Source: Mesorhizobium sp. (lineage in GTDB: Bacteria > Pseudomonadota > Alphaproteobacteria > Rhizobiales > Rhizobiaceae). From it: 64,000 bases of DNA. The position numbers were made by a program, and so were the translations under genes. Positions 1 to 64,000 of this stretch are shown in pieces. How positions within the stretch are numbered: the stretch's first letter is position 1; every line of letters begins with the position of its first letter. The DNA lies in assembly GCA_004020545.1 (NCBI GenBank), contig SAQE01000005.1, positions 62,001-126,000 on the forward strand. Reading direction: 5' to 3'. The notes beneath the pieces are model-generated. The model was not told where the DNA came from. It made no database searches and worked only from the letters and a program-made list of their open reading frames with translations.

Positions 1-420
1 CGCCATGCCGAGCGAGCCGCCCATGAAGGCGAAATCCTGCACGGTGACGACAACCGGAAGACCTTCGATGGTGCCGGCCGCGTTGAGAATGGCGTCCTCC
101 AGCCCGGTCTTGGCCTTCGCCTCCTTGAGGCGGTCGGTGTAGCGTTTCTCGTCGCGGAACTTCAGCGGGTCCTGGACGACCTTGGGGTTTTCCAGCGTCT
201 CGTATCTGCCGTCGTCGAAGAAATATTTCAGCCGTTCCTTGGCCGAGATCTTCATGTGGTGGCCGGACACCGGGATGACGAACTGGTTGGATTCAAGGTC
301 CTTGTGGAAGATCATCTCGCCGGTCTCGGGATCCTTGATCCAGAGGTTTTCCGGCATGTCGGTGCGCCGGCCGAGCATCGAATTGATCTTCGGACGAACG
401 TAGTTGGTGATCCAGTTCAT
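1..420 (-). CDS. accD: Acetyl-CoA carboxylase carboxyltransferase subunit beta, N-terminal part (cut by window edge)
   Basis: AccD is the beta half of the carboxyltransferase that moves CO2 from biotin to acetyl-CoA in the first step of fatty-acid synthesis. The reverse strand reads from an ATG at 420 with no stop before base 1, giving 140 residues that begin [16 protein letters not shown], the form seen in rhizobial AccD. Residues 25-50 ([18 protein letters not shown] and on) align with the region that carries the four-cysteine zinc ribbon in E. coli AccD, but no CxxC pair is present here; I recall rhizobial AccD proteins being degenerate here too. It lies 36 bp downstream of trpA on the same strand, the usual trpFBA-accD order in Rhizobiales, and is probably cotranscribed. 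The C-terminal half lies outside the window. Confidence 0.93.
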
Positions 421-456
421 CGCTTCGGCTCCTGTCCTGACGAAGAGGTAGGATGA

Positions 457-1296
457 CTATTCGGCAGCAGCAAGGCGGGCCGAGCGCACGCCCTGAGAGA
501 GGCCGCTGACCAGAGTGGCGACGGCATCGGCCGGGTCGGCGGTCTTCTCGCCCTTCGGTCCGAGCACATTGGCGACCGCGTTGACGATCGCCGTGCCGAC
601 GACGACACCGTCGGCCGAAGCGCCAATCACCCGGGCCTGCTCCGCGGTCTTGACGCCAAAGCCGACGCAGACCGGCAGCACGGTGTGGCCCTTGATGCGC
701 TTGACCGCCGCCGCCACCTTGGCCGTGTCGGCGAGGGCCGAGCCGGTGATGCCGGTCATCGAGACGTAATAGACGAAGCCGGAGGTGTTCTGCAGCACCT
801 TGGGCAGACGCTTGTCGTCGGTGGTCGGCGTCGCCAGCCGGATGAAATTGATGCCGGCTTTCAGCGCCGGGATACAGAGTTCCTCGTCCATCTCCGGCGG
901 TAGATCGACGACGATCAGCCCGTCGATGCCGCTCGCCTTGGCGTCGGCAAGGAAGCGGTCGACGCCATAGATGTAGATCGGATTGTAATAGCCCATCAGC
1001 ACGATCGGCGTCTCGTCGTCGCCGGCGCGGAATTCCGACGCCATCTTCAGCGTCTTCACCAGCGTCTGGCCGCCTTTGAGCGCCCGCAAGCCGGCCGCCT
1101 GGATGGCCGGGCCGTCGGCCATCGGGTCGGAAAACGGCATGCCGAGCTCGATGATGTCGCTGCCGGCGCCGGGAAGCGCCTTCATGATCGACAGCGAGGT
1201 GTCATAGTCCGGATCGCCGCCCATGAAATAGGTGACGAGGGCCGGGCGGCCTTCGGATTTGAGCTTCGCCATGCGGCGGTCGATGCGGGTGGTCAT
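457..1296 (-). CDS. trpA: Tryptophan synthase alpha chain
   Basis: The alpha subunit splits indole-3-glycerol phosphate into indole and glyceraldehyde-3-phosphate and passes indole through a tunnel to TrpB. The 279-residue protein has the signature [13 protein letters not shown], placing the catalytic acids at Glu50 and Asp61, and a TIM-barrel length normal for the family. The ATG at 1294-1296 lies only 2 bp after the trpB stop, so the two are very likely translated as a coupled pair. It is followed by accD. Nothing is unusual; identification is firm from sequence and context. Confidence 0.97.
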
Positions 1297-1298
1297 TG

Positions 1299-2519
<1,221 letters not shown>

Positions 2520-2547
2520 CGCCGATCTCCTGTTTGAATAGAGTTGC

Positions 2548-3207
2548 TCAGGCGGCGCGGTCGTCGCGCGCGGCCCTGACGGCCCGGAAAAACTGCTCGA
2601 TCAGCGCCGGATCCTTGACGCCCGGAGCGCTCTCCACGCCGGACGAAACGTCTATTCCGGGCGGATTGGCCAGTCTGAGGGCATCGCCGATATTGGCGGC
2701 GTTGAGCCCTCCGGAAAGCATGTAATCGAGGCCGGCGTCAAGGCCGGCAAGGATGTGCCAGTCGAAGGCGACGCCGTTGCCGCCCGGCAATTGCGACCCC
2801 TTGGGCGGCTTGGCGTCGAACATGAAGCGATCGGCAACGCCGATATAGGGTTTCAGCCGTTCGAGGTCGGCCGCCTCGCTGACCGACAGCACCTTCATGG
2901 CCGGCAGGCGATAGCGGGCCTTCAGCTCCGCCACCCGCGCCGGCGTCTCGGCGCCATGGAGTTGCAGCATGTCGGGCCGCATCCTGGCGACGATCTCGTC
3001 CAGGAAGGCATCGTCGGCATCGACGGTGACGGCGACCGCCTTGGCCTTGCCCGTGGCCGCCTGGCGCAGACGGCCGGCCTCGGCCGGGTCGATGAAGCGC
3101 GGGCTTTTGGCAAAGAAGATGAAGCCGACATGGCTGGCGCCGCCGGCAAGGGCAGCGGCCATCGCGGCGTCGGTCTTCAATCCGCAGATCTTGATGTCGA
3201 GGGTCAT
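2548..3207 (-). CDS. trpF: Phosphoribosylanthranilate isomerase
   Basis: TrpF performs the Amadori rearrangement of phosphoribosylanthranilate to CdRP, the third step of tryptophan synthesis. The open frame extends upstream to 3252, but the family N-terminus [11 protein letters not shown] begins at the ATG at 3205-3207, giving 219 residues, the usual size. KICGLK near the N-terminus contains the catalytic cysteine, and a catalytic aspartate lies in FMFDAKPP. It is first gene of the trpFBA-accD run. The 109 bp between it and the divergent small gene at 3317 must hold both promoters; I see no leader peptide rich in Trp codons there. Confidence 0.95.
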
Positions 3208-3316
3208 GGCGCGGGATTGGCACGAAACGGCCAAAGAGTCGAGAAAAAGCATCCTGTTGCCGGACGATCAGAAAGCGCTAATTTGAATTTAAGGCAATGC
3301 AGGCGGGAGCAGACAA

Positions 3317-3535
3317 ATGGCCGACCAGACCGTCGCCGAACTCAGGCAGAAGATCGCTCAGGCGCGCGAGGTGATCGAGCATCTGATGGAGAAGTCCGAC
3401 TTCAACGGCGCCGAGGCGCACCGGGCGCTCGAATATTTCGGCAGCGATGCCTTCGACCGGAATTTTTTGCCGTGGCCGCATCAGGGCGAGGAAGGGCTGC
3501 GGCCGGAGGAGCTGAACGCGGCGAATGACGATTGA
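3317..3535 (+). CDS. Small conserved-looking hypothetical protein (72 aa)
   Basis: I do not recognise this family. The frame begins with an ATG preceded by a purine-rich GGGAG about 7 bases upstream and encodes a soluble, acidic 72-residue protein, MADQTVAELRQKIAQ at the start and ending in NAANDD. Residues 5-40 look strongly helical with heptad-like spacing, and there is no signal peptide, membrane segment or cysteine. It is divergent from trpF. Codon use and third-position GC match the neighbours, and no other long frame competes on either strand, which supports a real gene. Confidence 0.6.
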   Translation: MADQTVAELRQKIAQAREVIEHLMEKSDFNGAEAHRALEYFGSDAFDRNFLPWPHQGEEGLRPEELNAANDD

Positions 3536-3592
3536 ACGGTCAAGGTCGGTGCGGGCTGAAGGTAGATAATTGCGGAGAAGGCGGCGGGACAG

Positions 3593-3749
3593 CACCCCCC
3601 TCTGGCCTGCCGGCCATCTCCCCCGCAAAGGGGGAGATTGGATGTTGCTATGGCTTTCGCCAATCTCAAGCGTCACAGGAAGGGCTAAGCGCCGAAACTG
3701 CTGATCTCCCCCCTTGCGGGGGAGATGGCCGGCAGGCCAGAGGGGGGTG
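3593..3749. repeat. Long inverted-repeat intergenic element, family A, copy 1
   Basis: About 155 bp with long outer arms: the left arm CCCCCCTCTGGCCTGCCGGC (from 3595) is the reverse complement of the right arm ending near 3749. Each arm also contains an inner palindrome built on ATCTCCCCC and GGGGGAGAT. Copies lie at 21081-21238 and 52890-53034, and all three share an inner GCTTTCGCCAATCT core, inverted in the third. This resembles the palindromic intergenic elements known from rhizobia. It fills the gap between the 72-aa gene and the minus-strand metallopeptidase. Confidence 0.85.
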
Positions 3750-3800
3750 GGAAGGATCGCGGCGTGGCAGTTTTTGTTCCCTTTCCAGACGCCGCCAGCC

Positions 3801-4559
3801 CTACTCGAACACGATCGCCTGGAGCGCACCGCCGTTGCGCTTCAGCCAGTCCTTGCAGCGGTCGGTGTCTGGGCAGAGCTTTTCGCACAGCTTCCAGAAT
3901 TTCGGGCCGTGGTTCATCTCCTTCAGATGCGCGACCTCATGCGCCACCAAGTAGTTTATCACCGGCGGCGGCGCCATCATGATACGCCACGAGAAGGAGA
4001 GATTGCCCTCCGAGGTGCATGACCCCCAGCGGCTGGAGGTATCCTTATACCGGATCGCCTTGGCGCGCTTGCCGATCGCCTCGGTGTGCTTGACCACCAG
4101 CTTCTCGATCTCGCGCTTGGCCTCGCGCTTCAGATGGTCGGCGATGCGGCGCGGCAGGTGCACACGCTCGCCATGGACGATCAGCAACGGGCCGCGTTCG
4201 TCGCGCGCGACGGTGACGGTGCCGCGTTTTGCCGGCTCATGAACGATGCGGTGCGGCACGCCGCGGATCGGGATCCTGATGCCGGGCCTTACCTGCGGGC
4301 GTGTCGGCACCTTGGCCAGGCGCTGTTCCAGCCAGTCCTGATGACGGTCGAGGAACTTCTCCACCTCGCCGCGGCGCAGACCGGGCGGCACGGTGATGCG
4401 CAGGCCCTGGCCGCCGGAATCGATGCGCAGCGTCAACCGCCGGGCCCTGGCGCTCTCGACGATCTTGAGCGGCAGGGTGCGGCCCGCCACGCAATGTTCG
4501 CGCTCCACGACAGGCTTGGGCTTGGGCTTGGTCAGGTTGCGAAAGAAGCCGATGGACAT
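3801..4559 (-). CDS. YgjP-like (DUF45/M48-type) zinc metallopeptidase
   Basis: A 252-residue cytosolic protein of the YgjP/DUF45 family of putative zinc peptidases. The C-terminal half carries AHEVAHLKEMNHG, that is an HExxH site with His207, Glu208 and His211 plus a further His217, and the typical RWGSCTSEGNLSFSWR segment at about 178-192. The N-terminal half (30-150) is the family's beta-rich domain. Start MSIGFF is the only ATG that gives the full family length. The physiological substrate is unknown. It is transcribed toward the family A repeat and away from the DUF2852 gene behind it. Confidence 0.85.
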   Translation of the reverse strand: MSIGFFRNLTKPKPKPVVEREHCVAGRTLPLKIVESARARRLTLRIDSGGQGLRITVPPGLRRGEVEKFLDRHQDWLEQRLAKVPTRPQVRPGIRIPIRGVPHRIVHEPAKRGTVTVARDERGPLLIVHGERVHLPRRIADHLKREAKREIEKLVVKHTEAIGKRAKAIRYKDTSSRWGSCTSEGNLSFSWRIMMAPPPVINYLVAHEVAHLKEMNHGPKFWKLCEKLCPDTDRCKDWLKRNGGALQAIVFE

Positions 4560-4615
4560 GGCTGGACGATACGCGATTCGAGGAAAACGGCCAGAGGAGT
4601 GAAGCTACATGGAGA

Positions 4616-4652
4616 ACAAAAAAGAAACGGCGCCGCTTACGCGACGCCGTTT
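4616..4652 (-). terminator. Rho-independent terminator of the DUF2852 gene
   Basis: Read on the minus strand, the stem AAACGGCG / CGCCGTTT (bases 4645-4652 and 4625-4632) with additional inner GC pairing is followed by TTTCTTTTTTG. It lies 28 bp past the stop of the minus-strand gene ending at 4680, where a terminator is expected. Confidence 0.8.
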
Positions 4653-4679
4653 TATCATTCTGAGGCCTGTCGCGGGGTC

Positions 4680-5162
4680 TCAGTCGTCAAGCAGGTTCGT
4701 GCCCTTGCCGCGCTTCGGGGCGGTTTTTCCGGTCGTGTCGCTCGTGGTGGTCGGCGCGGTCGGTTTATTGCGCTGGGCCATGAAGCGGTCGAACTCTTCC
4801 TGGTCCTTGGCGCGGCGCAGCTCGCGGGCGTATTCGTCGAACTCGCTCAGCATCTCGTCGAGCTTGCGGCGCTCCTCGGCGAGGCGCTCGAGCTCCTTCT
4901 CGCGCCAGTCGTCGAAGGCGACGTTGCCGGTGCGGGACGAGCCATGGCCCCAGCGGGCGGCCTTGTCGGAGCCGCGGCGGCAGCCAGCGAAGATGCCGTC
5001 GGTGGCGCGGTTGACGTCGCGCTTGAAGCCATCGAGCCGGTCGCCCCAGATGATGTAGGCGAGCATGGCGAAGCCGAGCGGCCAGAACACCATGAAGCCG
5101 AGCACCATCAGCGCGATGGTCGCCGGCGTCCAGGCCGGACGGATCAATGCGGTTGTGTTCAT
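4680..5162 (-). CDS. DUF2852 family membrane protein
   Basis: A 160-residue protein matching the DUF2852 family, common in Rhizobiales and of unknown function. Residues 8-38 (PAWTPATIALMVLGFMVFWP and beyond) form one or two hydrophobic segments; the rest is charged and predicted coiled coil (about 85-130, FDDWREKELERLAEERRKL), ending in a Pro/Thr-rich tail. The frame is open to 5240, but the ATG at 5160-5162 is preceded by GGGAGAAA and starts right before the membrane segment, so I chose it. It is monocistronic, with a clear terminator after it. Confidence 0.8.
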   Translation of the reverse strand: MNTTALIRPAWTPATIALMVLGFMVFWPLGFAMLAYIIWGDRLDGFKRDVNRATDGIFAGCRRGSDKAARWGHGSSRTGNVAFDDWREKELERLAEERRKLDEMLSEFDEYARELRRAKDQEEFDRFMAQRNKPTAPTTTSDTTGKTAPKRGKGTNLLDD

Positions 5163-5278
5163 TTTCTCCCAATCCTTCCGTTGGAGACAGCCAAACCGGC
5201 TGCGTGGAATCGAAATGGGAAGGCGAAATCGGCGATTCAAGGCAAGTCAGCCCAAAACCGGCGAAGAGCCTGAAATGA

Positions 5279-6421
5279 TTATCGCTTTTTGAGTTTTTCC
5301 AGGAAAAGCACGACCATTCCGGCGACCAGCCCCCAGAACGCCGCGCCGACGCCGAACAGCGCGAGCCCCGAGGCGGTGACCGCGAAGGTGACCGTGGCCG
5401 GCATGCGCTCAGCCGCGTCGTGAAGTGCTATCGACAGCGCATTGGCGAGAGGCGCCATCAGCGCCAGGCCGGCGACCAGCACGATCAGGCTCTGCGGCAG
5501 GACGGCGAAGATCGCCACCAGCGAAGCGCCGAAGATGGCGAAGATCAGGTAGGCCAGCGAATAGAACGGTCCCGTCTTCCAGCGCTCGGCGGGGTCGGGA
5601 TGGACGTCCGGCCCGGTGCAGATCGCCGCCGAGATCGCCGCCAGATTGGTGGTCGAGGCGCCAAAAGGCGCCGAGAGCAGCGAAAACAGGCCGGTGACGC
5701 CGATCAGCGGGCCGGGTTCCGGATGATAGCCGGCCGCTTTCAGCACGGCGAGACCGGACAGGTTCTGCGAGGCCATGGTGACGAGATAGAGCGGCAAGGC
5801 CAGGCCGATGATCGCCGAGGCGGTGAACTGCGGCGCGATCAAGGTCAGCGTCGACAGCTCCGGCGCCGGCAGGCCGCCGACCCGGCCGGTGAAGAAGGCG
5901 GCGAGGCCGCCGCCGATCAGCACCACCAGCACCGACACCGCCGGATTGAACAGCCGGATGACGAAGAAAGCGGCGATCAGCGGCAGGATCAGCCAGGGAT
6001 CGGCCGGGATGGCCTTAACCGCATTGATAGCGAAGCCGACCAGGATGCCGGCCAGCATGCCGGATGCGACCGAGGCCGGTATCTGCGCGATCAGCCGGGT
6101 CAACGGCTTGAACAGGCCGGTGGCGATCAAAAGCATGCCGGTGACGATGAAGGCGCCCACCGCTTGCTGCATGGTGAAGCCGCTGGAGGCCGCGACCAGC
6201 GCGAGGCCGGGCGTCGACCAAGCAGTGATGACCGGCATCTTCGTGCGCCAGGACAGCCAAAGGCATTCGATCGCCATGGCCAGGCAGATCGCCGTCACCC
6301 CGCTTGCTGTCTCGATCTGGGTGGCGCCGACGGCCCTGGCAGCGGCGATGACGATCGCCAACGTGCCGCCGAAGCCGACGACCGCCGCGACGAAGGCGGA
6401 TATCGGGATGGAAATGCGCAT
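5279..6421 (-). CDS. BenE-family benzoate/H+ symporter-like transporter
   Basis: A 380-residue integral inner-membrane protein with about 11-12 hydrophobic segments. The sequence follows the BenE family: MRISIPISAFVAAVVGFGGT at the start, ITAWSTPGLALVAAS near residue 65, PFGASTTNLAAISAAICTG near 245. Family members import benzoate with protons. No benzoate catabolic gene is present nearby, so the real substrate is uncertain. The stop is 3 bp from the next gene upstream (alpha/beta hydrolase ending at 6425), so the two are probably cotranscribed from the hydrolase promoter. Confidence 0.85.
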   Translation of the reverse strand: MRISIPISAFVAAVVGFGGTLAIVIAAARAVGATQIETASGVTAICLAMAIECLWLSWRTKMPVITAWSTPGLALVAASSGFTMQQAVGAFIVTGMLLIATGLFKPLTRLIAQIPASVASGMLAGILVGFAINAVKAIPADPWLILPLIAAFFVIRLFNPAVSVLVVLIGGGLAAFFTGRVGGLPAPELSTLTLIAPQFTASAIIGLALPLYLVTMASQNLSGLAVLKAAGYHPEPGPLIGVTGLFSLLSAPFGASTTNLAAISAAICTGPDVHPDPAERWKTGPFYSLAYLIFAIFGASLVAIFAVLPQSLIVLVAGLALMAPLANALSIALHDAAERMPATVTFAVTASGLALFGVGAAFWGLVAGMVVLFLEKLKKR

Positions 6422-6424
6422 GGT

Positions 6425-7195
6425 TCAGGTGGCCCGCTGGATCATGTCGCCGACCGCGCGCTTAAGCATGTCGAGGTCCTCCGGACGGGACAGGCGATGG
6501 TCGCCGTCGGGGATCAGCGACAGCGTGACGTCGTCGGCCGGTAGCAGCGCCGCGAGCTTCAACGCATGGCCGGACGGCACGTCCGGATCGGCCAGGCCTT
6601 GCAGGATGTGCACCGGACAGTGGGTATCGATCGGACCGGTCATCACCCGGTTCGCCCGGCCGTCCTCGATCAGCGCGCGTGTGTAGACATAGGGTTCGTC
6701 CGAATAGTCGGACGGTTCGGCGAAAAATCCCTTTTTCGAAAGATCGCGCTTCTGTGCCTTGGTCAGCACCGGTTCGATCAGCTCGATCGTGAAGTCCGGC
6801 GCCGGCGCAAGCAGCACGAGGCCGGCGACACGGTCGTCGCCCACCTTGCGCAGTTCCTGCACCATGCGCAGCGCGATCCAAGCCCCCATCGAGGAGCCGA
6901 CCAGGATCTGCTTGCCTTTGCTGAAGTGCCCGAAGACGGCAAGGCTCTCGGCCAGCCATTTCGAGATCGTGCCGTCGACAAAATCGCCGCCCGACTCGCC
7001 ATGGCCGGAATAGTCGTGGCGCAGATAGGCGCGGCCTTCGCGGGCCGTCCAGGCCGACAGTGCTTCGGCCTTGGTGCCCAGCATGTCGGATTTGTAGCCG
7101 CCCAGCCAGACGATGCCGGGCGCGGCACCCGGCACCTGCCTGACGGCGATATTCGAGCCCGCGACGTCGATGAAAACTGGTGTGCTGGCGTTCAT
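6425..7195 (-). CDS. Alpha/beta hydrolase, ABHD10-like
   Basis: A 256-residue serine hydrolase. The nucleophile elbow is GSSMG with Ser102; the likely acid is the Asp in LADPDVPSG and the base the His in PDGDHRLSRPEDL near the C-terminus. The oxyanion region HDYSGHGESGG (about 60-70) is typical of this group. The open frame extends to 7345, but the ATG at 7193-7195 has AAGGACAAGG before it and gives the family N-terminus. Substrate is unknown; the group contains esterases and thioesterases. It is first in a pair with the BenE-like transporter. Confidence 0.82.
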   Translation of the reverse strand: MNASTPVFIDVAGSNIAVRQVPGAAPGIVWLGGYKSDMLGTKAEALSAWTAREGRAYLRHDYSGHGESGGDFVDGTISKWLAESLAVFGHFSKGKQILVGSSMGAWIALRMVQELRKVGDDRVAGLVLLAPAPDFTIELIEPVLTKAQKRDLSKKGFFAEPSDYSDEPYVYTRALIEDGRANRVMTGPIDTHCPVHILQGLADPDVPSGHALKLAALLPADDVTLSLIPDGDHRLSRPEDLDMLKRAVGDMIQRAT

Positions 7196-7320
7196 GACCT
7201 TGTCCTTCCCGGCCGATCTTTTGGCACAACCGGTGGTTCGCCGAAAAGTGCTCGCGCCGTTTCTTTGCTTGGTGCAGGAAATGCCAAGCTTTGAGGTGAT
7301 TTCCTGGCAAGGCTGTGCTA

Positions 7321-7350
7321 TTGACTCCGGCCGCGCGCTCACCACATAGG
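7321..7350 (+). promoter_or_regulatory. Candidate sigma70 promoter for infC
   Basis: TTGACT at 7321-7326 is followed after 17-18 bp by ACATAG/CATAGG (7344-7350). It would start transcription about 55 bp before the infC AUU codon. The -10 is a weak match, so this is a candidate only. Confidence 0.45.
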
Positions 7351-7410
7351 CGCGTTCACATAGTTGAATCTAAAGAAACCCTGAACGAAACGGCCGAGGA
7401 GACCACGACC

Positions 7411-7947
7411 ATTCGCAGACCTTTCAAAGCAGCGGCACCCACCAAGGACGGTCCGCGCTCCAATAGAGACATCCGGGTGCCCCGGGTCCAGCTTATCGAC
7501 GCAGAAGGCCAGAACCGTGGCGAAGTTTCCATCAATGACGCATTGCTGCTGGCCGAAGAGGCCGGGCTCGACCTCGTCGAGATATCGCCCAACGCGCAGC
7601 CGCCCGTCGTAAAAATCCTTGATCTCGGCAAGCTGAAATACGCCAACCAGAAGAAGGCGGCCGAAGCGCGCAAGAACCAGAAGGTCATCGAGATCAAGGA
7701 GATCAAGATGCGCCCGAACATCGACAACCATGACTACGAGACCAAGATGAAGGCCGTGCGGCGCTTCTTCGAAGAGGGCGACAAGGTCAAGCTGACGCTG
7801 CGCTTTCGCGGCCGCGAGATGGCGCATATGGAGCTCGGCATGCAGCTTCTGAACAAGGTCCGCGAGGAAGTGGCGCCGATCGCCAAGGTCGAGGCGGAGC
7901 CCAAGCTCGAAGGCCGCCAGATGATGATGGTGCTGGCGCCCCGCTGA
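7411..7947 (+). CDS. infC: Translation initiation factor IF-3, AUU start codon
   Basis: IF-3 binds the 30S subunit, proofreads start-codon choice and prevents subunit joining. I place the start at ATT (7411-7413): it gives the known N-terminus (I/M)RRPFKAAAP, a normal 178-residue length, and has GAGGAG at 7396-7401 nine bases before it. No in-frame ATG or GTG lies near; the nearest in-frame alternative is about 96 bp upstream and would add a non-family extension. An AUU start is known in E. coli infC, where it lets IF-3 repress its own translation. Motifs of both domains are present ([11 protein letters not shown]-like N domain; C domain [15 protein letters not shown]). It heads the infC-rpmI-rplT-pheS-pheT region. 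Confidence 0.93.
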
Positions 7948-8070
7948 CGAGCGGGCGCCTACACCTTTCCCTGTCTGTTCCGATACCTGCCGGCGCGGAT
8001 CCCGAAATCGACCGCGCCCATCACCGCTTCGGGAAACAGAATTGACCGGCCCTCGCGGCATCGTGCTTTC

Positions 8071-8172
8071 GAGCGGTTCATCGTTTCACGGAAACGCAGA
8101 GCCGCTCTATCTCTTTGTTCCGACGCAATTCCGGACGGAAAACCGCTACGCACTTTTCCTGGAATTGCTCTA
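8071..8172. repeat. Two-hairpin rhizobial repeat (family E), full copy
   Basis: Hairpin 1 pairs GAGCGG (8071-8076) with CCGCTC (8102-8107), with an inner CGTTTC/GAAACG stem. A linker with TCTTTGTT follows. Hairpin 2 pairs CAATTCC (8126-8132) with GGAATTG (8161-8167) around the core AAAACCGCTACGCACTTTT. Partial copies lie at 13898-13938 and 55204-55235, and an architectural relative with different stems at 61398-61501. It occupies most of the 314 bp gap between infC and the next gene; the rest (7948-8070) shows nothing I can name. Confidence 0.8.
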
Positions 8173-8261
8173 AAATCCGCCTGAATTGCGGAGCACGGCG
8201 TCCCGACGATCGGCGGGCGCCTATCCGATCGCCGGCAACCCTCGACGATCGGACTGCAATC

Positions 8262-8909
8262 ATGGTCGATGACGTGAAATTTGCGAACGACGACCCGCCT
8301 GCCGGGTTGGGCGGCTACCAGCAGATGCGCAGGCTGGTGCTTGCGGTGCTGATCGTGGTGCTGTTCGCGGCATTGCTGTTCGGCCAGTCGACCTTTCCGC
8401 CCGATACCTTGATGCATGAGTCGATCGAGATGTTCGGCGTGCTCCTGATCTTCCTCGGGGTCGTCGGCCGCCTGTGGGCGACGCTTTATATTGGCGGGCG
8501 CAAATCCTCCGAGGTGGTCACCGGCGGGCCTTATTCGATCACCCGCAACCCACTCTATGTGTTCTCGACGGTGGCCGCCGCCGGCGTCGGCGCGCAGATC
8601 GGCTCCTTCAGCGGCATCGTCCTTTTCGCGCTTCTGTGCGCAGGCGCGTTCCACATCGTCATCCTGCGCGAGGAGAAATTCCTCAGGCAGGCGCTCGGCG
8701 CGCCTTACGAAGCCTACCTGGCGCGCGTGCCGCGGTTCTTTCCGAAGCTCTTGCTCTACCAGGAAGGCGATACCGGCAGCTTCAAGCCGCGCCTGCTCTT
8801 GAACACGCTGCTGGACGGGCTGGTGTTCCTGGTGGCGCTGCCGGCCTTCGAGCTGATCGACAGCGCCCAGCAGTCGGGGATGCTGCCGGTGCTCTTCCGC
8901 CTGCCATAA
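8262..8909 (+). CDS. Isoprenylcysteine carboxylmethyltransferase (ICMT/PEMT)-family membrane protein
   Basis: A 215-residue membrane protein with about five hydrophobic segments. The stretch VVTGGPYSITRNPLYVFST followed by an REEKFLRQALGAPYEAYLARVPRF block is the SAM-binding C-terminal signature of the ICMT/phospholipid-methyltransferase superfamily (the G-PY--xRNPxY and EExFLxxxxGxxYxxYxxxV patterns). Bacterial members methylate small or lipid substrates that are mostly unknown. The start MVDDVKF at 8262 was preferred over upstream in-frame codons that lie inside the repeat. It sits between infC and rpmI, an unusual position because these genes are normally adjacent. Confidence 0.78.
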   Translation: MVDDVKFANDDPPAGLGGYQQMRRLVLAVLIVVLFAALLFGQSTFPPDTLMHESIEMFGVLLIFLGVVGRLWATLYIGGRKSSEVVTGGPYSITRNPLYVFSTVAAAGVGAQIGSFSGIVLFALLCAGAFHIVILREEKFLRQALGAPYEAYLARVPRFFPKLLLYQEGDTGSFKPRLLLNTLLDGLVFLVALPAFELIDSAQQSGMLPVLFRLP

Positions 8910-9035
8910 CAAGGACAGCGCGTCGCACGGCGTAAGGTGTTGCGCCCGCGCCGTCTTTGATCTATAGGACCGCCGTTCCGTGTATCGGCCCGGAAATCTC
9001 CGATTTTCGGAAAGCACGATACGCAGAATAAAACG

Positions 9036-9068
9036 AAAACCGCCCGGCAGGGCATGCCGTGGCGGTTT
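9036..9068 (+). terminator. Hairpin before rpmI: terminator or L20-type leader attenuator
   Basis: AAACCGCC-CGGCA (9037-9049) pairs with TGCCG-GGCGGTTT (9055-9068, one bulged T) around a 5-base loop; CATTTGCTTG follows. It ends 75 bp before the rpmI start and 127 bp after the preceding gene. It may end the upstream transcript or act as an attenuator in a ribosomal-protein leader; the U-tract is poor, so either role is inference. Confidence 0.5.
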
Positions 9069-9143
9069 CATTTGCTTGTCGGGCTTTGGTCGGCCCGAAG
9101 CGAACATCGGCCCGATTGTGGGCCCCCACGAAAGGAAAGCAAA

Positions 9144-9347
9144 ATGCCCAAGATGAAGACCAAATCGGCCGCCAAGAAGCGGTTCAAGATTACTGCCACC
9201 GGCAAGGTGCTGTCGGCTGCCGCCGGCAAGCGCCACGGCATGATCAAGCGTTCCAACAAGTTCATTCGCGATGCCCGCGGCACGATGGTTCTGGCTGAAC
9301 CGGACGGCAAGAAGGTCATCAAGAATTTTCTGCCGAACGGCCTCTAA
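9144..9347 (+). CDS. rpmI: 50S ribosomal protein L35
   Basis: L35 is a small basic protein of the large ribosomal subunit. The 67-residue product begins [15 protein letters not shown] and contains [20 protein letters not shown], the family signature. ATG at 9144 has GAAAGGAAAGC directly upstream. It is followed after 38 bp by rplT, the conserved pair. The 200 bp in front hold a strong hairpin at 9036-9068 that could be involved in its control. Confidence 0.97.
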
Positions 9348-9385
9348 ACCCCTCGGCCTGGATAGCGTTTTAAGGAGATCATGAC

Positions 9386-9787
9386 ATGGCACGCGTAAAG
9401 AGAGGCGTTACCGCCCACGCCAAGCACAAGAAGGTCCTGAAAGCCGCCAAGGGTTTCTACGGCCGCCGCAAGAACACCATCCGCATCGCCAAGCAGGCGG
9501 TGGAGAAGTCGCTGCAGTACGCCTACCGCGACCGCAAGAACCGCAAGCGCTCGTTCCGCGCGCTGTGGATCCAGCGCATCAACGCGGCGGTGCACGAGCA
9601 CGGCCTGACCTATGGCCGCTTCATCGACGGCCTCAACAAGGCCGGCATTGAGATCGACCGCAAGATCCTTTCGGACATGGCCATCCACGAGCCGCAGGCT
9701 TTCGCCGCGCTGGTCGCCAAGGCCAAGGTCGCGCTCGAATATCTGAAGAACACCACGCCGAATGCTTTTGAGAGCGCTGTCGCCTAA
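9386..9787 (+). CDS. rplT: 50S ribosomal protein L20
   Basis: L20 is an early-assembly protein of the 50S subunit and, in bacteria where it was studied, a repressor of its own operon. The 133-residue, highly basic product begins [16 protein letters not shown] with the typical [19 protein letters not shown] segment. AAGGAG stands eight bases before the ATG. It forms the rpmI-rplT pair and ends in a strong terminator, so pheS has its own promoter. Confidence 0.98.
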
Positions 9788-9825
9788 GCCAGCGCTTCCC
9801 AAGCATTCGCAATTCTGATTTGGGG

Positions 9826-9860
9826 AACCCGCGCTGGCACGGCTGGCGCGGGTTTTTCTT
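9826..9860 (+). terminator. rplT: Rho-independent terminator after rplT
   Basis: AACCCGCGC (9826-9834) pairs with GCGCGGGTT (9846-9854), followed by TTTCTT. It begins 38 bp after the rplT stop. Confidence 0.88.
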
Positions 9861-9927
9861 ATGCCTGATGTAACCAAAATGGTGACGCACCATAGCTTGG
9901 TGGTTGCCCGATCGAGAGAGTTTCGCC

Positions 9928-11025
9928 GTGAACGCCACTGCTGGAAATCTTGAAGCCCTGGAAGATTCGTTGCTCGCCGACATCGCGGCGGCTTCGGATG
10001 AAGTCGCGATCGAGGCGGTGCGCGTCTCAGCGCTGGGCAAGAAGGGCTCGGTCTCCGAAATGCTGAAGACGCTCGGCTCGATGAGCGCCGAGGAACGGCA
10101 GGTGAAGGGTCCGGCGATCAACGGCCTGAAGAACCGGGTCACCGAGGCGCTGACGGCGCGCAAGGCGGAGCTGAAGGACGTGGCGATCGCCGCTCGCCTC
10201 GCCGCCGAGACGGTCGATGTGACGCTGCCGGTGCGCCAGTCGCCGGCCGAGCGCGGCCGCATCCACCCGATCAGCCAGGTGATCGACGAGATCGCGGCGA
10301 TCTTCGGCGACCTCGGCTTCTCGATCGCCGAAGGTCCGGACATCGAGACCGACCACTACAACTTCACCGCGCTGAACTTCCCGGTAGGCCATCCGGCGCG
10401 CGAGATGCACGACACCTTCTTCTTCCAACCGGACGAGAAGGGCGAGCGCAAGCTTTTGCGCACGCACACCTCGCCGGTGCAGATCCGCACCATGGAGCAG
10501 CAGAAGCCGCCGATCCGCATCGTCATCCCCGGCAAGACCTATCGGCAGGATTCGGACGCCACGCACTCGCCGATGTTCCATCAGGTCGAGGGGCTGGTGA
10601 TCGACAAAACCGCCAACATCGCCAACATGAAGTGGGTGCTGGAGGAGTTCTGCAAGGCCTTCTTCGAGGTGCCGAGCGTGAAAATGCGTTTCCGGCCGTC
10701 CTTCTTCCCGTTCACCGAACCAAGCCTCGAGGTCGACATCCAGTGCGACCGCTCGCGGCCCGGCGAAGTGCGCTTCGGCGAAGGCTTGGACTGGATGGAG
10801 ATCCTGGGCTGCGGCATGGTGCATCCCAACGTGCTGCGTTCCGGCGGGCTCGACCCCGACGAATACCAGGGCTTCGCCTGGGGCATGGGCATCGACCGCA
10901 TCGCCATGCTGAAATACGGCATGCCGGACCTGCGCGCCTTCTTCGACGCCGACGTGCGCTGGCTCACGCATTACGGTTTCCGGCCGCTCGACCTGCCGAC
11001 GCTGTTCGGGGGACTCTCCACATGA
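9928..11025 (+). CDS. pheS: Phenylalanyl-tRNA synthetase alpha subunit
   Basis: PheS is the catalytic alpha chain of the alpha2-beta2 enzyme that charges tRNA-Phe. The frame is open from a TTG at 9904, but GTG at 9928 has GAGAGAG seven bases before it and yields the usual 365-residue protein with an N-terminal coiled coil (about 5-95) and a class II core. Motif 2-like [20 protein letters not shown] and motif 3-like [13 protein letters not shown] are clear. The stop overlaps the ATG of the next gene by 4 bp (ATGA). That next gene is not pheT but a GFA-family gene, an unusual insertion. Confidence 0.97.
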
Positions 11026-11474
11026 CGGCCCCGCACACCGGCGGCTGCCGCTGCGGCGCGGTGCGGTTCGAGGCGTCAGCCGAGCCGCATCACATCAGCT
11101 ATTGCCATTGCAGCGACTGCCGGCGCGCGAGCGGCGCGCCGGTGTCTGCCTTCGTCGGCTTCATGGCCGAACAGGTCGCGCTCGACGGCAAGGCGCTGAA
11201 GAGGTTCGAGAACGGCCCGGTGACGCGCTCGTTCTGCGGCATCTGCGGTTCGCCGATCGCCTATACCGACGAGCGGCTCGCCAACCAGATCTATTTCATG
11301 CTCGGCGCCATGGACATGCCGGCCTATTTCCGGCCGACGCTGCATGCGCATGTGCGCGAGCAGCTTCCATTCCTGCATATGCCGGACGACTTGCCGCGCC
11401 ATCTCAGAACCAGCGTGCCCAGACCGGACAGGCAAAGACCGGACGGGCAAAGACCAGACGGAACACAGTCATGA
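11022..11474 (+). CDS. GFA-family (CENP-V/GFA domain) zinc-binding protein between pheS and pheT
   Basis: A 150-residue protein of the glutathione-dependent formaldehyde-activating (GFA/CENP-V) family. Zinc-type cysteines are all present: [10 protein letters not shown] (Cys9, Cys11), CHCSDCRR (about 29-34) and FCGICGSPI (about 71-74). Many members are of unknown function, so glutathione or formaldehyde chemistry is not proven. ATG at 11022 overlaps the pheS stop by 4 bp and its own stop overlaps the pheT start by 4 bp, so all three are likely translationally coupled. The last 16 residues ([17 protein letters not shown]) come from a 15-bp tandem repeat and look like a late extension. Confidence 0.85.
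11420..11464 (+). repeat. 15-bp tandem repeat at the 3' end of the GFA gene
   Basis: Three units of AAGACCGGACGGGCA or near variants occupy 11420-11434, 11435-11449 and 11450-11464. They encode RPDxQ repeats and end 6 bp before the pheT start, so they also form the pheT ribosome-binding region. Confidence 0.8.
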
Positions 11475-13879
11475 AATTCACCCTCTCCTGGCTCAAGGAC
11501 CATCTCGAGACCGACGCCTCGCTTGCCGAGATCGTCGAGCGGCTGACCGCCATCGGCCTCGAAGTCGAGCATGTCGACGACAAGGCGGGGCTGAAGCCCT
11601 TCGTCATCGCCAAGGTGCTGACCGCGGTTCAGCACCCCGACGCCGATCGCCTGCGCGTGCTGACCGTCGACACCGGCGACGGCAAGCCGCCGGTTCAGGT
11701 GGTGTGCGGCGCGCCGAACGCCCGCGCGGGCCTGATCGGCGCTTTTGCCGCGCCCGGCACCTACATTCCCGGCATCGACGTGACGCTCTCGGTCGGCAAG
11801 ATCCGCGGCGTCGAGAGCCATGGCATGATGTGCTCCGAGCGCGAGCTGCAGCTTTCGGACGAGCATACCGGCATCATCGACCTGCCCGAGGATGCGCCGA
11901 TCGGCACCAGCTTCGCGGCTTACGCGCATCTCGACGATCCGGTCATCGAGATCAACCTGACGCCGAACCGGCCGGACGCGACCAGCGTCTACGGCATCGC
12001 GCGCGATCTCGCGGCGAGCGGCCTCGGCCGCCTGGTGGGCGGGGCGATCATGCCGCATGCCGGCAACGGCCTGTGCCCGGTCAAGGTCACGATCGAGGCG
12101 CCGGAACTCTGCCCCGGCTTCGCGCTGACGCTAGTGCGGGGCGTGAAGAACGGCCCGTCGCCGAAATGGCTGCAGCAGCGGCTGATAGCCATCGGGCTTC
12201 GGCCGATCAGCGCGCTGGTCGACATCACCAACTACGTCACCTTCGACCGCGGCCGGCCTCTGCACGTGTTCGATGCCGCGAAGGTTGCCGGCAACCTCGT
12301 CGTGCGCCGCGCCAAGGACGGCGAGACGGTGCTGGCGCTCGACGGACGCGAATACGCGCTGACGCCCGAGATGTGCGTGATCGCCGACGACGACGGCGTC
12401 GAATCGATCGCCGGCATCATGGGCGGCGAGCATTCGGGCTGCGATGGGAACACCACCGACGTGCTGATCGAATCCGCGCTTTGGGATCCGATCACCACCG
12501 CCCGCACCGGCCGCACGCTCGGTATCATCAGCGATGCGCGCTACCGCTTCGAGCGCGGCGTCGACCCCGAATTCATGGTGCCGGGCGTCGAGCTCGCGAC
12601 CAAGCTGGTGCTCGATTTCTGCGGTGGAACGCCGAGCGAGATCGAGGTTGCCGGTTATGCCGGTCACAAGCCGATGATCGTGTCTTTCCCGATCTCGGAA
12701 GTGAAGCGGCTGACCGGTATCGAGGTGCCGAAAGAAGAAGCGCTCGGCATCCTCACCCGCCTCGGCTTCGAGCCGCAGGGCTCGGGCGATGTCGTCAAGG
12801 TGAAGGTGCCGTCCTGGCGGCCGGATATAGACGGTAAGGCCGACCTCGTCGAGGAGGTGATGCGCATCCATGGCGTCGACAACATCCTGGCCCAGCCGCT
12901 GACCTCGCATGACGCCGTCAACGGCAAGATCCTGACCACGCTGCAGGTGCGCACCCGCGCCGCCAAGCGCGCGCTTGCCGTGCGCGGCATGATGGAGGCC
13001 GTCACCTGGTCGTTCATCCCGGCCAAACACGCCGAGCTATTCGGCGGCGGCCAGACCGCGCTGAAGCTCGCCAATCCGATCGCCGCCGACATGTCCGACA
13101 TGCGGCCCTCGCTGCTGCCCGGGCTGATCGCTGCTGCGCAACGCAATGCCGACCGCGGCATCGGCGACGTCGCGCTGTTCGAGGTCTCCGGCACCTATGA
13201 AGGCGACATGGCCGACCAGCAGCGGCGCGTCGCCGCCGGCGTACGGCGCGGCACCGCCAAGCTCGACGGCTCGGGCCGCAGCTGGTCCGGCAACGCCGGA
13301 TCGGTCGGCGTGTTCGACGCCAAGGCCGATGCGATCGCGGTGCTGGAAGCCTGCGGCGCGCCGGTCGACCGCCTGCAGATCGAGCCCGGCGGGCCGGCCT
13401 GGTACCATCCGGGACGTTCCGGCACGATCAAGCTCGGGCCGAAAACCGTGCTCGGCACTTTCGGCGAGTTCCATCCGAGGACGCTGGAAGCGCTCGACGC
13501 GTCGGGGCCGATCTGCGGCTTCGAGGTCTATGTCGACGCCGTGCCGGAGCCGAAGGCCAAGCCGACACGCACCAAGCCGAGGCTGGAGCTGTCGCCGTTC
13601 CAGGCGGTGAAGCGCGATTTCGCCTTCGTCGTCGACAGATCGGTCGAGGCCGGCACACTGGTGCGGGCAGCTTTAGCCGCCGACAAGAAGCTGGTCACCG
13701 GCGTGTCGGTGTTCGACGTGTTCGAGGGTGCTGCGCTGGGTGTGGCCAAGAAGTCGATCGCCATCGAAGTCTCGATCCAGCCGGTCGAGAAGACGCTGAC
13801 CGACGAGGATTTCGAGGCGCTGGCAAAACGCATCGTCGACAACGTCAACAAGCAGACGGGCGGCGTGCTCAGAGCTTAG
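11471..13879 (+). CDS. pheT: Phenylalanyl-tRNA synthetase beta subunit
   Basis: PheT is the large beta chain that binds tRNA-Phe and edits mischarged Tyr. The 802-residue product begins [18 protein letters not shown] and has, in order, the EMAP-type tRNA-binding domain (about 40-150), B3/B4 editing domain (about 210-390), B5 domain (about 410-480), a catalytic-like core and the C-terminal FDX-ACB anticodon-binding domain (about 705-800). The ATG overlaps the upstream stop by 4 bp; there is no classical Shine-Dalgarno because that position is occupied by a tandem repeat, which supports coupling to the GFA gene. Confidence 0.97.
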
Positions 13880-13897
13880 AAAGGCTCTCATCTTACG

Positions 13898-13938
13898 CAA
13901 TTCCGGACGGAAACCGCTACGCACTTTTCCTGGAATTG
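13898..13938. repeat. Family E repeat, hairpin-2 copy
   Basis: CAATTCC (13898-13904) and GGAATTG (13932-13938) flank AAACCGCTACGCACTTTTCC, nearly identical to the 8126-8167 hairpin. It begins 18 bp after the pheT stop. Confidence 0.85.
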
Positions 13939-13983
13939 CTTGTGAGGATTGCCGGCAGGTGGCGAATCGTCCTCCAAAGGGGG

Positions 13984-14586
13984 ATGCACCATCTCCGTTA
14001 TTCCGGCCTTCCTTTCGAGGAGCAGCGCGCGGCCTTTCTCGCCATCGTCACGGCCGATCCGCTGCTGGCCGAAACGCTCGTGCGGGTCCGCGCGCTTGCG
14101 CTGCCGGATTGGCTGGTGGTGTCCGGCGCGCTCTACAACAGCGTCTGGAACCATCTGACCGGCAAGCCGCCGGGCTACGGCATCAAGGATGTCGACCTGT
14201 TCTATTTCGACGACGCCGACCTTTCTTACGAAGCCGAGGACGCGGTCATCCGCCGGGCGGCGAAGCATTTCGAGGGGCTGGCGCTGCCGGTCGAGGTGCG
14301 CAACCAGGCGCGGGTGCATCTGTGGTATCCGGAGAAGTTCGGGCAGGAGTGCCCGCGCTATACGAGCGCCAGCGAATCCATCAGCTACTTTGCCTCGAAG
14401 ACGCATGCGGTCGGGGTGCGTTTCGATGGAGACGGGGCGTTGGAGCTGGTTGCGCCGTTCGGGCTCGACGACCTTTTTTCGTTCCGCATCACACCGAACA
14501 AGGTGTTGGATAACCAGCGGACGCATGAGATGAAGGGGGCGCGGGCCAGGGAGAATTGGCCGGAGATCAGGGTGGTGCCGTGGTGA
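13984..14586 (+). CDS. Nucleotidyltransferase-like protein (COG3575 type)
   Basis: A 200-residue protein of the nucleotidyltransferase-fold group of unknown function. GIKDVDLFYFDDADLSYE (about 62-79) carries the acidic DxD-type pair expected at the metal site, after the segment WLVVSGALYNSVWNHLTG. Start is uncertain: ATG 13984 (MHHLRYSGL) gives the compact family form, with a purine-rich AAAGGGGG just before it; GTG 13942 would add 14 residues overlapping the region right behind the repeat. It is bracketed by repeats of families E and B and has no operon partner. Confidence 0.75.
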   Translation: MHHLRYSGLPFEEQRAAFLAIVTADPLLAETLVRVRALALPDWLVVSGALYNSVWNHLTGKPPGYGIKDVDLFYFDDADLSYEAEDAVIRRAAKHFEGLALPVEVRNQARVHLWYPEKFGQECPRYTSASESISYFASKTHAVGVRFDGDGALELVAPFGLDDLFSFRITPNKVLDNQRTHEMKGARARENWPEIRVVPW

Positions 14587-14587
14587 C

Positions 14588-14724
14588 TACCCTCCCCCTT
14601 GTGGGGAGGGTCGATCCGCAAAGCGGATCGGGGTGGGGTCCTCGTAGGGCGCTACCCCCACCCCGTCTCACTGCCTCCGCTTCGCTGCGTCAGCGAGCCG
14701 ACCCTCCCCACAAGGGGGAGGGTA
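14588..14724. repeat. Inverted-repeat intergenic element, family B, copy 1
   Basis: Outer arms TACCCTCCCCCTTGTGGGGA (from 14588) and its inverted form ending at 14724 enclose inner palindromes GATCCGCAAAGCGGATC and CCCCACCCCG. A second copy lies at 16717-16832, so the two copies bracket the aldo/keto reductase-LysR pair. Confidence 0.85.
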
Positions 14725-14729
14725 GGACC

Positions 14730-15725
<996 letters not shown>

Positions 15726-15768
15726 GGCGCATCTCCTTGTTTCGACGAGAAGGAGATAGTGGCTTGCA

Positions 15769-15780
15769 TATCGTTCGATA
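15769..15780. promoter_or_regulatory. Candidate LysR operator between reductase and regulator
   Basis: TATCG-TT-CGATA is a perfect short palindrome at 15769-15780, 43 bp from one ATG and 41 bp from the other, inside the only 96 bp shared by the divergent genes. LysR sites are usually interrupted dyads of the T-N11-A type, so this is a plausible but unproven site. Confidence 0.4.
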
Positions 15781-15821
15781 ATCATGGTTCTTTTGCACGG
15801 CTTGTTCTAAAGAATAGATCA

Positions 15822-16712
15822 ATGAACCGCACCGACCTCTCGCAGCTTGCCGTGCTCGCCACCGTGGCTCAATGCGCCAGCTTCCGCGGCGCCGCGCGTG
15901 AGCTCGGCATCGCGCCGTCAGCGGTAAGCCACGCGGTCTCCACCCTGGAGGCGCGGCTCGGCGTGCGGCTCCTGGCGCGCAGCACGCGCAGCGTCTCCCC
16001 GACCGAGGAGGGCGCGCAGCTGCTCGAACGGCTGCGGCCGGCGCTGTCCGAGATCGACCTGGCGCTGGAGACGGCGGTCGAGGCGCGCGACCGGCCAGCC
16101 GGCAATCTGCGGCTGACCGTGCCGCGCACCGCTGCGCATCTGGTGCTGACGCCGCGGCTCGGCGCCTTCACTGCCGCCTATCCCGACATCGTGCTGGAGA
16201 TCGTCATCGAGGACCGCTTCACCGACGTGGTTGAAGGCGGCTTCGACGCCGGCGTGCGGCTCGGCGAGAGCCTGCAGCGCGACATGATCGCGGTGCGCAT
16301 CGGACCAGACATGCGCGGCGCGGTGGTCGGCGCGCCGTCTTACTTCGAGGCCATGCCGAAACCCAGCCATCCGCGCGAGCTCGTCGGTCATCGCTGCATC
16401 CGCTTCCGCTTCTCCAGCGGCATCCTCTACCGCTGGGAGTTCGAGAAGGACGGCGAGGAAATCGAGATCGCCGCGCAGGGGCCGCTGATCCTCGACGAGG
16501 ACCATCTGATCGCCCAGGCGGCGATGGACGGCGCAGGGCTCGCCTTCGTCTTCGAGCCTTATGTCCGCGCGCCGCTCGCCGACGGCCGGCTGATCCGCGT
16601 ACTGGAGGAGTGGTGCCCGTCCTTCGACGGCTTCTTCGTCTACTACCCCAGCCGGCGGCAAATGCGGCCGGCGTTGCGGGCTTTCGTCGATTTCTTCAGG
16701 GTGACGGGTTAG
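15822..16712 (+). CDS. LysR-family transcriptional regulator
   Basis: A 296-residue LysR-type regulator. The N-terminal winged helix-turn-helix covers residues 4-62 (SFRGAARELGIAPSAVSHAV is the recognition part), followed by the effector-binding domain from about 90 with the family segment GNLRLTVPR. The ATG at 15822 gives the standard start; upstream codons would read into the divergent promoter. The effector is unknown. It likely regulates the divergent aldo/keto reductase. Confidence 0.92.
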   Translation: MNRTDLSQLAVLATVAQCASFRGAARELGIAPSAVSHAVSTLEARLGVRLLARSTRSVSPTEEGAQLLERLRPALSEIDLALETAVEARDRPAGNLRLTVPRTAAHLVLTPRLGAFTAAYPDIVLEIVIEDRFTDVVEGGFDAGVRLGESLQRDMIAVRIGPDMRGAVVGAPSYFEAMPKPSHPRELVGHRCIRFRFSSGILYRWEFEKDGEEIEIAAQGPLILDEDHLIAQAAMDGAGLAFVFEPYVRAPLADGRLIRVLEEWCPSFDGFFVYYPSRRQMRPALRAFVDFFRVTG

Positions 16713-16716
16713 GCTC

Positions 16717-16832
16717 CACCCTCCCCCTTGTGGGGAGGGTCGATCCGCGTAGCGGATCGGGGTGGGGGTTCTCGTAGGGCGCTACCCCCACCCCGTCGCT
16801 TCGCGCCGACCCTCCCCACAAGGGGGAGGGTG
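16717..16832. repeat. Inverted-repeat intergenic element, family B, copy 2
   Basis: CACCCTCCCCCTTGTGGGGA at 16717 and its inverted partner ending at 16832, with inner GATCCGCGTAGCGGATC. It is a shorter relative of 14588-14724, missing part of the interior. Confidence 0.85.
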
Positions 16833-16865
16833 GAAGAAAGCCGGAAGCGAAGGCGTTTGCACACC

Positions 16866-17438
16866 ATGCAGTCATCCATCACCAACACCGCAACCCGCTA
16901 TGGCTGGCCAACCATCATCCTCCACTGGCTGATCGGCGCGATCTTCATCGGCCAGTTCGTACTTGGCTTCGTCATGGTGCGGATCGAAAGCCAGCGGACG
17001 TCCTTCGAGCTGATCCAGTTGCACAAATCCTTCGGCTTCCTGCTGCTTGGCCTCATCGTCCTGCGCATCGCCTGGCGGCTCGGCAATGTAGTGCCGACGC
17101 TCCCGCCTTCGGTCGGGGCCCTGGAGCGGCGAGCGGCGCCGCTCGCGCATTTTTCGCTCTATGTCTTCCAGATCGCGCTGCCACTCTCCGGCTGGGCGCT
17201 GGTTTCGGTCTCGACGCTGGAGATCCCGACCATGCCGTTCAACCTGTTCTTGATGCCCGACCTGCCGCTCGCCGAATCCGACGCCGCCGAAAGCTTCTGG
17301 TCCGCCACGCACTGGTATCTCGCCTATGCCGGCATCGCGCTGGTCGCGCTGCATATAGCGGCGGCGCTGCGCCACCATCTCCTGCTGCGCGATACCGTGC
17401 TGAGGCGCATAATCACGCCTTCGTCAGGCGGGGAATAG
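16866..17438 (+). CDS. Cytochrome b561-type membrane protein
   Basis: A 190-residue, four-helix di-haem cytochrome b of the bacterial b561 family. Hydrophobic segments lie at about 15-37, 50-70, 93-113 and 145-170; candidate haem-axial histidines are in ILHWLIG (His19), QLHKSFG (about His51), and near ATHWYL and ALHIAAALRHH in the last helix. It would pass electrons from the quinone pool in the inner membrane. The next gene encodes a periplasmic YceI protein, a frequent partner that binds isoprenoid quinones, so they likely act together. Confidence 0.88.
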   Translation: MQSSITNTATRYGWPTIILHWLIGAIFIGQFVLGFVMVRIESQRTSFELIQLHKSFGFLLLGLIVLRIAWRLGNVVPTLPPSVGALERRAAPLAHFSLYVFQIALPLSGWALVSVSTLEIPTMPFNLFLMPDLPLAESDAAESFWSATHWYLAYAGIALVALHIAAALRHHLLLRDTVLRRIITPSSGGE

Positions 17439-17504
17439 AGCGGGCCAGTCATACGTTGATGGGGCAAGAACGCAAAAATGCGTATCTCCGAAAGGAACAA
17501 ACCT

Positions 17505-18080
17505 ATGACCGCGCGCATCCTCGGATTGGCGGCTTTTGCCGCTTGCCTTGCCATGCCTGTCTACGCCGCGGTGGCGCTCAGCGACGCCGCCGGCAGCTAC
17601 ACGATCAGCCCCTCGGGCTCCAGCATCCACTTCACCATCGGCAAGGCCGGCGGCGGCGGCTTCGACGGCGCCTTCGGCCGCTTCAAGGGCACGATCCGCA
17701 TCGACAACAGCGATGTCGGACGCTCGAAGGTCGACCTCACCATCTATCCGGAAAGCGTCGGCACTGGCCAAGGCCGCATCGATGCCTTCCTGCGCTCCGA
17801 CGCGGTCTTCGACAGCGCCAACAACCCGGAGATCCAGTTCCGCTCGACAAACGTGACACGCACCGGCGACACGACTGCCCTTGTGACCGGCCGCTTGACG
17901 GCGCGCGGCAAGACGTTTTCGGAAAAGTTCACGGCCGAGCTGGGTGGATTGAAGTCCGGCACGATCAAGTTCCACGTCACCGGCAAGGTGCTCAGGTCGC
18001 GCTACGGCATGGATGTCGGCACGCCGCTCTATTCCAACGTCGTCGACTTCGACATGACGCTGATGGGCAGAAGGGGCTGA
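17505..18080 (+). CDS. YceI-family periplasmic lipid/quinone-binding protein
   Basis: A 191-residue secreted protein. Residues 1-21 form a signal peptide (cleavage probably VYA|AVAL), followed by the YceI lipocalin-like barrel with GSYTISPSGSSIHFTIGK at its start and FDMTLMGRRG at the end. YceI proteins bind long polyisoprenoids such as ubiquinone precursors. ATG 17505 is preceded by AAAGGAAC; an earlier in-frame codon at 17478 would spoil the signal peptide. It lies 66 bp after cytochrome b561 and is probably cotranscribed with it. Confidence 0.88.
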   Translation: MTARILGLAAFAACLAMPVYAAVALSDAAGSYTISPSGSSIHFTIGKAGGGGFDGAFGRFKGTIRIDNSDVGRSKVDLTIYPESVGTGQGRIDAFLRSDAVFDSANNPEIQFRSTNVTRTGDTTALVTGRLTARGKTFSEKFTAELGGLKSGTIKFHVTGKVLRSRYGMDVGTPLYSNVVDFDMTLMGRRG

Positions 18081-18084
18081 TCTT

Positions 18085-18282
18085 TTCCTCGCCCCCGCGA
18101 AGGCGGGGGAGAGGTGGCCCGGCGAAGCCGGGACGGAGCGGGGGGCGACGCTCGCGACGGCAGAGCCGTCCGAGAAGCTGGCGGTTATCAGGCAGCTTCG
18201 ACTCCGAGGCCGGTTCTTTACGAAGGCCCCTCTCCGTCCCGGCTGCGCCGGGCCACCTCTCCCCACTTCGTGGGGCGAGGAA
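18085..18282. repeat. Inverted-repeat intergenic element, family C
   Basis: Left arm TTCCTCGCCCCCGCGAAGGC (from 18085) continuing into AGAGGTGGCCCGGC, with the right arm GCCGGGCCACCTCTCCCCAC to GGGGCGAGGAA ending at 18282. Interior sequence is unrelated to families A and B. It fills the gap between yceI and the Gfo/Idh gene. Confidence 0.8.
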
Positions 18283-18359
18283 GGGAGCGTCTCTTTCATT
18301 GGCTTTTCCATCGATTTCGGGCAAACCTCGTCGCCTGTAAACCGACATGGAGAAGCACA

Positions 18360-19346
18360 ATGTTCCGATGGGGTGTTCTGTCGACGGCCAAGATCGGCCG
18401 CGAGCAGCTTTTGCCGGCAATCGTGGATTCGGAAAACGGCGTGCTGTCGGCCATTGCCAGCCGCGATCTGGCGAAGGCGCGGGCGCTGGCCGACCGCTTC
18501 GGCGCCCGCCATGCCTTCGGCTCCTATGAGGAGCTGCTCGCCTCCAAGGAGGTCGACGGCGTCTACATCCCGCTGCCCACCTCGCAGCATGTCGAATGGG
18601 CAGCAAAGGCGATAGAAGCCGGCAAACATGTGCTGGTCGAGAAGCCTCTCGCGCTCGACGCCAAGGACATCCCTCCGCTGATCAAGCTGCGCGACGAAAA
18701 GAAGGTGCTGGTCTGCGAGGCCTTCATGGTCGTCTACCACCCGCAATGGATCAAGGTACGCGACCTCATCGCCGACGGCGCCATCGGCCGGCTGCGCCAT
18801 GTGCAGGGCGCGTTCTCCTATTACAATGTCGACCCCAAGAACATGCGCAACCAGCTCGACCTCGGCGGCGGCGCGCTACCCGACATCGGCGTCTATCCGA
18901 CGGTGTCGACGCGGTTCTCGACCGGCAAGGAGCCGGTCCGCGTCCAGGCCAGTGTCGAGCGCGACAAGACCTTCGGCACCGACATCTATTCCTCGATCCG
19001 CGCCGATTTCGGCGACTTCGAATTGTCCTTCTACCTCTCGACGCAGATGGCGGCGCGGCAGGTGATGGTGTTCCACGGCGACAAGGGCTTCATCGAGGTC
19101 TTCTCGCCCTTCAATGCCGGGCTCTACGACCACCACCGCATCGAACTGCACAACCAGAACCACACCGAGGCGCAGGTGTTCCGCTTCCCCGGCACCCAGC
19201 AATACCGGCTGGAAGTCGAGACCTTCGTGCGCGCCGCCCAGGGCGGCACGGACCGCGTCTTCACGCTGGAGGAATCGGTGCTCAACCAGAAGGTCATCGA
19301 CGCCATCTTCCGCGCCGGCGACAAGGACGGCTGGGAACCCGTCTGA
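18360..19346 (+). CDS. Gfo/Idh/MocA-family NAD(P)-dependent oxidoreductase
   Basis: A 328-residue two-domain dehydrogenase. The Rossmann domain starts [13 protein letters not shown] and includes [13 protein letters not shown] and the family motif [10 protein letters not shown] near residue 96, whose Lys helps bind substrate and cofactor. The C-terminal alpha/beta domain starts at about 125 and carries DIGVYP. Members oxidise or reduce sugars, inositols and trans-dihydrodiols; the DIGVYP-containing branch includes glucose-fructose oxidoreductase and dihydrodiol dehydrogenase, but the substrate cannot be named. GGAG stands nine bases before the ATG. It is followed 36 bp later by an FAD dehydrogenase. 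Confidence 0.88.
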
Positions 19347-19382
19347 CAGGTCGCCAACAGGACGCTTGGGGGGAGAAAGAAG

Positions 19383-21041
19383 ATGGCTGACGACGCGGAC
19401 GTGATCATTGTCGGCGCGGGGCTGGCGGGCCTCGTCGCCGCGGCCGAGCTGGCCGAGGCCGGCAGGAAGATCATCATCGTCGACCAGGAGCCGGAGCAAT
19501 CGCTGGGCGGCCAGGCCTTCTGGTCGTTCGGTGGGTTGTTCCTGGTCGATTCGCCCGAGCAGCGCCGCGTGCGCATCCACGATTCGCACGACCTTGCGCT
19601 CGAAGACTGGATGGGCACCGCAGCCTTCGACCGTCCGGAAGATTTCTGGCCGCGCAAATGGGCGGAAGCCTATGTCGGCTTCGCCGCCGGCGAGAAACGC
19701 TCCTGGCTGATCCAGCGCGGGATAAAGTTCTTTCCGGTCGTCGGCTGGGCCGAGCGCGGCGGCGGCAATGCGACCGGCCACGGCAATTCGGTGCCGCGCT
19801 TCCACATCACCTGGGGCACCGGCCCCGGCATAATCGAACCTTTCGTCCTGCGCGTGCGCGAGGCGCAAAAGCGCGGGCTTATCCAGTTCAAGTTCCGTCA
19901 CCGGGTCAACGAGATCACGCGCACCGGCAAGACGGTGACCGGCGTGCGCGGCGATGTGCTGGAGCCAAGCAGCGTCGAGCGCGGTCGCAAGAACTCGCGC
20001 AATGCCGTGGGCGATTTCGAGTTCCACGCGCAAGCGGTGATCGTCGCTTCAGGCGGCATCGGCGGCAATCACGAGCTGGTGCGCAAGAACTGGCCGCAGC
20101 GCCTGGGCGCGCCGCCAAAGCGAATGATCACCGGCGTGCCCGACCACGTCGACGGCCGTATGCTGGCGATCACGGAAGCGGCCGGCGGGAGCGTAATCAA
20201 CCGCGACCGCATGTGGCACTATGTCGAGGGCATCAAGAACTGGGCGCCGATCTGGACCGAGCACGCGATCCGCATCCTGCCCGGCCCGTCGTCGCTCTGG
20301 CTGGACGCGCGCGGAAAACGGCTGCCGGTGCCACTCTATCCGGGCTTCGACACTTTAGCCACGCTCAGCCACATCATGAGCACCGGCTTCGATTATTCCT
20401 GGTTCATCCTGACCAAGAAGATCATCCAGAAGGAGTTCGCGCTGTCGGGCTCCGAGCAGAACCCGGATCTCACGGGAAAAAGTTGGCGGCAGGTGCTGGG
20501 CCGCGCCACGTCGGGCATTCCGGGTCCGGTGAAAGCCTTCATGGAAAAGGGCGAGGATTTCATCGTCGAGACGGACCTTTCGAAGCTGGTGGCGCGCATG
20601 AACGCGCTGGCCGGCGGCGAGCCGCTGCTGGAAGCCGCGCAGGTCGAACGCGAGATCCGCGCCCGCGATATGCAGCTCGACAACCCGTTCTCCAAGGATG
20701 CGCAGATCACCGCGCTGCGCGGCGCCCGCGCCTATCTCGGCGACAGGCTGATCCGCACGGCGAAACCTCACAAGATGCTCGATCCGGCGAACGGTCCGCT
20801 GATTGCCGTGCGCCTCAACGTGCTCACCCGCAAGACGCTGGGCGGCCTGCAGACCGATCTCGACAGCCGCGTGCTCGATGCCGCCGGACAGCCGGTGCCG
20901 GGGCTCTATGCGGTCGGCGAGGTCGCCGGCTTCGGCGGCGGCGGTGTGCACGGCTATGCGGCACTGGAAGGCACCTTCCTCGGCGGCTGCATCTTTTCCG
21001 GCCGCAGCGCCGGAAGAGCGGCGGCCGGCGCGGTTGGCTGA
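19383..21041 (+). CDS. FAD-dependent dehydrogenase, fumarate reductase/3-ketosteroid dehydrogenase-like
   Basis: A 552-residue flavoprotein. The FAD dinucleotide fold is at the N-terminus (ADVIIVGAGLAGLVAAAEL, then EQSLGGQAFWSFGG) and the second FAD contact at the C-terminus (GLYAVGEVAGFGGGGVHGYA). This pattern matches the FAD_binding_2 family that contains fumarate reductase flavoprotein and ketosteroid dehydrogenases. A strong GGGGGGAGAAAG precedes the ATG. No steroid genes are nearby and no signal peptide is seen, so I give no substrate. It may form an operon with the upstream Gfo/Idh oxidoreductase. Confidence 0.87.
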   Translation: MADDADVIIVGAGLAGLVAAAELAEAGRKIIIVDQEPEQSLGGQAFWSFGGLFLVDSPEQRRVRIHDSHDLALEDWMGTAAFDRPEDFWPRKWAEAYVGFAAGEKRSWLIQRGIKFFPVVGWAERGGGNATGHGNSVPRFHITWGTGPGIIEPFVLRVREAQKRGLIQFKFRHRVNEITRTGKTVTGVRGDVLEPSSVERGRKNSRNAVGDFEFHAQAVIVASGGIGGNHELVRKNWPQRLGAPPKRMITGVPDHVDGRMLAITEAAGGSVINRDRMWHYVEGIKNWAPIWTEHAIRILPGPSSLWLDARGKRLPVPLYPGFDTLATLSHIMSTGFDYSWFILTKKIIQKEFALSGSEQNPDLTGKSWRQVLGRATSGIPGPVKAFMEKGEDFIVETDLSKLVARMNALAGGEPLLEAAQVEREIRARDMQLDNPFSKDAQITALRGARAYLGDRLIRTAKPHKMLDPANGPLIAVRLNVLTRKTLGGLQTDLDSRVLDAAGQPVPGLYAVGEVAGFGGGGVHGYAALEGTFLGGCIFSGRSAGRAAAGAVG

Positions 21042-21080
21042 CGGGGCGGCGTTCAATAACTGAGACGCTGGAGGGACAGC

Positions 21081-21238
21081 GCCCCCCTCTGTCCTGCCGG
21101 ACATCTCCCCCACAAGGGGGGAGATCAGCTCTCATGCTCGCTTTCGCCAATCTCCAACGCTGGAGCAAGGGCGCCTTCGGCGACGCTGCCAATCTCCCCC
21201 CAAGTGGGGGAGATGGCCGGCAGGCCAGAGGGGGGGGC
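21081..21238. repeat. Long inverted-repeat element, family A, copy 2
   Basis: GCCCCCCTCTGTCCTGCCGG at 21081 pairs with CCGGCAGGCCAGAGGGGGGG ending near 21237. Inner ATCTCCCCC/GGGGGAGAT palindromes and the GCTTTCGCCAATCT core are as at 3593-3749. Confidence 0.85.
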
Positions 21239-21359
21239 GAAGGATCGCGACGAAGCGGTTTTCACACCGGGTCAGCGGTAAAAGATTTTCGTGCCTGCGA
21301 GAATCCTTCCACCCATGCCGAACGTCTTCCTCCTGCAACCCATCGAACAGGAGACGACC

Positions 21360-21680
21360 ATGATCTACAACCTCATCCGCTACGGCGTGAAGGACGCCGG
21401 CATCGCCGAGAACCGGGCGCTGGTGGCGAAAGTGTTCGAAGCGCTGGATGAAACGAGGCCGCAATCCGTGCGATATCTCGTGCTCGAACTCGACAACGGC
21501 GAATTCGTCCACATCGTCGGTTATGAAAAAGACAGTTCGGCGCTGACCGAACTCGACGCTTTCAAAGCCTTCGGCGCCGATCACGCCGAGCGGCGCTCGA
21601 CACCACTGGCCAGGTCGGCGGCGAAGATCATCGGCAATTATCATATGCTGGCGAAGGCCGACGAGGCCGTGCCGGCCTGA
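21360..21680 (+). CDS. Hypothetical protein, possible ferredoxin-like (dimeric alpha/beta barrel) fold
   Basis: A 106-residue cytosolic protein that I cannot place in a named family. ATG 21360 has AGGAG eight bases before it and starts MIYNLIRYGVKDAG. The alternation of strand (MIYNLIRYGV), helix (AENRALVAKVFEAL), strand (SVRYLVLELDN), strand (EFVHIVGYE) and helix is what antibiotic-biosynthesis-monooxygenase-like dimeric barrels show, so such a fold is a reasonable guess. It lies 47 bp upstream of an ECF sigma factor gene on the same strand and may be its operon partner. Confidence 0.7.
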   Translation: MIYNLIRYGVKDAGIAENRALVAKVFEALDETRPQSVRYLVLELDNGEFVHIVGYEKDSSALTELDAFKAFGADHAERRSTPLARSAAKIIGNYHMLAKADEAVPA

Positions 21681-21727
21681 CCGGGCACGATATGGCTCGC
21701 GGGCCGGCGATCGAGAGAACGGGAACG

Positions 21728-22615
21728 ATGAGCACAGCGAAATTCGACCGCGCGGCGCTTGAAGCCATGCTCGTCGGCCTGCGCCCGAAACTGCACCGCT
21801 ATGCGGCTCGCATGGTTGGCTCGACGATCGAGGGCGAGGACATCGTCCAGGAGGCGGCGGTGAAGGCGCTTGCCGCGCATGACGGCGGCGCCCCGGTCGA
21901 GCGTCCCGAGCAGTGGCTGTTCCGTATCGCCCACAATGCGGCGCAGGATCATCTGCGCCGCCGCCAGCGGGAGCGCTCCCGCATGACCGAGGCCGACATG
22001 ACCGGAATGGAAGACCTCTCCGCCAGCGCCGAGGCGAGGCTTGCGGCGGCGGCGAGCCTGCGCAGCTTCATGCAGCTTACGCTGGCGCAGCGCAGCGCCG
22101 TGATCCTGGTCGATGTGCTCGGCCTCAGCCTCTTTGAGACCTGCGAGGTGACGGGCGCGACGCTCGCCGCCACCAAGGCGGCGCTGCATCGCGGCCGGGC
22201 GGAGTTGAAGGCGCTGGCATCGGCGCCGGATGACATGCCGGTGCCCAAGCTCGATCCGGAAGAGGAGCGCCGGCTGCGCCGCTACATCGACCTGTTCAAC
22301 GCGCGCGACTTCGACGGTGTCCGGGCGCTGATCGCCGAAGACATCCAGGTCGACGTCGTCAACCGCACCCGCTTGCAAGGCAAGAAGGAGGCCTCGACCT
22401 ATTTCGGCAATTACGACCGCATCAGCGATTGGGCGCTGTCGCTCGGCTTCGTCGACGGCCGGCCGGCGATCCTGATCTGCAACCCGCAGGCGGACCGTGC
22501 GGTGCGCGGCTTCGTGCTCGTCGACTGGAGCGGGGAAGAGGTCGTCCGCATCCGCGATTTCCGCCACGCGCCTTATTGTGTTGACGAGGCAGACATCCGC
22601 TTCGGTGCAGATTGA
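21728..22615 (+). CDS. ECF sigma factor with C-terminal SnoaL-like domain
   Basis: A 295-residue sigma factor. Region 2 is at about 15-80 (EGEDIVQEAAVKALAAHDGG, then WLFRIAHNAAQDHLRRRQ) and region 4 at about 110-160. The remainder (about 180-295, YIDLFNARDFDGVRALIAED) has the SnoaL/NTF2-like pattern found in extended ECF groups such as ECF41, where the tail controls activity in place of an anti-sigma factor. The ATG at 21728 follows a weak GAACGGGAACG. The upstream gene at 21360 is a candidate partner. A decayed copy of its region 2 lies at 24561-24620. Confidence 0.85.
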   Translation: MSTAKFDRAALEAMLVGLRPKLHRYAARMVGSTIEGEDIVQEAAVKALAAHDGGAPVERPEQWLFRIAHNAAQDHLRRRQRERSRMTEADMTGMEDLSASAEARLAAAASLRSFMQLTLAQRSAVILVDVLGLSLFETCEVTGATLAATKAALHRGRAELKALASAPDDMPVPKLDPEEERRLRRYIDLFNARDFDGVRALIAEDIQVDVVNRTRLQGKKEASTYFGNYDRISDWALSLGFVDGRPAILICNPQADRAVRGFVLVDWSGEEVVRIRDFRHAPYCVDEADIRFGAD

Positions 22616-22756
22616 GCCGAGGTGGTGCGAGCAGGTTTGCCGCACAGCGCTTGCTGACAGCGATCAGCAAGCGCTTACCGGGGAGCATCCTCGGGCCGCC
22701 CCATGGATACGACAGACGTCCAGCCTCGCTCCGTGCCGTCGATTCCCTCTTTTTAA

Positions 22757-22770
22757 CGAAAAAAAGTTCG
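22757..22770. promoter_or_regulatory. Candidate operator before the tetR gene
   Basis: CGAA-AAAAAG-TTCG, 16 bp before the TetR start. It shares the CGAA-N6-TTCG pattern with the two palindromes in front of the SDR gene (23379 and 23401), suggesting autoregulation. Confidence 0.5.
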
Positions 22771-22785
22771 GCTATTGTGACAGCC

Positions 22786-23358
22786 ATGAAGCTCAAGGAC
22801 GAGAAAAAACTGGATGCCGTTATTGCCGCGACCTGTCGCCTGGCCGCCGAGCGCGGGCTGTTCGGCCTGACCCTGGCCGAAATCGCCAAGGCGGCCGGCA
22901 TCGGCACCAGCACGCTCTATGTCTATTTCGCCGACAAGGAGGCGCTGTTCAACGAGGTCTTCCGCCGCGCCAAGCGCGACGCGGTGGATTTCTATGGCGG
23001 CGAAGTCGACGCCACGGCGCCGCTCAAGGCACGAGTGCGCGGCGTATGGACCAGAATGCTTGATCATCGCCTGCGTTGGCACGACGAAGTCAGCTTCATG
23101 GAGCAATTTGTCGGCTCTTCCTTCATGAGCGATGAGAGCCGAGCCTACAGCTCGCGGCTCAGCGACGGGCTGATGCATATCGTCACCGAGGGACAGGGAG
23201 CGGAGCTGCTTAAAGCTGTGCCGGCACCTTTCCTGACCTCGCTGTTCATCGGCTCGGTCCGCGAGACCGCGCGGCTGATTCGCGCGGGGGCGATCACCGA
23301 CACTGAAGAAAGCCGCGCCATAGCCTTCCAGCTCTGTTGGGACGGCATCCGGTCCTGA
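22786..23358 (+). CDS. TetR-family transcriptional regulator
   Basis: A 190-residue repressor-type protein. The N-terminal helix-turn-helix covers about residues 8-55 (GLTLAEIAKAAGIGTSTLYV is the core) and is followed by a ligand-binding domain. The ATG at 22786 starts MKLKDEKKLDAVIAAT; the longer open frame upstream would read through the candidate operator at 22757. The next gene, a short-chain dehydrogenase, begins 76 bp after the stop behind two palindromes of the same type, so it is the likely target. Confidence 0.88.
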   Translation: MKLKDEKKLDAVIAATCRLAAERGLFGLTLAEIAKAAGIGTSTLYVYFADKEALFNEVFRRAKRDAVDFYGGEVDATAPLKARVRGVWTRMLDHRLRWHDEVSFMEQFVGSSFMSDESRAYSSRLSDGLMHIVTEGQGAELLKAVPAPFLTSLFIGSVRETARLIRAGAITDTEESRAIAFQLCWDGIRS

Positions 23359-23378
23359 CAGGTTTTTTTGCTTGTTAA

Positions 23379-23422
23379 GCGAATAAATTTTCGCTAATGA
23401 TTGGCGAATAACTTTTCGCCAA
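23379..23422. promoter_or_regulatory. Pair of palindromic TetR operators before the SDR gene
   Basis: GCGAA-TAAATT-TTCGC at 23379-23394 and TTGGCGAA-TAACTT-TTCGCCAA at 23401-23422, the latter with perfect 8-bp arms. Centres are 25 bp apart and the second ends 12 bp before the SDR start, where a bound repressor would block RNA polymerase. Confidence 0.7.
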
Positions 23423-23434
23423 AGGAGCAATGTC

Positions 23435-24262
23435 ATGTCTATTGAAGGTTCTCCCGTTGTCCTGATCACCGGTGCCTCGACCGGAATCGGCCACGCCGCC
23501 GCGCATCTCTTCGCCGAACGCGGCTGGCGCGTCGCCGCCACCATGCGGAACCCTTCCGCCAGCGCTGCGCCGGTGCAAGATCAGCACGTTACGGTGCTGC
23601 CGCTCGACGTTACCGATCCTGCTTCGGTCAAGACCGCGGTCGCGGCAGCGTTGGAGCAATTCGGCCGGATCGATGTCGTCGTCAACAATGCCGGCTACGG
23701 TCTGTTCGGTCCGTTCGAAACAGCGTCCGACGAACAGATTCGCCGCCAGTTCGCCACCAATGTCGACGGCGTCTTCGCCGTGACCCGCGCGGTCCTGCCA
23801 GCAATGCGGCGTCAGGGCAGCGGCACGATCATCAATGTCGCCTCGCTTGGCGGTCTGATAACTCTTCCCTTTTTCTCCCTCTATCATGCGACCAAATTCG
23901 CAGTGGTCGGCTTCACCGAGTCCTTGTCCTTCGAACTCGCGCCGCTCGGCATCCGCGCCAAGGTCATCGCGCCGGGCGGGGTGGCCACCGATTTCGCCGG
24001 TCGATCGCTCGCACAGACATTCGCAGAGGGGGAGCATGCCTATAGCCGCACCCTGTCCAAGGTCATGGCGGCAATGACTGCGCGGCGCGGCAATTATTCC
24101 AGCCCCAAGTCAATCGCCGAGACCATTTTCACGGCGGCGACCGACGGCACCGGCCGGGTTCTGTATCTCGCCGGTCCGGATGCCGAACAGGCCTTCGCAC
24201 TGCGCCAAAGCCTGTCGGAGGCGGGAAGGCTGGAAATGGTGAGGCAACATTCCGGTCTGTGA
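23435..24262 (+). CDS. Short-chain dehydrogenase/reductase (SDR)
   Basis: A 275-residue classical SDR. The cofactor motif TGASTGIG is at 12-19, NNAG at 84-87, and the catalytic residues are Ser137, Tyr150 and Lys154 (SLYHATK). A good AAAGGAG lies before the ATG at 23435. The gene sits directly behind two TetR-type palindromes and downstream of the tetR gene, so it is probably induced by a ligand of that regulator. Substrate unknown. Confidence 0.9.
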   Translation: MSIEGSPVVLITGASTGIGHAAAHLFAERGWRVAATMRNPSASAAPVQDQHVTVLPLDVTDPASVKTAVAAALEQFGRIDVVVNNAGYGLFGPFETASDEQIRRQFATNVDGVFAVTRAVLPAMRRQGSGTIINVASLGGLITLPFFSLYHATKFAVVGFTESLSFELAPLGIRAKVIAPGGVATDFAGRSLAQTFAEGEHAYSRTLSKVMAAMTARRGNYSSPKSIAETIFTAATDGTGRVLYLAGPDAEQAFALRQSLSEAGRLEMVRQHSGL

Positions 24263-24764
24263 CGGGCGCCAGCCGCTTCCCCATGACGCCCCAACCGATC
24301 GCTGGGCTCGGCTATAGTCGCCGGCGCCGGAGCCCGGCGATCGCTCCCACCGAGAATCGTGGTTATTGCCACAACAAGGGGGCGGCATTTTCTGCGATGG
24401 AAATGGCCATGGCAGATGCGCGTGAGTTCGAGGTGATCCATCTACGGTATCATTGGCCATACGGCCGGCTGATCGCCGAGCGTCTGCTGAAGACCTATGG
24501 TGCTTCCGGCAACTTGGCCTGGGCCATGGCCGAGCGCAGCGCGGCTTGATCGACGTCCCAGCGGCGGTGAAGGCGCTGCAGGCACGTGACGGCGGCGCAA
24601 CGCTCGAACGGCCCGAGCAGCTTTGCGGCGCTCGCGCACGCGCCGTCATGCGCTGGCTTCACGGTGGCTCGCACCACCCTCTGAGTATCCCATGACTTCC
24701 CCCCGCAACGAACACAGATCGCGTCATGCAATGCCATCAACATCCATGTTTCAAGTATCATTTA
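24263..24764. other. Gene-poor stretch with a decayed gene fragment
   Basis: About 500 bp between the SDR gene and the hyf-like operon promoter. The only recognisable item is the ECF-sigma fragment at 24561-24620. The small frame at 24411-24549 (MADAREFEVIHLRYHWP...) has no good ribosome-binding site and no family I know. The part from 24700 is clearly more AT-rich than the window and leads into the promoter at 24765. Confidence 0.5.
24561..24620 (+). pseudogene. Remnant of an ECF sigma factor gene (region 2)
   Basis: These 60 bp match 21854-21913 of the intact sigma gene at 49 of 60 positions by hand alignment. Both read AAVKAL..DGG...ERPEQ in translation. There is no start, no continuing homology downstream and no region 4, so this is a decayed duplicate fragment. 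Confidence 0.65.
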
Positions 24765-24792
24765 TTGACGATGAGGCCCTTTTATGTATGCT
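24765..24792 (+). promoter_or_regulatory. Candidate sigma70 promoter of the XRE-hyf operon
   Basis: TTGACG at 24765-24770, 16 bp spacer, TATGCT at 24787-24792, in a locally AT-rich stretch; the expected start point is near 24799, about 40 bp before the XRE start codon. Confidence 0.55.
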
Positions 24793-24837
24793 ACAGCACC
24801 GAGACCTCATATTTCAAACTGACCGAGAGGGTCGTCG

Positions 24838-25143
24838 GTGATAACCGCACCGCAATTGCGCGCCGCCAGATCGCTGCTGGGCATCGATCAGCGCCGGCTT
24901 GCCGAATTGTCCGGCCTGTCGGTGCCGACGATCCAGCGCATGGAAGCCAGCGGTTCGATCATCCGGGGCAACGTCGATTCGCTGATGAAGCTGATCGCGG
25001 CGCTCGAGGTGGCCGGCATCGAACTGATCGGGGAAGGCGCGGTCAGCCAGGGCGGCGGGCGCGGCGTGCGGTTGAAGGCCGGGCTCGGTCCGGCCAAGGC
25101 GCCAGACGCCGCCTATGCCGAGCCTGGCGGGAGCCAGCCGTGA
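24838..25143 (+). CDS. XRE-family helix-turn-helix protein heading the hyf-like operon
   Basis: A 101-residue DNA-binding protein. Residues 5-62 form a Cro/cI-type helix-turn-helix (LRAARSLLGIDQRRLAELSG then SVPTIQRMEASG). A GTG start at 24838 has GAGAGGG at the right distance; no ATG is available. The C-terminal 35 residues are Gly/Ala/Pro-rich. Its TGA overlaps the GTG of hyfB by 4 bp (GTGA), so regulator and complex are made together. It probably controls this operon; the signal is unknown. Confidence 0.8.
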   Translation: MITAPQLRAARSLLGIDQRRLAELSGLSVPTIQRMEASGSIIRGNVDSLMKLIAALEVAGIELIGEGAVSQGGGRGVRLKAGLGPAKAPDAAYAEPGGSQP

Positions 25144-27158
25144 TTTCGACCGTTGCTCTTCTGTTGTGCGGTCCCGCAGCGCTTCTGGGCACGGCCGTCC
25201 TGGCCGGAGCCTTCAGCCGGCGCGCCTCAGCGACGCGTCTGGTCTATGGCGCGGCGCTCGCCATCTCGGCCGCCCTGCTCGTCATCGTCGCAGACCATCT
25301 CATGGGCAATCCCGGCGAGGTGTCCGCCGTCACCTTGCCGCTCGGCCTGCCATGGACCGGCGCCCGGTTCCGTCTCGACGGGCTGTCGGCCTTCTTTCTG
25401 ATCGTCGTCAACCTGGGCGGCGCGGTCACCAGCCTCTACGGCGTTGGCTATGGCCAGCACGAATCGGCGCCGCATCGCGTGCTGCCCTTCTATCCGGCCT
25501 TTCTGGCCGGCATGAACCTTGTCGTGCTGGCCAACGACGCCTTCGCCTTTCTGCTGTCCTGGGAATTCATGTCGCTCGCCTCCTGGGCGCTGGTCATGGC
25601 GCACCACCGCGACGAGGCGAACAGGCGGGCCGCCTATATCTATCTGGTGATGGCAAGCTTCGGCACGCTGGCGCTGCTGCTGGCCTTCGGCCTGCTGGCG
25701 GGGCCGGCAGGAACCTATGCGTTCGACGCCATGCGCACGGTGCAACCCGGCCCGCTCGCCGCCGGCGCGGTGCTCGCGCTGATGCTGCTCGGCGCCGGCT
25801 CCAAGGCCGGCCTCGTGCCGCTGCACGCCTGGCTGCCGCTTGCCCATCCGGCGGCACCAAGCCACGTCTCGGCGCTGATGAGCGGCATCATGACGAAGGT
25901 CGCAATCTACGGCTTCGTCCGCGTCGTGTTCGACCTGCTTGGCGCGCCGGCATGGTGGTCGGGCGTCGCGGTGCTTCTCATCGGCGGCGTTACGGCGGTT
26001 CTGGGCATCCTTCATGCGCTGATGGAAAAGGACCTCAAGCGGCTGCTGGCCTACTCGACCATCGAGAACATCGGCGTCATCTTTGCCAGCCTCGGCCTTG
26101 CGCTTGCCTTCAAGGCGAACGCCATGCCGTCGGCGGCGGCGCTGGCCTTCACCGCGGCGCTATTCCACGTGCTGAACCATTCGTTCTTCAAGAGCCTGCT
26201 GTTTTTCGGCGCCGGCGCCGTGCTCTCGGCGACCGGCGAACGCGACATGGAGAGGCTGGGCGGCCTCATTCATCGCCTGCCGGTGACCAGCTTCGTCTTC
26301 CTCGTCGGCTGCGTCTCGATCTCGGCGCTGCCGCCGTTCAACGGCTTCGCCTCGGAATGGCTGGCCTTCCAGGCCATCTTGCAAAGTCCCGACCTGCCGC
26401 AGTGGGGGCTGAAGGTGATCGTGCCGGCCGTCGGCGGCATGCTGGCGCTGGCTGCGGCGCTGGCCGCGGCTTGCTTCGTGAAGGCATTCGGCATCACTTT
26501 CCTCGGCCGGGCACGATCGGCGGTGGTGGAACAGGCGCATGAGGTCGACCGCTTCTCGCTGGCGGCGATGGCCGTGCTTGCCGTCCTCTGCCTGCTCGCC
26601 GGCCTCCTGCCCGGCTTTGTCATCGACGGCCTGTCGACGGTGACGCTTCCGCTCATCGGTGACCGCATGCCTGTGCAGACGGCGCAGCCCTGGCTGTCGA
26701 TCGTGCCGATCGCCGAGAGCCGCAGCTCCTACAACGGCCTGCTGGTGTTCGTCTTCATCACGATCTCGGCGTCGCTCGCGGCCTTCTTCATCCACCGCTT
26801 CGCCTCGCACGCGCTGCGCCGGGGCCTGGCATGGGGTTGCGGCTTCGACGACGCGGCGCCCGCCGCGCAATATACGGCCGTCAGCTTCGCGCAGCCCATC
26901 CGCCGGGTGTTCGGCGGATTCGCGTTCCGCGCTCGCGAGACGGTGGAAATGCCGGCGCCGGGCACGCTCGACCCGGCACGCATCAAGGTGGACATTCACG
27001 ATGTGGCCTGGGAGACGTTCTACCAGCCGATCGCCGGCGCGATCGATTTCGCCACCGAGCGGCTGAACTACCTGCAGTTCCTGACGATCCGCCGCTATCT
27101 GACGCTGGTCTTCCTCTACCTCGTCATCCTGCTTCTGGTGCTTGCGCTATGGCCATGA
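25140..27158 (+). CDS. hyfB: HyfB-like antiporter-type membrane subunit
   Basis: A 672-residue, roughly 16-helix membrane protein of the NuoL/NuoM/MrpA-type proton-translocating family, closest in organisation to hydrogenase-4 subunit B. The core (about 120-420) includes LLSWEFMSLASWALV, GAGSKAGLVPLHAWLPLAHP and KDLKRLLAYSTIENIGVIFA, which hold the conserved glutamate and lysines of the ion channel. GTG at 25140 overlaps the regulator stop, and the product ends over the hyfC start. It should move H+ or Na+ when the attached redox module works. Confidence 0.88.
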   Translation: MISTVALLLCGPAALLGTAVLAGAFSRRASATRLVYGAALAISAALLVIVADHLMGNPGEVSAVTLPLGLPWTGARFRLDGLSAFFLIVVNLGGAVTSLYGVGYGQHESAPHRVLPFYPAFLAGMNLVVLANDAFAFLLSWEFMSLASWALVMAHHRDEANRRAAYIYLVMASFGTLALLLAFGLLAGPAGTYAFDAMRTVQPGPLAAGAVLALMLLGAGSKAGLVPLHAWLPLAHPAAPSHVSALMSGIMTKVAIYGFVRVVFDLLGAPAWWSGVAVLLIGGVTAVLGILHALMEKDLKRLLAYSTIENIGVIFASLGLALAFKANAMPSAAALAFTAALFHVLNHSFFKSLLFFGAGAVLSATGERDMERLGGLIHRLPVTSFVFLVGCVSISALPPFNGFASEWLAFQAILQSPDLPQWGLKVIVPAVGGMLALAAALAAACFVKAFGITFLGRARSAVVEQAHEVDRFSLAAMAVLAVLCLLAGLLPGFVIDGLSTVTLPLIGDRMPVQTAQPWLSIVPIAESRSSYNGLLVFVFITISASLAAFFIHRFASHALRRGLAWGCGFDDAAPAAQYTAVSFAQPIRRVFGGFAFRARETVEMPAPGTLDPARIKVDIHDVAWETFYQPIAGAIDFATERLNYLQFLTIRRYLTLVFLYLVILLLVLALWP

Positions 27159-28105
27159 TTTTCCAGTTGGCCGTGCAGGGCGCGCAGATGCTGCTGGTGC
27201 TCTTGCTGGCGCCGCTGCTGATCGGCTTCGTGCGCAAGGTGAAGGCAAGGCTGCTGCGCAGGCAAGGCCCGCCGCTGATCCAGCCCTATCGCGATCTCAT
27301 CAGGCTGATGCGCAAGGAGGTCGTGCTGGCCGACAACGCATCCTGGCTGTTCCGCGTCACGCCCTACCTGATCTTTGCCGCCACCTGGGTCGCGGCGGCG
27401 CTCGTTCCGACATTCGCCGCCGGCCTCGAGTTCAGCTGGACCGCCGATCTCATCGTCATCGTGGCGCTGCTCGGCAGCGCGCGCTTCTTCCAGGCGCTGG
27501 CCGGCATGGACGTCGGCACCAGCTTCGGCGGCATCGGCGCCAGCCGCGAAGTGATGATCGCCTCGCTGGCCGAGCCCGCCATGCTGCTCATCGTGTTCAG
27601 CCTGGCGCTCGTCGCCGGCGCCACGCAGCTTTCGACGGTCGCCGCCTTCATGGGCTCGCCCGAAGTCGGATTGCGGGTGTCGCTCGGCATGTCGCTGATC
27701 GCCCTGGTGATGGTGGCGATCGCCGAGAACGCGCGCATACCGGTCGACAATCCGGCCACGCATCTGGAGCTCACCATGGTCCATGAGGCGATGATCCTGG
27801 AATATTCCGGCCGCCATCTGGCGATGATCGAACTCGCCACCTTCCTCAAGCTTCTGCTCTACGTGTCGCTGATCTCCTGCGTCTTCCTGCCCTGGGGACT
27901 GGCAAGCGTCGGGGCGGGACCGAAAGCGCTGGCGATCGGAGCCGCAGCCTATCTCGCCAAGCTCGCGGTGCTTGCCATCCTGCTTGCCGTGTTCGAGACG
28001 GCGGTCGCCAAGATGCGTGTCTTCCGCGTGCCGGACTTCCTGGGCGCGGCGCTGATGCTGGCGCTGCTCGGCACGCTCTTGCTGTTCGTCTCGCGGAGCC
28101 TGTGA
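27149..28105 (+). CDS. hyfC: HyfC/NuoH-like membrane subunit
   Basis: A 318-residue membrane protein with about eight helices, of the NuoH/HycD/HyfC family that anchors the hydrophilic arm to the membrane. Recognisable segments are RRQGPPLIQPYRDLIRLMRK (about 35-54) and the conserved acidic loop ENARIPVDNPATHLELTMVH (about 190-209). The ATG at 27149 overlaps the hyfB end by 10 bp; an alternative ATG at 27155 would give a 4-bp ATGA overlap. Its presence next to antiporter subunits shows a complex I-like, energy-converting layout. Confidence 0.9.
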   Translation: MAMIFQLAVQGAQMLLVLLLAPLLIGFVRKVKARLLRRQGPPLIQPYRDLIRLMRKEVVLADNASWLFRVTPYLIFAATWVAAALVPTFAAGLEFSWTADLIVIVALLGSARFFQALAGMDVGTSFGGIGASREVMIASLAEPAMLLIVFSLALVAGATQLSTVAAFMGSPEVGLRVSLGMSLIALVMVAIAENARIPVDNPATHLELTMVHEAMILEYSGRHLAMIELATFLKLLLYVSLISCVFLPWGLASVGAGPKALAIGAAAYLAKLAVLAILLAVFETAVAKMRVFRVPDFLGAALMLALLGTLLLFVSRSL

Positions 28106-28767
28106 TGAACGGTCTCACCTTCGACATCGCCCACCTGCTTGCCGGCAGCCTGGTGCTGGTCTCCTTCATGATGCTCTATCAGGACCGCCTGTTCGCGCTG
28201 ATCAACGTCTTTGCCCTGCACGCGGTCGTGCTTGCGCTCTCGGTGGCCTGGCAGGCCTATATCCAGGACGCGCACCACCTTTACATCACGGCGGCAATAG
28301 CGCTGGTCTTCAAGGCGATCGTCATCCCCGTCGGGCTGCATCGCATCATCCAGCGGCTCGGCATCCACCGCGACATCGAAACCGCCGTCGGCATCGGCCC
28401 GACCATGCTTGCCGGGATAGGGCTGGTGACGCTGTCCATGGTGCTGATGCTCAGGGTGACGCCCGAGGCCGACCCGCTCGCCCGCGAGGACCTCGCCTTC
28501 GCGCTGTCGATCATATTGCTGGGGCTGTTGGTGATGGTCACAAGGCGCAACGCCGTCAGCCAGGTCGTCGGCTTCATGTCGCTGGAGAACGGCCTGGTGC
28601 TGGCCGCCACCGGCGCCAAGGGCATGCCGCTGGTGGTCGAGATCAGCGTCGCCTTCTCGATCCTGATCGCCTTCATCGTCATCGGCGTCTTCCTGTTCCG
28701 CATCCGCGAGCGGTTCGATTCGGTCGATGTCGGCGCGCTCGACGACTACCGGGGAGAGCGCCAGTGA
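28105..28767 (+). CDS. hyfE: HyfE-like membrane subunit
   Basis: A 220-residue hydrophobic protein with six to seven helices, matching the hydrogenase-4 subunit E family; its second half (about 100-210, including FMSLENGLVLAATGAKGMPLVVE) resembles NuoK, with a conserved membrane glutamate in LENG. Start ATG 28105 overlaps the hyfC stop by one base (TGATG), and the stop overlaps the hyfF GTG by 4 bp. Function inferred: part of the ion-translocating arm. Confidence 0.87.
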   Translation: MNGLTFDIAHLLAGSLVLVSFMMLYQDRLFALINVFALHAVVLALSVAWQAYIQDAHHLYITAAIALVFKAIVIPVGLHRIIQRLGIHRDIETAVGIGPTMLAGIGLVTLSMVLMLRVTPEADPLAREDLAFALSIILLGLLVMVTRRNAVSQVVGFMSLENGLVLAATGAKGMPLVVEISVAFSILIAFIVIGVFLFRIRERFDSVDVGALDDYRGERQ

Positions 28768-30215
28768 CCGCGTTTTCCTTCAATGCCGTCGCCGCCATCC
28801 TTTTGATCCCCGCGGGCGCCGCGGCCATTCTCGCGGCGCTGCCGAACTACAAGATGACCGCGGTCGTGAACGTCGTAGCAAGCCTGCTGACCTTGCTCGC
28901 GGCGCTGTCGCTGTTCATCACCGAGCGGCCGGCGCCAGGGCAATATCTCATCATCGACGACCTCAACATCGTCTTCATCGTGCTCAACACATTCGTCGGC
29001 TTCACCACCGGCGTGTTCAGCGCGTCCTATATCGGGCATGAGCTGGAAACCGGCCGGCTGACCGCGCCGAACCTCCGGTTCTACCACGCGATGTACCAGA
29101 TCATGATGTTCGGCATGAACCTCGCCTTCGTGTCGAACAATATCGGCCTGATGTGGGTCGCGGTGGAGCTCGCCACGCTGACCACCGTGCTGATGGTCGG
29201 CATCTACCGCACCCATGAGGCGCTGGAGGCGGCCTGGAAATATTTCATCCTCGGCAGCGTCGGCATCGCGCTCGCCCTGTTCGGCACCATCCTCGTCTAC
29301 ATGGCCGCACAACCGGTCGTCGGCGAGGGCACCAATGCCATGGTCTGGTCGGTGCTGATCGAAAAGGCGGCGCATTTCGACCCGGCCCTGCTCAGCGTCG
29401 CCTTCATCTTCCTGCTGCTCGGCTATGGAACCAAGGTCGGGCTCGCCCCCTTGCACGCCTGGCTGCCCGATGCGCATGCCGAAGGCCCGACGCCGATCTC
29501 GGCGGTGCTGTCGGGCCTGCTCCTCAACGTCGCGCTCTACGCCGTGCTGCGCTTCAAGCTCTTGCTCGCCGCGAGCCCGGAGGCGATCGGCCCGGGACCG
29601 CTGATGGTCACGATGGGGCTGACCTCGCTCATCTTCGCGGCCTTCATGCTCTATCGCCGCCGCGACATCAAACGGCTCTTCGCCTATTCCTCGATCGAGC
29701 ATATGGGCATCATCGTCTTCGCCTTCGGCATGGGCGGCCCGCTCGCCAACTTCGCCGGCCTGTTGCACATGGTCATGCACAGCCTGACCAAGTCGGCGAT
29801 CTTCTTCGCCGTCGGCCATATCGCGCAGGTGAAGGGCACACAGAAGATCTCCGAGATCAGGGGGCTGACCGAAAGCCACCCCGGACTTGGCTGGGCGCTC
29901 GTGATCGGCGTCGTCGCCATCGCCGGCCTGCCGCCGCTCGGCATCTTCATGAGCGAATTCCTGGTCGTCAGCTCGACTTTCGCCAGGCATCCCTGGCTGG
30001 CGATCCCGCTGGTGTTCGGGCTGCTCATCGCCTTCGGCGCGCTGGTGCTGCGGCTGACCGGCCTCGCCTTCGGCGAGCCGCGCGGCGGCACGGCGCCGGT
30101 CGAGGCGTCCTACGTGCCGATGTATTCGCACCTCGCCCTGGTGTTTGCCGCCGGCATCTATCTGCCGGCGCCGCTGGTCGCGTGGTTCCAGCATGTCGCC
30201 GGTATCCTGGGGTGA
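28764..30215 (+). CDS. hyfF: HyfF-like antiporter-type membrane subunit
   Basis: A 483-residue NuoN/NuoM-type membrane protein with about 14 helices, matching hydrogenase-4 subunit F. VELATLTTVLMVGIYRTHEA, GYGTKVGLAPLHAWLPDAHA and DIKRLFAYSSIEHMGIIVFA contain the channel Glu and Lys residues. GTG at 28764 overlaps hyfE. It is the second antiporter-like subunit; the third one of E. coli hyf (HyfD) has no counterpart here. Confidence 0.9.
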   Translation: MTAFSFNAVAAILLIPAGAAAILAALPNYKMTAVVNVVASLLTLLAALSLFITERPAPGQYLIIDDLNIVFIVLNTFVGFTTGVFSASYIGHELETGRLTAPNLRFYHAMYQIMMFGMNLAFVSNNIGLMWVAVELATLTTVLMVGIYRTHEALEAAWKYFILGSVGIALALFGTILVYMAAQPVVGEGTNAMVWSVLIEKAAHFDPALLSVAFIFLLLGYGTKVGLAPLHAWLPDAHAEGPTPISAVLSGLLLNVALYAVLRFKLLLAASPEAIGPGPLMVTMGLTSLIFAAFMLYRRRDIKRLFAYSSIEHMGIIVFAFGMGGPLANFAGLLHMVMHSLTKSAIFFAVGHIAQVKGTQKISEIRGLTESHPGLGWALVIGVVAIAGLPPLGIFMSEFLVVSSTFARHPWLAIPLVFGLLIAFGALVLRLTGLAFGEPRGGTAPVEASYVPMYSHLALVFAAGIYLPAPLVAWFQHVAGILG

Positions 30216-30235
30216 GGCGCATGGTGAGGAAAAGC

Positions 30236-31759
30236 ATGCCCGCACTCACAGATCTCATCGAGGCCGGCCGCCCGGCCGAGCATCACGCCCCGTGGCGACG
30301 CGCCGTGGTGGCCCCGAAAGTCTGGAACCTTGCCGTCGAACAGCTCGCCGGCGGCCGCTGGAGCCTGCTCGGCCTGTGGGGAGAGCCGGACAGGGTGCAC
30401 ATGGCGCTTCTCGACGAGGCGCGGGACATCGGCGTGATCAGCCTGGACTGCCGCGGCGGCCGCTACCCGTCGGTCGGCCAGTACCATCCGCCGGCCCTGA
30501 GGTTGGAGCGCGCCGCGGCCGATCTCTTCGGACTGGCGCCGCAAGGGCTTCCCGACACCCGCCGCTGGCTCGACCATGGTCAATGGGGCATCAGCCATCC
30601 GCTGGCGGCGCAGCCCGGGAAGCCGGCGGCCAGGTCCTCCTATCGGTTCCTCGCGGCAGAGGGCGACAGCCTCCACCAGATCGCGGTCGGACCCGTGCAT
30701 GCCGGCATCATCGAGCCGGGACATTTCCGCTTCACGGCAAGCGGCGAGACGGTGGTACGGCTGGAGGAGCGCCTGGGCTATGTGCACAAGGGCATCGAAG
30801 GCCTGATGGCCGGCGCGCCGGTCGATCGCGCGGCAAGGCTCGCGGGCAGGACCTCCGGAGACAGCACGGTCGCTTATTCGCTCGCCTTTGCCCGTGCCGT
30901 GGAGGCGGCCCTCGGCGTTGCGCCACCGCCGCGCGCAATGTGGCTGCGGGCGCTGATGGCCGAGCTGGAGCGCCTCGCCAACCACCTCGGCGATATCGGC
31001 GCCATCTGCAACGATGCCGCCTTCGCGCTGATGCACGCGCATTGCGGCGTGCTGCGCGAACGCGTGCTGCGCGCCGCCGATGCGGCCTTCGGCCACCGCC
31101 TGATGCGCGACCGCGTCGTGCCCGGGGGCGTTGCGGGCGATCTCGGCGAGGCGGGCACGAGCGCCATCCGATCGCTGGTCGCGGAGATCCGGCAACGCTT
31201 TCCGCATCTGGTCGAGCTCTACGACAACACCGCGTCGCTGCAGGACCGGACGGTGGCGACCGGCCGGCTCAAGGTCGAGCTTGCCCGGCAATATGCCGCC
31301 GGCGGCTATGTCGGGCGCGCCTCCGGCCGCGATTTCGATGCGCGGCGCAACGCGGTCTACGCACCCTATGACGAACTCGCCTTCGATGTGCCGGTGCTGC
31401 AGGAGGGCGACGTCAACGCACGCGTCTGGATCCGCGTCCGTGAGGTCGAGCAGAGCCTGTCGCTGGTCGAGCAGATGCTGGGGCGGCTGCCGGCCGGCTC
31501 GATCCGCGCCGATATCGCCGCGGCGGACAATGTTGCAGACGGGCCGCGCGAGGGCATGGCGCTGGTCGAAGGTTTTCGCGGCGACATCCTGGCCTGGCTG
31601 CGCATCGGCGAGGGCGGCTTGATCGAGCGCTGCCACCTGCGCGACCCCTCATGGTTCCAGTGGCCGCTCCTGGAAGCGGCCATCGAGGGCAACATCATCG
31701 CCGACTTCCCGCTCTGCAACAAATCGTTCAACTGCTCCTATTCCGGCCATGATCTCTAA
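30236..31759 (+). CDS. hyfG: HyfG-like large subunit lacking the [NiFe] cysteine ligands
   Basis: A 507-residue protein that combines an N-terminal NuoC-like domain (about 15-125) with a NuoD/HycE-like large-subunit domain, the arrangement of HyfG and HycE. At the site where active hydrogenases have RxCGxC it reads R205-T-S-G-D-S210, so both cysteines are serine. At the C-terminus, where DPCxxC is expected, it reads NCSYSGHDL with one displaced Cys500 and Gly504 instead of the last ligand. A [NiFe] centre therefore cannot form in the known way. I chose ATG 30236 because AGGA precedes it; ATG 30221 is possible. No maturation (hyp) genes or formate dehydrogenase lie in the window. The best class is an energy-converting-hydrogenase-related subunit with unknown substrate. 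Confidence 0.88.
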   Translation: MPALTDLIEAGRPAEHHAPWRRAVVAPKVWNLAVEQLAGGRWSLLGLWGEPDRVHMALLDEARDIGVISLDCRGGRYPSVGQYHPPALRLERAAADLFGLAPQGLPDTRRWLDHGQWGISHPLAAQPGKPAARSSYRFLAAEGDSLHQIAVGPVHAGIIEPGHFRFTASGETVVRLEERLGYVHKGIEGLMAGAPVDRAARLAGRTSGDSTVAYSLAFARAVEAALGVAPPPRAMWLRALMAELERLANHLGDIGAICNDAAFALMHAHCGVLRERVLRAADAAFGHRLMRDRVVPGGVAGDLGEAGTSAIRSLVAEIRQRFPHLVELYDNTASLQDRTVATGRLKVELARQYAAGGYVGRASGRDFDARRNAVYAPYDELAFDVPVLQEGDVNARVWIRVREVEQSLSLVEQMLGRLPAGSIRADIAAADNVADGPREGMALVEGFRGDILAWLRIGEGGLIERCHLRDPSWFQWPLLEAAIEGNIIADFPLCNKSFNCSYSGHDL

Positions 31760-31780
31760 GCTGGTCGAAGGCACCCCGTC

Positions 31781-32320
31781 ATGCGCAAGCTCCTCTTCGA
31801 AAGCCTGATCCGCCCGCCATTGACCGAGCGCGCGCCGCAGGTGAGCGACGCCGCAGTCGACGAGCTGGCGCGCGCGCTTGACAGCGTGGCCCGCAAGAGG
31901 CTCGGCCGGAGCCTGTCGATCCGGGCGATCGACGCCGGCTCCTGCAATGGCTGCGAGCTCGAAATGCACGCGCTCAACAACGCCTTCTACGACATCGAGC
32001 GCTTCGGCTTCCGCTTCGTCGCCTCGCCCCGCCACGCCGACGTGCTGATGGTCACCGGGCCGGTCACCAAGAACATGCGCGAGGCGCTGAAGCGGACCTG
32101 GGACGCGACGCCCAACCCGAAATGGGTGGTCGCGCTGGGCGACTGCGCAAAGGACGGCGGCTGCTTCGCCGGCAGCTACGCGGTCGTCGGCGGCGTATCG
32201 GACGTCGTGCCCGTCGACCTGCACATTCCAGGCTGCCCGCCGCCGCCGATCGATATCCTGAAAGGGTTGATCGCGCTGCTCGAGGGCGCGAACGGAACGG
32301 TTGGCGCTTCCCTGGGCTGA
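31781..32320 (+). CDS. hyfI: HyfI/NuoB-like [4Fe-4S] subunit
   Basis: A 179-residue protein of the NuoB/HycG/HyfI family that carries the cluster next to the quinone or NiFe pocket. Cluster ligands are visible: C55-N-G-C58, C122 (ALGDCAKDGGC) and C152 (IPGCPPPP). It is the last gene of the operon, 21 bp after hyfG. No 2x[4Fe-4S] subunit like HyfH/NuoI or HyfA accompanies it, so how electrons reach this cluster is open. The stop faces the nosX stop 40 bp away, with no clear terminator between. Confidence 0.9.
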   Translation: MRKLLFESLIRPPLTERAPQVSDAAVDELARALDSVARKRLGRSLSIRAIDAGSCNGCELEMHALNNAFYDIERFGFRFVASPRHADVLMVTGPVTKNMREALKRTWDATPNPKWVVALGDCAKDGGCFAGSYAVVGGVSDVVPVDLHIPGCPPPPIDILKGLIALLEGANGTVGASLG

Positions 32321-32360
32321 GCCCAGCGCCGCCGTTTCTCCCGCCCGCCATGGCCCGGGA

Positions 32361-33413
32361 TCAGGCGCTGTGCTCTATCATCGATCCGTCCATCAAGACG
32401 AAGCAGGCCCGCGTTGCTCCGACCTCCTTGAGGACACAAACGGCACGCTCCACAGGCATGACGGAAAAGGCGGTCGAAAGCGCGTCCGCGCAGGTCGCGG
32501 CCGGCGCGACGACCGAAACGCTGAGATAGCGGCCCGCGCACAGCCCCGTCGCGGGATCGAAGATATGATTGAACCGCCCCGCTGCATCGAAATCGGTACC
32601 GTAGCCGCCTGACGTGGCGACGGCCTGGTTGTCGAGAGCAAGCGTCGCAAGCAGGCGATCCTCGGCACGCGGATCCTTTATCCCGATCGACCAGGGCCGA
32701 CCCGCCGGATGAGCGTCGAGCGCACGCGTCTCCCCCATATCGACCAAGGTGTGTGTGACCCCGCGAGCGCGCAGAAGCTCGGCGACGCGATCGGTGATGT
32801 AGCCTTGCGCGATGCCGTTCAGGGTGAGCGCCATGCCGGATTGCGCGAACGCCACTTTCCCGGCGTCGACGGTCACGCGCTGGTAGCCGCATTTGGCCCT
32901 GGCGCTTCCGATGGCGGCCGGTGGCGGACCATTCGGATCGGCGTCAGCCATGCCGAAGTGCTTGGCATAGAGCGCCCAGAGCGGCTGCACGGTCGGGTCG
33001 AAAGCGCCACCGGTTGCGCGGGCATAGCGCGCGCTCGTCGCCAGAAGCTCGACGAGCTCCTGCGGCGGATCGGCCAGCTCGCCCTCGCGGTTCAATCGGG
33101 AAAGCGCGGAGGCCTCGTCGTAGAGGCTGAACACGCGCTCCAGCCGACGCACCTCGGCGAGCGCATCTGCGATCATGCGCCCGGCCTCGGCGGCATCGGG
33201 ATGATATATACGCAGCGAGGCGTCAGCGCCGAGCGCGACACCGCGCCATTCGTGGAACAGCGGTGACGCCCGGCCCGGTCGAGCAAAACCTGCCCCAAGC
33301 GCCGCAAGGCCCGCCACCGAGCCGCTGATGCGGATGAAGCGGCGCCGGGTCATCGGGCCGGCCGGCCCGCCGTCCGGTTTCATTGCACCGTGCATTGCCG
33401 AAGGCTCTGTCAT
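32361..33413 (-). CDS. nosX: FAD:protein FMN transferase of the nos cluster (NosX)
   Basis: NosX belongs to the ApbE family and transfers FMN covalently to a threonine of NosR in the periplasm. The 350-residue product has a twin-arginine signal (TRRRFIRISG, arginines at about 23-25; export region to about 50), and the ApbE segments ALTLNGIAQGYITDRVAELL and VDMGETRALDAHPAGRPWSI. ATG 33413 overlaps the nosL stop (ATGA); internal ATGs at residues 11 and 21 would also keep the signal. It is the last gene of nosRZDFYLX. Confidence 0.93.
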   Translation of the reverse strand: MTEPSAMHGAMKPDGGPAGPMTRRRFIRISGSVAGLAALGAGFARPGRASPLFHEWRGVALGADASLRIYHPDAAEAGRMIADALAEVRRLERVFSLYDEASALSRLNREGELADPPQELVELLATSARYARATGGAFDPTVQPLWALYAKHFGMADADPNGPPPAAIGSARAKCGYQRVTVDAGKVAFAQSGMALTLNGIAQGYITDRVAELLRARGVTHTLVDMGETRALDAHPAGRPWSIGIKDPRAEDRLLATLALDNQAVATSGGYGTDFDAAGRFNHIFDPATGLCAGRYLSVSVVAPAATCADALSTAFSVMPVERAVCVLKEVGATRACFVLMDGSMIEHSA

Positions 33414-33988
33414 TGCTTCACCGCGGGTCCGGGCGATACGGCTTCGCCGGCCGGAACATCGGCGGCGACATCGCTCTCGTCGCTCTCCAGGATGTATTTC
33501 TCCGGGATCTCGTTGAAGCGTACGACCGTTCCGCCATGCGCCGCCGTGAACGACCGGGCGGCCTTTTCATCGGAGAAAGGCACGGCGTCCTTGCCGCCCA
33601 TGCCGGCGTTGTAGTCGCTGCCGATAGCGTACCAGGCGTCGTGCGCCTCAACCCAGGCTCCTGCCTCGGGGCGATCCCAATTCCTGGCCTTCGCCATGTC
33701 GTTGACGTAGATGGCGACGACGTCCTTCGGCTCCCCGGGGAGCATCGAGAAGGCGACGGCGTCGCGAACGGACGAGAACCAGACCGGCTCGGATTTGCCG
33801 GCACGGAAGGCCTGCCCCTTCGGGCCGCCATGTTCGAGCAGGCCCATCGAACAGAAATAGGCGACCGAAGTGGCTGTCGGCTCCTGCGGCGGCGGCTTGG
33901 TCTGGCCGGCGATCTCCTGATTGCAGCCGGCAAGCAGGACGGAGAGGACAACGGCGACCAGGGCGCCAAGAACCGTTGCGCGCATCAT
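33410..33988 (-). CDS. nosL: NosL copper-binding lipoprotein
   Basis: NosL is an outer-facing lipoprotein that carries Cu(I) to nitrous oxide reductase. The 192-residue product has a lipoprotein signal ending in LLAGC (Cys22) and the copper motif YFCSMG (Cys46, Met48). ATG 33986-33988 overlaps the nosY stop as ATGA; a second ATG directly follows. AAGGAG lies just upstream. Glu/Asp-rich C-terminus. Confidence 0.94.
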   Translation of the reverse strand: MMRATVLGALVAVVLSVLLAGCNQEIAGQTKPPPQEPTATSVAYFCSMGLLEHGGPKGQAFRAGKSEPVWFSSVRDAVAFSMLPGEPKDVVAIYVNDMAKARNWDRPEAGAWVEAHDAWYAIGSDYNAGMGGKDAVPFSDEKAARSFTAAHGGTVVRFNEIPEKYILESDESDVAADVPAGEAVSPGPAVKQ

Positions 33989-34815
33989 GGCTCCTTCCTT
34001 GAAAAGACGAAGGCGGCGAGAGCGAGGGGAACCGCCACCCATACCGCCAGCGCCGTGAGCAGCACGGCGCGACCGAACTGCATTTGCTCGGCAAGCCCGG
34101 CCATCCCGGCGAACAGGCTGGTCTTCGACAACCCGGCAAGATTGAGGAGCCGGAAGATGTCGGCGGGATCGAGAAGCAGCAGCCAGTTGAAGGCAGCGGC
34201 GCTGATCGTCCTGCCCTGGTCCGCAACCAGCAGGCCGAGCAGCGCCATGTCGTAGAGAAGGACCAGAACCAGCCAGATGCCGATGGCAAGGCCTGCCGCG
34301 GTCGCGCGCTCGCGCACGGTCGCGCTGATCAAGTATCCGAGCGCGACGAAGACCGCGCCGAGCAGAACCGACGAGCCGATCATCCGCGCAAAGCTGCCGA
34401 GGCTGTCGGCATCGAACTCGCCGGCCGCAAGCGCGAGCGCCGCTCCGGCGGCACCGTAGCCGAGCACGGTCGCCACCGTCAGGATCGAGAGGTGCCCGAG
34501 GAACTTGCCGAAGAGGATCTGCCAGCGCGAGAGCGGATAGGAAAGAAGAAGAAGCAGCGTGCCGCGATCCCGTTCCCCGACGATTGCGTCGTGGGACAGG
34601 AGGAGCGCGATCAGCGGGACCAGGAAAATCGTCAGGCTCGACAGGCTGACGACCGTAACTTCGAGCGGACTTGCGCCGACCACGCCAGTGGGAGCGCTGC
34701 CGAGAAACGCAAGCGTCAGCGCCAGGCCGGCCATCAGCAGAAGGGCGCCAAGGGCCCAGCGGTTGCGCAGGCCGTCGCGTATTTCGCGACCGGCAATCGT
34801 TGCTATCGCGTTCAT
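33985..34815 (-). CDS. nosY: NosY ABC transporter permease
   Basis: NosY is the membrane subunit of the NosFY ABC transporter that, with NosD, matures the copper-sulfur site of NosZ. The 276-residue protein has six hydrophobic segments and a charged stretch LLLSHDAIVGERDRGTLLLL after the second, typical of the family. Start MNAIATIAGREIRDGLRNRW at 34815 overlaps the nosF stop by 4 bp; the longer upstream frame is only a continuation through nosF. Confidence 0.93.
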   Translation of the reverse strand: MNAIATIAGREIRDGLRNRWALGALLLMAGLALTLAFLGSAPTGVVGASPLEVTVVSLSSLTIFLVPLIALLLSHDAIVGERDRGTLLLLLSYPLSRWQILFGKFLGHLSILTVATVLGYGAAGAALALAAGEFDADSLGSFARMIGSSVLLGAVFVALGYLISATVRERATAAGLAIGIWLVLVLLYDMALLGLLVADQGRTISAAAFNWLLLLDPADIFRLLNLAGLSKTSLFAGMAGLAEQMQFGRAVLLTALAVWVAVPLALAAFVFSRKEP

Positions 34816-35720
34816 TCCGCAGCCTCCCGTGTAAGCTCGTCGCATAGATCGACCAATGTCGGCGGCATCACTTCGATGTCGGAGACGCCTTGCAGCAGCG
34901 AGACGCTGCGGATCGCCTCGATCTTGCCGTCGTCGGCGCAGGTGAGCTCGAAGCGCAGATCGTCGAGCCACTGCACGCTGCGCCGGGCGGTGAATTCCCG
35001 CGCCGCATTCCCGTCGACGACGTGCACGCGTATGCGAAGCGGCAGGTCCGCCAGGCGGCGGAGTTCGGGAAGCGCGCCGCATGCGACCATGCGGCCGGCC
35101 TTCATGATGGCGATGCGGTCGGCCTGCTCGATGTCGCTGAGCGCATGCGAGGAAAGCAGCAGCGTCGCGCCGGCGTCGCGCAACTGCGCCATGACGTCGT
35201 AGAACATCTGGCGCGACTCGATGTCGAGGCCGGTTGTCGGCTCGTCAAGGAAGAGGACGCGCGGCTCGCCGAGAAGCGCCTGCGCCAATCCGAGGCGCTG
35301 GCGCATGCCCTTCGAATAGGTGCCGACGCGGCGGCGCGCGGCAGCAGCGAGCCCGACGCGTTCCAGTAGCTGGTCGGCGACGCCGAGCGGCACTTGCTTG
35401 AGACGCGCGTAGAAACGCAGCACTTCGCGGCCGGTCATGGCCGGAGAGAAGGCGACGTTCTCGGGCAGGAAGCCGATCCTGCGCCGGAATGCCATGGCCT
35501 GGCGCCCCGCCGGGTTCTCGCCGAGCAGCGTGATGCGGCCGGCGGTCGGCGTGAGCAGGCCGAGGGCCATCTTCACCAGCGTGCTCTTGCCGGCTCCGTT
35601 GTGCCCGACGATGGCAACGCACTCGCCGGGCGCAACCGAGAGATCCACGTCGCGCACGACATAGGCATCCCCGTATCGCTTCGACACGCCTTGCATGAAG
35701 ATCGTCGGCGACATGGTCAT
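34812..35720 (-). CDS. nosF: NosF ABC transporter ATPase
   Basis: A 302-residue ATP-binding subunit paired with NosY. Walker A is GHNGAGKST (about 39-47), the signature loop YSKGMRQRLG, and Walker B VLFLDEPTTG followed by the switch His in LLSSHALSD. ATG 35718-35720 overlaps the nosD stop (ATGA); a second ATG two codons later is an alternative. ATP hydrolysis here drives sulfur or copper-site supply to NosZ in current models of the family. Confidence 0.95.
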   Translation of the reverse strand: MTMSPTIFMQGVSKRYGDAYVVRDVDLSVAPGECVAIVGHNGAGKSTLVKMALGLLTPTAGRITLLGENPAGRQAMAFRRRIGFLPENVAFSPAMTGREVLRFYARLKQVPLGVADQLLERVGLAAAARRRVGTYSKGMRQRLGLAQALLGEPRVLFLDEPTTGLDIESRQMFYDVMAQLRDAGATLLLSSHALSDIEQADRIAIMKAGRMVACGALPELRRLADLPLRIRVHVVDGNAAREFTARRSVQWLDDLRFELTCADDGKIEAIRSVSLLQGVSDIEVMPPTLVDLCDELTREAAE

Positions 35721-36991
35721 GGCTTCACCTCCTGCGCAGGCGGGATGGGCGCCATCAGCGGCGCGCTGTCGATGACGCCGCCCGGATGGAGCGCGGGGAA
35801 TTCCGCTTGAGCCCAGCGGATGACCTGCACGGCCGGGCTGTTGATGAGGAGCTTGGCCGTCGGATATGTCCACACGACCTTGTCGAAGATGTCGTTCGGC
35901 CGGTAGGCGGTATCGGCGATGCCGTCGCCATTCAGGTCGAACGCCGGATTGTCGCTCCAGTAATTGCCGCGCCCGTCCGCCGACCAGTCGAGCGACCGTG
36001 TGCCCACGTAAACGACCTGCGAGCGGTTATGGACAAAGGCATTTCCGGTCATCCGGTTGCGCTCCGAGCCCGCGGTGAAATGGATGCCGACAGCGCAATC
36101 CTCGAACCGGTTGTCGGCAAACAGGTTCTTGTTGGCGTTGTAGATGAAGACGCACTGGTCGCTTCGCCGCACCACATTGTCTTTGATGTCCGCGTCGTTG
36201 GCGTAGTTGAGCAATAGGCCGTGATCGCCATCGTCTTCCGACAGGTTGCGGCGGATTACCAGGCGGCTCGAATACATGATGACGAAGCCGTCATGATTGC
36301 CGCGCGAGACGTTGTCGGCGACCTCGCTGTCGTTCGTGTACATGTAGTGGATGGCGAAGCGGACGTTCTCGATACGGTTGCCGCGGAAGACGTTGTTGCG
36401 GCTGGCATTGGTGAAGATGCCGTCGCGTCCGCCCGTGATGTAATTGCCGATCACCTGCGCCCCCGGCGCGTTCCAGACATAGACGCCGTTGCCGCGCTCG
36501 TTGGTCCTGAGATCGGTCCGCCCGACGATGCGGTTGTTCCGCACGATCGCGTTGGCGGCGCCGTGAACATAGACGCCGACCAGGCTATTCTCGATCCGGC
36601 TGTCCTCAACGATTGCGCCCGCCGCGCTGTCTTCGAGGAAGACCGCCGCGTCCATGGGATCGTCGATGCCCGAATTGCGTATCGTGAGGCCGCGCATGAC
36701 GACGTTCGGGGCAACCACCTCGATGGTGCGACCCCGGCCCTGCCCGTCGAGCACGGCGCCGGGCTCGGCCTCGATGGTGAGAGCGTGGTCGATCCGGATC
36801 GGGCCCTGGTGCAAGCCGGCGGCGAGTCTGAGCGTATCGCCGGAATGCGACGCGGCGACCGCCTGCCGAAGACCGTCACCCCCCGCGGGGACGGCGAGGG
36901 TTTCCGCCCGCCCCGCCCCTGGGAAGAGGAAGGCGCAGGCGGCGACGAGGGCCGCCGCAACTGCGCTCCTGTTATGCGGCTGCCGTATCAT
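35717..36991 (-). CDS. nosD: NosD periplasmic copper-site assembly protein
   Basis: A 424-residue periplasmic protein of the CASH-domain, right-handed parallel beta-helix type. A Sec signal covers about residues 1-29 (cleaved near GRA|ETLAV). Repeating N-x-x-x-x-N turns such as [30 protein letters not shown] and [10 protein letters not shown] run through about 95-300. NosD acts with NosFY to build the CuZ site. The ATG at 36991 overlaps the nosZ stop as ATGA; the open frame upstream is a continuation through nosZ. Confidence 0.95.
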
Positions 36992-38910
36992 GCCGGCTGC
37001 GGCTCCACGATCATGCGCCCGGCCATTTCCATGTGCAGGGCATGGCAGAACCACTGGCAATAGTACCAGTGGACACCGGGGCGGTCGGCGACGAAGGTTA
37101 CGGACGAGGTCGCCTGCGGCCCGATCTCCATCACGACGCCGTGGCGCACCATGGTGAAGCCGTGGGTCAGGTCCTCGACGTCGTCCATGTTGGTCACGGT
37201 GATGGTGACCTCGTCACCCTGCTTCACCGTGAACTTGTCGAGACTGAAGGCCGGCGCGACGGAGTGCATGTAGACGCGCACCTTGTTGCCGTCGCGGATG
37301 ACGTTGGCGGCTTCCTCGAGCTTGACGCCGTCCTTCGCCGCCTGCTGCCGCGCTTCCTCCCACATCGGGTCGTCGCGCTTCCACACGATCGCCGGCCTGA
37401 CCTTCGAGCGATGGACCAGACAGATGTCGTGCGGCTCCGCGAAGCTCGGCCCGTCATGGACCAGGCGCATCTCGTCGCCCGAGATATCGATCAGCTGGTC
37501 GTTCTCCGGATGCAGCGGGCCCACCGGCAGGAAGCGGTCCTTGGAGAACTTGTTGAGCGACATCAGCCACTTGCCGTCCGCCTCCTTGGTCTCGCCCATG
37601 GAGGTGTGGTTGTGACCCGGCTGGTAGTGAACGTCGAGTTTCTGGATGATCGGGTCGACCTTGGCGCCGCCGTAAGCCTGGATCGCCTTGTCGATGCTCC
37701 ACTTGACGACCTGGCTGTCGAGGAACAGCGTGGTGTAGGCGTTGCCCTTGCCGTCGAATGCCGTGTGCAGCGGCCCGAGGCCCAGTTCAGGCTCGGCGAC
37801 GACGACGTCGCGCGGCTTGATCTTGTCGTCGAACAGGTCGTCGAAGCGGCGCACGTCGAGAAGCGTCACCGTCGGCGAGAGCTTGCCGGCGATCGCGAGA
37901 TGGATGCCGTCGGGCGCCGTGTTGCAGCCGTGGGGATTGTTGCCGGCCGGGACGTAGCGCGTGTAGCGCGAGCCGTGCCGCCCGTCGACCACCGGCACGC
38001 CGTTGATCTCCTTGTAGTCGCCTTTCTTGACCGCATCCTCGATGCGCTTGAGGTTGAAGATCACCACCCAGTCGCGGTCCGCGGACGTCATGTCGGCGAG
38101 CGTCACGCCCCGCTCCGAATTGTAGCAGGTCGAGAACGCGTACTTGCCCTGGTAGTCGGCGTCGGTGTTGTCGAGATTGCCGTCGACCAGGACCTGCCAG
38201 GCGATCTTCATGGTATCGCCGTCGATCGCGGTGAAGACCGACCAATACTGCTTGGGATCGTCGAGGACCTTGCCGTCGTTCGGGATAGGGATGATGTGCT
38301 CGCTGTTGGCGAACACGTAGCCGGTCCGCGGATACTTCTGCAGGCGCAGCCCGTGAATGTCAGACGCGTTCGGAATCTCGATGATCTTGTCGCACTTCAT
38401 CACGTCGCAACGGATGCGCGCGACGCGGCAATTGGCCTTGTCGTTGACGAACAGATAGCGCCCGTCATAGGTGCCGTCGGTGAAGGACATATGCGGGTGA
38501 TGCAGGTCGCCGTTGGGGTAGACGCCGCCGCGCTTGGCAAGGAACGCCTGCGTGGTCGGCATCAGGCCTTCCGTCATGATCTTGCGGCTCTCGTTGGTGA
38601 TCCCCCAGCCGGTGGCGCTGCAGCGGTTGAAGACCGGAATGCGCGAGAGTTCACGCATGGAAGGCAGCCCGATGACGCGCACCTCGCCCGACTGGCCGCT
38701 CGAGCTGAAGCCGTAATATTCGTCGAGATCGCCCGGACGGATCTCGCTGGTCGCCTCCTTGGCATGGGCGGGCCTGGTGAACCCGGCAACGCCGACGGCT
38801 CCGCCACCGGCCGCGCTGGCGAGACCCGCCAGTATGGCTGCCTTGCCGCTTCCGGTCAGAAGCTTGCGACGGCTTACTCCGGTTTCCGCCGACCTATCAT
38901 CATCCTTCAT
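36988..38910 (-). CDS. nosZ: Nitrous oxide reductase
   Basis: NosZ reduces N2O to N2 in the periplasm, the last step of denitrification. The 640-residue enzyme has a twin-arginine signal (SRRKLLTG, Arg14-Arg15; cleavage near AHA|KEAT), so it is a clade I enzyme. The seven-bladed propeller supplies CuZ histidines (DLHHPHMS, the EHIIP loop, HNHTSMGE, and others). The C-terminal CuA cupredoxin domain has Cys618, Trp620, Cys622, His626 and Met629 ([12 protein letters not shown]). AAGGAG precedes the ATG, which overlaps the nosR stop. Confidence 0.98.
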
Positions 38911-41216
38911 TGGTCGTCTCCTTCTAGTGACGCGGCCTGGCCGGCCGCAGGCTTCCGTTCCACGGATGGTTCGCGACCGTTGACGGTCACCAGGACCCTC
39001 GGCTTGCGCTTGGGCTCCGGCACCATCGACGGCGACTGCAGGGCCAGGAACTTCTCGCGCTTGATGCGCTTCTGGATCACCACCGGACAGCGCTGGTCGT
39101 CGTGGTAGAGCACCTGGCAGTTGAGGCATTGGATGCATTCGTTGGGATTGATTGCTCCCTCCGGATGGATCGCCTGGACGGGACAATCATTGGAGCAGCG
39201 CTGGCAGGGCGAGCCGCATTCCTTGTAGCGCTTCAGCCAGTCGAACATGCGCATGCGGGCCGGGACAGCCAGCGCGCCGCCGAGCGGGCAAAGGTAGCGG
39301 CAGTAGAAGCGCTCGATGAAGAGGCCGGGCGCAAGGCAGCCGATGGCGAACAGGACGAACCACCACTCGCGCGCGAAATGCAGGATGATCGCGGTCTTGA
39401 AGGGCTCCACCTCGGCCGCTTCCTCGGCGAGGCCGAGCGAGCCGAAGGACAGGCCGAAAAGCGCTAGGAAGATGATGTATTTGAACGGCCACAGGCGCTG
39501 GTTGAGCCAGAACGGCACGCGGACCTGCGGAATGCGCGCCCAGCGGGCCAGCCGGTTCGTCCACTCCTGCAATGCGCCGAACGGGCAGAGCCAGCCGCAA
39601 TAGGCGCCGCGCCCCCAGAACAGCAGAGCGGCCGCGACCGCCGACCACAGGATGAAGATCAGCGGGTCGCGCAGGAAATAGTCCCACCGGAAGTCGCCGC
39701 GCAGCGAGTTGAAGAATGTGAGGATGTTCACGACCGATAGCTGCGCGTGCTCGTACCAGCCGAGCCACAGAAGCGTGAAGGCGAGATAGCTGAGCCGGAT
39801 GCGCTCATAGGCGCGCGGCCATTTCACGAGGATATCCTGGAAGAAGAAGATGCCGGTGAGCACGCCGATCGCGACGAGCATGATGGCCACGTCGAACATC
39901 CGCGCCTGCCAGATCCGCTCCCAGAGCGGCGGCTCATCGTCCGCTGCCGCCACCGGTTGCACGGCGGCCGACGCCGGTGCGACCGCAGCCGGCGGCGCGA
40001 CAACCGCCGGCTGCGAAACAGGCGCGGTCAGGAACTTGTCGGGGGTCGAATAGTCGAGCCCCGTCGTGACGAATGCCTTGTCGAGCGCACCGGTCGCCCG
40101 CTGCACGAGGAGCTGGAACCGCCATGGCGCGCCGGGGTCGAGATTCGAACCGTCGGGCGTGACGAAGACGCCGATCTCGGGAAAGTCCGGCGCGCCTTCG
40201 GCAGCCACCGCGCCAATGCGGCGATAATTGCGATCGCGAAAGCGTATGCTGCCCTCGCTCTGGATCAGCTCGATACGATCGAAAATGCCGCCGCGCACAT
40301 AGCCGGAGCCGCGAAAGGAATACGGTCCGTCGCCGGCGACGAGGATCGCCTGCTGGCCGGGCTTCATATCCTGGTGAAGGCGTTCATATTCGGCATCGCC
40401 GAGCAGCGATCGGCCGACCGTCGGCACGCTTGCCAGCGCAACGTAGACGTCGACGAAGGAGGCATTCGGGTCCCCTTGCTGCGGGCGGGCGATCGCCGCG
40501 GCATTGCCCGTCCGCTGAAACAGCTCATCAAGCTCCTTGTTGGTGATCGCAAGCCTGCGGACCGATCCGTCGCCGAGCAAGGCCTGCCAAGTTTCGACAG
40601 CGCTTCTGGTCTGATCGATGGTGCGGTGGGCCGGCTGAGAAGCGACATCCGCAACACCCGTGCCGAGGTTGCGCGACCGCGCGATCTTGACCGCCGACTG
40701 CGTCATGCTGTCGGCGATGACCATCATCGTGACCGTCGCGCCGCTGACGATGTCGACCGGCATGCGGCCCTCCTCGCTCGGATCGAGGACACGCCGGCCG
40801 ACGAAGCCGTCGATATAATGCTCAATCTTGGCTTGAGGGATGCCGACCAGAACGATCGGTTCGTGATGCTCGACGAGTTTTGCGCCGGTGATCTTGCCGT
40901 CGAGGTCGATGCCGACAATGATGTTGATGGGTTTGCCGGAGTAGCCGGTCGAATCGACGACATCGTTCGTGAGGAAGGCGTAGCCGACGGGCTGACCGCC
41001 CTTGAGCAGCTTCGCCGCGGGCGGATTACCCTCGATCCCGCCGAAGCTGTCGGCCGCTGGATCGATGTCGGATGCCTTGATCCGGTCGAGAAACTCGCCA
41101 AGCCGCCCGGATCCATTGGCTTCGGCCTGCGGCACCAGGAGGACGAGCAGGAGAAGGAAAGAAGCCAGGAAACCCAGGCCCGCCGATCTCCATCCGAATC
41201 CGAAATCTGGTTTCAT
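38907..41216 (-). CDS. nosR: NosR membrane flavo-iron-sulfur protein
   Basis: NosR supports NosZ expression and activity and is thought to pass electrons from the quinol pool. The 769-residue protein has an N-terminal signal/anchor (15-32), a periplasmic FMN-binding domain with the flavinylation site DIVSGATVT (Thr161 expected to carry FMN attached by NosX), an Ala/Pro-rich linker, a polytopic region with CGWLCPFGA and CRYLCPLGG, and a cytoplasmic ferredoxin domain ([13 protein letters not shown] and [12 protein letters not shown]). The start MKPDFGFGW at 41216 gives the family form. It is first of the nosRZDFYLX operon; an FNR-like box lies 86 bp upstream. Confidence 0.96.
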
Positions 41217-41301
41217 TTGCGCGGCCGGCTGTCTGCACCAAAAGCCCGATCGCTTGTTGATCGAACGCGCGTTACCCTTAGACGATCGCGCCAGCCGCTC
41301 T

Positions 41302-41315
41302 TTGATCTGCAACAA
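41302..41315. promoter_or_regulatory. FNR/FixK-like box between nosR and the ferritin-like gene
   Basis: TTGAT-CTGC-AACAA differs from the TTGAT-N4-ATCAA consensus at one base in the right half. Its centre (41308.5) is about 41-42 bp from plausible start points on both strands: a TAAGGG -10 near 41275-41280 for nosR and CATATT near 41339-41344 for the rightward gene. That is the class II activator position in both directions. Confidence 0.55.
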
Positions 41316-41372
41316 ACTCAAATGGCATCGGTCGATGTCATATTGGCGCGCATTCCTCCAGGAGGCGCTCCC

Positions 41373-42296
41373 ATGAAGCGGCTGAGTGAAGAACCCAATA
41401 TGCAGTTGCGCGATGTTCCGCAGCTCCTTGGCCTGGCGACGGCCATGGAGGAAACCACGGCACAGCGCTACCAAAGGCTCGCTGCCCGCATGGAAAGGCT
41501 GAACGAGCGTGAGGTTGCCGGAACATTCAGCGCGCTTGTCGAGGAGCAGCGCGACCATCTCGAAGAAATCGCCCGCCGCTCCATTGAGTTGACGGGCGCG
41601 CCGCCGCCGGCACTGGCCGATCCGCGCGGGCTGCCTTCCGAAATCTCTCGATCATGGGACGAAGCGGAGGCCAGCGCGCTACTCACCCCGTACCGAGCCC
41701 TCGGCGTTGCCGTGGATAATGAAATGCTGGCTTTCGCCTTCTATTCCTATGTCGCAGCGCAAAGCGACGATGCGACGGTCCGGGCGACCGCGGAGTGGCT
41801 CGCCGGAAAGGCGCTCGATCACGCGGCGTTGCTGCGCGAGGAACGGCGTCGCGCCTATCGGCGCGAAGGCGCCAGGCACGCCCGCGACGGGAGGCCAATG
41901 CTGGATGCCTCGTCGCTGCCGGAGTTCGTGCTACAGAGCCGACGGCTGGAGTCGCGTGCCGCGGTCTTCCACCGACGGATTGCTTCATGGCTTGCCGCCT
42001 TGGGTGAGGATGCTGCCTCGAAAACGATTACCGAGGTTGCCGAGCGGGAGCGGGCAGCCGGGCTTGAGGCCGCTGACGGAACTGTCGAAGCAGCGAGAGC
42101 GGAGCTTGCGCAAGCCGCCAAGCTGTTGCCGCTTCTACGCGCCGCGCTCGCCGAAGCCGAACGGCTGCATCAGGCCTATCTCGATCTCGCCGACCGCACG
42201 CGCGACGAACAGGTGCTGGCCGCAGCCCAACGGGCGGCGGATCGAACCCTGCAGAGCCTGGCCGCCATCGCAGCGCGGCTGCAGGCGTTCGGCTGA
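41373..42296 (+). CDS. Ferritin-like/rubrerythrin-related protein divergent from nosR
   Basis: A 307-residue soluble protein. Residues 12-165 read as a four-helix ferritin-like bundle with candidate metal-ligand pairs: AMEETTAQRYQ (Glu), EEQRDHLEEI (ExxxH spacing), VDNEMLAFAFY and ALDHAALLREE. This is the helix order of the rubrerythrin/ferritin-like superfamily, although the ExxH motifs are imperfect. Residues 215-305 are Ala/Glu/Arg-rich and probably coiled coil. GGAGG precedes the ATG. It shares a 156-bp intergenic region and an FNR-like box with nosR, so I infer a role tied to N2O respiration, possibly peroxide, oxygen or metal protection; none is proven. Confidence 0.75.
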   Translation: MKRLSEEPNMQLRDVPQLLGLATAMEETTAQRYQRLAARMERLNEREVAGTFSALVEEQRDHLEEIARRSIELTGAPPPALADPRGLPSEISRSWDEAEASALLTPYRALGVAVDNEMLAFAFYSYVAAQSDDATVRATAEWLAGKALDHAALLREERRRAYRREGARHARDGRPMLDASSLPEFVLQSRRLESRAAVFHRRIASWLAALGEDAASKTITEVAERERAAGLEAADGTVEAARAELAQAAKLLPLLRAALAEAERLHQAYLDLADRTRDEQVLAAAQRAADRTLQSLAAIAARLQAFG

Positions 42297-42327
42297 TGCA
42301 GCGGGCGTCAGACCGGGCGCGGGCGCG

Positions 42328-42771
42328 CTATTGGCCGATCTGTTTGAACAGCTCCTCGAAAGCCTTCTTGGCCTTGCCGGGCTGATTGACAGATTCGGCG
42401 GCCTTCAGGTTGCTGCCCGGATCGCCGACCACGACAAGGGCGACCATGCCCATGCCGTAATGGGGATTGCACTTGATGCCGTAGACACCGGGCTTGGTGA
42501 ACGTGACGGTCAGGTCCTTATTCATCTCACCCTTGAACGGCTCAGCGCCGTCCGGCAGCATGCCTGCGATCGACTCGACGTCGTGGCCTTTGTCCTTGGC
42601 GACAAAATGAACCGTGTCACCGGGCGCCACCTTGAGGAACGACGGCTCGAGCTGAAACATGCCGTGCTTGCCCATGTTCAACATGGAAACCTCGAATTCG
42701 GCGGCGCCTGCGGCGCCGGCCCACGTCAGAACGGCGGCAGTGACGAGCGGCACAAGTCTGGTCGAGCGCAT
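42328..42771 (-). CDS. Pseudoazurin (blue copper protein)
   Basis: A 147-residue periplasmic type I copper protein. A signal peptide covers 1-23 (cleaved AGA|AEFEV). Copper ligands are His63 (KGHDVES), Cys101, His104 and Met109 (KCNPHYGMGM), the pseudoazurin pattern. In denitrifiers such proteins carry electrons from the bc1 complex to nitrite or nitrous oxide reductase, which fits its place next to nos. I chose ATG 42771; the longer frame needs a TTG nine bases earlier. An FNR-like half-conserved box lies at 42851-42864. Confidence 0.93.
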   Translation of the reverse strand: MRSTRLVPLVTAAVLTWAGAAGAAEFEVSMLNMGKHGMFQLEPSFLKVAPGDTVHFVAKDKGHDVESIAGMLPDGAEPFKGEMNKDLTVTFTKPGVYGIKCNPHYGMGMVALVVVGDPGSNLKAAESVNQPGKAKKAFEELFKQIGQ

Positions 42772-42850
42772 TTCTTCCAATTCCCTGCTTGGTGTGAATG
42801 ACGGATCTGGCGTGTGGCCGGCTGTCTACCGGGTGCATCCGTCCCGAACT

Positions 42851-42864
42851 TTGCGCCAGATCAA
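42851..42864 (-). promoter_or_regulatory. FNR-like box before pseudoazurin
   Basis: On the minus strand TTGAT-CTGG-CGCAA: a perfect left half and a right half with two mismatches to ATCAA. Its centre lies 41-42 bp before a start point predicted from a TAGACA -10 at 42823-42828, the class II position. Weaker than the box at 43024. Confidence 0.4.
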
Positions 42865-42986
42865 ATACGCTCCAGAAAGATGCGCTTTGGCGGTTTCGGC
42901 GGCGAACCGCAGGTCAGGTACGGTCGCGCTGGCAGGCGGCTGGTCGCACTGGGACCGCTCGATGACGGGAAACGACCGGCCGCTAA

Positions 42987-43012
42987 ATGTGGGGTGTTCC
43001 CTAACGACTGAA
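42987..43012 (+). repeat. 26-bp direct repeat, copy 1
   Basis: ATGTGGGGTGTTCCCTAACG followed by ACTGAA; 25 of 26 bases equal the copy at 44332-44357. A shared CGGCCGC lies just before both. The two copies bracket the alcohol dehydrogenase and tRNA-Arg genes. Confidence 0.8.
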
Positions 43013-43023
43013 CGATGCATGCC

Positions 43024-43037
43024 TTGACCTCGATCAA
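43024..43037 (+). promoter_or_regulatory. FNR/FixK box of the alcohol dehydrogenase promoter
   Basis: TTGA-CCTCGA-TCAA is a perfect TTGA-N6-TCAA dyad. Its centre is 41 bp before a start point implied by TACTCT at 43059-43064, exactly the class II activation distance, and 59 bp before the ATG. Confidence 0.7.
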
Positions 43038-43089
43038 GGCATGCCCGCTCCGCGACCCTACTCTTCCGGCATTCACAAAGGAGCAGGCG

Positions 43090-44169
43090 ATGACGAAGAC
43101 GATGAAAGCTGTGGTGGTGCACGATTTCGGCAAGCCGCTCACAATCGAGGATGTGCCGGTGCCCGTGCCGGGGGCCGGCGAACTGCTTGTCAAGGTGGTC
43201 GCCTGCGGTGTGTGCCATACGGATCTGCACGCGGCCGAGGGCGATTGGCCGGTGAAGCCGACGTTGCCCTTCATCCCTGGCCATGAGGCGGTGGGCGTCG
43301 TGGCCGCGCTCGGTCCCGGCGTGACCGATTTCAAGGAAGGCGATCCCGTCGGCGTCGCCTGGCTGCACGACGCGTGCCTGCGTTGCGAATATTGCGAGAC
43401 CGGCTGGGAAACGCTGTGCGAGCACCAGCATAATACGGGGTATAGCTGCAACGGCGGCTTCGCCGAATATATCATCGCTTCGGCGGCCTTTGCCGCGCGC
43501 CTTCCGACCGGCGTCGATTTCGCGCAGATGGCTCCGATCCTGTGCGCCGGCGTGACGACCTTCAAGGGCCTGAAGGAAACCGAAGCGCGCCCTGGAGAAT
43601 GGGTCGTGATCTCCGGTATCGGCGGCCTCGGCCATGTGGCGATCCAGTACGCCAAGGCAATGGGCCTGAAGGTCGTGGCTCTCGACATTGCCGCGGACAA
43701 GCTCGCCCTGGCACGCGCGACCGGCGCGGAGGCGGTCATCGACGCCCGTTCGCCGGACGCGGTGGCCGATGTGCTCAAGGTGACCGCCGGCGGCGCCCAC
43801 GGCATCTTGGTGACGGCCGTCTCGCCGCCGGCCTTTTCGCAGGCGCTGCGCATGGTGCGCCGCAAGGGCACGGTCGCCCTTGTCGGCCTGCCGCCGGGGG
43901 AATTCCCGACCCCAATCTTCGATGTGGTGCTCAAGCGCGTGACACTGCGCGGGTCGATCGTCGGTACGCGACGCGATCTCGATGAGGCCATTGCCTTCGC
44001 GGCCGAAGGCAAGGTGAAGGCCGAGATCACCAAGGCGCCGTTGAGCGACATCAATGCGATCTTCGCCAGACTCAAGGCAGGCAAGATCGACGGTCGCGTG
44101 GTGCTGGATCTATCCGGTTCCGACACAGCAAGCGTGAGGGAACCAGCGCTAGCCGAGTTAGCATCTTAA
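43090..44169 (+). CDS. adhP: Zinc-dependent alcohol dehydrogenase, AdhP-like
   Basis: A 359-residue medium-chain dehydrogenase that interconverts ethanol-type alcohols and aldehydes with NAD. Catalytic zinc residues are Cys42, His65 with Glu66, and a Cys in PILCAG near 156; structural zinc cysteines are Cys96, Cys99, Cys102 and Cys110. The NAD fold has GIGGLGHVAIQYAKAMG. The body matches the 336-residue AdhP group, with about 20 extra residues at the C-terminus (SGSDTASVREPALAELAS). AAAGGAG lies before the ATG. The perfect FNR/FixK box upstream suggests expression under low oxygen. Confidence 0.92.
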   Translation: MTKTMKAVVVHDFGKPLTIEDVPVPVPGAGELLVKVVACGVCHTDLHAAEGDWPVKPTLPFIPGHEAVGVVAALGPGVTDFKEGDPVGVAWLHDACLRCEYCETGWETLCEHQHNTGYSCNGGFAEYIIASAAFAARLPTGVDFAQMAPILCAGVTTFKGLKETEARPGEWVVISGIGGLGHVAIQYAKAMGLKVVALDIAADKLALARATGAEAVIDARSPDAVADVLKVTAGGAHGILVTAVSPPAFSQALRMVRRKGTVALVGLPPGEFPTPIFDVVLKRVTLRGSIVGTRRDLDEAIAFAAEGKVKAEITKAPLSDINAIFARLKAGKIDGRVVLDLSGSDTASVREPALAELAS

Positions 44170-44198
44170 AAATATCAGCTATTTCAGTCGGATGGAAA

Positions 44199-44275
44199 TG
44201 GCGCGCCCGAAGAGATTCGAACTCCTGACCCCCAGATTCGTAGTCTGGTGCTCTATCCAGCTGAGCTACGGGCGC
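44199..44275 (-). tRNA. tRNA-Arg (anticodon ACG)
   Basis: The minus strand folds into a cloverleaf: acceptor GCGCCCG/CGGGCGC, D arm GCTCAGCTGGATAGAGC, anticodon arm CCAGA-CTACGAA-TCTGG with anticodon ACG, variable loop GGGTC, T arm AGGAGTTCGAATCTCTT-type with the invariant GTTCGAATC, discriminator G and an encoded CCA. Anticodon ACG is the A34 (inosine) arginine tRNA reading CGN codons. Confidence 0.95.
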
Positions 44276-44331
44276 GCAACAGGCCGTGCATGACACAAGC
44301 CCCGCGATCCGGGTCGAGACGGCCGGCCGCG

Positions 44332-44357
44332 ATGTGGAGTGTTCCCTAACGACTGAA
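44332..44357 (+). repeat. 26-bp direct repeat, copy 2
   Basis: ATGTGGAGTGTTCCCTAACG followed by ACTGAA, one base different from 42987-43012. It lies 56 bp upstream of the 5' end of tRNA-Arg (which is on the minus strand), that is in its promoter region. Confidence 0.8.
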
Positions 44358-44465
44358 TTTCGGAAAAGCAAGCCGATCCGGCAAAAGTTTTGTCGCAGGC
44401 GCTTTTGCCCGTGCGGATCAAGGTGCGTGGCATCTCAGATCGGGCTGAGCCGAAGACGGCGGTCC

Positions 44466-45959
44466 TCAAGCCGGACGGCGCAAACTTCCGCGCGCTTGGT
44501 CGAGCCGCACCGGCTGGTCGGGGATGGTGACGGCGAAGACGGTACGGCCGCCGATCGACTCGACCAGCTCCACCGTGCCGCCATGGGCGCGGATCAGCTC
44601 ATGGGCGATCGCAAGGCCAAGGCCGGTGCCGCCGCTGCGCGCCGAGCCGCGGAAGGCCGCGAAGAGGTTTTCGCGCGCCTTGGGCGGCAGGCCGGGCCCG
44701 GTATCGGTGACGGTGATGCGGCTGACGCTGCCCAAACGCTCGGCCGAGACGGCGAGACGGCGCACCACCGCGCTCTCGGTGTCGGCGGCCATCGCCTGCA
44801 CCGAATTGCGGCAGAGATTGGTGAGCACGCGGAACAGCTGGTCGGAATCGGCGTCGACCTCGAAGCTGAGCTCGACGGCATTGATGAACTCGATGCCTTG
44901 CTCGATGTCGAGCAGGCCATGCACGTCGTCGACGAGCTGGCGCAGCCTGAGCCTGCGGCGCGACGGCGCCGGCTCCTGCGTGCGGCCATAGGCGAGCACG
45001 CCCTCCGAATAGGCGACGGCACGGTCGAGCGCGCGCAGAAGCTTCGGCGCAAAGGACTGCACGGTCGGGTCCTTCACCTGGCGCAGACGGTCCGACATCA
45101 ATTGCGCGGAGGCGAGGATGTTGCGCATGTCGTGGTTGATCTTCGAGACGGCAAGGCCGAGGTCGGCGAGGTGCTTCTGCTCGGAAAGCATCCTCTGCAG
45201 CCGATCCTGCATCTGCGCCAGCTCGCGCTCGGCGACGCCGATCTCATCGGAGCGCTCCGTCGGGCAGATGATGCGCCCGGGATCGTCGGGCGCCTCGGAG
45301 AACGACAGGATCGAGCGCGTCATGGTGCGGATCGGGCCGATCATGATGAGGTCGATGGCCGCATAGACGAGCATGGCGGTGAACAGCGAGATCAGCAGCG
45401 AGACGACGGCGACGTTGCGCGAATAGCGCAGCATCGCATTGCGCAGGCTGCGATCCGGCATGATCAGCTCGAATTCCTTGTCGCTGTCGCCGACCGGACC
45501 GAAGACGCGCAGCATGCGGTTGCCGCCGACGAACAGCGTCTCCAGCGCGCCGGTCATGCCGTTGACAAGGCCGACATTGGCGATGTCGATATGCTCGTCG
45601 ACCTTCGGCGGCATGTCGGCCACGACCAGCAGCCGCGAGACGCCGCCGTCGCGCACCGCGATCGCCTTGGCGCCGATCGCCATCAGCACGTCGTTCTGGG
45701 CGGTGTGCGACAGCGAGTTGGGCTCGCCCTGCAACAGAACGATCGAGACGGCGGCGGCGGTGCTCAGCCGCTCCTTCAGCCAGTTCACCCTGTAGCTGGC
45801 GATCCAGGGCAGGAAGATCAGGATTTCGGCGAGCAGCACGAAGACGATGGTGAGAAGCAGAAGCTTGGTAGACAGGCCGCGCGACAGCGGCACCCGGCGC
45901 GGCGAGCTCGCCGCCTCCGGCCGTGCCTTTTCATCCGTGGACAGGACTTCACTCGTCAT
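44466..45959 (-). CDS. Sensor histidine kinase (orphan)
   Basis: A 497-residue membrane sensor. Transmembrane segments at about 32-54 and 184-208 enclose a 130-residue periplasmic domain; a HAMP linker follows (about 205-262, GPIRTMTRSI). The phosphoacceptor is His276 in SKINHDMRN, then the ATPase domain with the N box NLCRNSVQA, G1 DTGPGLP and G2 GGTGLGLAI. No response-regulator gene is adjacent, so it is an orphan kinase here; the ligand is unknown. It is divergent from rpmH. Confidence 0.92.
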   Translation of the reverse strand: MTSEVLSTDEKARPEAASSPRRVPLSRGLSTKLLLLTIVFVLLAEILIFLPWIASYRVNWLKERLSTAAAVSIVLLQGEPNSLSHTAQNDVLMAIGAKAIAVRDGGVSRLLVVADMPPKVDEHIDIANVGLVNGMTGALETLFVGGNRMLRVFGPVGDSDKEFELIMPDRSLRNAMLRYSRNVAVVSLLISLFTAMLVYAAIDLIMIGPIRTMTRSILSFSEAPDDPGRIICPTERSDEIGVAERELAQMQDRLQRMLSEQKHLADLGLAVSKINHDMRNILASAQLMSDRLRQVKDPTVQSFAPKLLRALDRAVAYSEGVLAYGRTQEPAPSRRRLRLRQLVDDVHGLLDIEQGIEFINAVELSFEVDADSDQLFRVLTNLCRNSVQAMAADTESAVVRRLAVSAERLGSVSRITVTDTGPGLPPKARENLFAAFRGSARSGGTGLGLAIAHELIRAHGGTVELVESIGGRTVFAVTIPDQPVRLDQARGSLRRPA

Positions 45960-46064
45960 GACGCGGTCTTCACGAGGGCTTGATCGGCCAAGATTATGCG
46001 ATTTGCGGCTTTTTTGCCAATTTCGCCCCTGGCCTCATGAAAAAATGCCCCTGAGCGGGCCGGA

Positions 46065-46093
46065 TTGACTTCCAAAATCCTTCTTTCTATAAG
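46065..46093 (+). promoter_or_regulatory. Strong sigma70 promoter of rpmH
   Basis: TTGACT at 46065-46070, 17-bp spacer, TATAAG at 46088-46093. It lies 122 bp before rpmH and likely serves the rpmH-rnpA-yidC run. Confidence 0.75.
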
Positions 46094-46214
46094 CCCGCTC
46101 ACGCTCGGGCCATTCGTCCCGGCGCGGTTTCGATCGCGCCTAAATCGGCCCGGCAAAGCTCCTGTTACAGAGTGACAGAATCAAGAAGGGCCGCACGCCG
46201 CGGTATTAAAACAA

Positions 46215-46349
46215 ATGAAGCGTACCTACCAACCGTCCAAACTCGTCCGCAAGCGCCGGCACGGTTTCCGTGCCCGCATGGCCACCAAGGGTGGTCGCGG
46301 CGTCGTTGCTGCCCGCCGCAACCGCGGTCGCAAGCGGCTGAGCGCCTGA
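46215..46349 (+). CDS. rpmH: 50S ribosomal protein L34
   Basis: A 44-residue, arginine/lysine-rich protein of the large subunit: it begins [20 protein letters not shown] and ends GRKRLSA, nearly invariant in bacteria. It lies 16 bp before rnpA, the conserved pair. The 120-bp untranslated leader is long for such a short gene. Confidence 0.98.
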
Positions 46350-46365
46350 GCGAAAGACGAGATCG

Positions 46366-46719
46366 TTGCCCGCAACCGGCAAGCCAAAGGGGCAGGTTCC
46401 CGGGCGGCTTCTGAAACGCGCGGATTTCCTGGCTGTGCGCGGCGGTGAAAAGCGCCGCGGGCGGCTTTTTCTCGTCGAGGTTCTCGATCGCGGCGACGAT
46501 GGTGCGCCGCGCGTCGGCTACACCGTCACCAAGAAGGTCGGCAACGCCGTGGTGCGCAACCGCGTCCGGCGGCGGCTGAGAGAAGCCGTGCGCACACATG
46601 CCGCCGATGACATGGCGCCCGGCAATGACTATGTCATCGTCGGGCGCGAAGACGTGCTTGCCATTCCGTTCGGCCAGTTGAAGGCCGAGCTTTCCCGCCG
46701 GCTGCGCGGAACACGATAG
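46366..46719 (+). CDS. rnpA: Ribonuclease P protein component
   Basis: RnpA assists the RNase P RNA in cutting tRNA 5' leaders. The 117-residue basic protein has the signature [13 protein letters not shown] (about 64-76) and the N-terminal [12 protein letters not shown]. No ATG is available; a TTG at 46366 gives the expected length, with only a weak Shine-Dalgarno, so translation may depend on rpmH 16 bp upstream. yidC follows after 7 bp. Confidence 0.94.
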
Positions 46720-46726
46720 GCTCTCG

Positions 46727-48559
46727 ATGGAAAACAACCGCAATTTCTTCATCACCATCGCGCTGTCGGTGCTGATCCTGACGCTGTGGCAGGTGTTCTA
46801 CATGAACCCGCGCATGGAGCAGCAGCGCGAGCAGGCCCGCATCGAGCAGCAGCGCGCCGAAGCGCAGAAGAAGGAAGCGGGCGGCGCCGCCAATTCCGGC
46901 GCGGCAGGCACGCCGGCTCCGGCTCCGGGTGCCATTCCAACCGCGCCCGGCAATGAGGCCATCACCGCGGCCAGCCGCGACCAGGCCATCGCGGCGACAA
47001 AGCGCGTCAAGATCGACACGCCAAGCCTTGAAGGTTCGATCAACCTGACCGGCGCCCGCCTCGACGACCTGAAGCTCAAGCACTACACCGAGACGGTCGA
47101 CAAGAACTCGCCCGAGATCGAGCTGCTTAACCCGTCATCGCTGGCCAACGGCTATTTCGCTGAGATCGGGTTCGTCGGCAACGACAAGACCGGGGCGGTG
47201 CCTGGCGCCGATACGGTATGGAGTGTCGACGGCAATCCGACCCTGACGCCGGCGACGCCGGTGACGCTGACCTTCACGAACGACAAGGGCCTGACTTTCA
47301 AGCGCACCATCTCGGTCGACAACGACTATATGTTCACGGTCTCCGACACCGTGCAGAATTCGGGCAGCGCCCCCGTCTCGCTGTTCAACTACGGCCGTGT
47401 CACCCGCTTCGACAAGCCGGCCGTGGCGAGCACCTATGTGCTGCATGAGGGCCTGATCGGCTTCACCGGCACCGAAGGGCTGCAGGAGCATAAATACGCG
47501 GCGATCGAGAAGGACAAGCAGGTCAAGCCCGGCAAATCGACCGACGGGTGGCTCGGCATCACCGACAAGTACTGGGCGGTGACGCTGGTGCCGACCGAGA
47601 AGCAGCCGTTCCAGCCCACCTATTCCTATTTCGACTTCAATGCCGGCCCCCACAGCCATAGCTACCAGTCCGATTTCCTGACCGATGCGATCAATGTCGA
47701 AGCCGGCCAGTCAGCGACCGTCGAGACCGAAGTGTTCGCCGGCGCCAAGGAAGTCGCCAAGATCAACGCCTATGAGGAAGACCGCCACATCAAGCGCTTC
47801 GACCTGCTGATCGACTGGGGTTGGTTCCACTTCATCACCAAGCCGATGTTCTGGCTGATCGACACGCTCTACAAATTCTTCGGCAATTTCGGACTGGCGA
47901 TTCTCGCCACCACCGTCATCGTCAAGGCAATCTTCTTCCCTTTAGCCAACAGGTCCTACGCCTCGATGGCGAACATGAAGAAGGTGCAGCCGAAGATGCT
48001 GGAAATCCGCGAGAAATACGCGGACGACAAGATGAAGCAGCAGCAGGCGATGATGGAGCTCTACAAAACCGAGAAGATCAATCCGCTGGCCGGCTGCTGG
48101 CCGGTGGCGCTGCAGATTCCGGTCTTCTTCTCGCTCTACAAGGTGCTCTACATCACCATTGAGATGCGGCATGCGCCGTTCTTCGGCTGGATCCACGACC
48201 TTGCGGCGCCCGATCCGACCTCGGTGTTCAACCTGTTCGGCCTGCTGCCTTTCGCGCCGCCGGCTTTCCTGCCGCATCTGGGCGCCTGGGCGGTGGTGAT
48301 GGGCATCACCATGTTCCTGCAGATGCGCATGAACCCGGCGCCGCCGGATCCGACGCAGGCCGCGGTGTTCACCTGGATGCCGGTGATCTTCACTTTCATG
48401 ATGGGCAGCTTCCCGGCCGGTCTCGTCATCTACTGGGCCTGGAACAACCTGCTGTCGATCCTGCAGCAGGGCGTGATCATGAAGCGCCAGGGCGCCAAGA
48501 TCGAATTGTGGGACAATCTGGCGGCAATGTTCCGCAAGAAGCCATCGCCGGCGGAATAG
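46727..48559 (+). CDS. yidC: Membrane protein insertase YidC
   Basis: YidC inserts and folds inner-membrane proteins alone or with SecYEG. The 610-residue product has the N-terminal anchor (about 5-24), an Ala/Pro-rich linker (35-75), a large periplasmic beta domain (about 80-350) and the 60KD_IMP core with five helices (from about 370, including FPLANRSYASMANMKKVQPK and NPLAGCWPVALQIPVFFSLY). It follows rnpA by 7 bp. A terminator follows at 48581, so downstream genes have other promoters. Confidence 0.97.
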   Translation: MENNRNFFITIALSVLILTLWQVFYMNPRMEQQREQARIEQQRAEAQKKEAGGAANSGAAGTPAPAPGAIPTAPGNEAITAASRDQAIAATKRVKIDTPSLEGSINLTGARLDDLKLKHYTETVDKNSPEIELLNPSSLANGYFAEIGFVGNDKTGAVPGADTVWSVDGNPTLTPATPVTLTFTNDKGLTFKRTISVDNDYMFTVSDTVQNSGSAPVSLFNYGRVTRFDKPAVASTYVLHEGLIGFTGTEGLQEHKYAAIEKDKQVKPGKSTDGWLGITDKYWAVTLVPTEKQPFQPTYSYFDFNAGPHSHSYQSDFLTDAINVEAGQSATVETEVFAGAKEVAKINAYEEDRHIKRFDLLIDWGWFHFITKPMFWLIDTLYKFFGNFGLAILATTVIVKAIFFPLANRSYASMANMKKVQPKMLEIREKYADDKMKQQQAMMELYKTEKINPLAGCWPVALQIPVFFSLYKVLYITIEMRHAPFFGWIHDLAAPDPTSVFNLFGLLPFAPPAFLPHLGAWAVVMGITMFLQMRMNPAPPDPTQAAVFTWMPVIFTFMMGSFPAGLVIYWAWNNLLSILQQGVIMKRQGAKIELWDNLAAMFRKKPSPAE

Positions 48560-48580
48560 CCGGCGCCCGACCCTGAATAC

Positions 48581-48612
48581 AAAACCCCGGCATTGTCCGG
48601 GGTTTTTGTTGG
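48581..48612 (+). terminator. Rho-independent terminator after yidC
   Basis: AAACCCCGG (48582-48590) pairs with CCGGGGTTT (48597-48605) around CATTGT, followed by TTGTT. It starts 21 bp after the yidC stop. Confidence 0.88.
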
Positions 48613-48720
48613 CCGCCGGAAACTCAGGCCCGGCAATCGTCGTAGCTTTTTGCAGTCCTCCCCAATAACGCCGCGACGGCTTCCGGCGCAGCGCCGGTGT
48701 TTGGGAGGTCGTCCGGCAGA

Positions 48721-48752
48721 CCGGGGTCCCGCGAGGCTTCGCGGGACCCCGG
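48721..48752. repeat. Perfect 14-bp-stem GC hairpin
   Basis: CCGGGGTCCCGCGA and its exact reverse complement are separated by GGCT. No T-tract follows on either strand, so it is not a classical terminator. A second, smaller palindrome CCGGCGCAGCGCCGG lies at 48683-48697. It lies 74 bp before the acetyltransferase start. Confidence 0.8.
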
Positions 48753-48825
48753 TTGTGCGGGTAGACCGTGCCGGCGCATGTCCATATAAGCTCTATTGTC
48801 GCTGCGAGGCGGACGGAGCCAGCCC

Positions 48826-49464
48826 GTGACCGGACCCAATCCCAACATCAAGCATCCCATCGCAATGCATCCGCGCGTCGGCTTCCTGAAGGGGCTGGTC
48901 AACGCGCCCAACATCGAGATCGGCGACTTCACCTATTACGACGACCCTGACGGCCCCGACAAATTCGCCGAAAAATGTGTGCTGCATCATTATCCCTTCA
49001 TCGGCGACAGGCTCATCATCGGCAAGTTCTGCGCCATCGCCGAGGGCGCGCGCTTCATCATGAACGGCGCCAATCACGCGATGTCCGGCTTCTCGACCTA
49101 TCCGTTCAACATCTTCGGCCATGGTTGGGAGGAAGGTTTCGACCCTGAGACATGGTCGAAGGAGATCCGTGGCGACACGATCATCGGCAATGACGTCTGG
49201 ACCGGCATGGATGCGGTGATCATGCCGGGCGTGAAGATCGGCCATGGCGCGATCGTTGCGGCGAAATCGGTTGTCACGCACGACGTGCCGCCCTATGCGA
49301 TCGTCGCCGGCAATGCGGCCAAGGTGATAAAGATGCGCTTCGACGACTTCACGATACGGCGGCTTTTGAAAGCGGCCTGGTGGGACTGGCCGGTCGACAA
49401 GATCAGCCGCAATCTCGACGCCATCCGGGGCGCCGACATTTCCAGGCTGGAGGCCGCGGTTTGA
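48826..49464 (+). CDS. Vat-like hexapeptide-repeat xenobiotic acetyltransferase
   Basis: A 212-residue trimeric left-handed beta-helix acetyltransferase of the streptogramin A (Vat)/CatB family. The family N-terminus [20 protein letters not shown], the catalytic-loop segment [20 protein letters not shown] with its His, and hexapeptide turns [20 protein letters not shown] are clear. GTG 48826 has GGAG seven bases upstream and gives the exact family length. Chromosomal members often do not confer resistance, so the acceptor is unknown. The stop overlaps the engB TTG start by 4 bp, so it is coupled to a housekeeping GTPase. Confidence 0.87.
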
Positions 49465-50132
49465 ACGCGCCAAGCAACACGACCGACAAGACGGCGATCG
49501 ATGCCGAGCTGTTCACCCGCGCGTGGATCTTCATCCGCGGCGTGCCGTCGATGAAATTCCTGCCGCCGGAAGGGCCGCCGGAGATCGCCTTCGCCGGTCG
49601 TTCCAACGTCGGCAAATCCTCGCTGATCAATGCGCTGGTCGGCCAGAAGGGCCTGGCGCGCACCTCGAACACGCCGGGACGCACGCAGGAGCTCAACTAT
49701 TTCGTGCCGGACGGGTTCTCAGGCGAGGGCGCCGACCTGCCGCCGATGGCGCTGGTCGACATGCCGGGCTACGGCTACGCCAGCGCGCCGAAGGACAAGG
49801 TCGACGCCTGGACGAAGCTGATCTTCGAATATCTGCAGGGGCGCGTGACGCTTAAGCGCGTCTATGTGCTGATCGATGCCCGCCACGGCATCAAGGCCAA
49901 GGACGAGGAGGTGCTGTCGCTGCTCGACAAGGCGGCAGTGTCCTACCAGATCGTGCTGACAAAGACCGACAAGATCAAGGCCGCCGGCGTGCCGAGGCTG
50001 ATCGAGGAAACGCTCGCCAAGATCAAAAAACGGCCGGCGGCGTTTCCGACCGTGCTCGCGACATCATCGGAAAAGGCAGCGGGCCTGGACGAGCTGCGCG
50101 CGGCGATCGCGCTGGTGGCGAGCGGCGGCTGA
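49461..50132 (+). CDS. engB: Ribosome-biogenesis GTPase EngB (YihA/YsxC)
   Basis: EngB is an essential GTPase that helps assemble the 50S subunit. The 223-residue protein has G1 [10 protein letters not shown]2 region [11 protein letters not shown]3 DMPGYG, G4 TKTD and G5 near [13 protein letters not shown] start at 49461 overlaps the acetyltransferase stop (TTGA), and no ATG is available at the right place. In many rhizobia argB directly follows engB; here argB is 11.4 kb away. Confidence 0.95.
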
Positions 50133-50173
50133 AGGCAGCTCTCGCCTTGGAGCAGGGCAGTCGCGTACGGTGC

Positions 50174-50300
50174 TCCCCCTCACCCAGCCTCCGCTTCGCT
50201 CGGCTGACCTCTCCCCGAGGGGAGAAGAGATTGCCAGCGCTGGCGCCAGTCTCTTCTCCCCAGCGGGGAGAAGGTGGCCGTGAAGCGGCCGGATGAGGGG
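50174..50300. repeat. Inverted-repeat intergenic element, family D
   Basis: CCCCCTCACCCAGCC (from 50174) with CTTCTCCCC/GGGGAGAAG type arms: CTCTCCCCGAGGGGAGAAGAG, then CTCTTCTCCCCAGCGGGGAG, ending in GGATGAGGGG at 50300. It lies between the convergent engB and ftsK genes and could end both transcripts. Confidence 0.75.
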
Positions 50301-50350
50301 CTGGCGCCGCCGTATCGGCCTGCCTGACAGCGCCCGATCCGACGCCATGC

Positions 50351-52801
50351 TCAATCCGCCCCGTCGCGTTCCGGCGCGTGGTCCCGCCGGCCGGCGAGGA
50401 TTTCGCGTTTGCCGACATGGTTGGGGGCGCCGACCAGGCCTTCCTTCTCCATGCGTTCGACCAGCGACGCGGCGCGGTTGTAGCCGATGCCGAGGCGGCG
50501 CTGGATGTAGGAGGTCGAGCATTTCTTGTCGCGCTTGACCACCTTGACGGCTTCCTCGTAGAGGGCGTCGCCATCCTCCTCGGCGATCGAGCCCTTGTCG
50601 AAGACCGGACCGGTGTCGGCCGCCTCTTCTTCCTCTTCCTCGCCGGCAGTGACCGTGTCGAGATATTCCGGGCGGCCTTGTGCCTTCAGATGCGCCACGA
50701 CGTGTTCGACCTCCAGATCGGAGACGAAGGGACCATGCACACGCACGATGCGCCCGCCGCCAGCCATGTGCAGCATGTCGCCCTGGCCGAGCAACTGCTC
50801 GGCGCCTTGCTCGCCCAGGATGGTGCGGCTGTCGATCTTGGACGTCACCTGGAAGGAGATGCGGGTGGGGAAATTGGCCTTGATGGTGCCGGTGATGACG
50901 TCGACCGACGGGCGCTGCGTGGCCATGATCAGGTGGATGCCGGCGGCGCGCGCCATCTGCGCCAGCCGCTGGATGGCGCCTTCGATCTCCTTGCCGGCCA
51001 CCATCATCAGGTCGGCCATCTCGTCGACGATGATGACGATGTAGGGCATCGGCGCGAGATCGATCTCCCGTTCCTCGAACAGCGGCTCGCCCGTGCCCTT
51101 CTCGAAGCCGACCTGGACCTGCATGACCACGACCTCGCCGCTGTCGCGGGCAGCGGCGGCGCGCTGGTTGTAGCCGTCGATGTTGCGCACGCCGAGGCGC
51201 GCCATCTTGCGATAGCGCTCCTCCATCTCGCGCACCGCCCATTTCAGCGCGGTGACCGCCTTCTTGGAATCGGTGACGACGGGTGTGAGCAAATGCGGGA
51301 TGCCGTCATAGACGGACAGTTCCAGCATTTTGGGGTCAACCATGATGAGGCGGCATTCCTCCGGCTTCATCCGGTAGAGCAGCGACAGAATCATGGTGTT
51401 GATGGCGACCGACTTGCCCGAGCCGGTGGTGCCGGCGACCAGCAAATGGGGCATCTTGGCCAGGTCGGCGATGACCGGTTCGCCGCCGATCGTCTTGCCG
51501 AGGCCGAGCGCCAGCCTGCAGGACGTGTTGCGGAAGCCGGCGGATTCGATCAGCTCGCGGAAATAGACCGTCTCGCGGGTTTCGTTGGGCAGCTCGATGC
51601 CGATGACGTTGCGGCCCGGCACCACGGCGACGCGCGCCGAGATCGCCGACATGGAGCGGGCGATGTCGTCGGCCAGCCCGATGACGCGGCTCGATTTCAC
51701 GCCCGGCGCCGGCTCGAACTCGTAGAGCGTGACGACCGGACCCGGCCGGACATGGATGATCTCGCCCTTGACGCCGAAATCCTCCAGCACGCTTTCGAGC
51801 AGGTCGGCGTTCTGCTCCATCCGCTCCTGCGACATGTAGAAGCCCTGGCCCTCCGGCGGCGTCTGCAGCAGGTCCTCGGAAGGAAGCTCATAGCCCGCCG
51901 AAGCGGCCGGGGACGCGACCTTGCCGGCGACAGGCAGGGAGGGTGCCCTCGCAGTCTGCGCCCTCCTTGAATTCGGAACCGGCGCCGCGGCCATGGCTTC
52001 GGGCGGGCGCGGTTCGACCTCCACCGGAGCGGGTCGGGCGGCGGGCGGCGCCGGCGGCGGCGCTATCGCCGGGGCGGGACTCGCGCCCGGTCCATTCGAG
52101 CGCCATTCGATGACGCGGTAGAACGATGTCGCCTCACCGATCGAGGCGGGGCGGGATGGGCTCGGCTGCACCGGTGCAGGCCTCCCCGGCGCAGGGGCGA
52201 CGGGTGGCTGCGCGGGATCGCTCATGCGAGCCCGCGCCAGGCGCTCGGCGAGCAAGGGCATGCTGAACTCGAAAAACGCATCGTCAGAAAGATAGGACCA
52301 GCGAAACTTCGGCGGCTGCGGCGCTTGCGCGGCCACGGCCTGCGGCAATTTGGCAGGGTAGCTTGCGGCAGGAATCGGCCGGACCGGATTGGCCACCGCG
52401 GGCGCCGCTGGGGCAGGACGGATGGAATCGCTGAGGCGTGTCGCAGCCTTGGCCGGCGTTTCCTCAGCCGGCTGCGGCGCCGGTCGCTTGTCGGAATCCG
52501 GCGTGCGGGTGAAACGCACATTGGGGGCGAGAAAGAAATATCGCTGCCAGGCCGGATGGCCGAACTCGCCGCCGCCAGCCGGATCGAGCGGGACGGTGTT
52601 CGATTCGCCGTCAGCAGGGGCCCGCAGCGCGACGACCTGCCCCGTTTGCTTCTGCGGCACTGCAGCCGGGCCAAGGTCCCGCGCGTCCTCCGGACGGCTG
52701 TGATCGTCGTTGCCGTAGGCGGAAGCGCCGGACGGATTGGCACGGGAAAAACGCATGGATGTCATACTCGAGACTCGTCGAACAAAGCTGTCCCGAGACA
52801 T
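50351..52801 (-). CDS. ftsK: Soluble FtsK/SpoIIIE-type DNA translocase
   Basis: An 816-residue DNA pump lacking the N-terminal membrane helices of canonical FtsK. Residues 1-300 are a Pro/Ala-rich disordered region with short conserved islands; the motor follows with Walker [10 protein letters not shown], Walker [13 protein letters not shown] and the [20 protein letters not shown] sensor. The C-terminal gamma winged-helix domain ([20 protein letters not shown]) binds KOPS-like sequences in FtsK. Alternative starts are ATG 52765 and 52756. Rhizobial genomes often have this soluble form beside a membrane FtsK; its separate job is uncertain. Confidence 0.9.
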
Positions 52802-52889
52802 AGGAACTGATGGTTAACAAGACCTTCCGACTGGCGCGCTAAGGGAGGCTGATCGACGGTCGAGTTGGAAGGGCGCCGCGTTCCTTCAC

Positions 52890-53034
52890 ACCCCCCTCTG
52901 TCCTGCCGGACATCCCCCGCAAGGGGGGAGACTGGCAGCGCCGCGCCCTTCTTTCGACGTCGACAATTGGCGAAAGCCGCGCAACATCCGATCTCCCCCC
53001 TATCGGAGGAGAAGTCCGGCAGGACAGAGGGGGC
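52890..53034. repeat. Long inverted-repeat element, family A, copy 3
   Basis: ACCCCCCTCTGTCCTGCCGG at 52890 and its inverted partner CCGGCAGGACAGAGGGGGCT ending at 53034. The inner core reads TTGGCGAAAGC, the reverse complement of the core in copies 1 and 2, so the interior is inverted. Confidence 0.82.
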
Positions 53035-53111
53035 TGTCCCGCCAGCGTTTCGGATTTCTACACTGCAGCGGCGTTCTCCGTCGGAGAAGGACGAACCTAC
53101 AGGCAGCTCGG

Positions 53112-53810
53112 TCAGGCCGGTTCCGACGCCTGCTCTTCGGCGGCAAGCGTCGCGGTGCCGTAGGCCTTCAGGAAGACGTTCACGCCGGAGCGCACGACAT
53201 GGTCGATCTCGGCCTGGGTCGGCGCCTTGCTGCGGTAGGAGAAGATGCACTGGCGGAACAGGCCGGCGAGGCAAAGGTCGGTGAACTGGTAGGCGGCGAG
53301 GTCGACGTCCTCGACCTCGAGCAGGCCGCGTTCGATGGCGGCATCGAGGAAGGTCACGAATTTGTCGTGGCCGCGCTTGGGGCCGCGCTCGTAAAAGCGC
53401 GCGCCAAGCTCGGGAATCCGGTCGGATGCGCCGATCACGGTGCGCTGGGCCTGGATGACCTTGGCCGAGGTGATCTTCATGACGAGCACCTTGCCGAACT
53501 TCACCAGCGTCTCGCGCAGGTCGTCGGCGTGGTCGAGGACGTCATACATGTTCTTGAAGATGGTGCCGCGCTCTTCCTCGATGAGCGCCTCGAAGAGCTC
53601 TTCCTTATTGGCGAAGTAGACGTAGATCGTGCCCTTGGAGACACCGGCCTCGCGTGTGATGTCGTTCATCGACGCGGCCTCGAAGCCCTTGTCGATGAAG
53701 ACGCGGCGCGCGCCTTCGATGATCTGGGCCCGCTTGACCGGATCCTGCCCGGCCGCCGGACGGCCCTTGCGCAGGTCGAGCAGATCGCTATCGGCTGTCG
53801 TTTCGACCAT
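53112..53810 (-). CDS. TetR/AcrR-family repressor of the efflux pair
   Basis: A 232-residue regulator with N-terminal helix-turn-helix (about 25-72; AASMNDITREAGVSKGTIYV) and a C-terminal ligand domain. ATG 53810 has GAGGTG eight bases upstream; a GTG three codons earlier is possible. It is divergent from an hlyD-emrB pair with two TCGAACC-N4-GGTTC palindromes in the 137-bp gap, strong evidence that it represses the pump and itself. Confidence 0.9.
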   Translation of the reverse strand: MVETTADSDLLDLRKGRPAAGQDPVKRAQIIEGARRVFIDKGFEAASMNDITREAGVSKGTIYVYFANKEELFEALIEEERGTIFKNMYDVLDHADDLRETLVKFGKVLVMKITSAKVIQAQRTVIGASDRIPELGARFYERGPKRGHDKFVTFLDAAIERGLLEVEDVDLAAYQFTDLCLAGLFRQCIFSYRSKAPTQAEIDHVVRSGVNVFLKAYGTATLAAEEQASEPA

Positions 53811-53834
53811 TAAAGTCACACCTCACGAAATATT

Positions 53835-53914
53835 TCGAACCAGGCGGTTCGATTTGCTCTTGATATGGTCCTCTTTCCGCGCTATGTCAATCACCAATTC
53901 GAACCGAACGGTTC
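53835..53914. promoter_or_regulatory. Two palindromic operators for the TetR regulator
   Basis: TCGAACC-AGGC-GGTTCGA at 53835-53852 and TCGAACC-GAAC-GGTTCAG at 53899-53916 share arms and 4-bp spacing. The first lies by the tetR start, the second by the hlyD start, so each promoter has its own site. Confidence 0.75.
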
Positions 53915-53947
53915 AGTCTGACTGACTTATATCCCAGAGAGATTATC

Positions 53948-55132
53948 ATGTCCTCGAACGCGCCCGCCACCGCCGAAGTCCGCAATTTTCCCAACGCCAA
54001 GGTCCAGCCGTCGACCGAAGCCCCGGAAGTGCCTGTGCAGCCCGCTCCCGTCGCGCCTGCCGAAGCGCCGGCCAAGAAGAGGCGCTCTTTTCGCTCGATG
54101 CTGTTGCCGATCATCGGGCTTGGCCTGCTCGGCGCCGGTTCCTGGTATGGATATAACTATTGGGCCGATGGCCGGTTCATGATCTCCACCGACGACGCCT
54201 ATGTCCAGGCCGACATGTCGTTCGTGTCGCCGAAAATCTCGGGATATGTGGATAAGGTCCTGGTGAGCGAGAACCAAAAGGTCAAAGCCGGCGATCCGCT
54301 GTTCGTCATCGACGACGGCGACTACAAAATAGCCGTTGCCCAGGCCGAGGCGCAGATCGCCACGCTGGCCAAGACGCTCGACCGCATCGACGCCCAGACC
54401 AAGGCAGCCCAGGCCTCGCTGGCGCAGGCCCAGGCGCAGAAGATCGCCGACCAGGCCGCCGCGGACAATGCCGCGCGCGCCCAGGATCGCGCCGCGCAGC
54501 TGCTCAAGACCCATGTCGGCACGCAGGCGCAGCTCGACGACGCCCAGACGGCGCTCGACCAGGCCAAGGCAGCGCTTGCCGGCGCGGATGCGCAGATCAC
54601 CGCCGCGCAGGCCAATATCGGTGTGCTCGAAGCCCAGCGCGCGGAATCCGCCAGCACGCTCGCCTCGCTGCAGCTCACCCGCGACAAGGCGCAACGCGAC
54701 CTTTCCTTCACCGTGCTCAAGGCGCCCTATGACGGCGTCGTCGGCAACCGCTCGGTCGAGCAAGGCGACCTCGTCAGCCCCGGCCAGAAGCTCGCCGTGG
54801 TGGTGCCGATGGACAAGCTCTACATCGTCGGCAACTTCAAGGAGACGCAGCTTGGCCGGCTGCTGCCCGGCGAGAAGGTCCGCATCACCGTCGACGCCAT
54901 CGACGGCCAGAGCTTCGAGGGCACGGTTTCATCGCTGGCGCCGGCCTCGGGTGCTGTGTTCTCGCTGCTGCCGCCGGAAAACGCCACCGGCAACTTCACC
55001 AAGGTGGTGCAGCGCGTGCCCGTCCGCATCGACGTGCCGGTCGACGTGCTGAAGGCCGGCAAGCTGCGCGCCGGCCTGAGCGTCGTCGTTGCCGCCGACA
55101 GCCGCACCGCGCCGGCCGCGACGACCAACTAA
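53948..55132 (+). CDS. HlyD/EmrA-type membrane fusion protein
   Basis: A 394-residue periplasmic adaptor that links an inner-membrane pump to an outer-membrane channel. One transmembrane anchor lies at about 50-72, followed by the lipoyl/barrel-sandwich start (STDDAYVQADMSFVSPKISG), a long Ala/Gln-rich coiled coil (about 130-245) and the beta-barrel (LYIVGNFKETQLGRLLPGEK). The Pro-rich N-terminal 45 residues are cytoplasmic. It precedes emrB by 120 bp, which holds a small family E repeat, and is under the TetR palindromes. Confidence 0.93.
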   Translation: MSSNAPATAEVRNFPNAKVQPSTEAPEVPVQPAPVAPAEAPAKKRRSFRSMLLPIIGLGLLGAGSWYGYNYWADGRFMISTDDAYVQADMSFVSPKISGYVDKVLVSENQKVKAGDPLFVIDDGDYKIAVAQAEAQIATLAKTLDRIDAQTKAAQASLAQAQAQKIADQAAADNAARAQDRAAQLLKTHVGTQAQLDDAQTALDQAKAALAGADAQITAAQANIGVLEAQRAESASTLASLQLTRDKAQRDLSFTVLKAPYDGVVGNRSVEQGDLVSPGQKLAVVVPMDKLYIVGNFKETQLGRLLPGEKVRITVDAIDGQSFEGTVSSLAPASGAVFSLLPPENATGNFTKVVQRVPVRIDVPVDVLKAGKLRAGLSVVVAADSRTAPAATTN

Positions 55133-55203
55133 GCCGTTTTGGGGGGCGGCTCAGTGGCCATCGAGCGCTGAGCCGCCCCGCCTGCCAGGTATTTGTTTTG
55201 GCG

Positions 55204-55235
55204 CGATTCCGGACGGAAGACTGTTCCTGGAATTG
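55204..55235. repeat. Family E repeat, shortened copy
   Basis: CGATTCCGGACGGAAGACTG then TTCCTGGAATTG: outer arms of hairpin 2 remain, but the CCGCTACGCACTTT core is deleted. It lies between hlyD and emrB within the same transcription unit. Confidence 0.7.
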
Positions 55236-55252
55236 CCGTAGGAGGCCATGAC

Positions 55253-56857
55253 ATGGCAACCGCAACCATCACCGCAGGATCGATGCCGGCACGGTCGGCG
55301 GCCGCCGCGCCCGCCGACCACATGCCGGTGCGCCGCGTCATCGCCTTCCTGGCGATGGTGTTCGGCATGTTCATGGCGATCCTCGACATCCAGATCGTCT
55401 CGGCGTCGCTGGCCGAGATCCAGGCGGGCCTCAGCGCCAGCTCCGACGAGATCCCGTGGGTGCAGACCGCCTATCTGATCGCCGAAGTGGTGATGATCCC
55501 GCTGTCCGGCTTCCTCAGCCGGATGCTGTCGACCAGGGTGCTGTTCACGATCGCCGCCGCCGGTTTCACCGCCGCCAGCGCGCTGGCCGCGACCGCGACC
55601 AACATCGACCAGATGATCGTCTACCGCGCCATCCAGGGTTTCATCGGCGGCGGCATGATCCCCAGCGTCTTCGCGGCCGCCTTCACCATCTTCCCGCCGT
55701 CGCGGCGCGCCGTCGTCTCGCCGATGATCGGCCTGGTGGCGACGCTGGCGCCGACCATCGGCCCGACCGTCGGCGGCTATATCAGCCACGCGATGTCCTG
55801 GCACTGGCTGTTCCTGATCAATGTCGTGCCAGGCATTTTGGTGGCGACGGCGGCGTGGTCGCTGATCGACTTCGACAAGCCCAACCTCAAGCTGTTCTCG
55901 AAGTTCGACTGGTGGGGTCTCGCCGGCATGGCCGCTTTCCTCGGCTGCATGGAATACGTGCTGGAGGAAGGCCCGAACCACGACTGGCTGCAGGAACAGG
56001 CCGTCTTCATCTGCGCCGTGATCATGACCATCGGCGGCATCATCTTCTTCTGGCGCGTCTTCACCGCCGAGGAGCCGATCGTCGACCTCAGGGCTTTCAG
56101 CAACGTCAACTTCGCCTTCGGCTCGCTGTTCTCCTTCGTCGTCGGCATCGGACTCTACGGGCTCACCTATCTCTATCCGGTGTTCCTGGGGCGCATCCGC
56201 GGTTACGATTCCATGATGATCGGCGAGGCGCTGTTCGTCAGCGGCCTGGCGATGTTCTTCACCGCGCCCGTTGCCGGCATCCTGTCGAACAAGATCGATC
56301 TGCGGCTGATGATGATGATCGGCTTCTTCGGCTTCGCCACCGGCACGTGGTGGATGACACATCTGACCGCCGACTGGGATTTTTACGAGTTGCTCGTCCC
56401 GCAGATCCTGCGCGGCTGCTCGATGATGCTGTGCATGGTGCCGATCAACAACATCGCGCTCGGCACGCTGCCGCCGGAGCGGCTGAAGAACGCGTCCGGC
56501 CTGTTCAACCTGACCCGCAATCTCGGCGGCGCCGTCGGCCTGGCAATCATCAACACGGTGCTGATCGACCGCAACGCTTTCCACTATGCGAGGCTGTCCG
56601 AGCATGTTGAGTGGGGCAGTCAGGCAGCCCAGACCAAGCTGCAGAACATGACGCTGAACTTCGAGCAGACCGCAGGCCTCGACGCGGGCAGCGCGGCGGT
56701 CTCGAAACTGTCGGGCATGGTGCATCAGCAGGCCGCGTTGCTGTCCTTCATGGACGTGTTCTTCATGTTGACGGCGCTGTTCGCCACGCTTGGGCTGTTC
56801 GTCCTGTTCATCAACAAGCCGGCCGACCAAAGCGGCGGTGGCGGCGGAGGCCATTGA
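55253..56857 (+). CDS. EmrB-type DHA2 drug:H+ antiporter
   Basis: A 534-residue, 14-helix transporter of the DHA2 group of the major facilitator superfamily. It shows motif A-like segments, motif D1-type LDIQIVSASLAEIQAGL after helix 1 and the motif C glycine/proline pattern GPTVGGYISH. Start ATG 55253 (MATATITAG) has AGGAGG before it; upstream codons lie inside the repeat. With the HlyD protein it forms an EmrAB-type tripartite pump under the divergent TetR. The C-terminus ends in a six-glycine run. Confidence 0.93.
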   Translation: MATATITAGSMPARSAAAAPADHMPVRRVIAFLAMVFGMFMAILDIQIVSASLAEIQAGLSASSDEIPWVQTAYLIAEVVMIPLSGFLSRMLSTRVLFTIAAAGFTAASALAATATNIDQMIVYRAIQGFIGGGMIPSVFAAAFTIFPPSRRAVVSPMIGLVATLAPTIGPTVGGYISHAMSWHWLFLINVVPGILVATAAWSLIDFDKPNLKLFSKFDWWGLAGMAAFLGCMEYVLEEGPNHDWLQEQAVFICAVIMTIGGIIFFWRVFTAEEPIVDLRAFSNVNFAFGSLFSFVVGIGLYGLTYLYPVFLGRIRGYDSMMIGEALFVSGLAMFFTAPVAGILSNKIDLRLMMMIGFFGFATGTWWMTHLTADWDFYELLVPQILRGCSMMLCMVPINNIALGTLPPERLKNASGLFNLTRNLGGAVGLAIINTVLIDRNAFHYARLSEHVEWGSQAAQTKLQNMTLNFEQTAGLDAGSAAVSKLSGMVHQQAALLSFMDVFFMLTALFATLGLFVLFINKPADQSGGGGGGH

Positions 56858-56892
56858 GGAAGCCGGAACCCCCGCCTGGCATCCTCACGCGC

Positions 56893-56932
56893 GACCCCGG
56901 AAATCGGCAACGATTTCCGGGGTCGATTCTTT
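56893..56932 (+). terminator. Rho-independent terminator after emrB
   Basis: GACCCCGGAAATCG and CGATTTCCGGGGTC form a perfect 14-bp stem around GCAA, followed by GATTCTTT. It starts 36 bp after the emrB stop. Confidence 0.9.
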
Positions 56933-56948
56933 AAACGGAAGCGCTGCC

Positions 56949-57452
56949 TCAGGCGGCGGCCGGCTTGAAGCTCAGCGCCACGCCATTGATGCAGTGACGC
57001 AAGCCGGTGGGCGGCGGGCCGTCGTCGAAGACATGACCGAGATGGCCGCCGCAGCGGCGGCAATGCACCTCGGTGCGCGTCATGCCGAGCGAGCGGTCCT
57101 CGGTCTTGCCGATGGCGTTGGGAATCTCCTGCCAGAAGCTCGGCCAGCCGGTGCCGGAATCGAACTTCGTCTCCGACGGATAGACCGGCAGGTCGCAGCC
57201 GGCGCAGGCGAAGATGCCCTTGCGGTGCTCGTTGAGCAGCGGGCTGGTGCCCGGATACTCGGTGCCTTCTCTGCGCAGCACGTCGAAGGCAGCGTCCGAA
57301 AGAATGGCGTGCCATTCGGCGTCGGTCTTGGTGACCTCGAAGGTCTCGGCGGCTAAAGCGGGCTTGGCGCCGCCCATACGCAACGCCGCTCCGGTTCCAA
57401 CGATGAGGGCGGTGGCGGCGGCACCGCTCCAGAGAAAGTCGCGACGGTTCAT
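56949..57452 (-). CDS. msrB: Secreted peptide-methionine (R)-S-oxide reductase (MsrB)
   Basis: MsrB repairs the R form of methionine sulfoxide in proteins. The 167-residue product has a twin-arginine leader (NRRDFLWSG; cleavage near ALA|AETF), so it acts in the periplasm. Zinc cysteines are CAGC and CRRC, and the catalytic Cys154 lies in RHCINGVALSF. The ATG at 57452 has AGGAAAGG upstream. No membrane b-type partner is adjacent. It lies beside a fasciclin protein and an ECF sigma system. Confidence 0.93.
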   Translation of the reverse strand: MNRRDFLWSGAAATALIVGTGAALRMGGAKPALAAETFEVTKTDAEWHAILSDAAFDVLRREGTEYPGTSPLLNEHRKGIFACAGCDLPVYPSETKFDSGTGWPSFWQEIPNAIGKTEDRSLGMTRTEVHCRRCGGHLGHVFDDGPPPTGLRHCINGVALSFKPAAA

Positions 57453-57594
57453 GGCCTTTCCTCCTGGCGTGATCTTACAAACTTGGAACGCCGCCGGAAA
57501 ATCAAAAGCCGGCGACGGCCCACCTGCGCCACCCCGCATCGACCCAAGCCCTGGCGATGCGGAGCGACGCTTGACGGCAGCACGGATCGTGGGA

Positions 57595-57643
57595 GAAAGA
57601 CCGTGCGGCCGGCAGGGACACACCTCACTTCGCCGGCCGCACG
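57595..57643 (-). terminator. Terminator after the fasciclin gene
   Basis: On the minus strand CGTGCGGCCGGC pairs with GCCGGCCGCACG around a 17-base loop (57602-57643) and is followed by GTCTTTCTCCC. It starts 7 bp after the stop. Confidence 0.7.
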
Positions 57644-57650
57644 CGCTTTG

Positions 57651-58208
57651 TTACATCTTCGGCAGAAGAACCTTGTCGATCACGTGGATGACGCCGTTCG
57701 ACTGGCGCACGTCCGCAATGGTGACATGGGCGACGTTGCCGTTCTCGTCGGTCACCGTGACCTTGCCCTTTTCCGATTTCAGCGTCAGTTCGCAGCCGCC
57801 GACGGTCTTGACCTCATGCGCGCCGCCGTCGGCCTTGGCCATCTTGGCGACGTCGGCGGCCAGCGCCTTGGCAGCGATGACATGGCAGGTGAGGATCTTG
57901 GTCAGCTTGTCCTTGTTCTCGGGCTTGAGCAGCGCCTCGACCGTGCCGGCAGGCAACTCGGCAAAAGCCTCGTTGGTCGGCGCGAAGACGGTGAACGGAC
58001 CGGGGGTCTGCAGGGTGTCGACGAGGCCGGCGGCCTTGACGGCGGCGACCAGCGTGGTGTGGTCCTTCGAATTGACGGCATTCTCGATAATGTTCTTCTT
58101 GGCATACATCGGCGCGCCGCCGACCATCGGATTGGCCGCGTAGGCAACGGCGCCGAGCGCGGAAAGGCCGATCGCGGAGGCAAGCAAAAGGGTGGCGAGT
58201 TTACGCAT
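57651..58208 (-). CDS. Fasciclin-domain secreted protein
   Basis: A 185-residue exported protein: signal peptide 1-24 (AYA|ANPM) and one FAS1 domain from about 40 to 183 (TPGPFTVFAPTNEAFAELPA is the H1 motif and GVIHVIDKVLLP the H2 motif). FAS1 proteins take part in surface adhesion. CAAGGAG precedes the ATG. The genes for an ECF sigma factor and its anti-sigma factor lie just upstream on the same strand, a pairing often seen for fasciclin genes, so it may be their target. Confidence 0.93.
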   Translation of the reverse strand: MRKLATLLLASAIGLSALGAVAYAANPMVGGAPMYAKKNIIENAVNSKDHTTLVAAVKAAGLVDTLQTPGPFTVFAPTNEAFAELPAGTVEALLKPENKDKLTKILTCHVIAAKALAADVAKMAKADGGAHEVKTVGGCELTLKSEKGKVTVTDENGNVAHVTIADVRQSNGVIHVIDKVLLPKM

Positions 58209-58413
58209 GATATCAGTCTCCTTGGGTTGTTTTTCCCGTCCTTGGGAACGCAATGAGATACGGGCCAACAAAAACTTAGTTTCGCGAACCTCGAAGATTT
58301 TTTCTTCGCTGACCTGAGCTCGTATGTTCCGTGCCTTGACGCAAAAATGCGCCCTCACCGACACATGCCAGGCAGATAGACTTCGATTAACCTTTGAAAT
58401 TATCGAAAGGTGA

Positions 58414-59136
58414 TCAAATGCCCTTCAGGTCACCCGCAGCGACGACAGGGCCGGTCGGCTGGCCGGTCGGCGAACCGCCGGTGGGCTCGAGGCTGACGGC
58501 GAGCACGGCGCCCTGCGCCAGCTTCCGCTGGACGGCGGGCGTGACGGCCATGCGCGCGGTCTGGCCGGCCGGGATGACGCCCATCGAGACCGGCGCGTTC
58601 TTGCCCTCGATCATCCACAGCTCGAAGTCCTTGCCAGAGCCGCGCTCGCCGGAAACGAGCGAGAGGCCGACCTCGTGACGGGCGGCATCGTAGACGGCGA
58701 GGTATTTGACGTTGCTGTTGTCGGCGGCGAGCGAAGCGACCAGCCTGGTCTCGGGCGGCGGCAATGGCGGATTGACGAAAGGCAGGGCGACAAAGACGGC
58801 CAAAGCGGCAAGCGCCGCTGCGGCAAGCCCGCGCCAGAAGGCGAGGCTCCCGAGCAAGCCGGCGCTGGGGGCGGCGGGCGCGGCCGCGGACGAGGCAAAC
58901 AGCCGCCGGTCGATCGCCGCCTTGACCGATGCCGGGGGCTCGACTGCCGCATAGGCGGCCGCCATCGGCGCGAAATGGACCTCCCAGGCATCGACCAGAC
59001 GAGCGAAGCCCGTCTCGGTGTCGATGCGGCGCGAAGCGATCTGGCGTTCGTCGGCCGCCAGAACGCCAAGGACGTATTCGGCGGCGAGCAGGTCGTCGCC
59101 TCCGCGTTCCGGTCCGTTGTCTTGCGCCAGCGTCAT
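58414..59136 (-). CDS. RskA-type anti-sigma factor
   Basis: A 240-residue single-pass membrane protein: an N-terminal sigma-binding part (about 10-60, LLAAEYVLGVLAADERQ), a transmembrane helix at about 100-121, and a periplasmic RskA-like domain (from about 130, VKYLAVYDAARHEVGLSLVS then FELWMIEGKNAPVSMGVI). There is no zinc HxxxCxxC motif. ATG 59136 overlaps the sigma stop by 4 bp; ATG 59148 is an alternative. It should hold the partner sigma factor at the membrane until a signal leads to its proteolysis. Confidence 0.88.
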   Translation of the reverse strand: MTLAQDNGPERGGDDLLAAEYVLGVLAADERQIASRRIDTETGFARLVDAWEVHFAPMAAAYAAVEPPASVKAAIDRRLFASSAAAPAAPSAGLLGSLAFWRGLAAAALAALAVFVALPFVNPPLPPPETRLVASLAADNSNVKYLAVYDAARHEVGLSLVSGERGSGKDFELWMIEGKNAPVSMGVIPAGQTARMAVTPAVQRKLAQGAVLAVSLEPTGGSPTGQPTGPVVAAGDLKGI

Positions 59137-59672
59137 CTTTCCAGGCATTCTCTCAGTTTGAGCAGGCTTCGCCGCAGCCAAGTCCGCATCGTGTTCAGCG
59201 GAACCTTGTGGCGCTCCGCCAGCTCGGCATAGCTTTCGCCATTGAGATAGGCGCCCCGGACCGCCGCGGCCCGGTCTTTCTCCAATTCGTCGAGACAATG
59301 GTGGATGCGTTCGGTCTCGCCGCCCGCGACAGCCATGGCCTCAGGTCCCGGCGTCGGATCGGCGACGTCGAGGGCCGCGTCGATATTGGCGGAATGACTG
59401 CGCCGCGCCCGGATGCGATCGATCGCATGGTTGCGCGCGATGGCCACCAGCCAGGAAATCGGGCTCAGATCGGAAACCGCGAAACGGTCGGCCTTGGTCC
59501 AGATCTTGACGAAGACCTCCTGCAGCGCTTCTTCCGCATCTCCCCTGTCCCTCAATACACGAAGGCAGACGCCGAAAAGTTTCCCGCTGGTCTGCTTGTA
59601 GAGCAGATCGAACGCAGCCCGGTCCTTCATCGAAGTCCGGACGATCAGCTTGCTGATGTCCTGAGGCCCCAT
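59133..59672 (-). CDS. ECF sigma factor, SigK-like
   Basis: A 179-residue group 4 sigma factor. Region 2 spans about 17-85 (DAEEALQEVFVKIWTKAD, then WLVAIARNHAIDRIRARR) and region 4 about 120-175 (GESYAELAERHKVPLNTMRT). It is cotranscribed with its RskA-like anti-sigma factor and is divergent from an amidase gene. GGAC at 59725-59728 and CGTT at 59702-59707, read on the minus strand, are 16 bp apart and could be its own ECF promoter. Confidence 0.92.
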   Translation of the reverse strand: MGPQDISKLIVRTSMKDRAAFDLLYKQTSGKLFGVCLRVLRDRGDAEEALQEVFVKIWTKADRFAVSDLSPISWLVAIARNHAIDRIRARRSHSANIDAALDVADPTPGPEAMAVAGGETERIHHCLDELEKDRAAAVRGAYLNGESYAELAERHKVPLNTMRTWLRRSLLKLRECLER

Positions 59673-59818
59673 GCGGGCAAATTAGAAGATTGCGATTTAT
59701 TTGCAACGGGGCGACGAGGACTTTGTCCGCCGAAAGTTATCGTGTCGTTGGCCTGTCGAATCCCGATTTCCGATTTGCAGGTTCATGCGATAGCTTCTGC
59801 CAAAACAGGGGTGCTGCG

Positions 59819-61315
59819 ATGTCGATCGAACGCGTGCTTTGGGAACAGGATGCGACCGGACTTGCCGAGCTCGTGCACCGGCAAGAAATCTCGCCGCAGG
59901 AACTGGTCGAAGCGGCGATCGCGCGCGCCGAGGCGACAAGGCCCGACATCAACGCCATAGCCACGCCGCTCTATGACGCCGCCAGGGCGAGGGCGAAGGC
60001 GGTCGACCGCAAGCTGCCGCTCGCCGGCGTGCCCTTCGCGCTGAAAGATCTCGGCATCGGCATCAAGGGCGTGCCGATCCATGGCGGCAGCCGCATCCCG
60101 GCCTTCACGGCGGATTTCAACTCGGTGATGGTCGAGCGCTATCTGGCCGCAGGCTTGATCCCGATCGCCACCAGCACCTCGCCCGAGCACGGGCTCCGGC
60201 TGATGACGGAATCGGCCCGCTTCGGCATCACCCGCAATCCCTGGAACACCGGCCACACCACCGGCGGCTCATCGGGAGGGTCTGCGGCGCTTGTGGCGGC
60301 AGGCGTGGTGCCGGCGGCGCACGCCTCCGACGGCGGCGGCTCGATCCGCGTGCCTTCGGCCTGCAGCGGGCTGGTCGGCCTGAAGACCTCGCGCGGCCGG
60401 GTGCCCTTGACGCCGCTTACCAGCGAAAGCTGGTACGGCATGGTCGTCGACCACGCCGTCAGCCGCTCGGTACGCGACACGGCGCTCCTGCTCGACCTGA
60501 CGCATGGCGCCGATCCGCTGTCGCCTTATGCGGCGCCGGCGCCGAAGGGCTCGTTCGCGGTCGCCGCGGCGCGCGATCCGGGCAAGCTCAGCCTCGCCGT
60601 TTATCGCAAGTCGCCGCTCGGCCTGCCGATCTCGGCCGAGGCGATTGCCGCGCTGGACACGGCGGTGGCGCTGGCGCGCGAGGGCGGACACAAGGTGGAG
60701 GAGATCGACCTCACCTATATCGGCCGCGACTTCATGGCCGATTTCTGCAGGAGCGTCGCCTCGGCGGTTGCAGGCATGATGCGCGCCGAGGCGCTGCGCG
60801 TCGGCCGATCCGTCACCGGCGACGTCGAGCGTGCGACGCGCGTGCTCGGCCGCCTCGGCGAAATGCTGTCCGCCGGCGAAGTCTATGACGCGGTGCAGCG
60901 GCTCAACGCCATCGCGCGGCGGATGATTGAAGAGACCGCGCGCTTCGATGCCGTGCTGATGCCGATCATCGCGCATCCGCCGCTCGCCTGCGGCGCGATG
61001 GATCCGAAGGGCGCCGACGAGTTCATGGAAAACCTGCTCGACAAATTGCATCTCACCGGGCTGCTCAGGATCAAATCAATTTTCGGCCAGCTGATGGACA
61101 AGAGCCTCTGGTTCACTCCCTGGCCGGCGATCCACAATGTCAGCGGCCAGCCGTCGATCGCGCTGCCGGTGCATGTCACTGCGGGCGGTCTGCCGCTCGG
61201 CATCCAGGCGGCAGGCCGGCCCGGTGACGAAGAGACGCTACTGTCGCTTGCCGCGCAGATGGAGAAACTCTCCGGATGGCTGAAGCGCCGCGCGCCGCTG
61301 AAGGCTCCGGCCTAG
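59819..61315 (+). CDS. Amidase-signature family hydrolase
   Basis: A 498-residue amidase with the Ser-cisSer-Lys triad: Lys76 (FALKDLG), Ser151 (TTGGSSGGSAA) and Ser175 (DGGGSIRVPSA). The length and the DGGGSIR form agree with general amidases and 6-aminohexanoate-cyclic-dimer hydrolase-like enzymes; it lacks gatCB neighbours, so it is unlikely to be GatA. ATG 59819 gives a normal N-terminus MSIERVLWEQDATGLAEL. Substrate unknown. Confidence 0.9.
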   Translation: MSIERVLWEQDATGLAELVHRQEISPQELVEAAIARAEATRPDINAIATPLYDAARARAKAVDRKLPLAGVPFALKDLGIGIKGVPIHGGSRIPAFTADFNSVMVERYLAAGLIPIATSTSPEHGLRLMTESARFGITRNPWNTGHTTGGSSGGSAALVAAGVVPAAHASDGGGSIRVPSACSGLVGLKTSRGRVPLTPLTSESWYGMVVDHAVSRSVRDTALLLDLTHGADPLSPYAAPAPKGSFAVAAARDPGKLSLAVYRKSPLGLPISAEAIAALDTAVALAREGGHKVEEIDLTYIGRDFMADFCRSVASAVAGMMRAEALRVGRSVTGDVERATRVLGRLGEMLSAGEVYDAVQRLNAIARRMIEETARFDAVLMPIIAHPPLACGAMDPKGADEFMENLLDKLHLTGLLRIKSIFGQLMDKSLWFTPWPAIHNVSGQPSIALPVHVTAGGLPLGIQAAGRPGDEETLLSLAAQMEKLSGWLKRRAPLKAPA

Positions 61316-61397
61316 AAAGAACCGCAACATGATTTCATCATTGTGAGCGCAAAGCCGTTTGCGGCCTGCGGCAATTCCCGCTAAGAGGCCGCCATCC

Positions 61398-61501
61398 TAA
61401 AGCGCGTCGCGACGAAACGGAATCAGGCGACGCGCTTTAAATCTTTGTTTTGATGCATGTCGTTCACCCAAAACCGCTGCGCACTTTTGGGCGACATGCA
61501 T
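61398..61501. repeat. Two-hairpin repeat related to family E, before argB
   Basis: Hairpin 1 pairs TAAAGCGCGTCGC with GCGACGCGCTTTA (61398-61410 and 61427-61439). A linker TCTTTGTTTTG follows. Hairpin 2 pairs ATGCATGTCG with CGACATGCAT (61453-61462 and 61492-61501) around AAAACCGCTGCGCACTTTT. The layout and loop core match 8071-8172 although the stems differ. It ends 22 bp before the argB start. Confidence 0.8.
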
Positions 61502-61523
61502 AGCCGCTTAGGGAACCGCACCG

Positions 61524-62417
61524 ATGACGGACATCGCCGCCACCGCCGAAATGCAGGCCGCGCTGCTTTCCAGAGCGCTGCCCTACATGCAGCGCTACGA
61601 GAACAAGACGGTGGTGGTGAAGTATGGCGGCCATGCCATGGGCGACACCGAGCTCGGCAAGGCCTTTGCCCGCGACATCGCGCTCCTGAAACAGTCCGGC
61701 GTCAATCCGATCGTGGTGCATGGCGGCGGGCCGCAGATCGGCGCGATGCTCAACAAGATGGGCATCGAATCCAAATTCGAGGGCGGCCTGCGCGTCACCG
61801 ACCAGAAGACGGTTGAGATCGTCGAGATGGTGCTGGCCGGCTCGATCAACAAGGAGATCGTGGCGCTGATCAACGCCGAGGGTGAATGGGCGATCGGGCT
61901 CTGCGGCAAGGACGGCAACATGGTGTTCGCCGAAAAGGCGCGCAAGACCATGATCGACCCGGACTCCAACATCGAGCGGGTGCTGGATCTCGGTTTCGTC
62001 GGCGAGCCGGTCGAGGTCGACCGCACGCTGCTCGACCTTTTGGCCCGTTCGGAGATGATCCCGGTGCTGGCGCCGGTGGCGCCCGGCCGTGACGGCCATA
62101 CCTACAACATCAACGCCGACACGTTTGCGGGCGCTATCGCGGGTGCGTGCCGCGCCTCGCGCCTGCTCTTCCTCACCGACGTGCCCGGCGTGCTCGACAA
62201 GAACAAGAAGCTGATCGACGAGCTGACGGTCGCAGAGGCCAGGGCGCTGATCAAGGACGGCACGGTGTCGGGCGGCATGATCCCCAAGGTCGAGACCTGC
62301 ATCGAAGCGATCGAGCGCGGCGTCGAAGGCGTCGTCATCCTCAACGGCAAGACGCCGCATTCAGTGCTGCTCGAGCTCTTCACCGAGCACGGCGCCGGAA
62401 CGCTGATCGTGCCGTAG
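61524..62417 (+). CDS. argB: Acetylglutamate kinase
   Basis: ArgB phosphorylates N-acetylglutamate, the second step of arginine synthesis. The 297-residue enzyme has the amino-acid-kinase features VVKYGGHAM (catalytic Lys), [22 protein letters not shown] and GGMIPKV, and an N-terminal helix of the arginine-inhibited hexameric type ([16 protein letters not shown]). The repeat with two hairpins ends just before it. It converges with the radical SAM gene. Confidence 0.97.
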
Positions 62418-62438
62418 CCGGCTCTCAGCCGGCTAACT
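62416..62438. terminator. Short bidirectional terminator candidate between argB and the radical SAM gene
   Basis: AGCCGGC-TCTCA-GCCGGCT at 62416-62434 begins on the argB stop codon, followed by AACTTTCTT on the plus strand. It overlaps the end of the convergent gene. The stem is short, so confidence is low. Confidence 0.45.
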
Positions 62439-63993
62439 TTCTTGGCTCCCGCATTTGGCTGCCCTCGATGGGAGGGATGGCCGGCTTGCGCGTCGTGTGC
62501 CGGAAAATCATCGACTCCTCCTCCGCATCCTGCGGCGCGCCCCAGAATTCGGCAAGCGTCGGGCCGTCCTTGACGCGACGATCGCGGACCAGAAACCCCC
62601 AGACTTCGCGGAACCAGACGCGCCTCCCCATCTTGGTGTACCAGCGCATCGAATGCCGCTGCTCGGGATCGGGGTGGAACAGGACGCGGACCAGCGCCTT
62701 CGGCCGCGACTGCACGGCAAGCTCGATCAGCTTGACGGCGAAGAACAGCATCCAGGGCTTCAGCCGGGTCATATGCAGGACCTGGTGCTTGTAGTCCCAG
62801 AGGCGGACATCCTTCTGGATCACCTTGCGGCCGCTCGCGATGCGGAAGAACGGCGTCCAGCGATGCGGCGTCACATAAAGCGCCTGGATCTGATCGGGAT
62901 CATAGGCGATTAGCTGGCGGAAGCCGCGCCAGAGATCGCGAAAACCTTCGTCCTCGAAGCCGGCGACCCAGGTCGCCATCGACAGGATGCCATGCTGTCT
63001 GAGCAACCGGATCGCCTCGCGGTCGGATTTCGTGCTGCCGCCCTTGCGGATCAATGACAGCGTCTCCTCGTCGGTGTTCTCCATGCCGAGCAGCCAGCGG
63101 ATGACGCCAGCCCTGCGGTAGAGATGAAGGATATCGGCATCGCGCACGATATCGTCGGCGCGCGTCGAGCCGACGATCAGCACCGGCACGTCTTCCGCGA
63201 TCATGGCGTCGAGAAAAGCGCGCCAGGCTCTCTTGGAGGACGTGGGGTTCTCATCCGCGAGGTTGATCAGCTCGACGCCGTGCTCGCGATACAGCCAGGC
63301 GATCTCCCTGGCGAAGCGAACAGGATCGCGATGGCGCCAGCGGGTCCAGAAGCCGCGCTGGCCGCAATAGTTGCACAGATGCGGGCAGCCGCGCGAGAAC
63401 TGCATGACCACGGCCCGCTTGCCGCCCCAATAGCTGTAGCGGCTGAAATCGATCAGCTCCCAGCCGACGCGACAGGCGTCGAGATCGGCGATCGCCACGG
63501 CCGGCGGCGTGGCGAAAGGACGGCCGAGATCGTCGCGATAGGCGATGCCGGGGACGCTTGCCCCCGGCAGGCGCAGTTCCAGCGCCTCGACCAGCGCCGA
63601 CGCGGTCGCCTCGCCCTCGCCGCGCACGATGAAGTCGAAGACATCCGTTGCGGCCAGCACGTCGCGCCAATGATAGGTCGGGAAGACGCCACCATAGACG
63701 ATCACGATGCCGGGCGCGCGGGCCTTGATCATCTCGGCGATCCGCAATGCTGTCGGATGCGCCGAGGTCGAGCCGGAATGGCCGATGAGGACGAGTTCCG
63801 GACCGCCGCTCAAGGCATCATCGACGAGCACGCAAAGCGGCATCGGCCCGAATTCGGCGTCGACCAGGCGCACGCCATGGCCGGCATCGAGCAGCGGACC
63901 GCCGATCGCCAGCAAGCCGAGCGGCGGCAGATGATCGTCGGGCACGCGGCTGCCGATGGCGGTGTGCGGCGGATTGACCAGCACGATGTTCAT
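62425..63993 (-). CDS. B12-binding-domain radical SAM protein, BchE-like
   Basis: A 522-residue protein with an N-terminal cobalamin-type Rossmann domain (about 1-135: MNIVLVNPPHTAIGS, IVIVYGGVFPTYHW) and a radical SAM domain whose cluster cysteines are Cys203, Cys207 and Cys210 (CPHLCNYC). The order and the C-terminal region near KALVRVLFHPDP resemble BchE/magnesium-protoporphyrin cyclase-type and related methylases. The classical DxHxxG cobalamin motif is not seen in the N-domain, so B12 may be bound base-off differently or not at all. No bacteriochlorophyll gene is present; the substrate is unknown. The ATG is at 63993, 7 bp from the window end. Confidence 0.85.
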   Translation of the reverse strand: MNIVLVNPPHTAIGSRVPDDHLPPLGLLAIGGPLLDAGHGVRLVDAEFGPMPLCVLVDDALSGGPELVLIGHSGSTSAHPTALRIAEMIKARAPGIVIVYGGVFPTYHWRDVLAATDVFDFIVRGEGEATASALVEALELRLPGASVPGIAYRDDLGRPFATPPAVAIADLDACRVGWELIDFSRYSYWGGKRAVVMQFSRGCPHLCNYCGQRGFWTRWRHRDPVRFAREIAWLYREHGVELINLADENPTSSKRAWRAFLDAMIAEDVPVLIVGSTRADDIVRDADILHLYRRAGVIRWLLGMENTDEETLSLIRKGGSTKSDREAIRLLRQHGILSMATWVAGFEDEGFRDLWRGFRQLIAYDPDQIQALYVTPHRWTPFFRIASGRKVIQKDVRLWDYKHQVLHMTRLKPWMLFFAVKLIELAVQSRPKALVRVLFHPDPEQRHSMRWYTKMGRRVWFREVWGFLVRDRRVKDGPTLAEFWGAPQDAEEESMIFRHTTRKPAIPPIEGSQMREPRKLAG

Positions 63994-64000
63994 GGCGGAC

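Follow-up and report, generated by a model that had tools for sequence, protein, structure and literature searches.

The window, a 64,000-nucleotide stretch of Mesorhizobium sp. DNA, carries one tight operon (24838–32320) consisting of an XRE regulator gene and hyfBCEFGI, and the encoded complex belongs to the known class of energy-converting hydrogenase-related (Ehr) complexes. As judged from sequence, the complex has the BCEFGI subunit set, has lost its Ni-Fe ligands, retains cluster-ligand and pump residues, and lacks a generally linked input gene. In our preferred reading, to which slightly less than even chances are given, the six-subunit Ehr-type complex is a redox-driven ion pump fed by a soluble low-potential carrier on HyfI. 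The following features were assigned:

24838–25143, + strand: XRE/HTH_3 regulator, first gene of the operon, 4-base overlap with hyfB
25140–27158, + strand: hyfB, antiporter-like (NuoL/MrpA-like) subunit, GTG start (PF00361, 182.5 bits)
27149–28105, + strand: hyfC, NuoH-like subunit (PF00146, NADHdh)
28102–28767, + strand: hyfE, membrane subunit with a NuoK-like part (PRK11492, 86.8 bits, under its cut-off)
28764–30215, + strand: hyfF, antiporter-like subunit (PRK06458, hydrogenase 4 subunit F, over cut-off)
30236–31759, + strand: hyfG, fused NuoC/NuoD-like large subunit without NiFe ligands (HycE alignment, Foldseek)
30848–30865, + strand: RTSGDS, HyfG residues 205–210, at the RxCGxC position (alignment to HycE)
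31718–31756, + strand: NKSFNCSYSGHDL, C-terminal signature at the DPCxxC position, end of HyfG (alignment to HycE)
31781–32320, + strand: hyfI, NuoB-like small subunit (PF01058, Oxidored_q6; HycG, E 3e-38)

The original prediction described the XRE gene and hyfB, C, E, F, G, and I as packed with overlaps, and the ORF coordinates agree. HyfG residue numbers are counted from the start at 30236. In profile searches, a Proton_antipo_M domain was found in both HyfB and HyfF, and HyfG contained Complex1_49kDa and Complex1_30kDa domains. HyfB exceeded the cut-off of PRK06521 (hydrogenase 4 subunit B); besides PRK11492, the hydrogenase 4 membrane subunit profile, HyfE also matched PF00420 under its cut-off. 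HyfG relatives were present at at least 80 named loci, with many soil bacteria among the hosts, and this occurrence, together with a median HyfG dN/dS of 0.13 (22 comparisons), makes the observation more than chance. BCEFGI was complete in 72 of the 80 named loci listed and in 32 of the 37 distant loci, and the XRE gene stood immediately 5' of hyfB in 70 of those 72 complete operons. Median dN/dS was 0.036–0.158 across all subunits, and all genes of the six-subunit complex are under purifying selection.

Antiporter-like, NuoH-like, HyfE-like, and NuoB-like genes lie in one cluster with a large subunit that is homologous to group 4 hydrogenases and has no Ni-Fe cysteine motifs, which supports the predicted Ehr assignment. 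In a large-subunit tree with three hydrogenase and eight NuoD-like rows for comparison, which left out the published Ehr of Geobacter, Nitrospira, and Sulfobacillus and had long branches of unsure place (L025, L027, Rhodococcus, L197, and others), the Ehr sequences (51 rows) formed a clade of their own, to the exclusion of hydrogenases and NuoD (support 99/97). The six-gene cluster is already published from several bacteria: excerpts of the literature describe Ehr or hyfBCEFGI clusters in Cupriavidus metallidurans/necator, Acidithiobacillus ferrooxidans, Nitrospira, and vent Epsilonproteobacteria, six-gene clusters in Sulfobacillus, and GSU0739-0745 in Geobacter. In the same excerpts, Ni-Fe motif loss is stated for Sulfobacillus and Nitrospirales, A. 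ferrooxidans is classed as non-hydrogenase, and the reaction of the class is called unknown. The subunit set of these complexes is homologous to the Mesorhizobium BCEFGI; C. metallidurans CH34 (NC_007974) has a HyfG relative with 46% identity, the other published clusters being likened by description, whereas the Rhizobiales operon is distinguished by its leading XRE gene.

HyfG aligned with E. coli HycE at an E value of 1.9e-57, and the top Foldseek match of its predicted model was 7z0s_E (TM 0.80); HycE and HycG of 7z0s were the best solved matches of HyfG and HyfI. The motifs RTSGDS (205–210) and NCSYSGHDL (499–507) were confirmed as originally read, and in the alignment they fall on RVCGIC and DPCYSC of HycE. 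The NiFe ligands are thus gone, as had been claimed: S207, S210, S501, and G504 occupy the metal-cysteine positions, and the RxCGxC and DPCxxC ligands are absent. Cysteine was found at position 207 in one of 81 named rows and one of 48 wide-family rows. The wide family (48 rows) keeps R205 in 47, S207 in 46, D209 in all, and S210 in 40, and K496, N499, and G504 are each present in 48/48; hydrogenases differ at these last three positions and at D209, and S497 and D506 are kept in both groups. The C-terminal signature of the family is NKSxNxSYxGxDL. HyfG ends at the identical point in 37/37 distant and 80/80 named loci listed, without a C-terminal propeptide, and its last residue aligns with what we take to be the processing site of hydrogenase precursors.

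The rhizobial HyfG has five other near-invariant cysteines (258, 270, 466, 494, and 500), which were considered as replacement metal ligands. They are found in 38, 23, 30, 31, and 35 of the 48 wide-family rows, respectively, and since they drop out across the family they cannot be obligatory ligands. Four replacement cysteines, the outcome that would have spoken against the original prediction, were looked for and none was kept family-wide. That the complex could still work as a [NiFe] hydrogenase through atypical ligands, as the overall likeness of HyfG to HycE might suggest, is exceedingly improbable given the lack of cysteine at the ligand positions in the window, the missing propeptide, and the genome-wide lack of a match to HypD, the Hyp protein searched in following up the predicted absence of hyp genes. 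No protein in the genome exceeded the PF00374 cut-off, the single match, under it, being HyfG itself. Compared with the E. coli hydrogenase-4/formate hydrogenlyase complexes (Hyf, Hyc), with which B, C, E, F, G, and I are homologous, the Mesorhizobium locus lacks not only the NiFe ligands and the propeptide but also HyfA, HyfD, and HyfH.

In HyfI, Cys55, Cys58, Cys122, and Cys152 are present as predicted, with Cys128 in addition, and the four proximal 4Fe-4S ligands are kept in 46/46, 46/46, 45/45, and 44/45 wide rows, respectively. All four membrane subunits have ionizable residues that hardly vary, and most of these are shared by two or three hydrogenase rows: E142 (43/43), K222 (42/43), K253 (41/43), and E406 (43/44) in HyfB; E193, D200, and E207 (45/45) and E213, E218, and E283 (46/46) in HyfC; K71, E162, and E180 (47/47) in HyfE; and E135 (48/48) and K224, K343, and E398 (47/48) in HyfF. 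Those shared with complex I are presumed to act as pump residues. Complex I is further resembled in the HyfG fold and in HyfI and HyfC homology, whereas the CxxC arrangement of HyfI is hydrogenase-like and the locus has no N-module or NuoI. The quinone-head residues of the complex I 49-kDa subunit, which we take to be Tyr108 and His59, are not kept: HyfG has G208 and I159 there (HycE-run alignment).

For the preferred redox-driven pump, we infer cavity lining, electron direction, carrier, substrate, and ion as follows. A soluble low-potential ferredoxin-like carrier would dock straight on HyfI, at the place of HyfH/NuoI, and hand its electrons to the one 4Fe-4S cluster of that subunit, which is of the hydrogenase-like kind. 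The electrons would go on to HyfG and reduce a small substrate, not a metal, bound where the NiFe site used to be; by motif alignment, the putative lining of this cavity includes R205, S207, D209, S210, N495, K496, S497, N499, Y502, G504, and D506. The resulting charge change may travel through HyfC, along its acidic path, and reach ion channels in HyfE, HyfF, and HyfB. The HyfG model was poor in the cavity (pLDDT <50 at 126–183 and 485–507), and cavity geometry was accordingly left out of the argument. Retention of the HyfI cluster ligands would be costly if electrons did not move, and the residues that HyfG, unlike hydrogenases, strictly keeps at the ligand motifs also argue for the pump, as do the near-invariant ionizable residues of the membrane arm and the purifying selection on every subunit.

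Within Rhizobiales, HyfE evolves slowest of the six and shares the three lowest rates with F and C; median divergence of HyfG is 1.8 times that of HyfF and 4.5 times that of HyfE, and the corresponding values for HyfI are 1.7 and 4.6. The order is reversed for complex I in these genomes, where NuoD and NuoB change more slowly than the four tested membrane subunits. The fast divergence of HyfG and HyfI also fits a complex with the membrane arm as the essential part, that is, a redox-silent or pmf-linked cation/proton antiporter in which HyfB/HyfF and HyfC/HyfE do the work, with the peripheral arm acting as a structural plug. Both replaced quinone-head positions and the lack of a recognized 4Fe-4S input subunit within the sampled operons point the same way. 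However, antiporter-like HyfB keeps pace with HyfG in its divergence (median ratio 0.99), the inversion fades phylum-wide (mean identities G 0.49, I 0.57, F 0.57, C 0.54, E 0.50, B 0.48), and HyfI has its cluster cysteines and HyfG its own signature, so that such an antiporter is considered unlikely. The original interpretation, an Ehr complex without ferredoxin subunits that either pumps ions or acts as an antiporter, is supported in part: it stands for the Ehr assignment and the ferredoxin loss, and its antiporter alternative is disfavored by the HyfI ligands.

A motif scan of the 80 named loci listed and 37 distant loci revealed no credible 4Fe-4S gene inside the operon, unlike three hydrogenase loci, which do carry such genes; the predicted lack of ferredoxin subunits is thus a trait of the family as sampled. 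Motif-bearing short ORFs in L070 (78 aa) and L091 (74 aa) lie across core genes in a different reading frame and were regarded as spurious, as was a 110-residue frame with a ferredoxin motif in L167. A genome-wide query with a true HyfH matched three times, each time weakly, and the top match was located in the complex I region. With the rest intact, the loss of ferredoxin genes from the sampled operons fits a soluble carrier in their stead. The archaeal MBH and MBS (Mbx) have related group-4 large and small subunits (matches to 6cfw and 6u8y, the latter also by Foldseek) and carry a ferredoxin-accepting 2[4Fe-4S] subunit; the HyfG cavity motif is unlike that of MBH in the alignment.

The neighborhood survey of named and distant loci found no generally conserved electron-input gene beside the operon, so the predicted "unknown redox partner" remains apt, and the lack of a general carrier or substrate candidate there counts against the pump. 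Neighbor families that recurred were for the most part regulatory or accessory. Flavoproteins, not all of them the same enzyme, lay near the operon in 4/37 distant loci: a Si-specific NAD(P) transhydrogenase 6 bases past hyfI on the same strand (L186) or 2.7 kb off on the opposite strand (L192), mercury reductase (L194), and lipoamide dehydrogenase (L161). No relative over half the flavoprotein length was found among the other 122 sequences searched, and a neighboring flavoprotein is at most a local partner. A reverse-driven enzyme, in which pmf pushes electrons uphill to a low-potential carrier via HyfI while HyfG oxidizes a reduced metabolite, would have anatomy identical to the pump, direction being fixed by nothing, and the named hosts, presumably mostly aerobes or facultative, would suit it; no metabolic gene generally accompanies the operon, and this reading is thought distinctly unlikely.

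Published reports link other Ehr lineages to formate: FDH-Ehr was proposed for Margulisbacteria and Saganbacteria (PMC6349859), Geobacter Ehr subunits were more abundant with formate (PMC7894505), and vent Epsilonproteobacteria carry both hyfBCEFGI and Fdh-H (PMC3958643). The predicted absence of HyfA, HyfD, HyfH, and formate dehydrogenase holds at the locus but not, for formate dehydrogenase, in the genome, where a TIGR01591 match exceeds the cut-off on contig C128, away from the locus. When one or two candidates were scored per genome, some genomes being incomplete and one Ehr genome known from a fragment, 27/63 Ehr genomes had no TIGR01591 match at E <= 1e-100, and formate dehydrogenase was present in 36/63 Ehr genomes versus 208/325 others (Fisher p 0.32). 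An obligatory formate dehydrogenase partner was rejected as general on these counts, and with the HyfA/HyfH link subunits also missing, the membrane half of a formate-oxidizing complex is quite improbable here.

It is possible, if doubtful, that the complex adds one more type of reaction to the complex I superfamily, as a pump pared down to six subunits with a HyfI-docked soluble carrier and a new non-metal substrate held in the former NiFe cavity by residues of R205-x-S207-G-D209 and NKSxNxSYxGxDL. Ehr complexes are reportedly called the missing link between hydrogenases and complex I in a 2013 title by Marreiros. The family is large and has, among others, a member on a plasmid (pRL11) of the laboratory rhizobium Rhizobium johnstonii 3841; the operon is a compact seven-gene unit, so its function is open to testing by simple deletion, and the invariant residues offer exact sites for mutation. 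The excerpted Ehr accounts contain no mention of the NKSxNxSYxGxDL signature, the quinone Tyr/His loss, the Rhizobiales rate inversion, or a family-wide ferredoxin scan.

A nos cluster adjoins the operon in the window. Across the genus, nosZ exceeded the cut-off in 6/21 Ehr genomes versus 6/40 others (Fisher p 0.31); nos and Ehr loci were near each other in G000 and G002 and widely separated or placed on different contigs in G011, G037, and G028, G007 being too fragmented for placement, and a link to N2O reduction was rejected. No inverted repeat was found upstream of the operon. In upstream regions that included related, non-independent loci and were longer for distant loci (700 bases) than the background windows, the strict FNR/FixK box was found in 2/106 versus 7/565 of the background, NifA-type pairs in 10/106 versus 17/565, and RpoN sites in 2 versus 1.

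The XRE-hyfBCEFGI operon of the window, which comes from a Mesorhizobium, is a real, intact member of the known class of energy-converting-hydrogenase-related (Ehr) complexes and is under selection. The predicted hyf layout was borne out by the open reading frames and their family assignments. E. coli HycE was aligned to residues 71-507 of HyfG (E 1.9e-57), with RTSGDS opposite RVCGIC and NCSYSG opposite DPCYSC. Because both motifs aligned gap-free, none of the four Ni-Fe cysteines is left, their places being taken by S207, S210, S501 and G504, as expected from the original prediction of lost ligands. In the same alignment, the C-terminus of HyfG met the final residue ahead of the hydrogenase processing site, and the complex-I quinone-head positions fell on G208 and I159. 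The true hydrogenases at three loci (L198-L200) had an extra C-terminal tail. The best fold match of the predicted HyfG structure was HycE (TM 0.80), the cavity region being of low confidence in the model.

Conservation was scored in 48 rows (the window, ten named Rhizobiales loci and 37 distant loci), and the three hydrogenase rows were kept separate. HyfG D209, K496, S497, N499, G504 and D506 were found in 48/48 rows, R205, N495 and Y502 in 47/48, S207 in 46/48, S501 in 44/48 and S210 in 40/48. Cysteines that might serve as replacement ligands were checked, and the five extra cysteines of rhizobial HyfG were not kept family-wide. The HyfI cluster cysteines, said to be retained, were kept in 46/46, 46/46, 45/45 and 44/45 rows. 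Ionizable residues of the membrane subunits B, C, E and F, which we assume to act in pumping, were almost invariant, and most were also present in the hydrogenase rows.

The sole PF00374 match in the window genome was HyfG itself, under the cut-off. HypD gave no match there, and a true HyfH used as query gave only three weak ones, the best of which (E 2.9e-12) falls on contig C160, where complex I is encoded. Therefore, with HypD and HyfH as queries, no Ni-Fe maturation and no dedicated HyfH were found elsewhere in the genome. A second NuoD-like gene (G000:C77:24298-25134) was 32% identical to HyfG, versus 26% for the C160 complex I copy, and a NuoI-like match lay 5 kb from it on the opposite strand; the two perhaps belong to another complex I.

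Among the best 80 of 570 HyfG relatives, mostly from Mesorhizobium, Bradyrhizobium and Rhizobium, BCEFGI was complete and in order at 72 loci, with the XRE gene immediately 5' in 70 of these 72; at the remaining eight, a contig end fell inside the operon. The order was also complete in 32 of the 37 distant loci. The operon was truncated by contig ends in L173, L188 and L191, hyfI was upstream on the opposite strand in L176, and L174 was cut ahead of hyfC and had no hyfI past hyfG. HyfG matches were obtained in 24/289 sampled genomes of the class (up to five first-look candidates scored per genome) and 73/398 of the phylum (up to three). Ten of the 73 were far weaker (E 1.2e-75 to 7e-69), and all three retrieved from these ten (L198-L200) had the hydrogenase C-terminal motif; the other 63, set apart by score, were taken as Ehr genomes, one of them a fragment (G507). 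Plasmid records with a match (n = 61) came from Rhizobium (31), Azospirillum (8), Cupriavidus (6), Burkholderia (4), Paraburkholderia (4), Rhodococcus (2) and single names. The one Rhodococcus copy inspected had six genes, the NuoB-like one leading, and an identical C-terminal signature. Family HyfG formed one clade (support 99/97) separate from the three hydrogenases and eight NuoD-like rows, with a long-branch warning. A divergent HyfG-like protein of the same genus (L025, genome G042; 32% identity), ending in NEASFGLTIAGCDR and likewise lacking DPCxxC, possibly represents another Ehr type.

Related clusters have been described. The hyfBCEFGI cluster of Cupriavidus is termed incomplete (PMC2864759), the Acidithiobacillus ferrooxidans cluster is a non-hydrogenase according to HydDB (PMC7735108), and HydDB leaves out Ehr as a homologue not metabolizing H2 (PMC5037454). 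Other papers report hyf-like operons in Nitrospira (PMC5596200) and vent Epsilonproteobacteria (PMC3958643), a six-gene Sulfobacillus cluster without the motifs (PMC4378227), clusters with function given as unknown in Nitrospirales (PMC12342949) and comammox Nitrospira (PMC10284858), mycobacterial Ehr homologues (PMC6728331), a Geobacter Ehr more abundant with formate (PMC7894505) and a proposed FDH-Ehr complex (PMC6349859). Rhizobial work on the operon was not found in the open literature under the terms used.

Rates were compared in ten genomes with both Ehr and complex I (each subunit present in 8-10; pairs non-independent). In complex I, NuoD and NuoB were less divergent than the NuoH, L, M and N subunits (median NuoD/NuoM 0.60, NuoB/NuoM 0.23). 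In the Ehr operon, the ratios were 1.78 for HyfG/HyfF and 4.46 for HyfG/HyfE (above 1 in 45/45 pairs), 1.40 for HyfG/HyfC (28/36), 0.99 for HyfG/HyfB (21/45), and 1.67 for HyfI/HyfF and 4.64 for HyfI/HyfE (28/28). The Ehr difference faded phylum-wide. In the single hydrogenase pair, L199/L200, G and I were more similar than B, C, E and F. Median dN/dS was lowest in E (0.036) and highest in B (0.158), and the largest single value, 1.2, also came from a B comparison.

Judged from sequence, the likeliest mechanism for the complex is a redox-driven ion pump, to which a putative soluble carrier would deliver electrons. The claim that ferredoxin-like subunits are absent was upheld by a CxxCxxCxxxC scan of open frames: no separate motif gene lay inside the operon in any of the 37 distant loci, and each of the three hydrogenase clusters contained two, with one more nearby in L198 and L200. 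A 110-residue motif frame in L167 overlapped hyfE and was taken as spurious, as were two short overlapping frames in the best 80 of 570 relatives. Two motif genes were located 3 kb 3' of the L186 operon.

The neighbourhoods were surveyed for an electron-input protein, and no carrier recurred except flavoproteins in 4/37 distant loci; these were three different enzymes and were rejected as a common partner. One, a Si-specific NAD(P) transhydrogenase (L186:11051-12454), starts 6 bases past hyfI on the same strand; its only close relative among 126 sequences searched was in L192, and it is a possible local, non-general partner. FDH and nosZ were also rejected as general partners, neither being associated with Ehr in the sampled genomes; the adjacency of the nos cluster to the operon was not general.

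Nos cluster adjoining the operon:
window 32361-41558, minus strand, nosR, Z, D, genes for an ABC ATPase and a permease, nosL and a nosX-like gene of the ApbE family

Neighbouring clusters otherwise consisted of regulators and accessory genes. Relatives of a Bradyrhizobium SAM-fold gene (methyltransferase/spermine-synthase-like) were present in 25/126 sequences searched, 3' of the operon in Bradyrhizobium and 5' divergent in Mesorhizobium; a spermine-synthase-like gene was close to the Burkholderia copy. A DUF1275/YoaK membrane protein gene was present in 13/126 (Mesorhizobium, Rhizobium, Phyllobacterium and Burkholderia).

Accessory genes near the operon:
L093:12598-13404, SAM-fold gene
L050:3703-4308, SAM-fold gene
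L223:1483-2316, SAM-fold gene
L057:2492-3334, DUF1275/YoaK gene
L103:3716-4336, DUF1275/YoaK gene
L223:2672-3436, DUF1275/YoaK gene

Both genes were missing from the window genome in a genus-wide search of 61 genomes. Strong YoaK matches occurred in six, all with Ehr (non-adjacent in G037), and the SAM-fold gene in five, of which four have Ehr. This co-occurrence may come from a single sub-clade. The regulators beside the operon were a second XRE copy in Rhizobiales, and in distant loci, by eye, genes of HTH and ribbon-helix-helix-like type. Upstream of the XRE gene (window 24757-24776), several of nine regions showed by eye an A/T-rich element bearing the half-sites ATCA and TTGA, which may be an operator.
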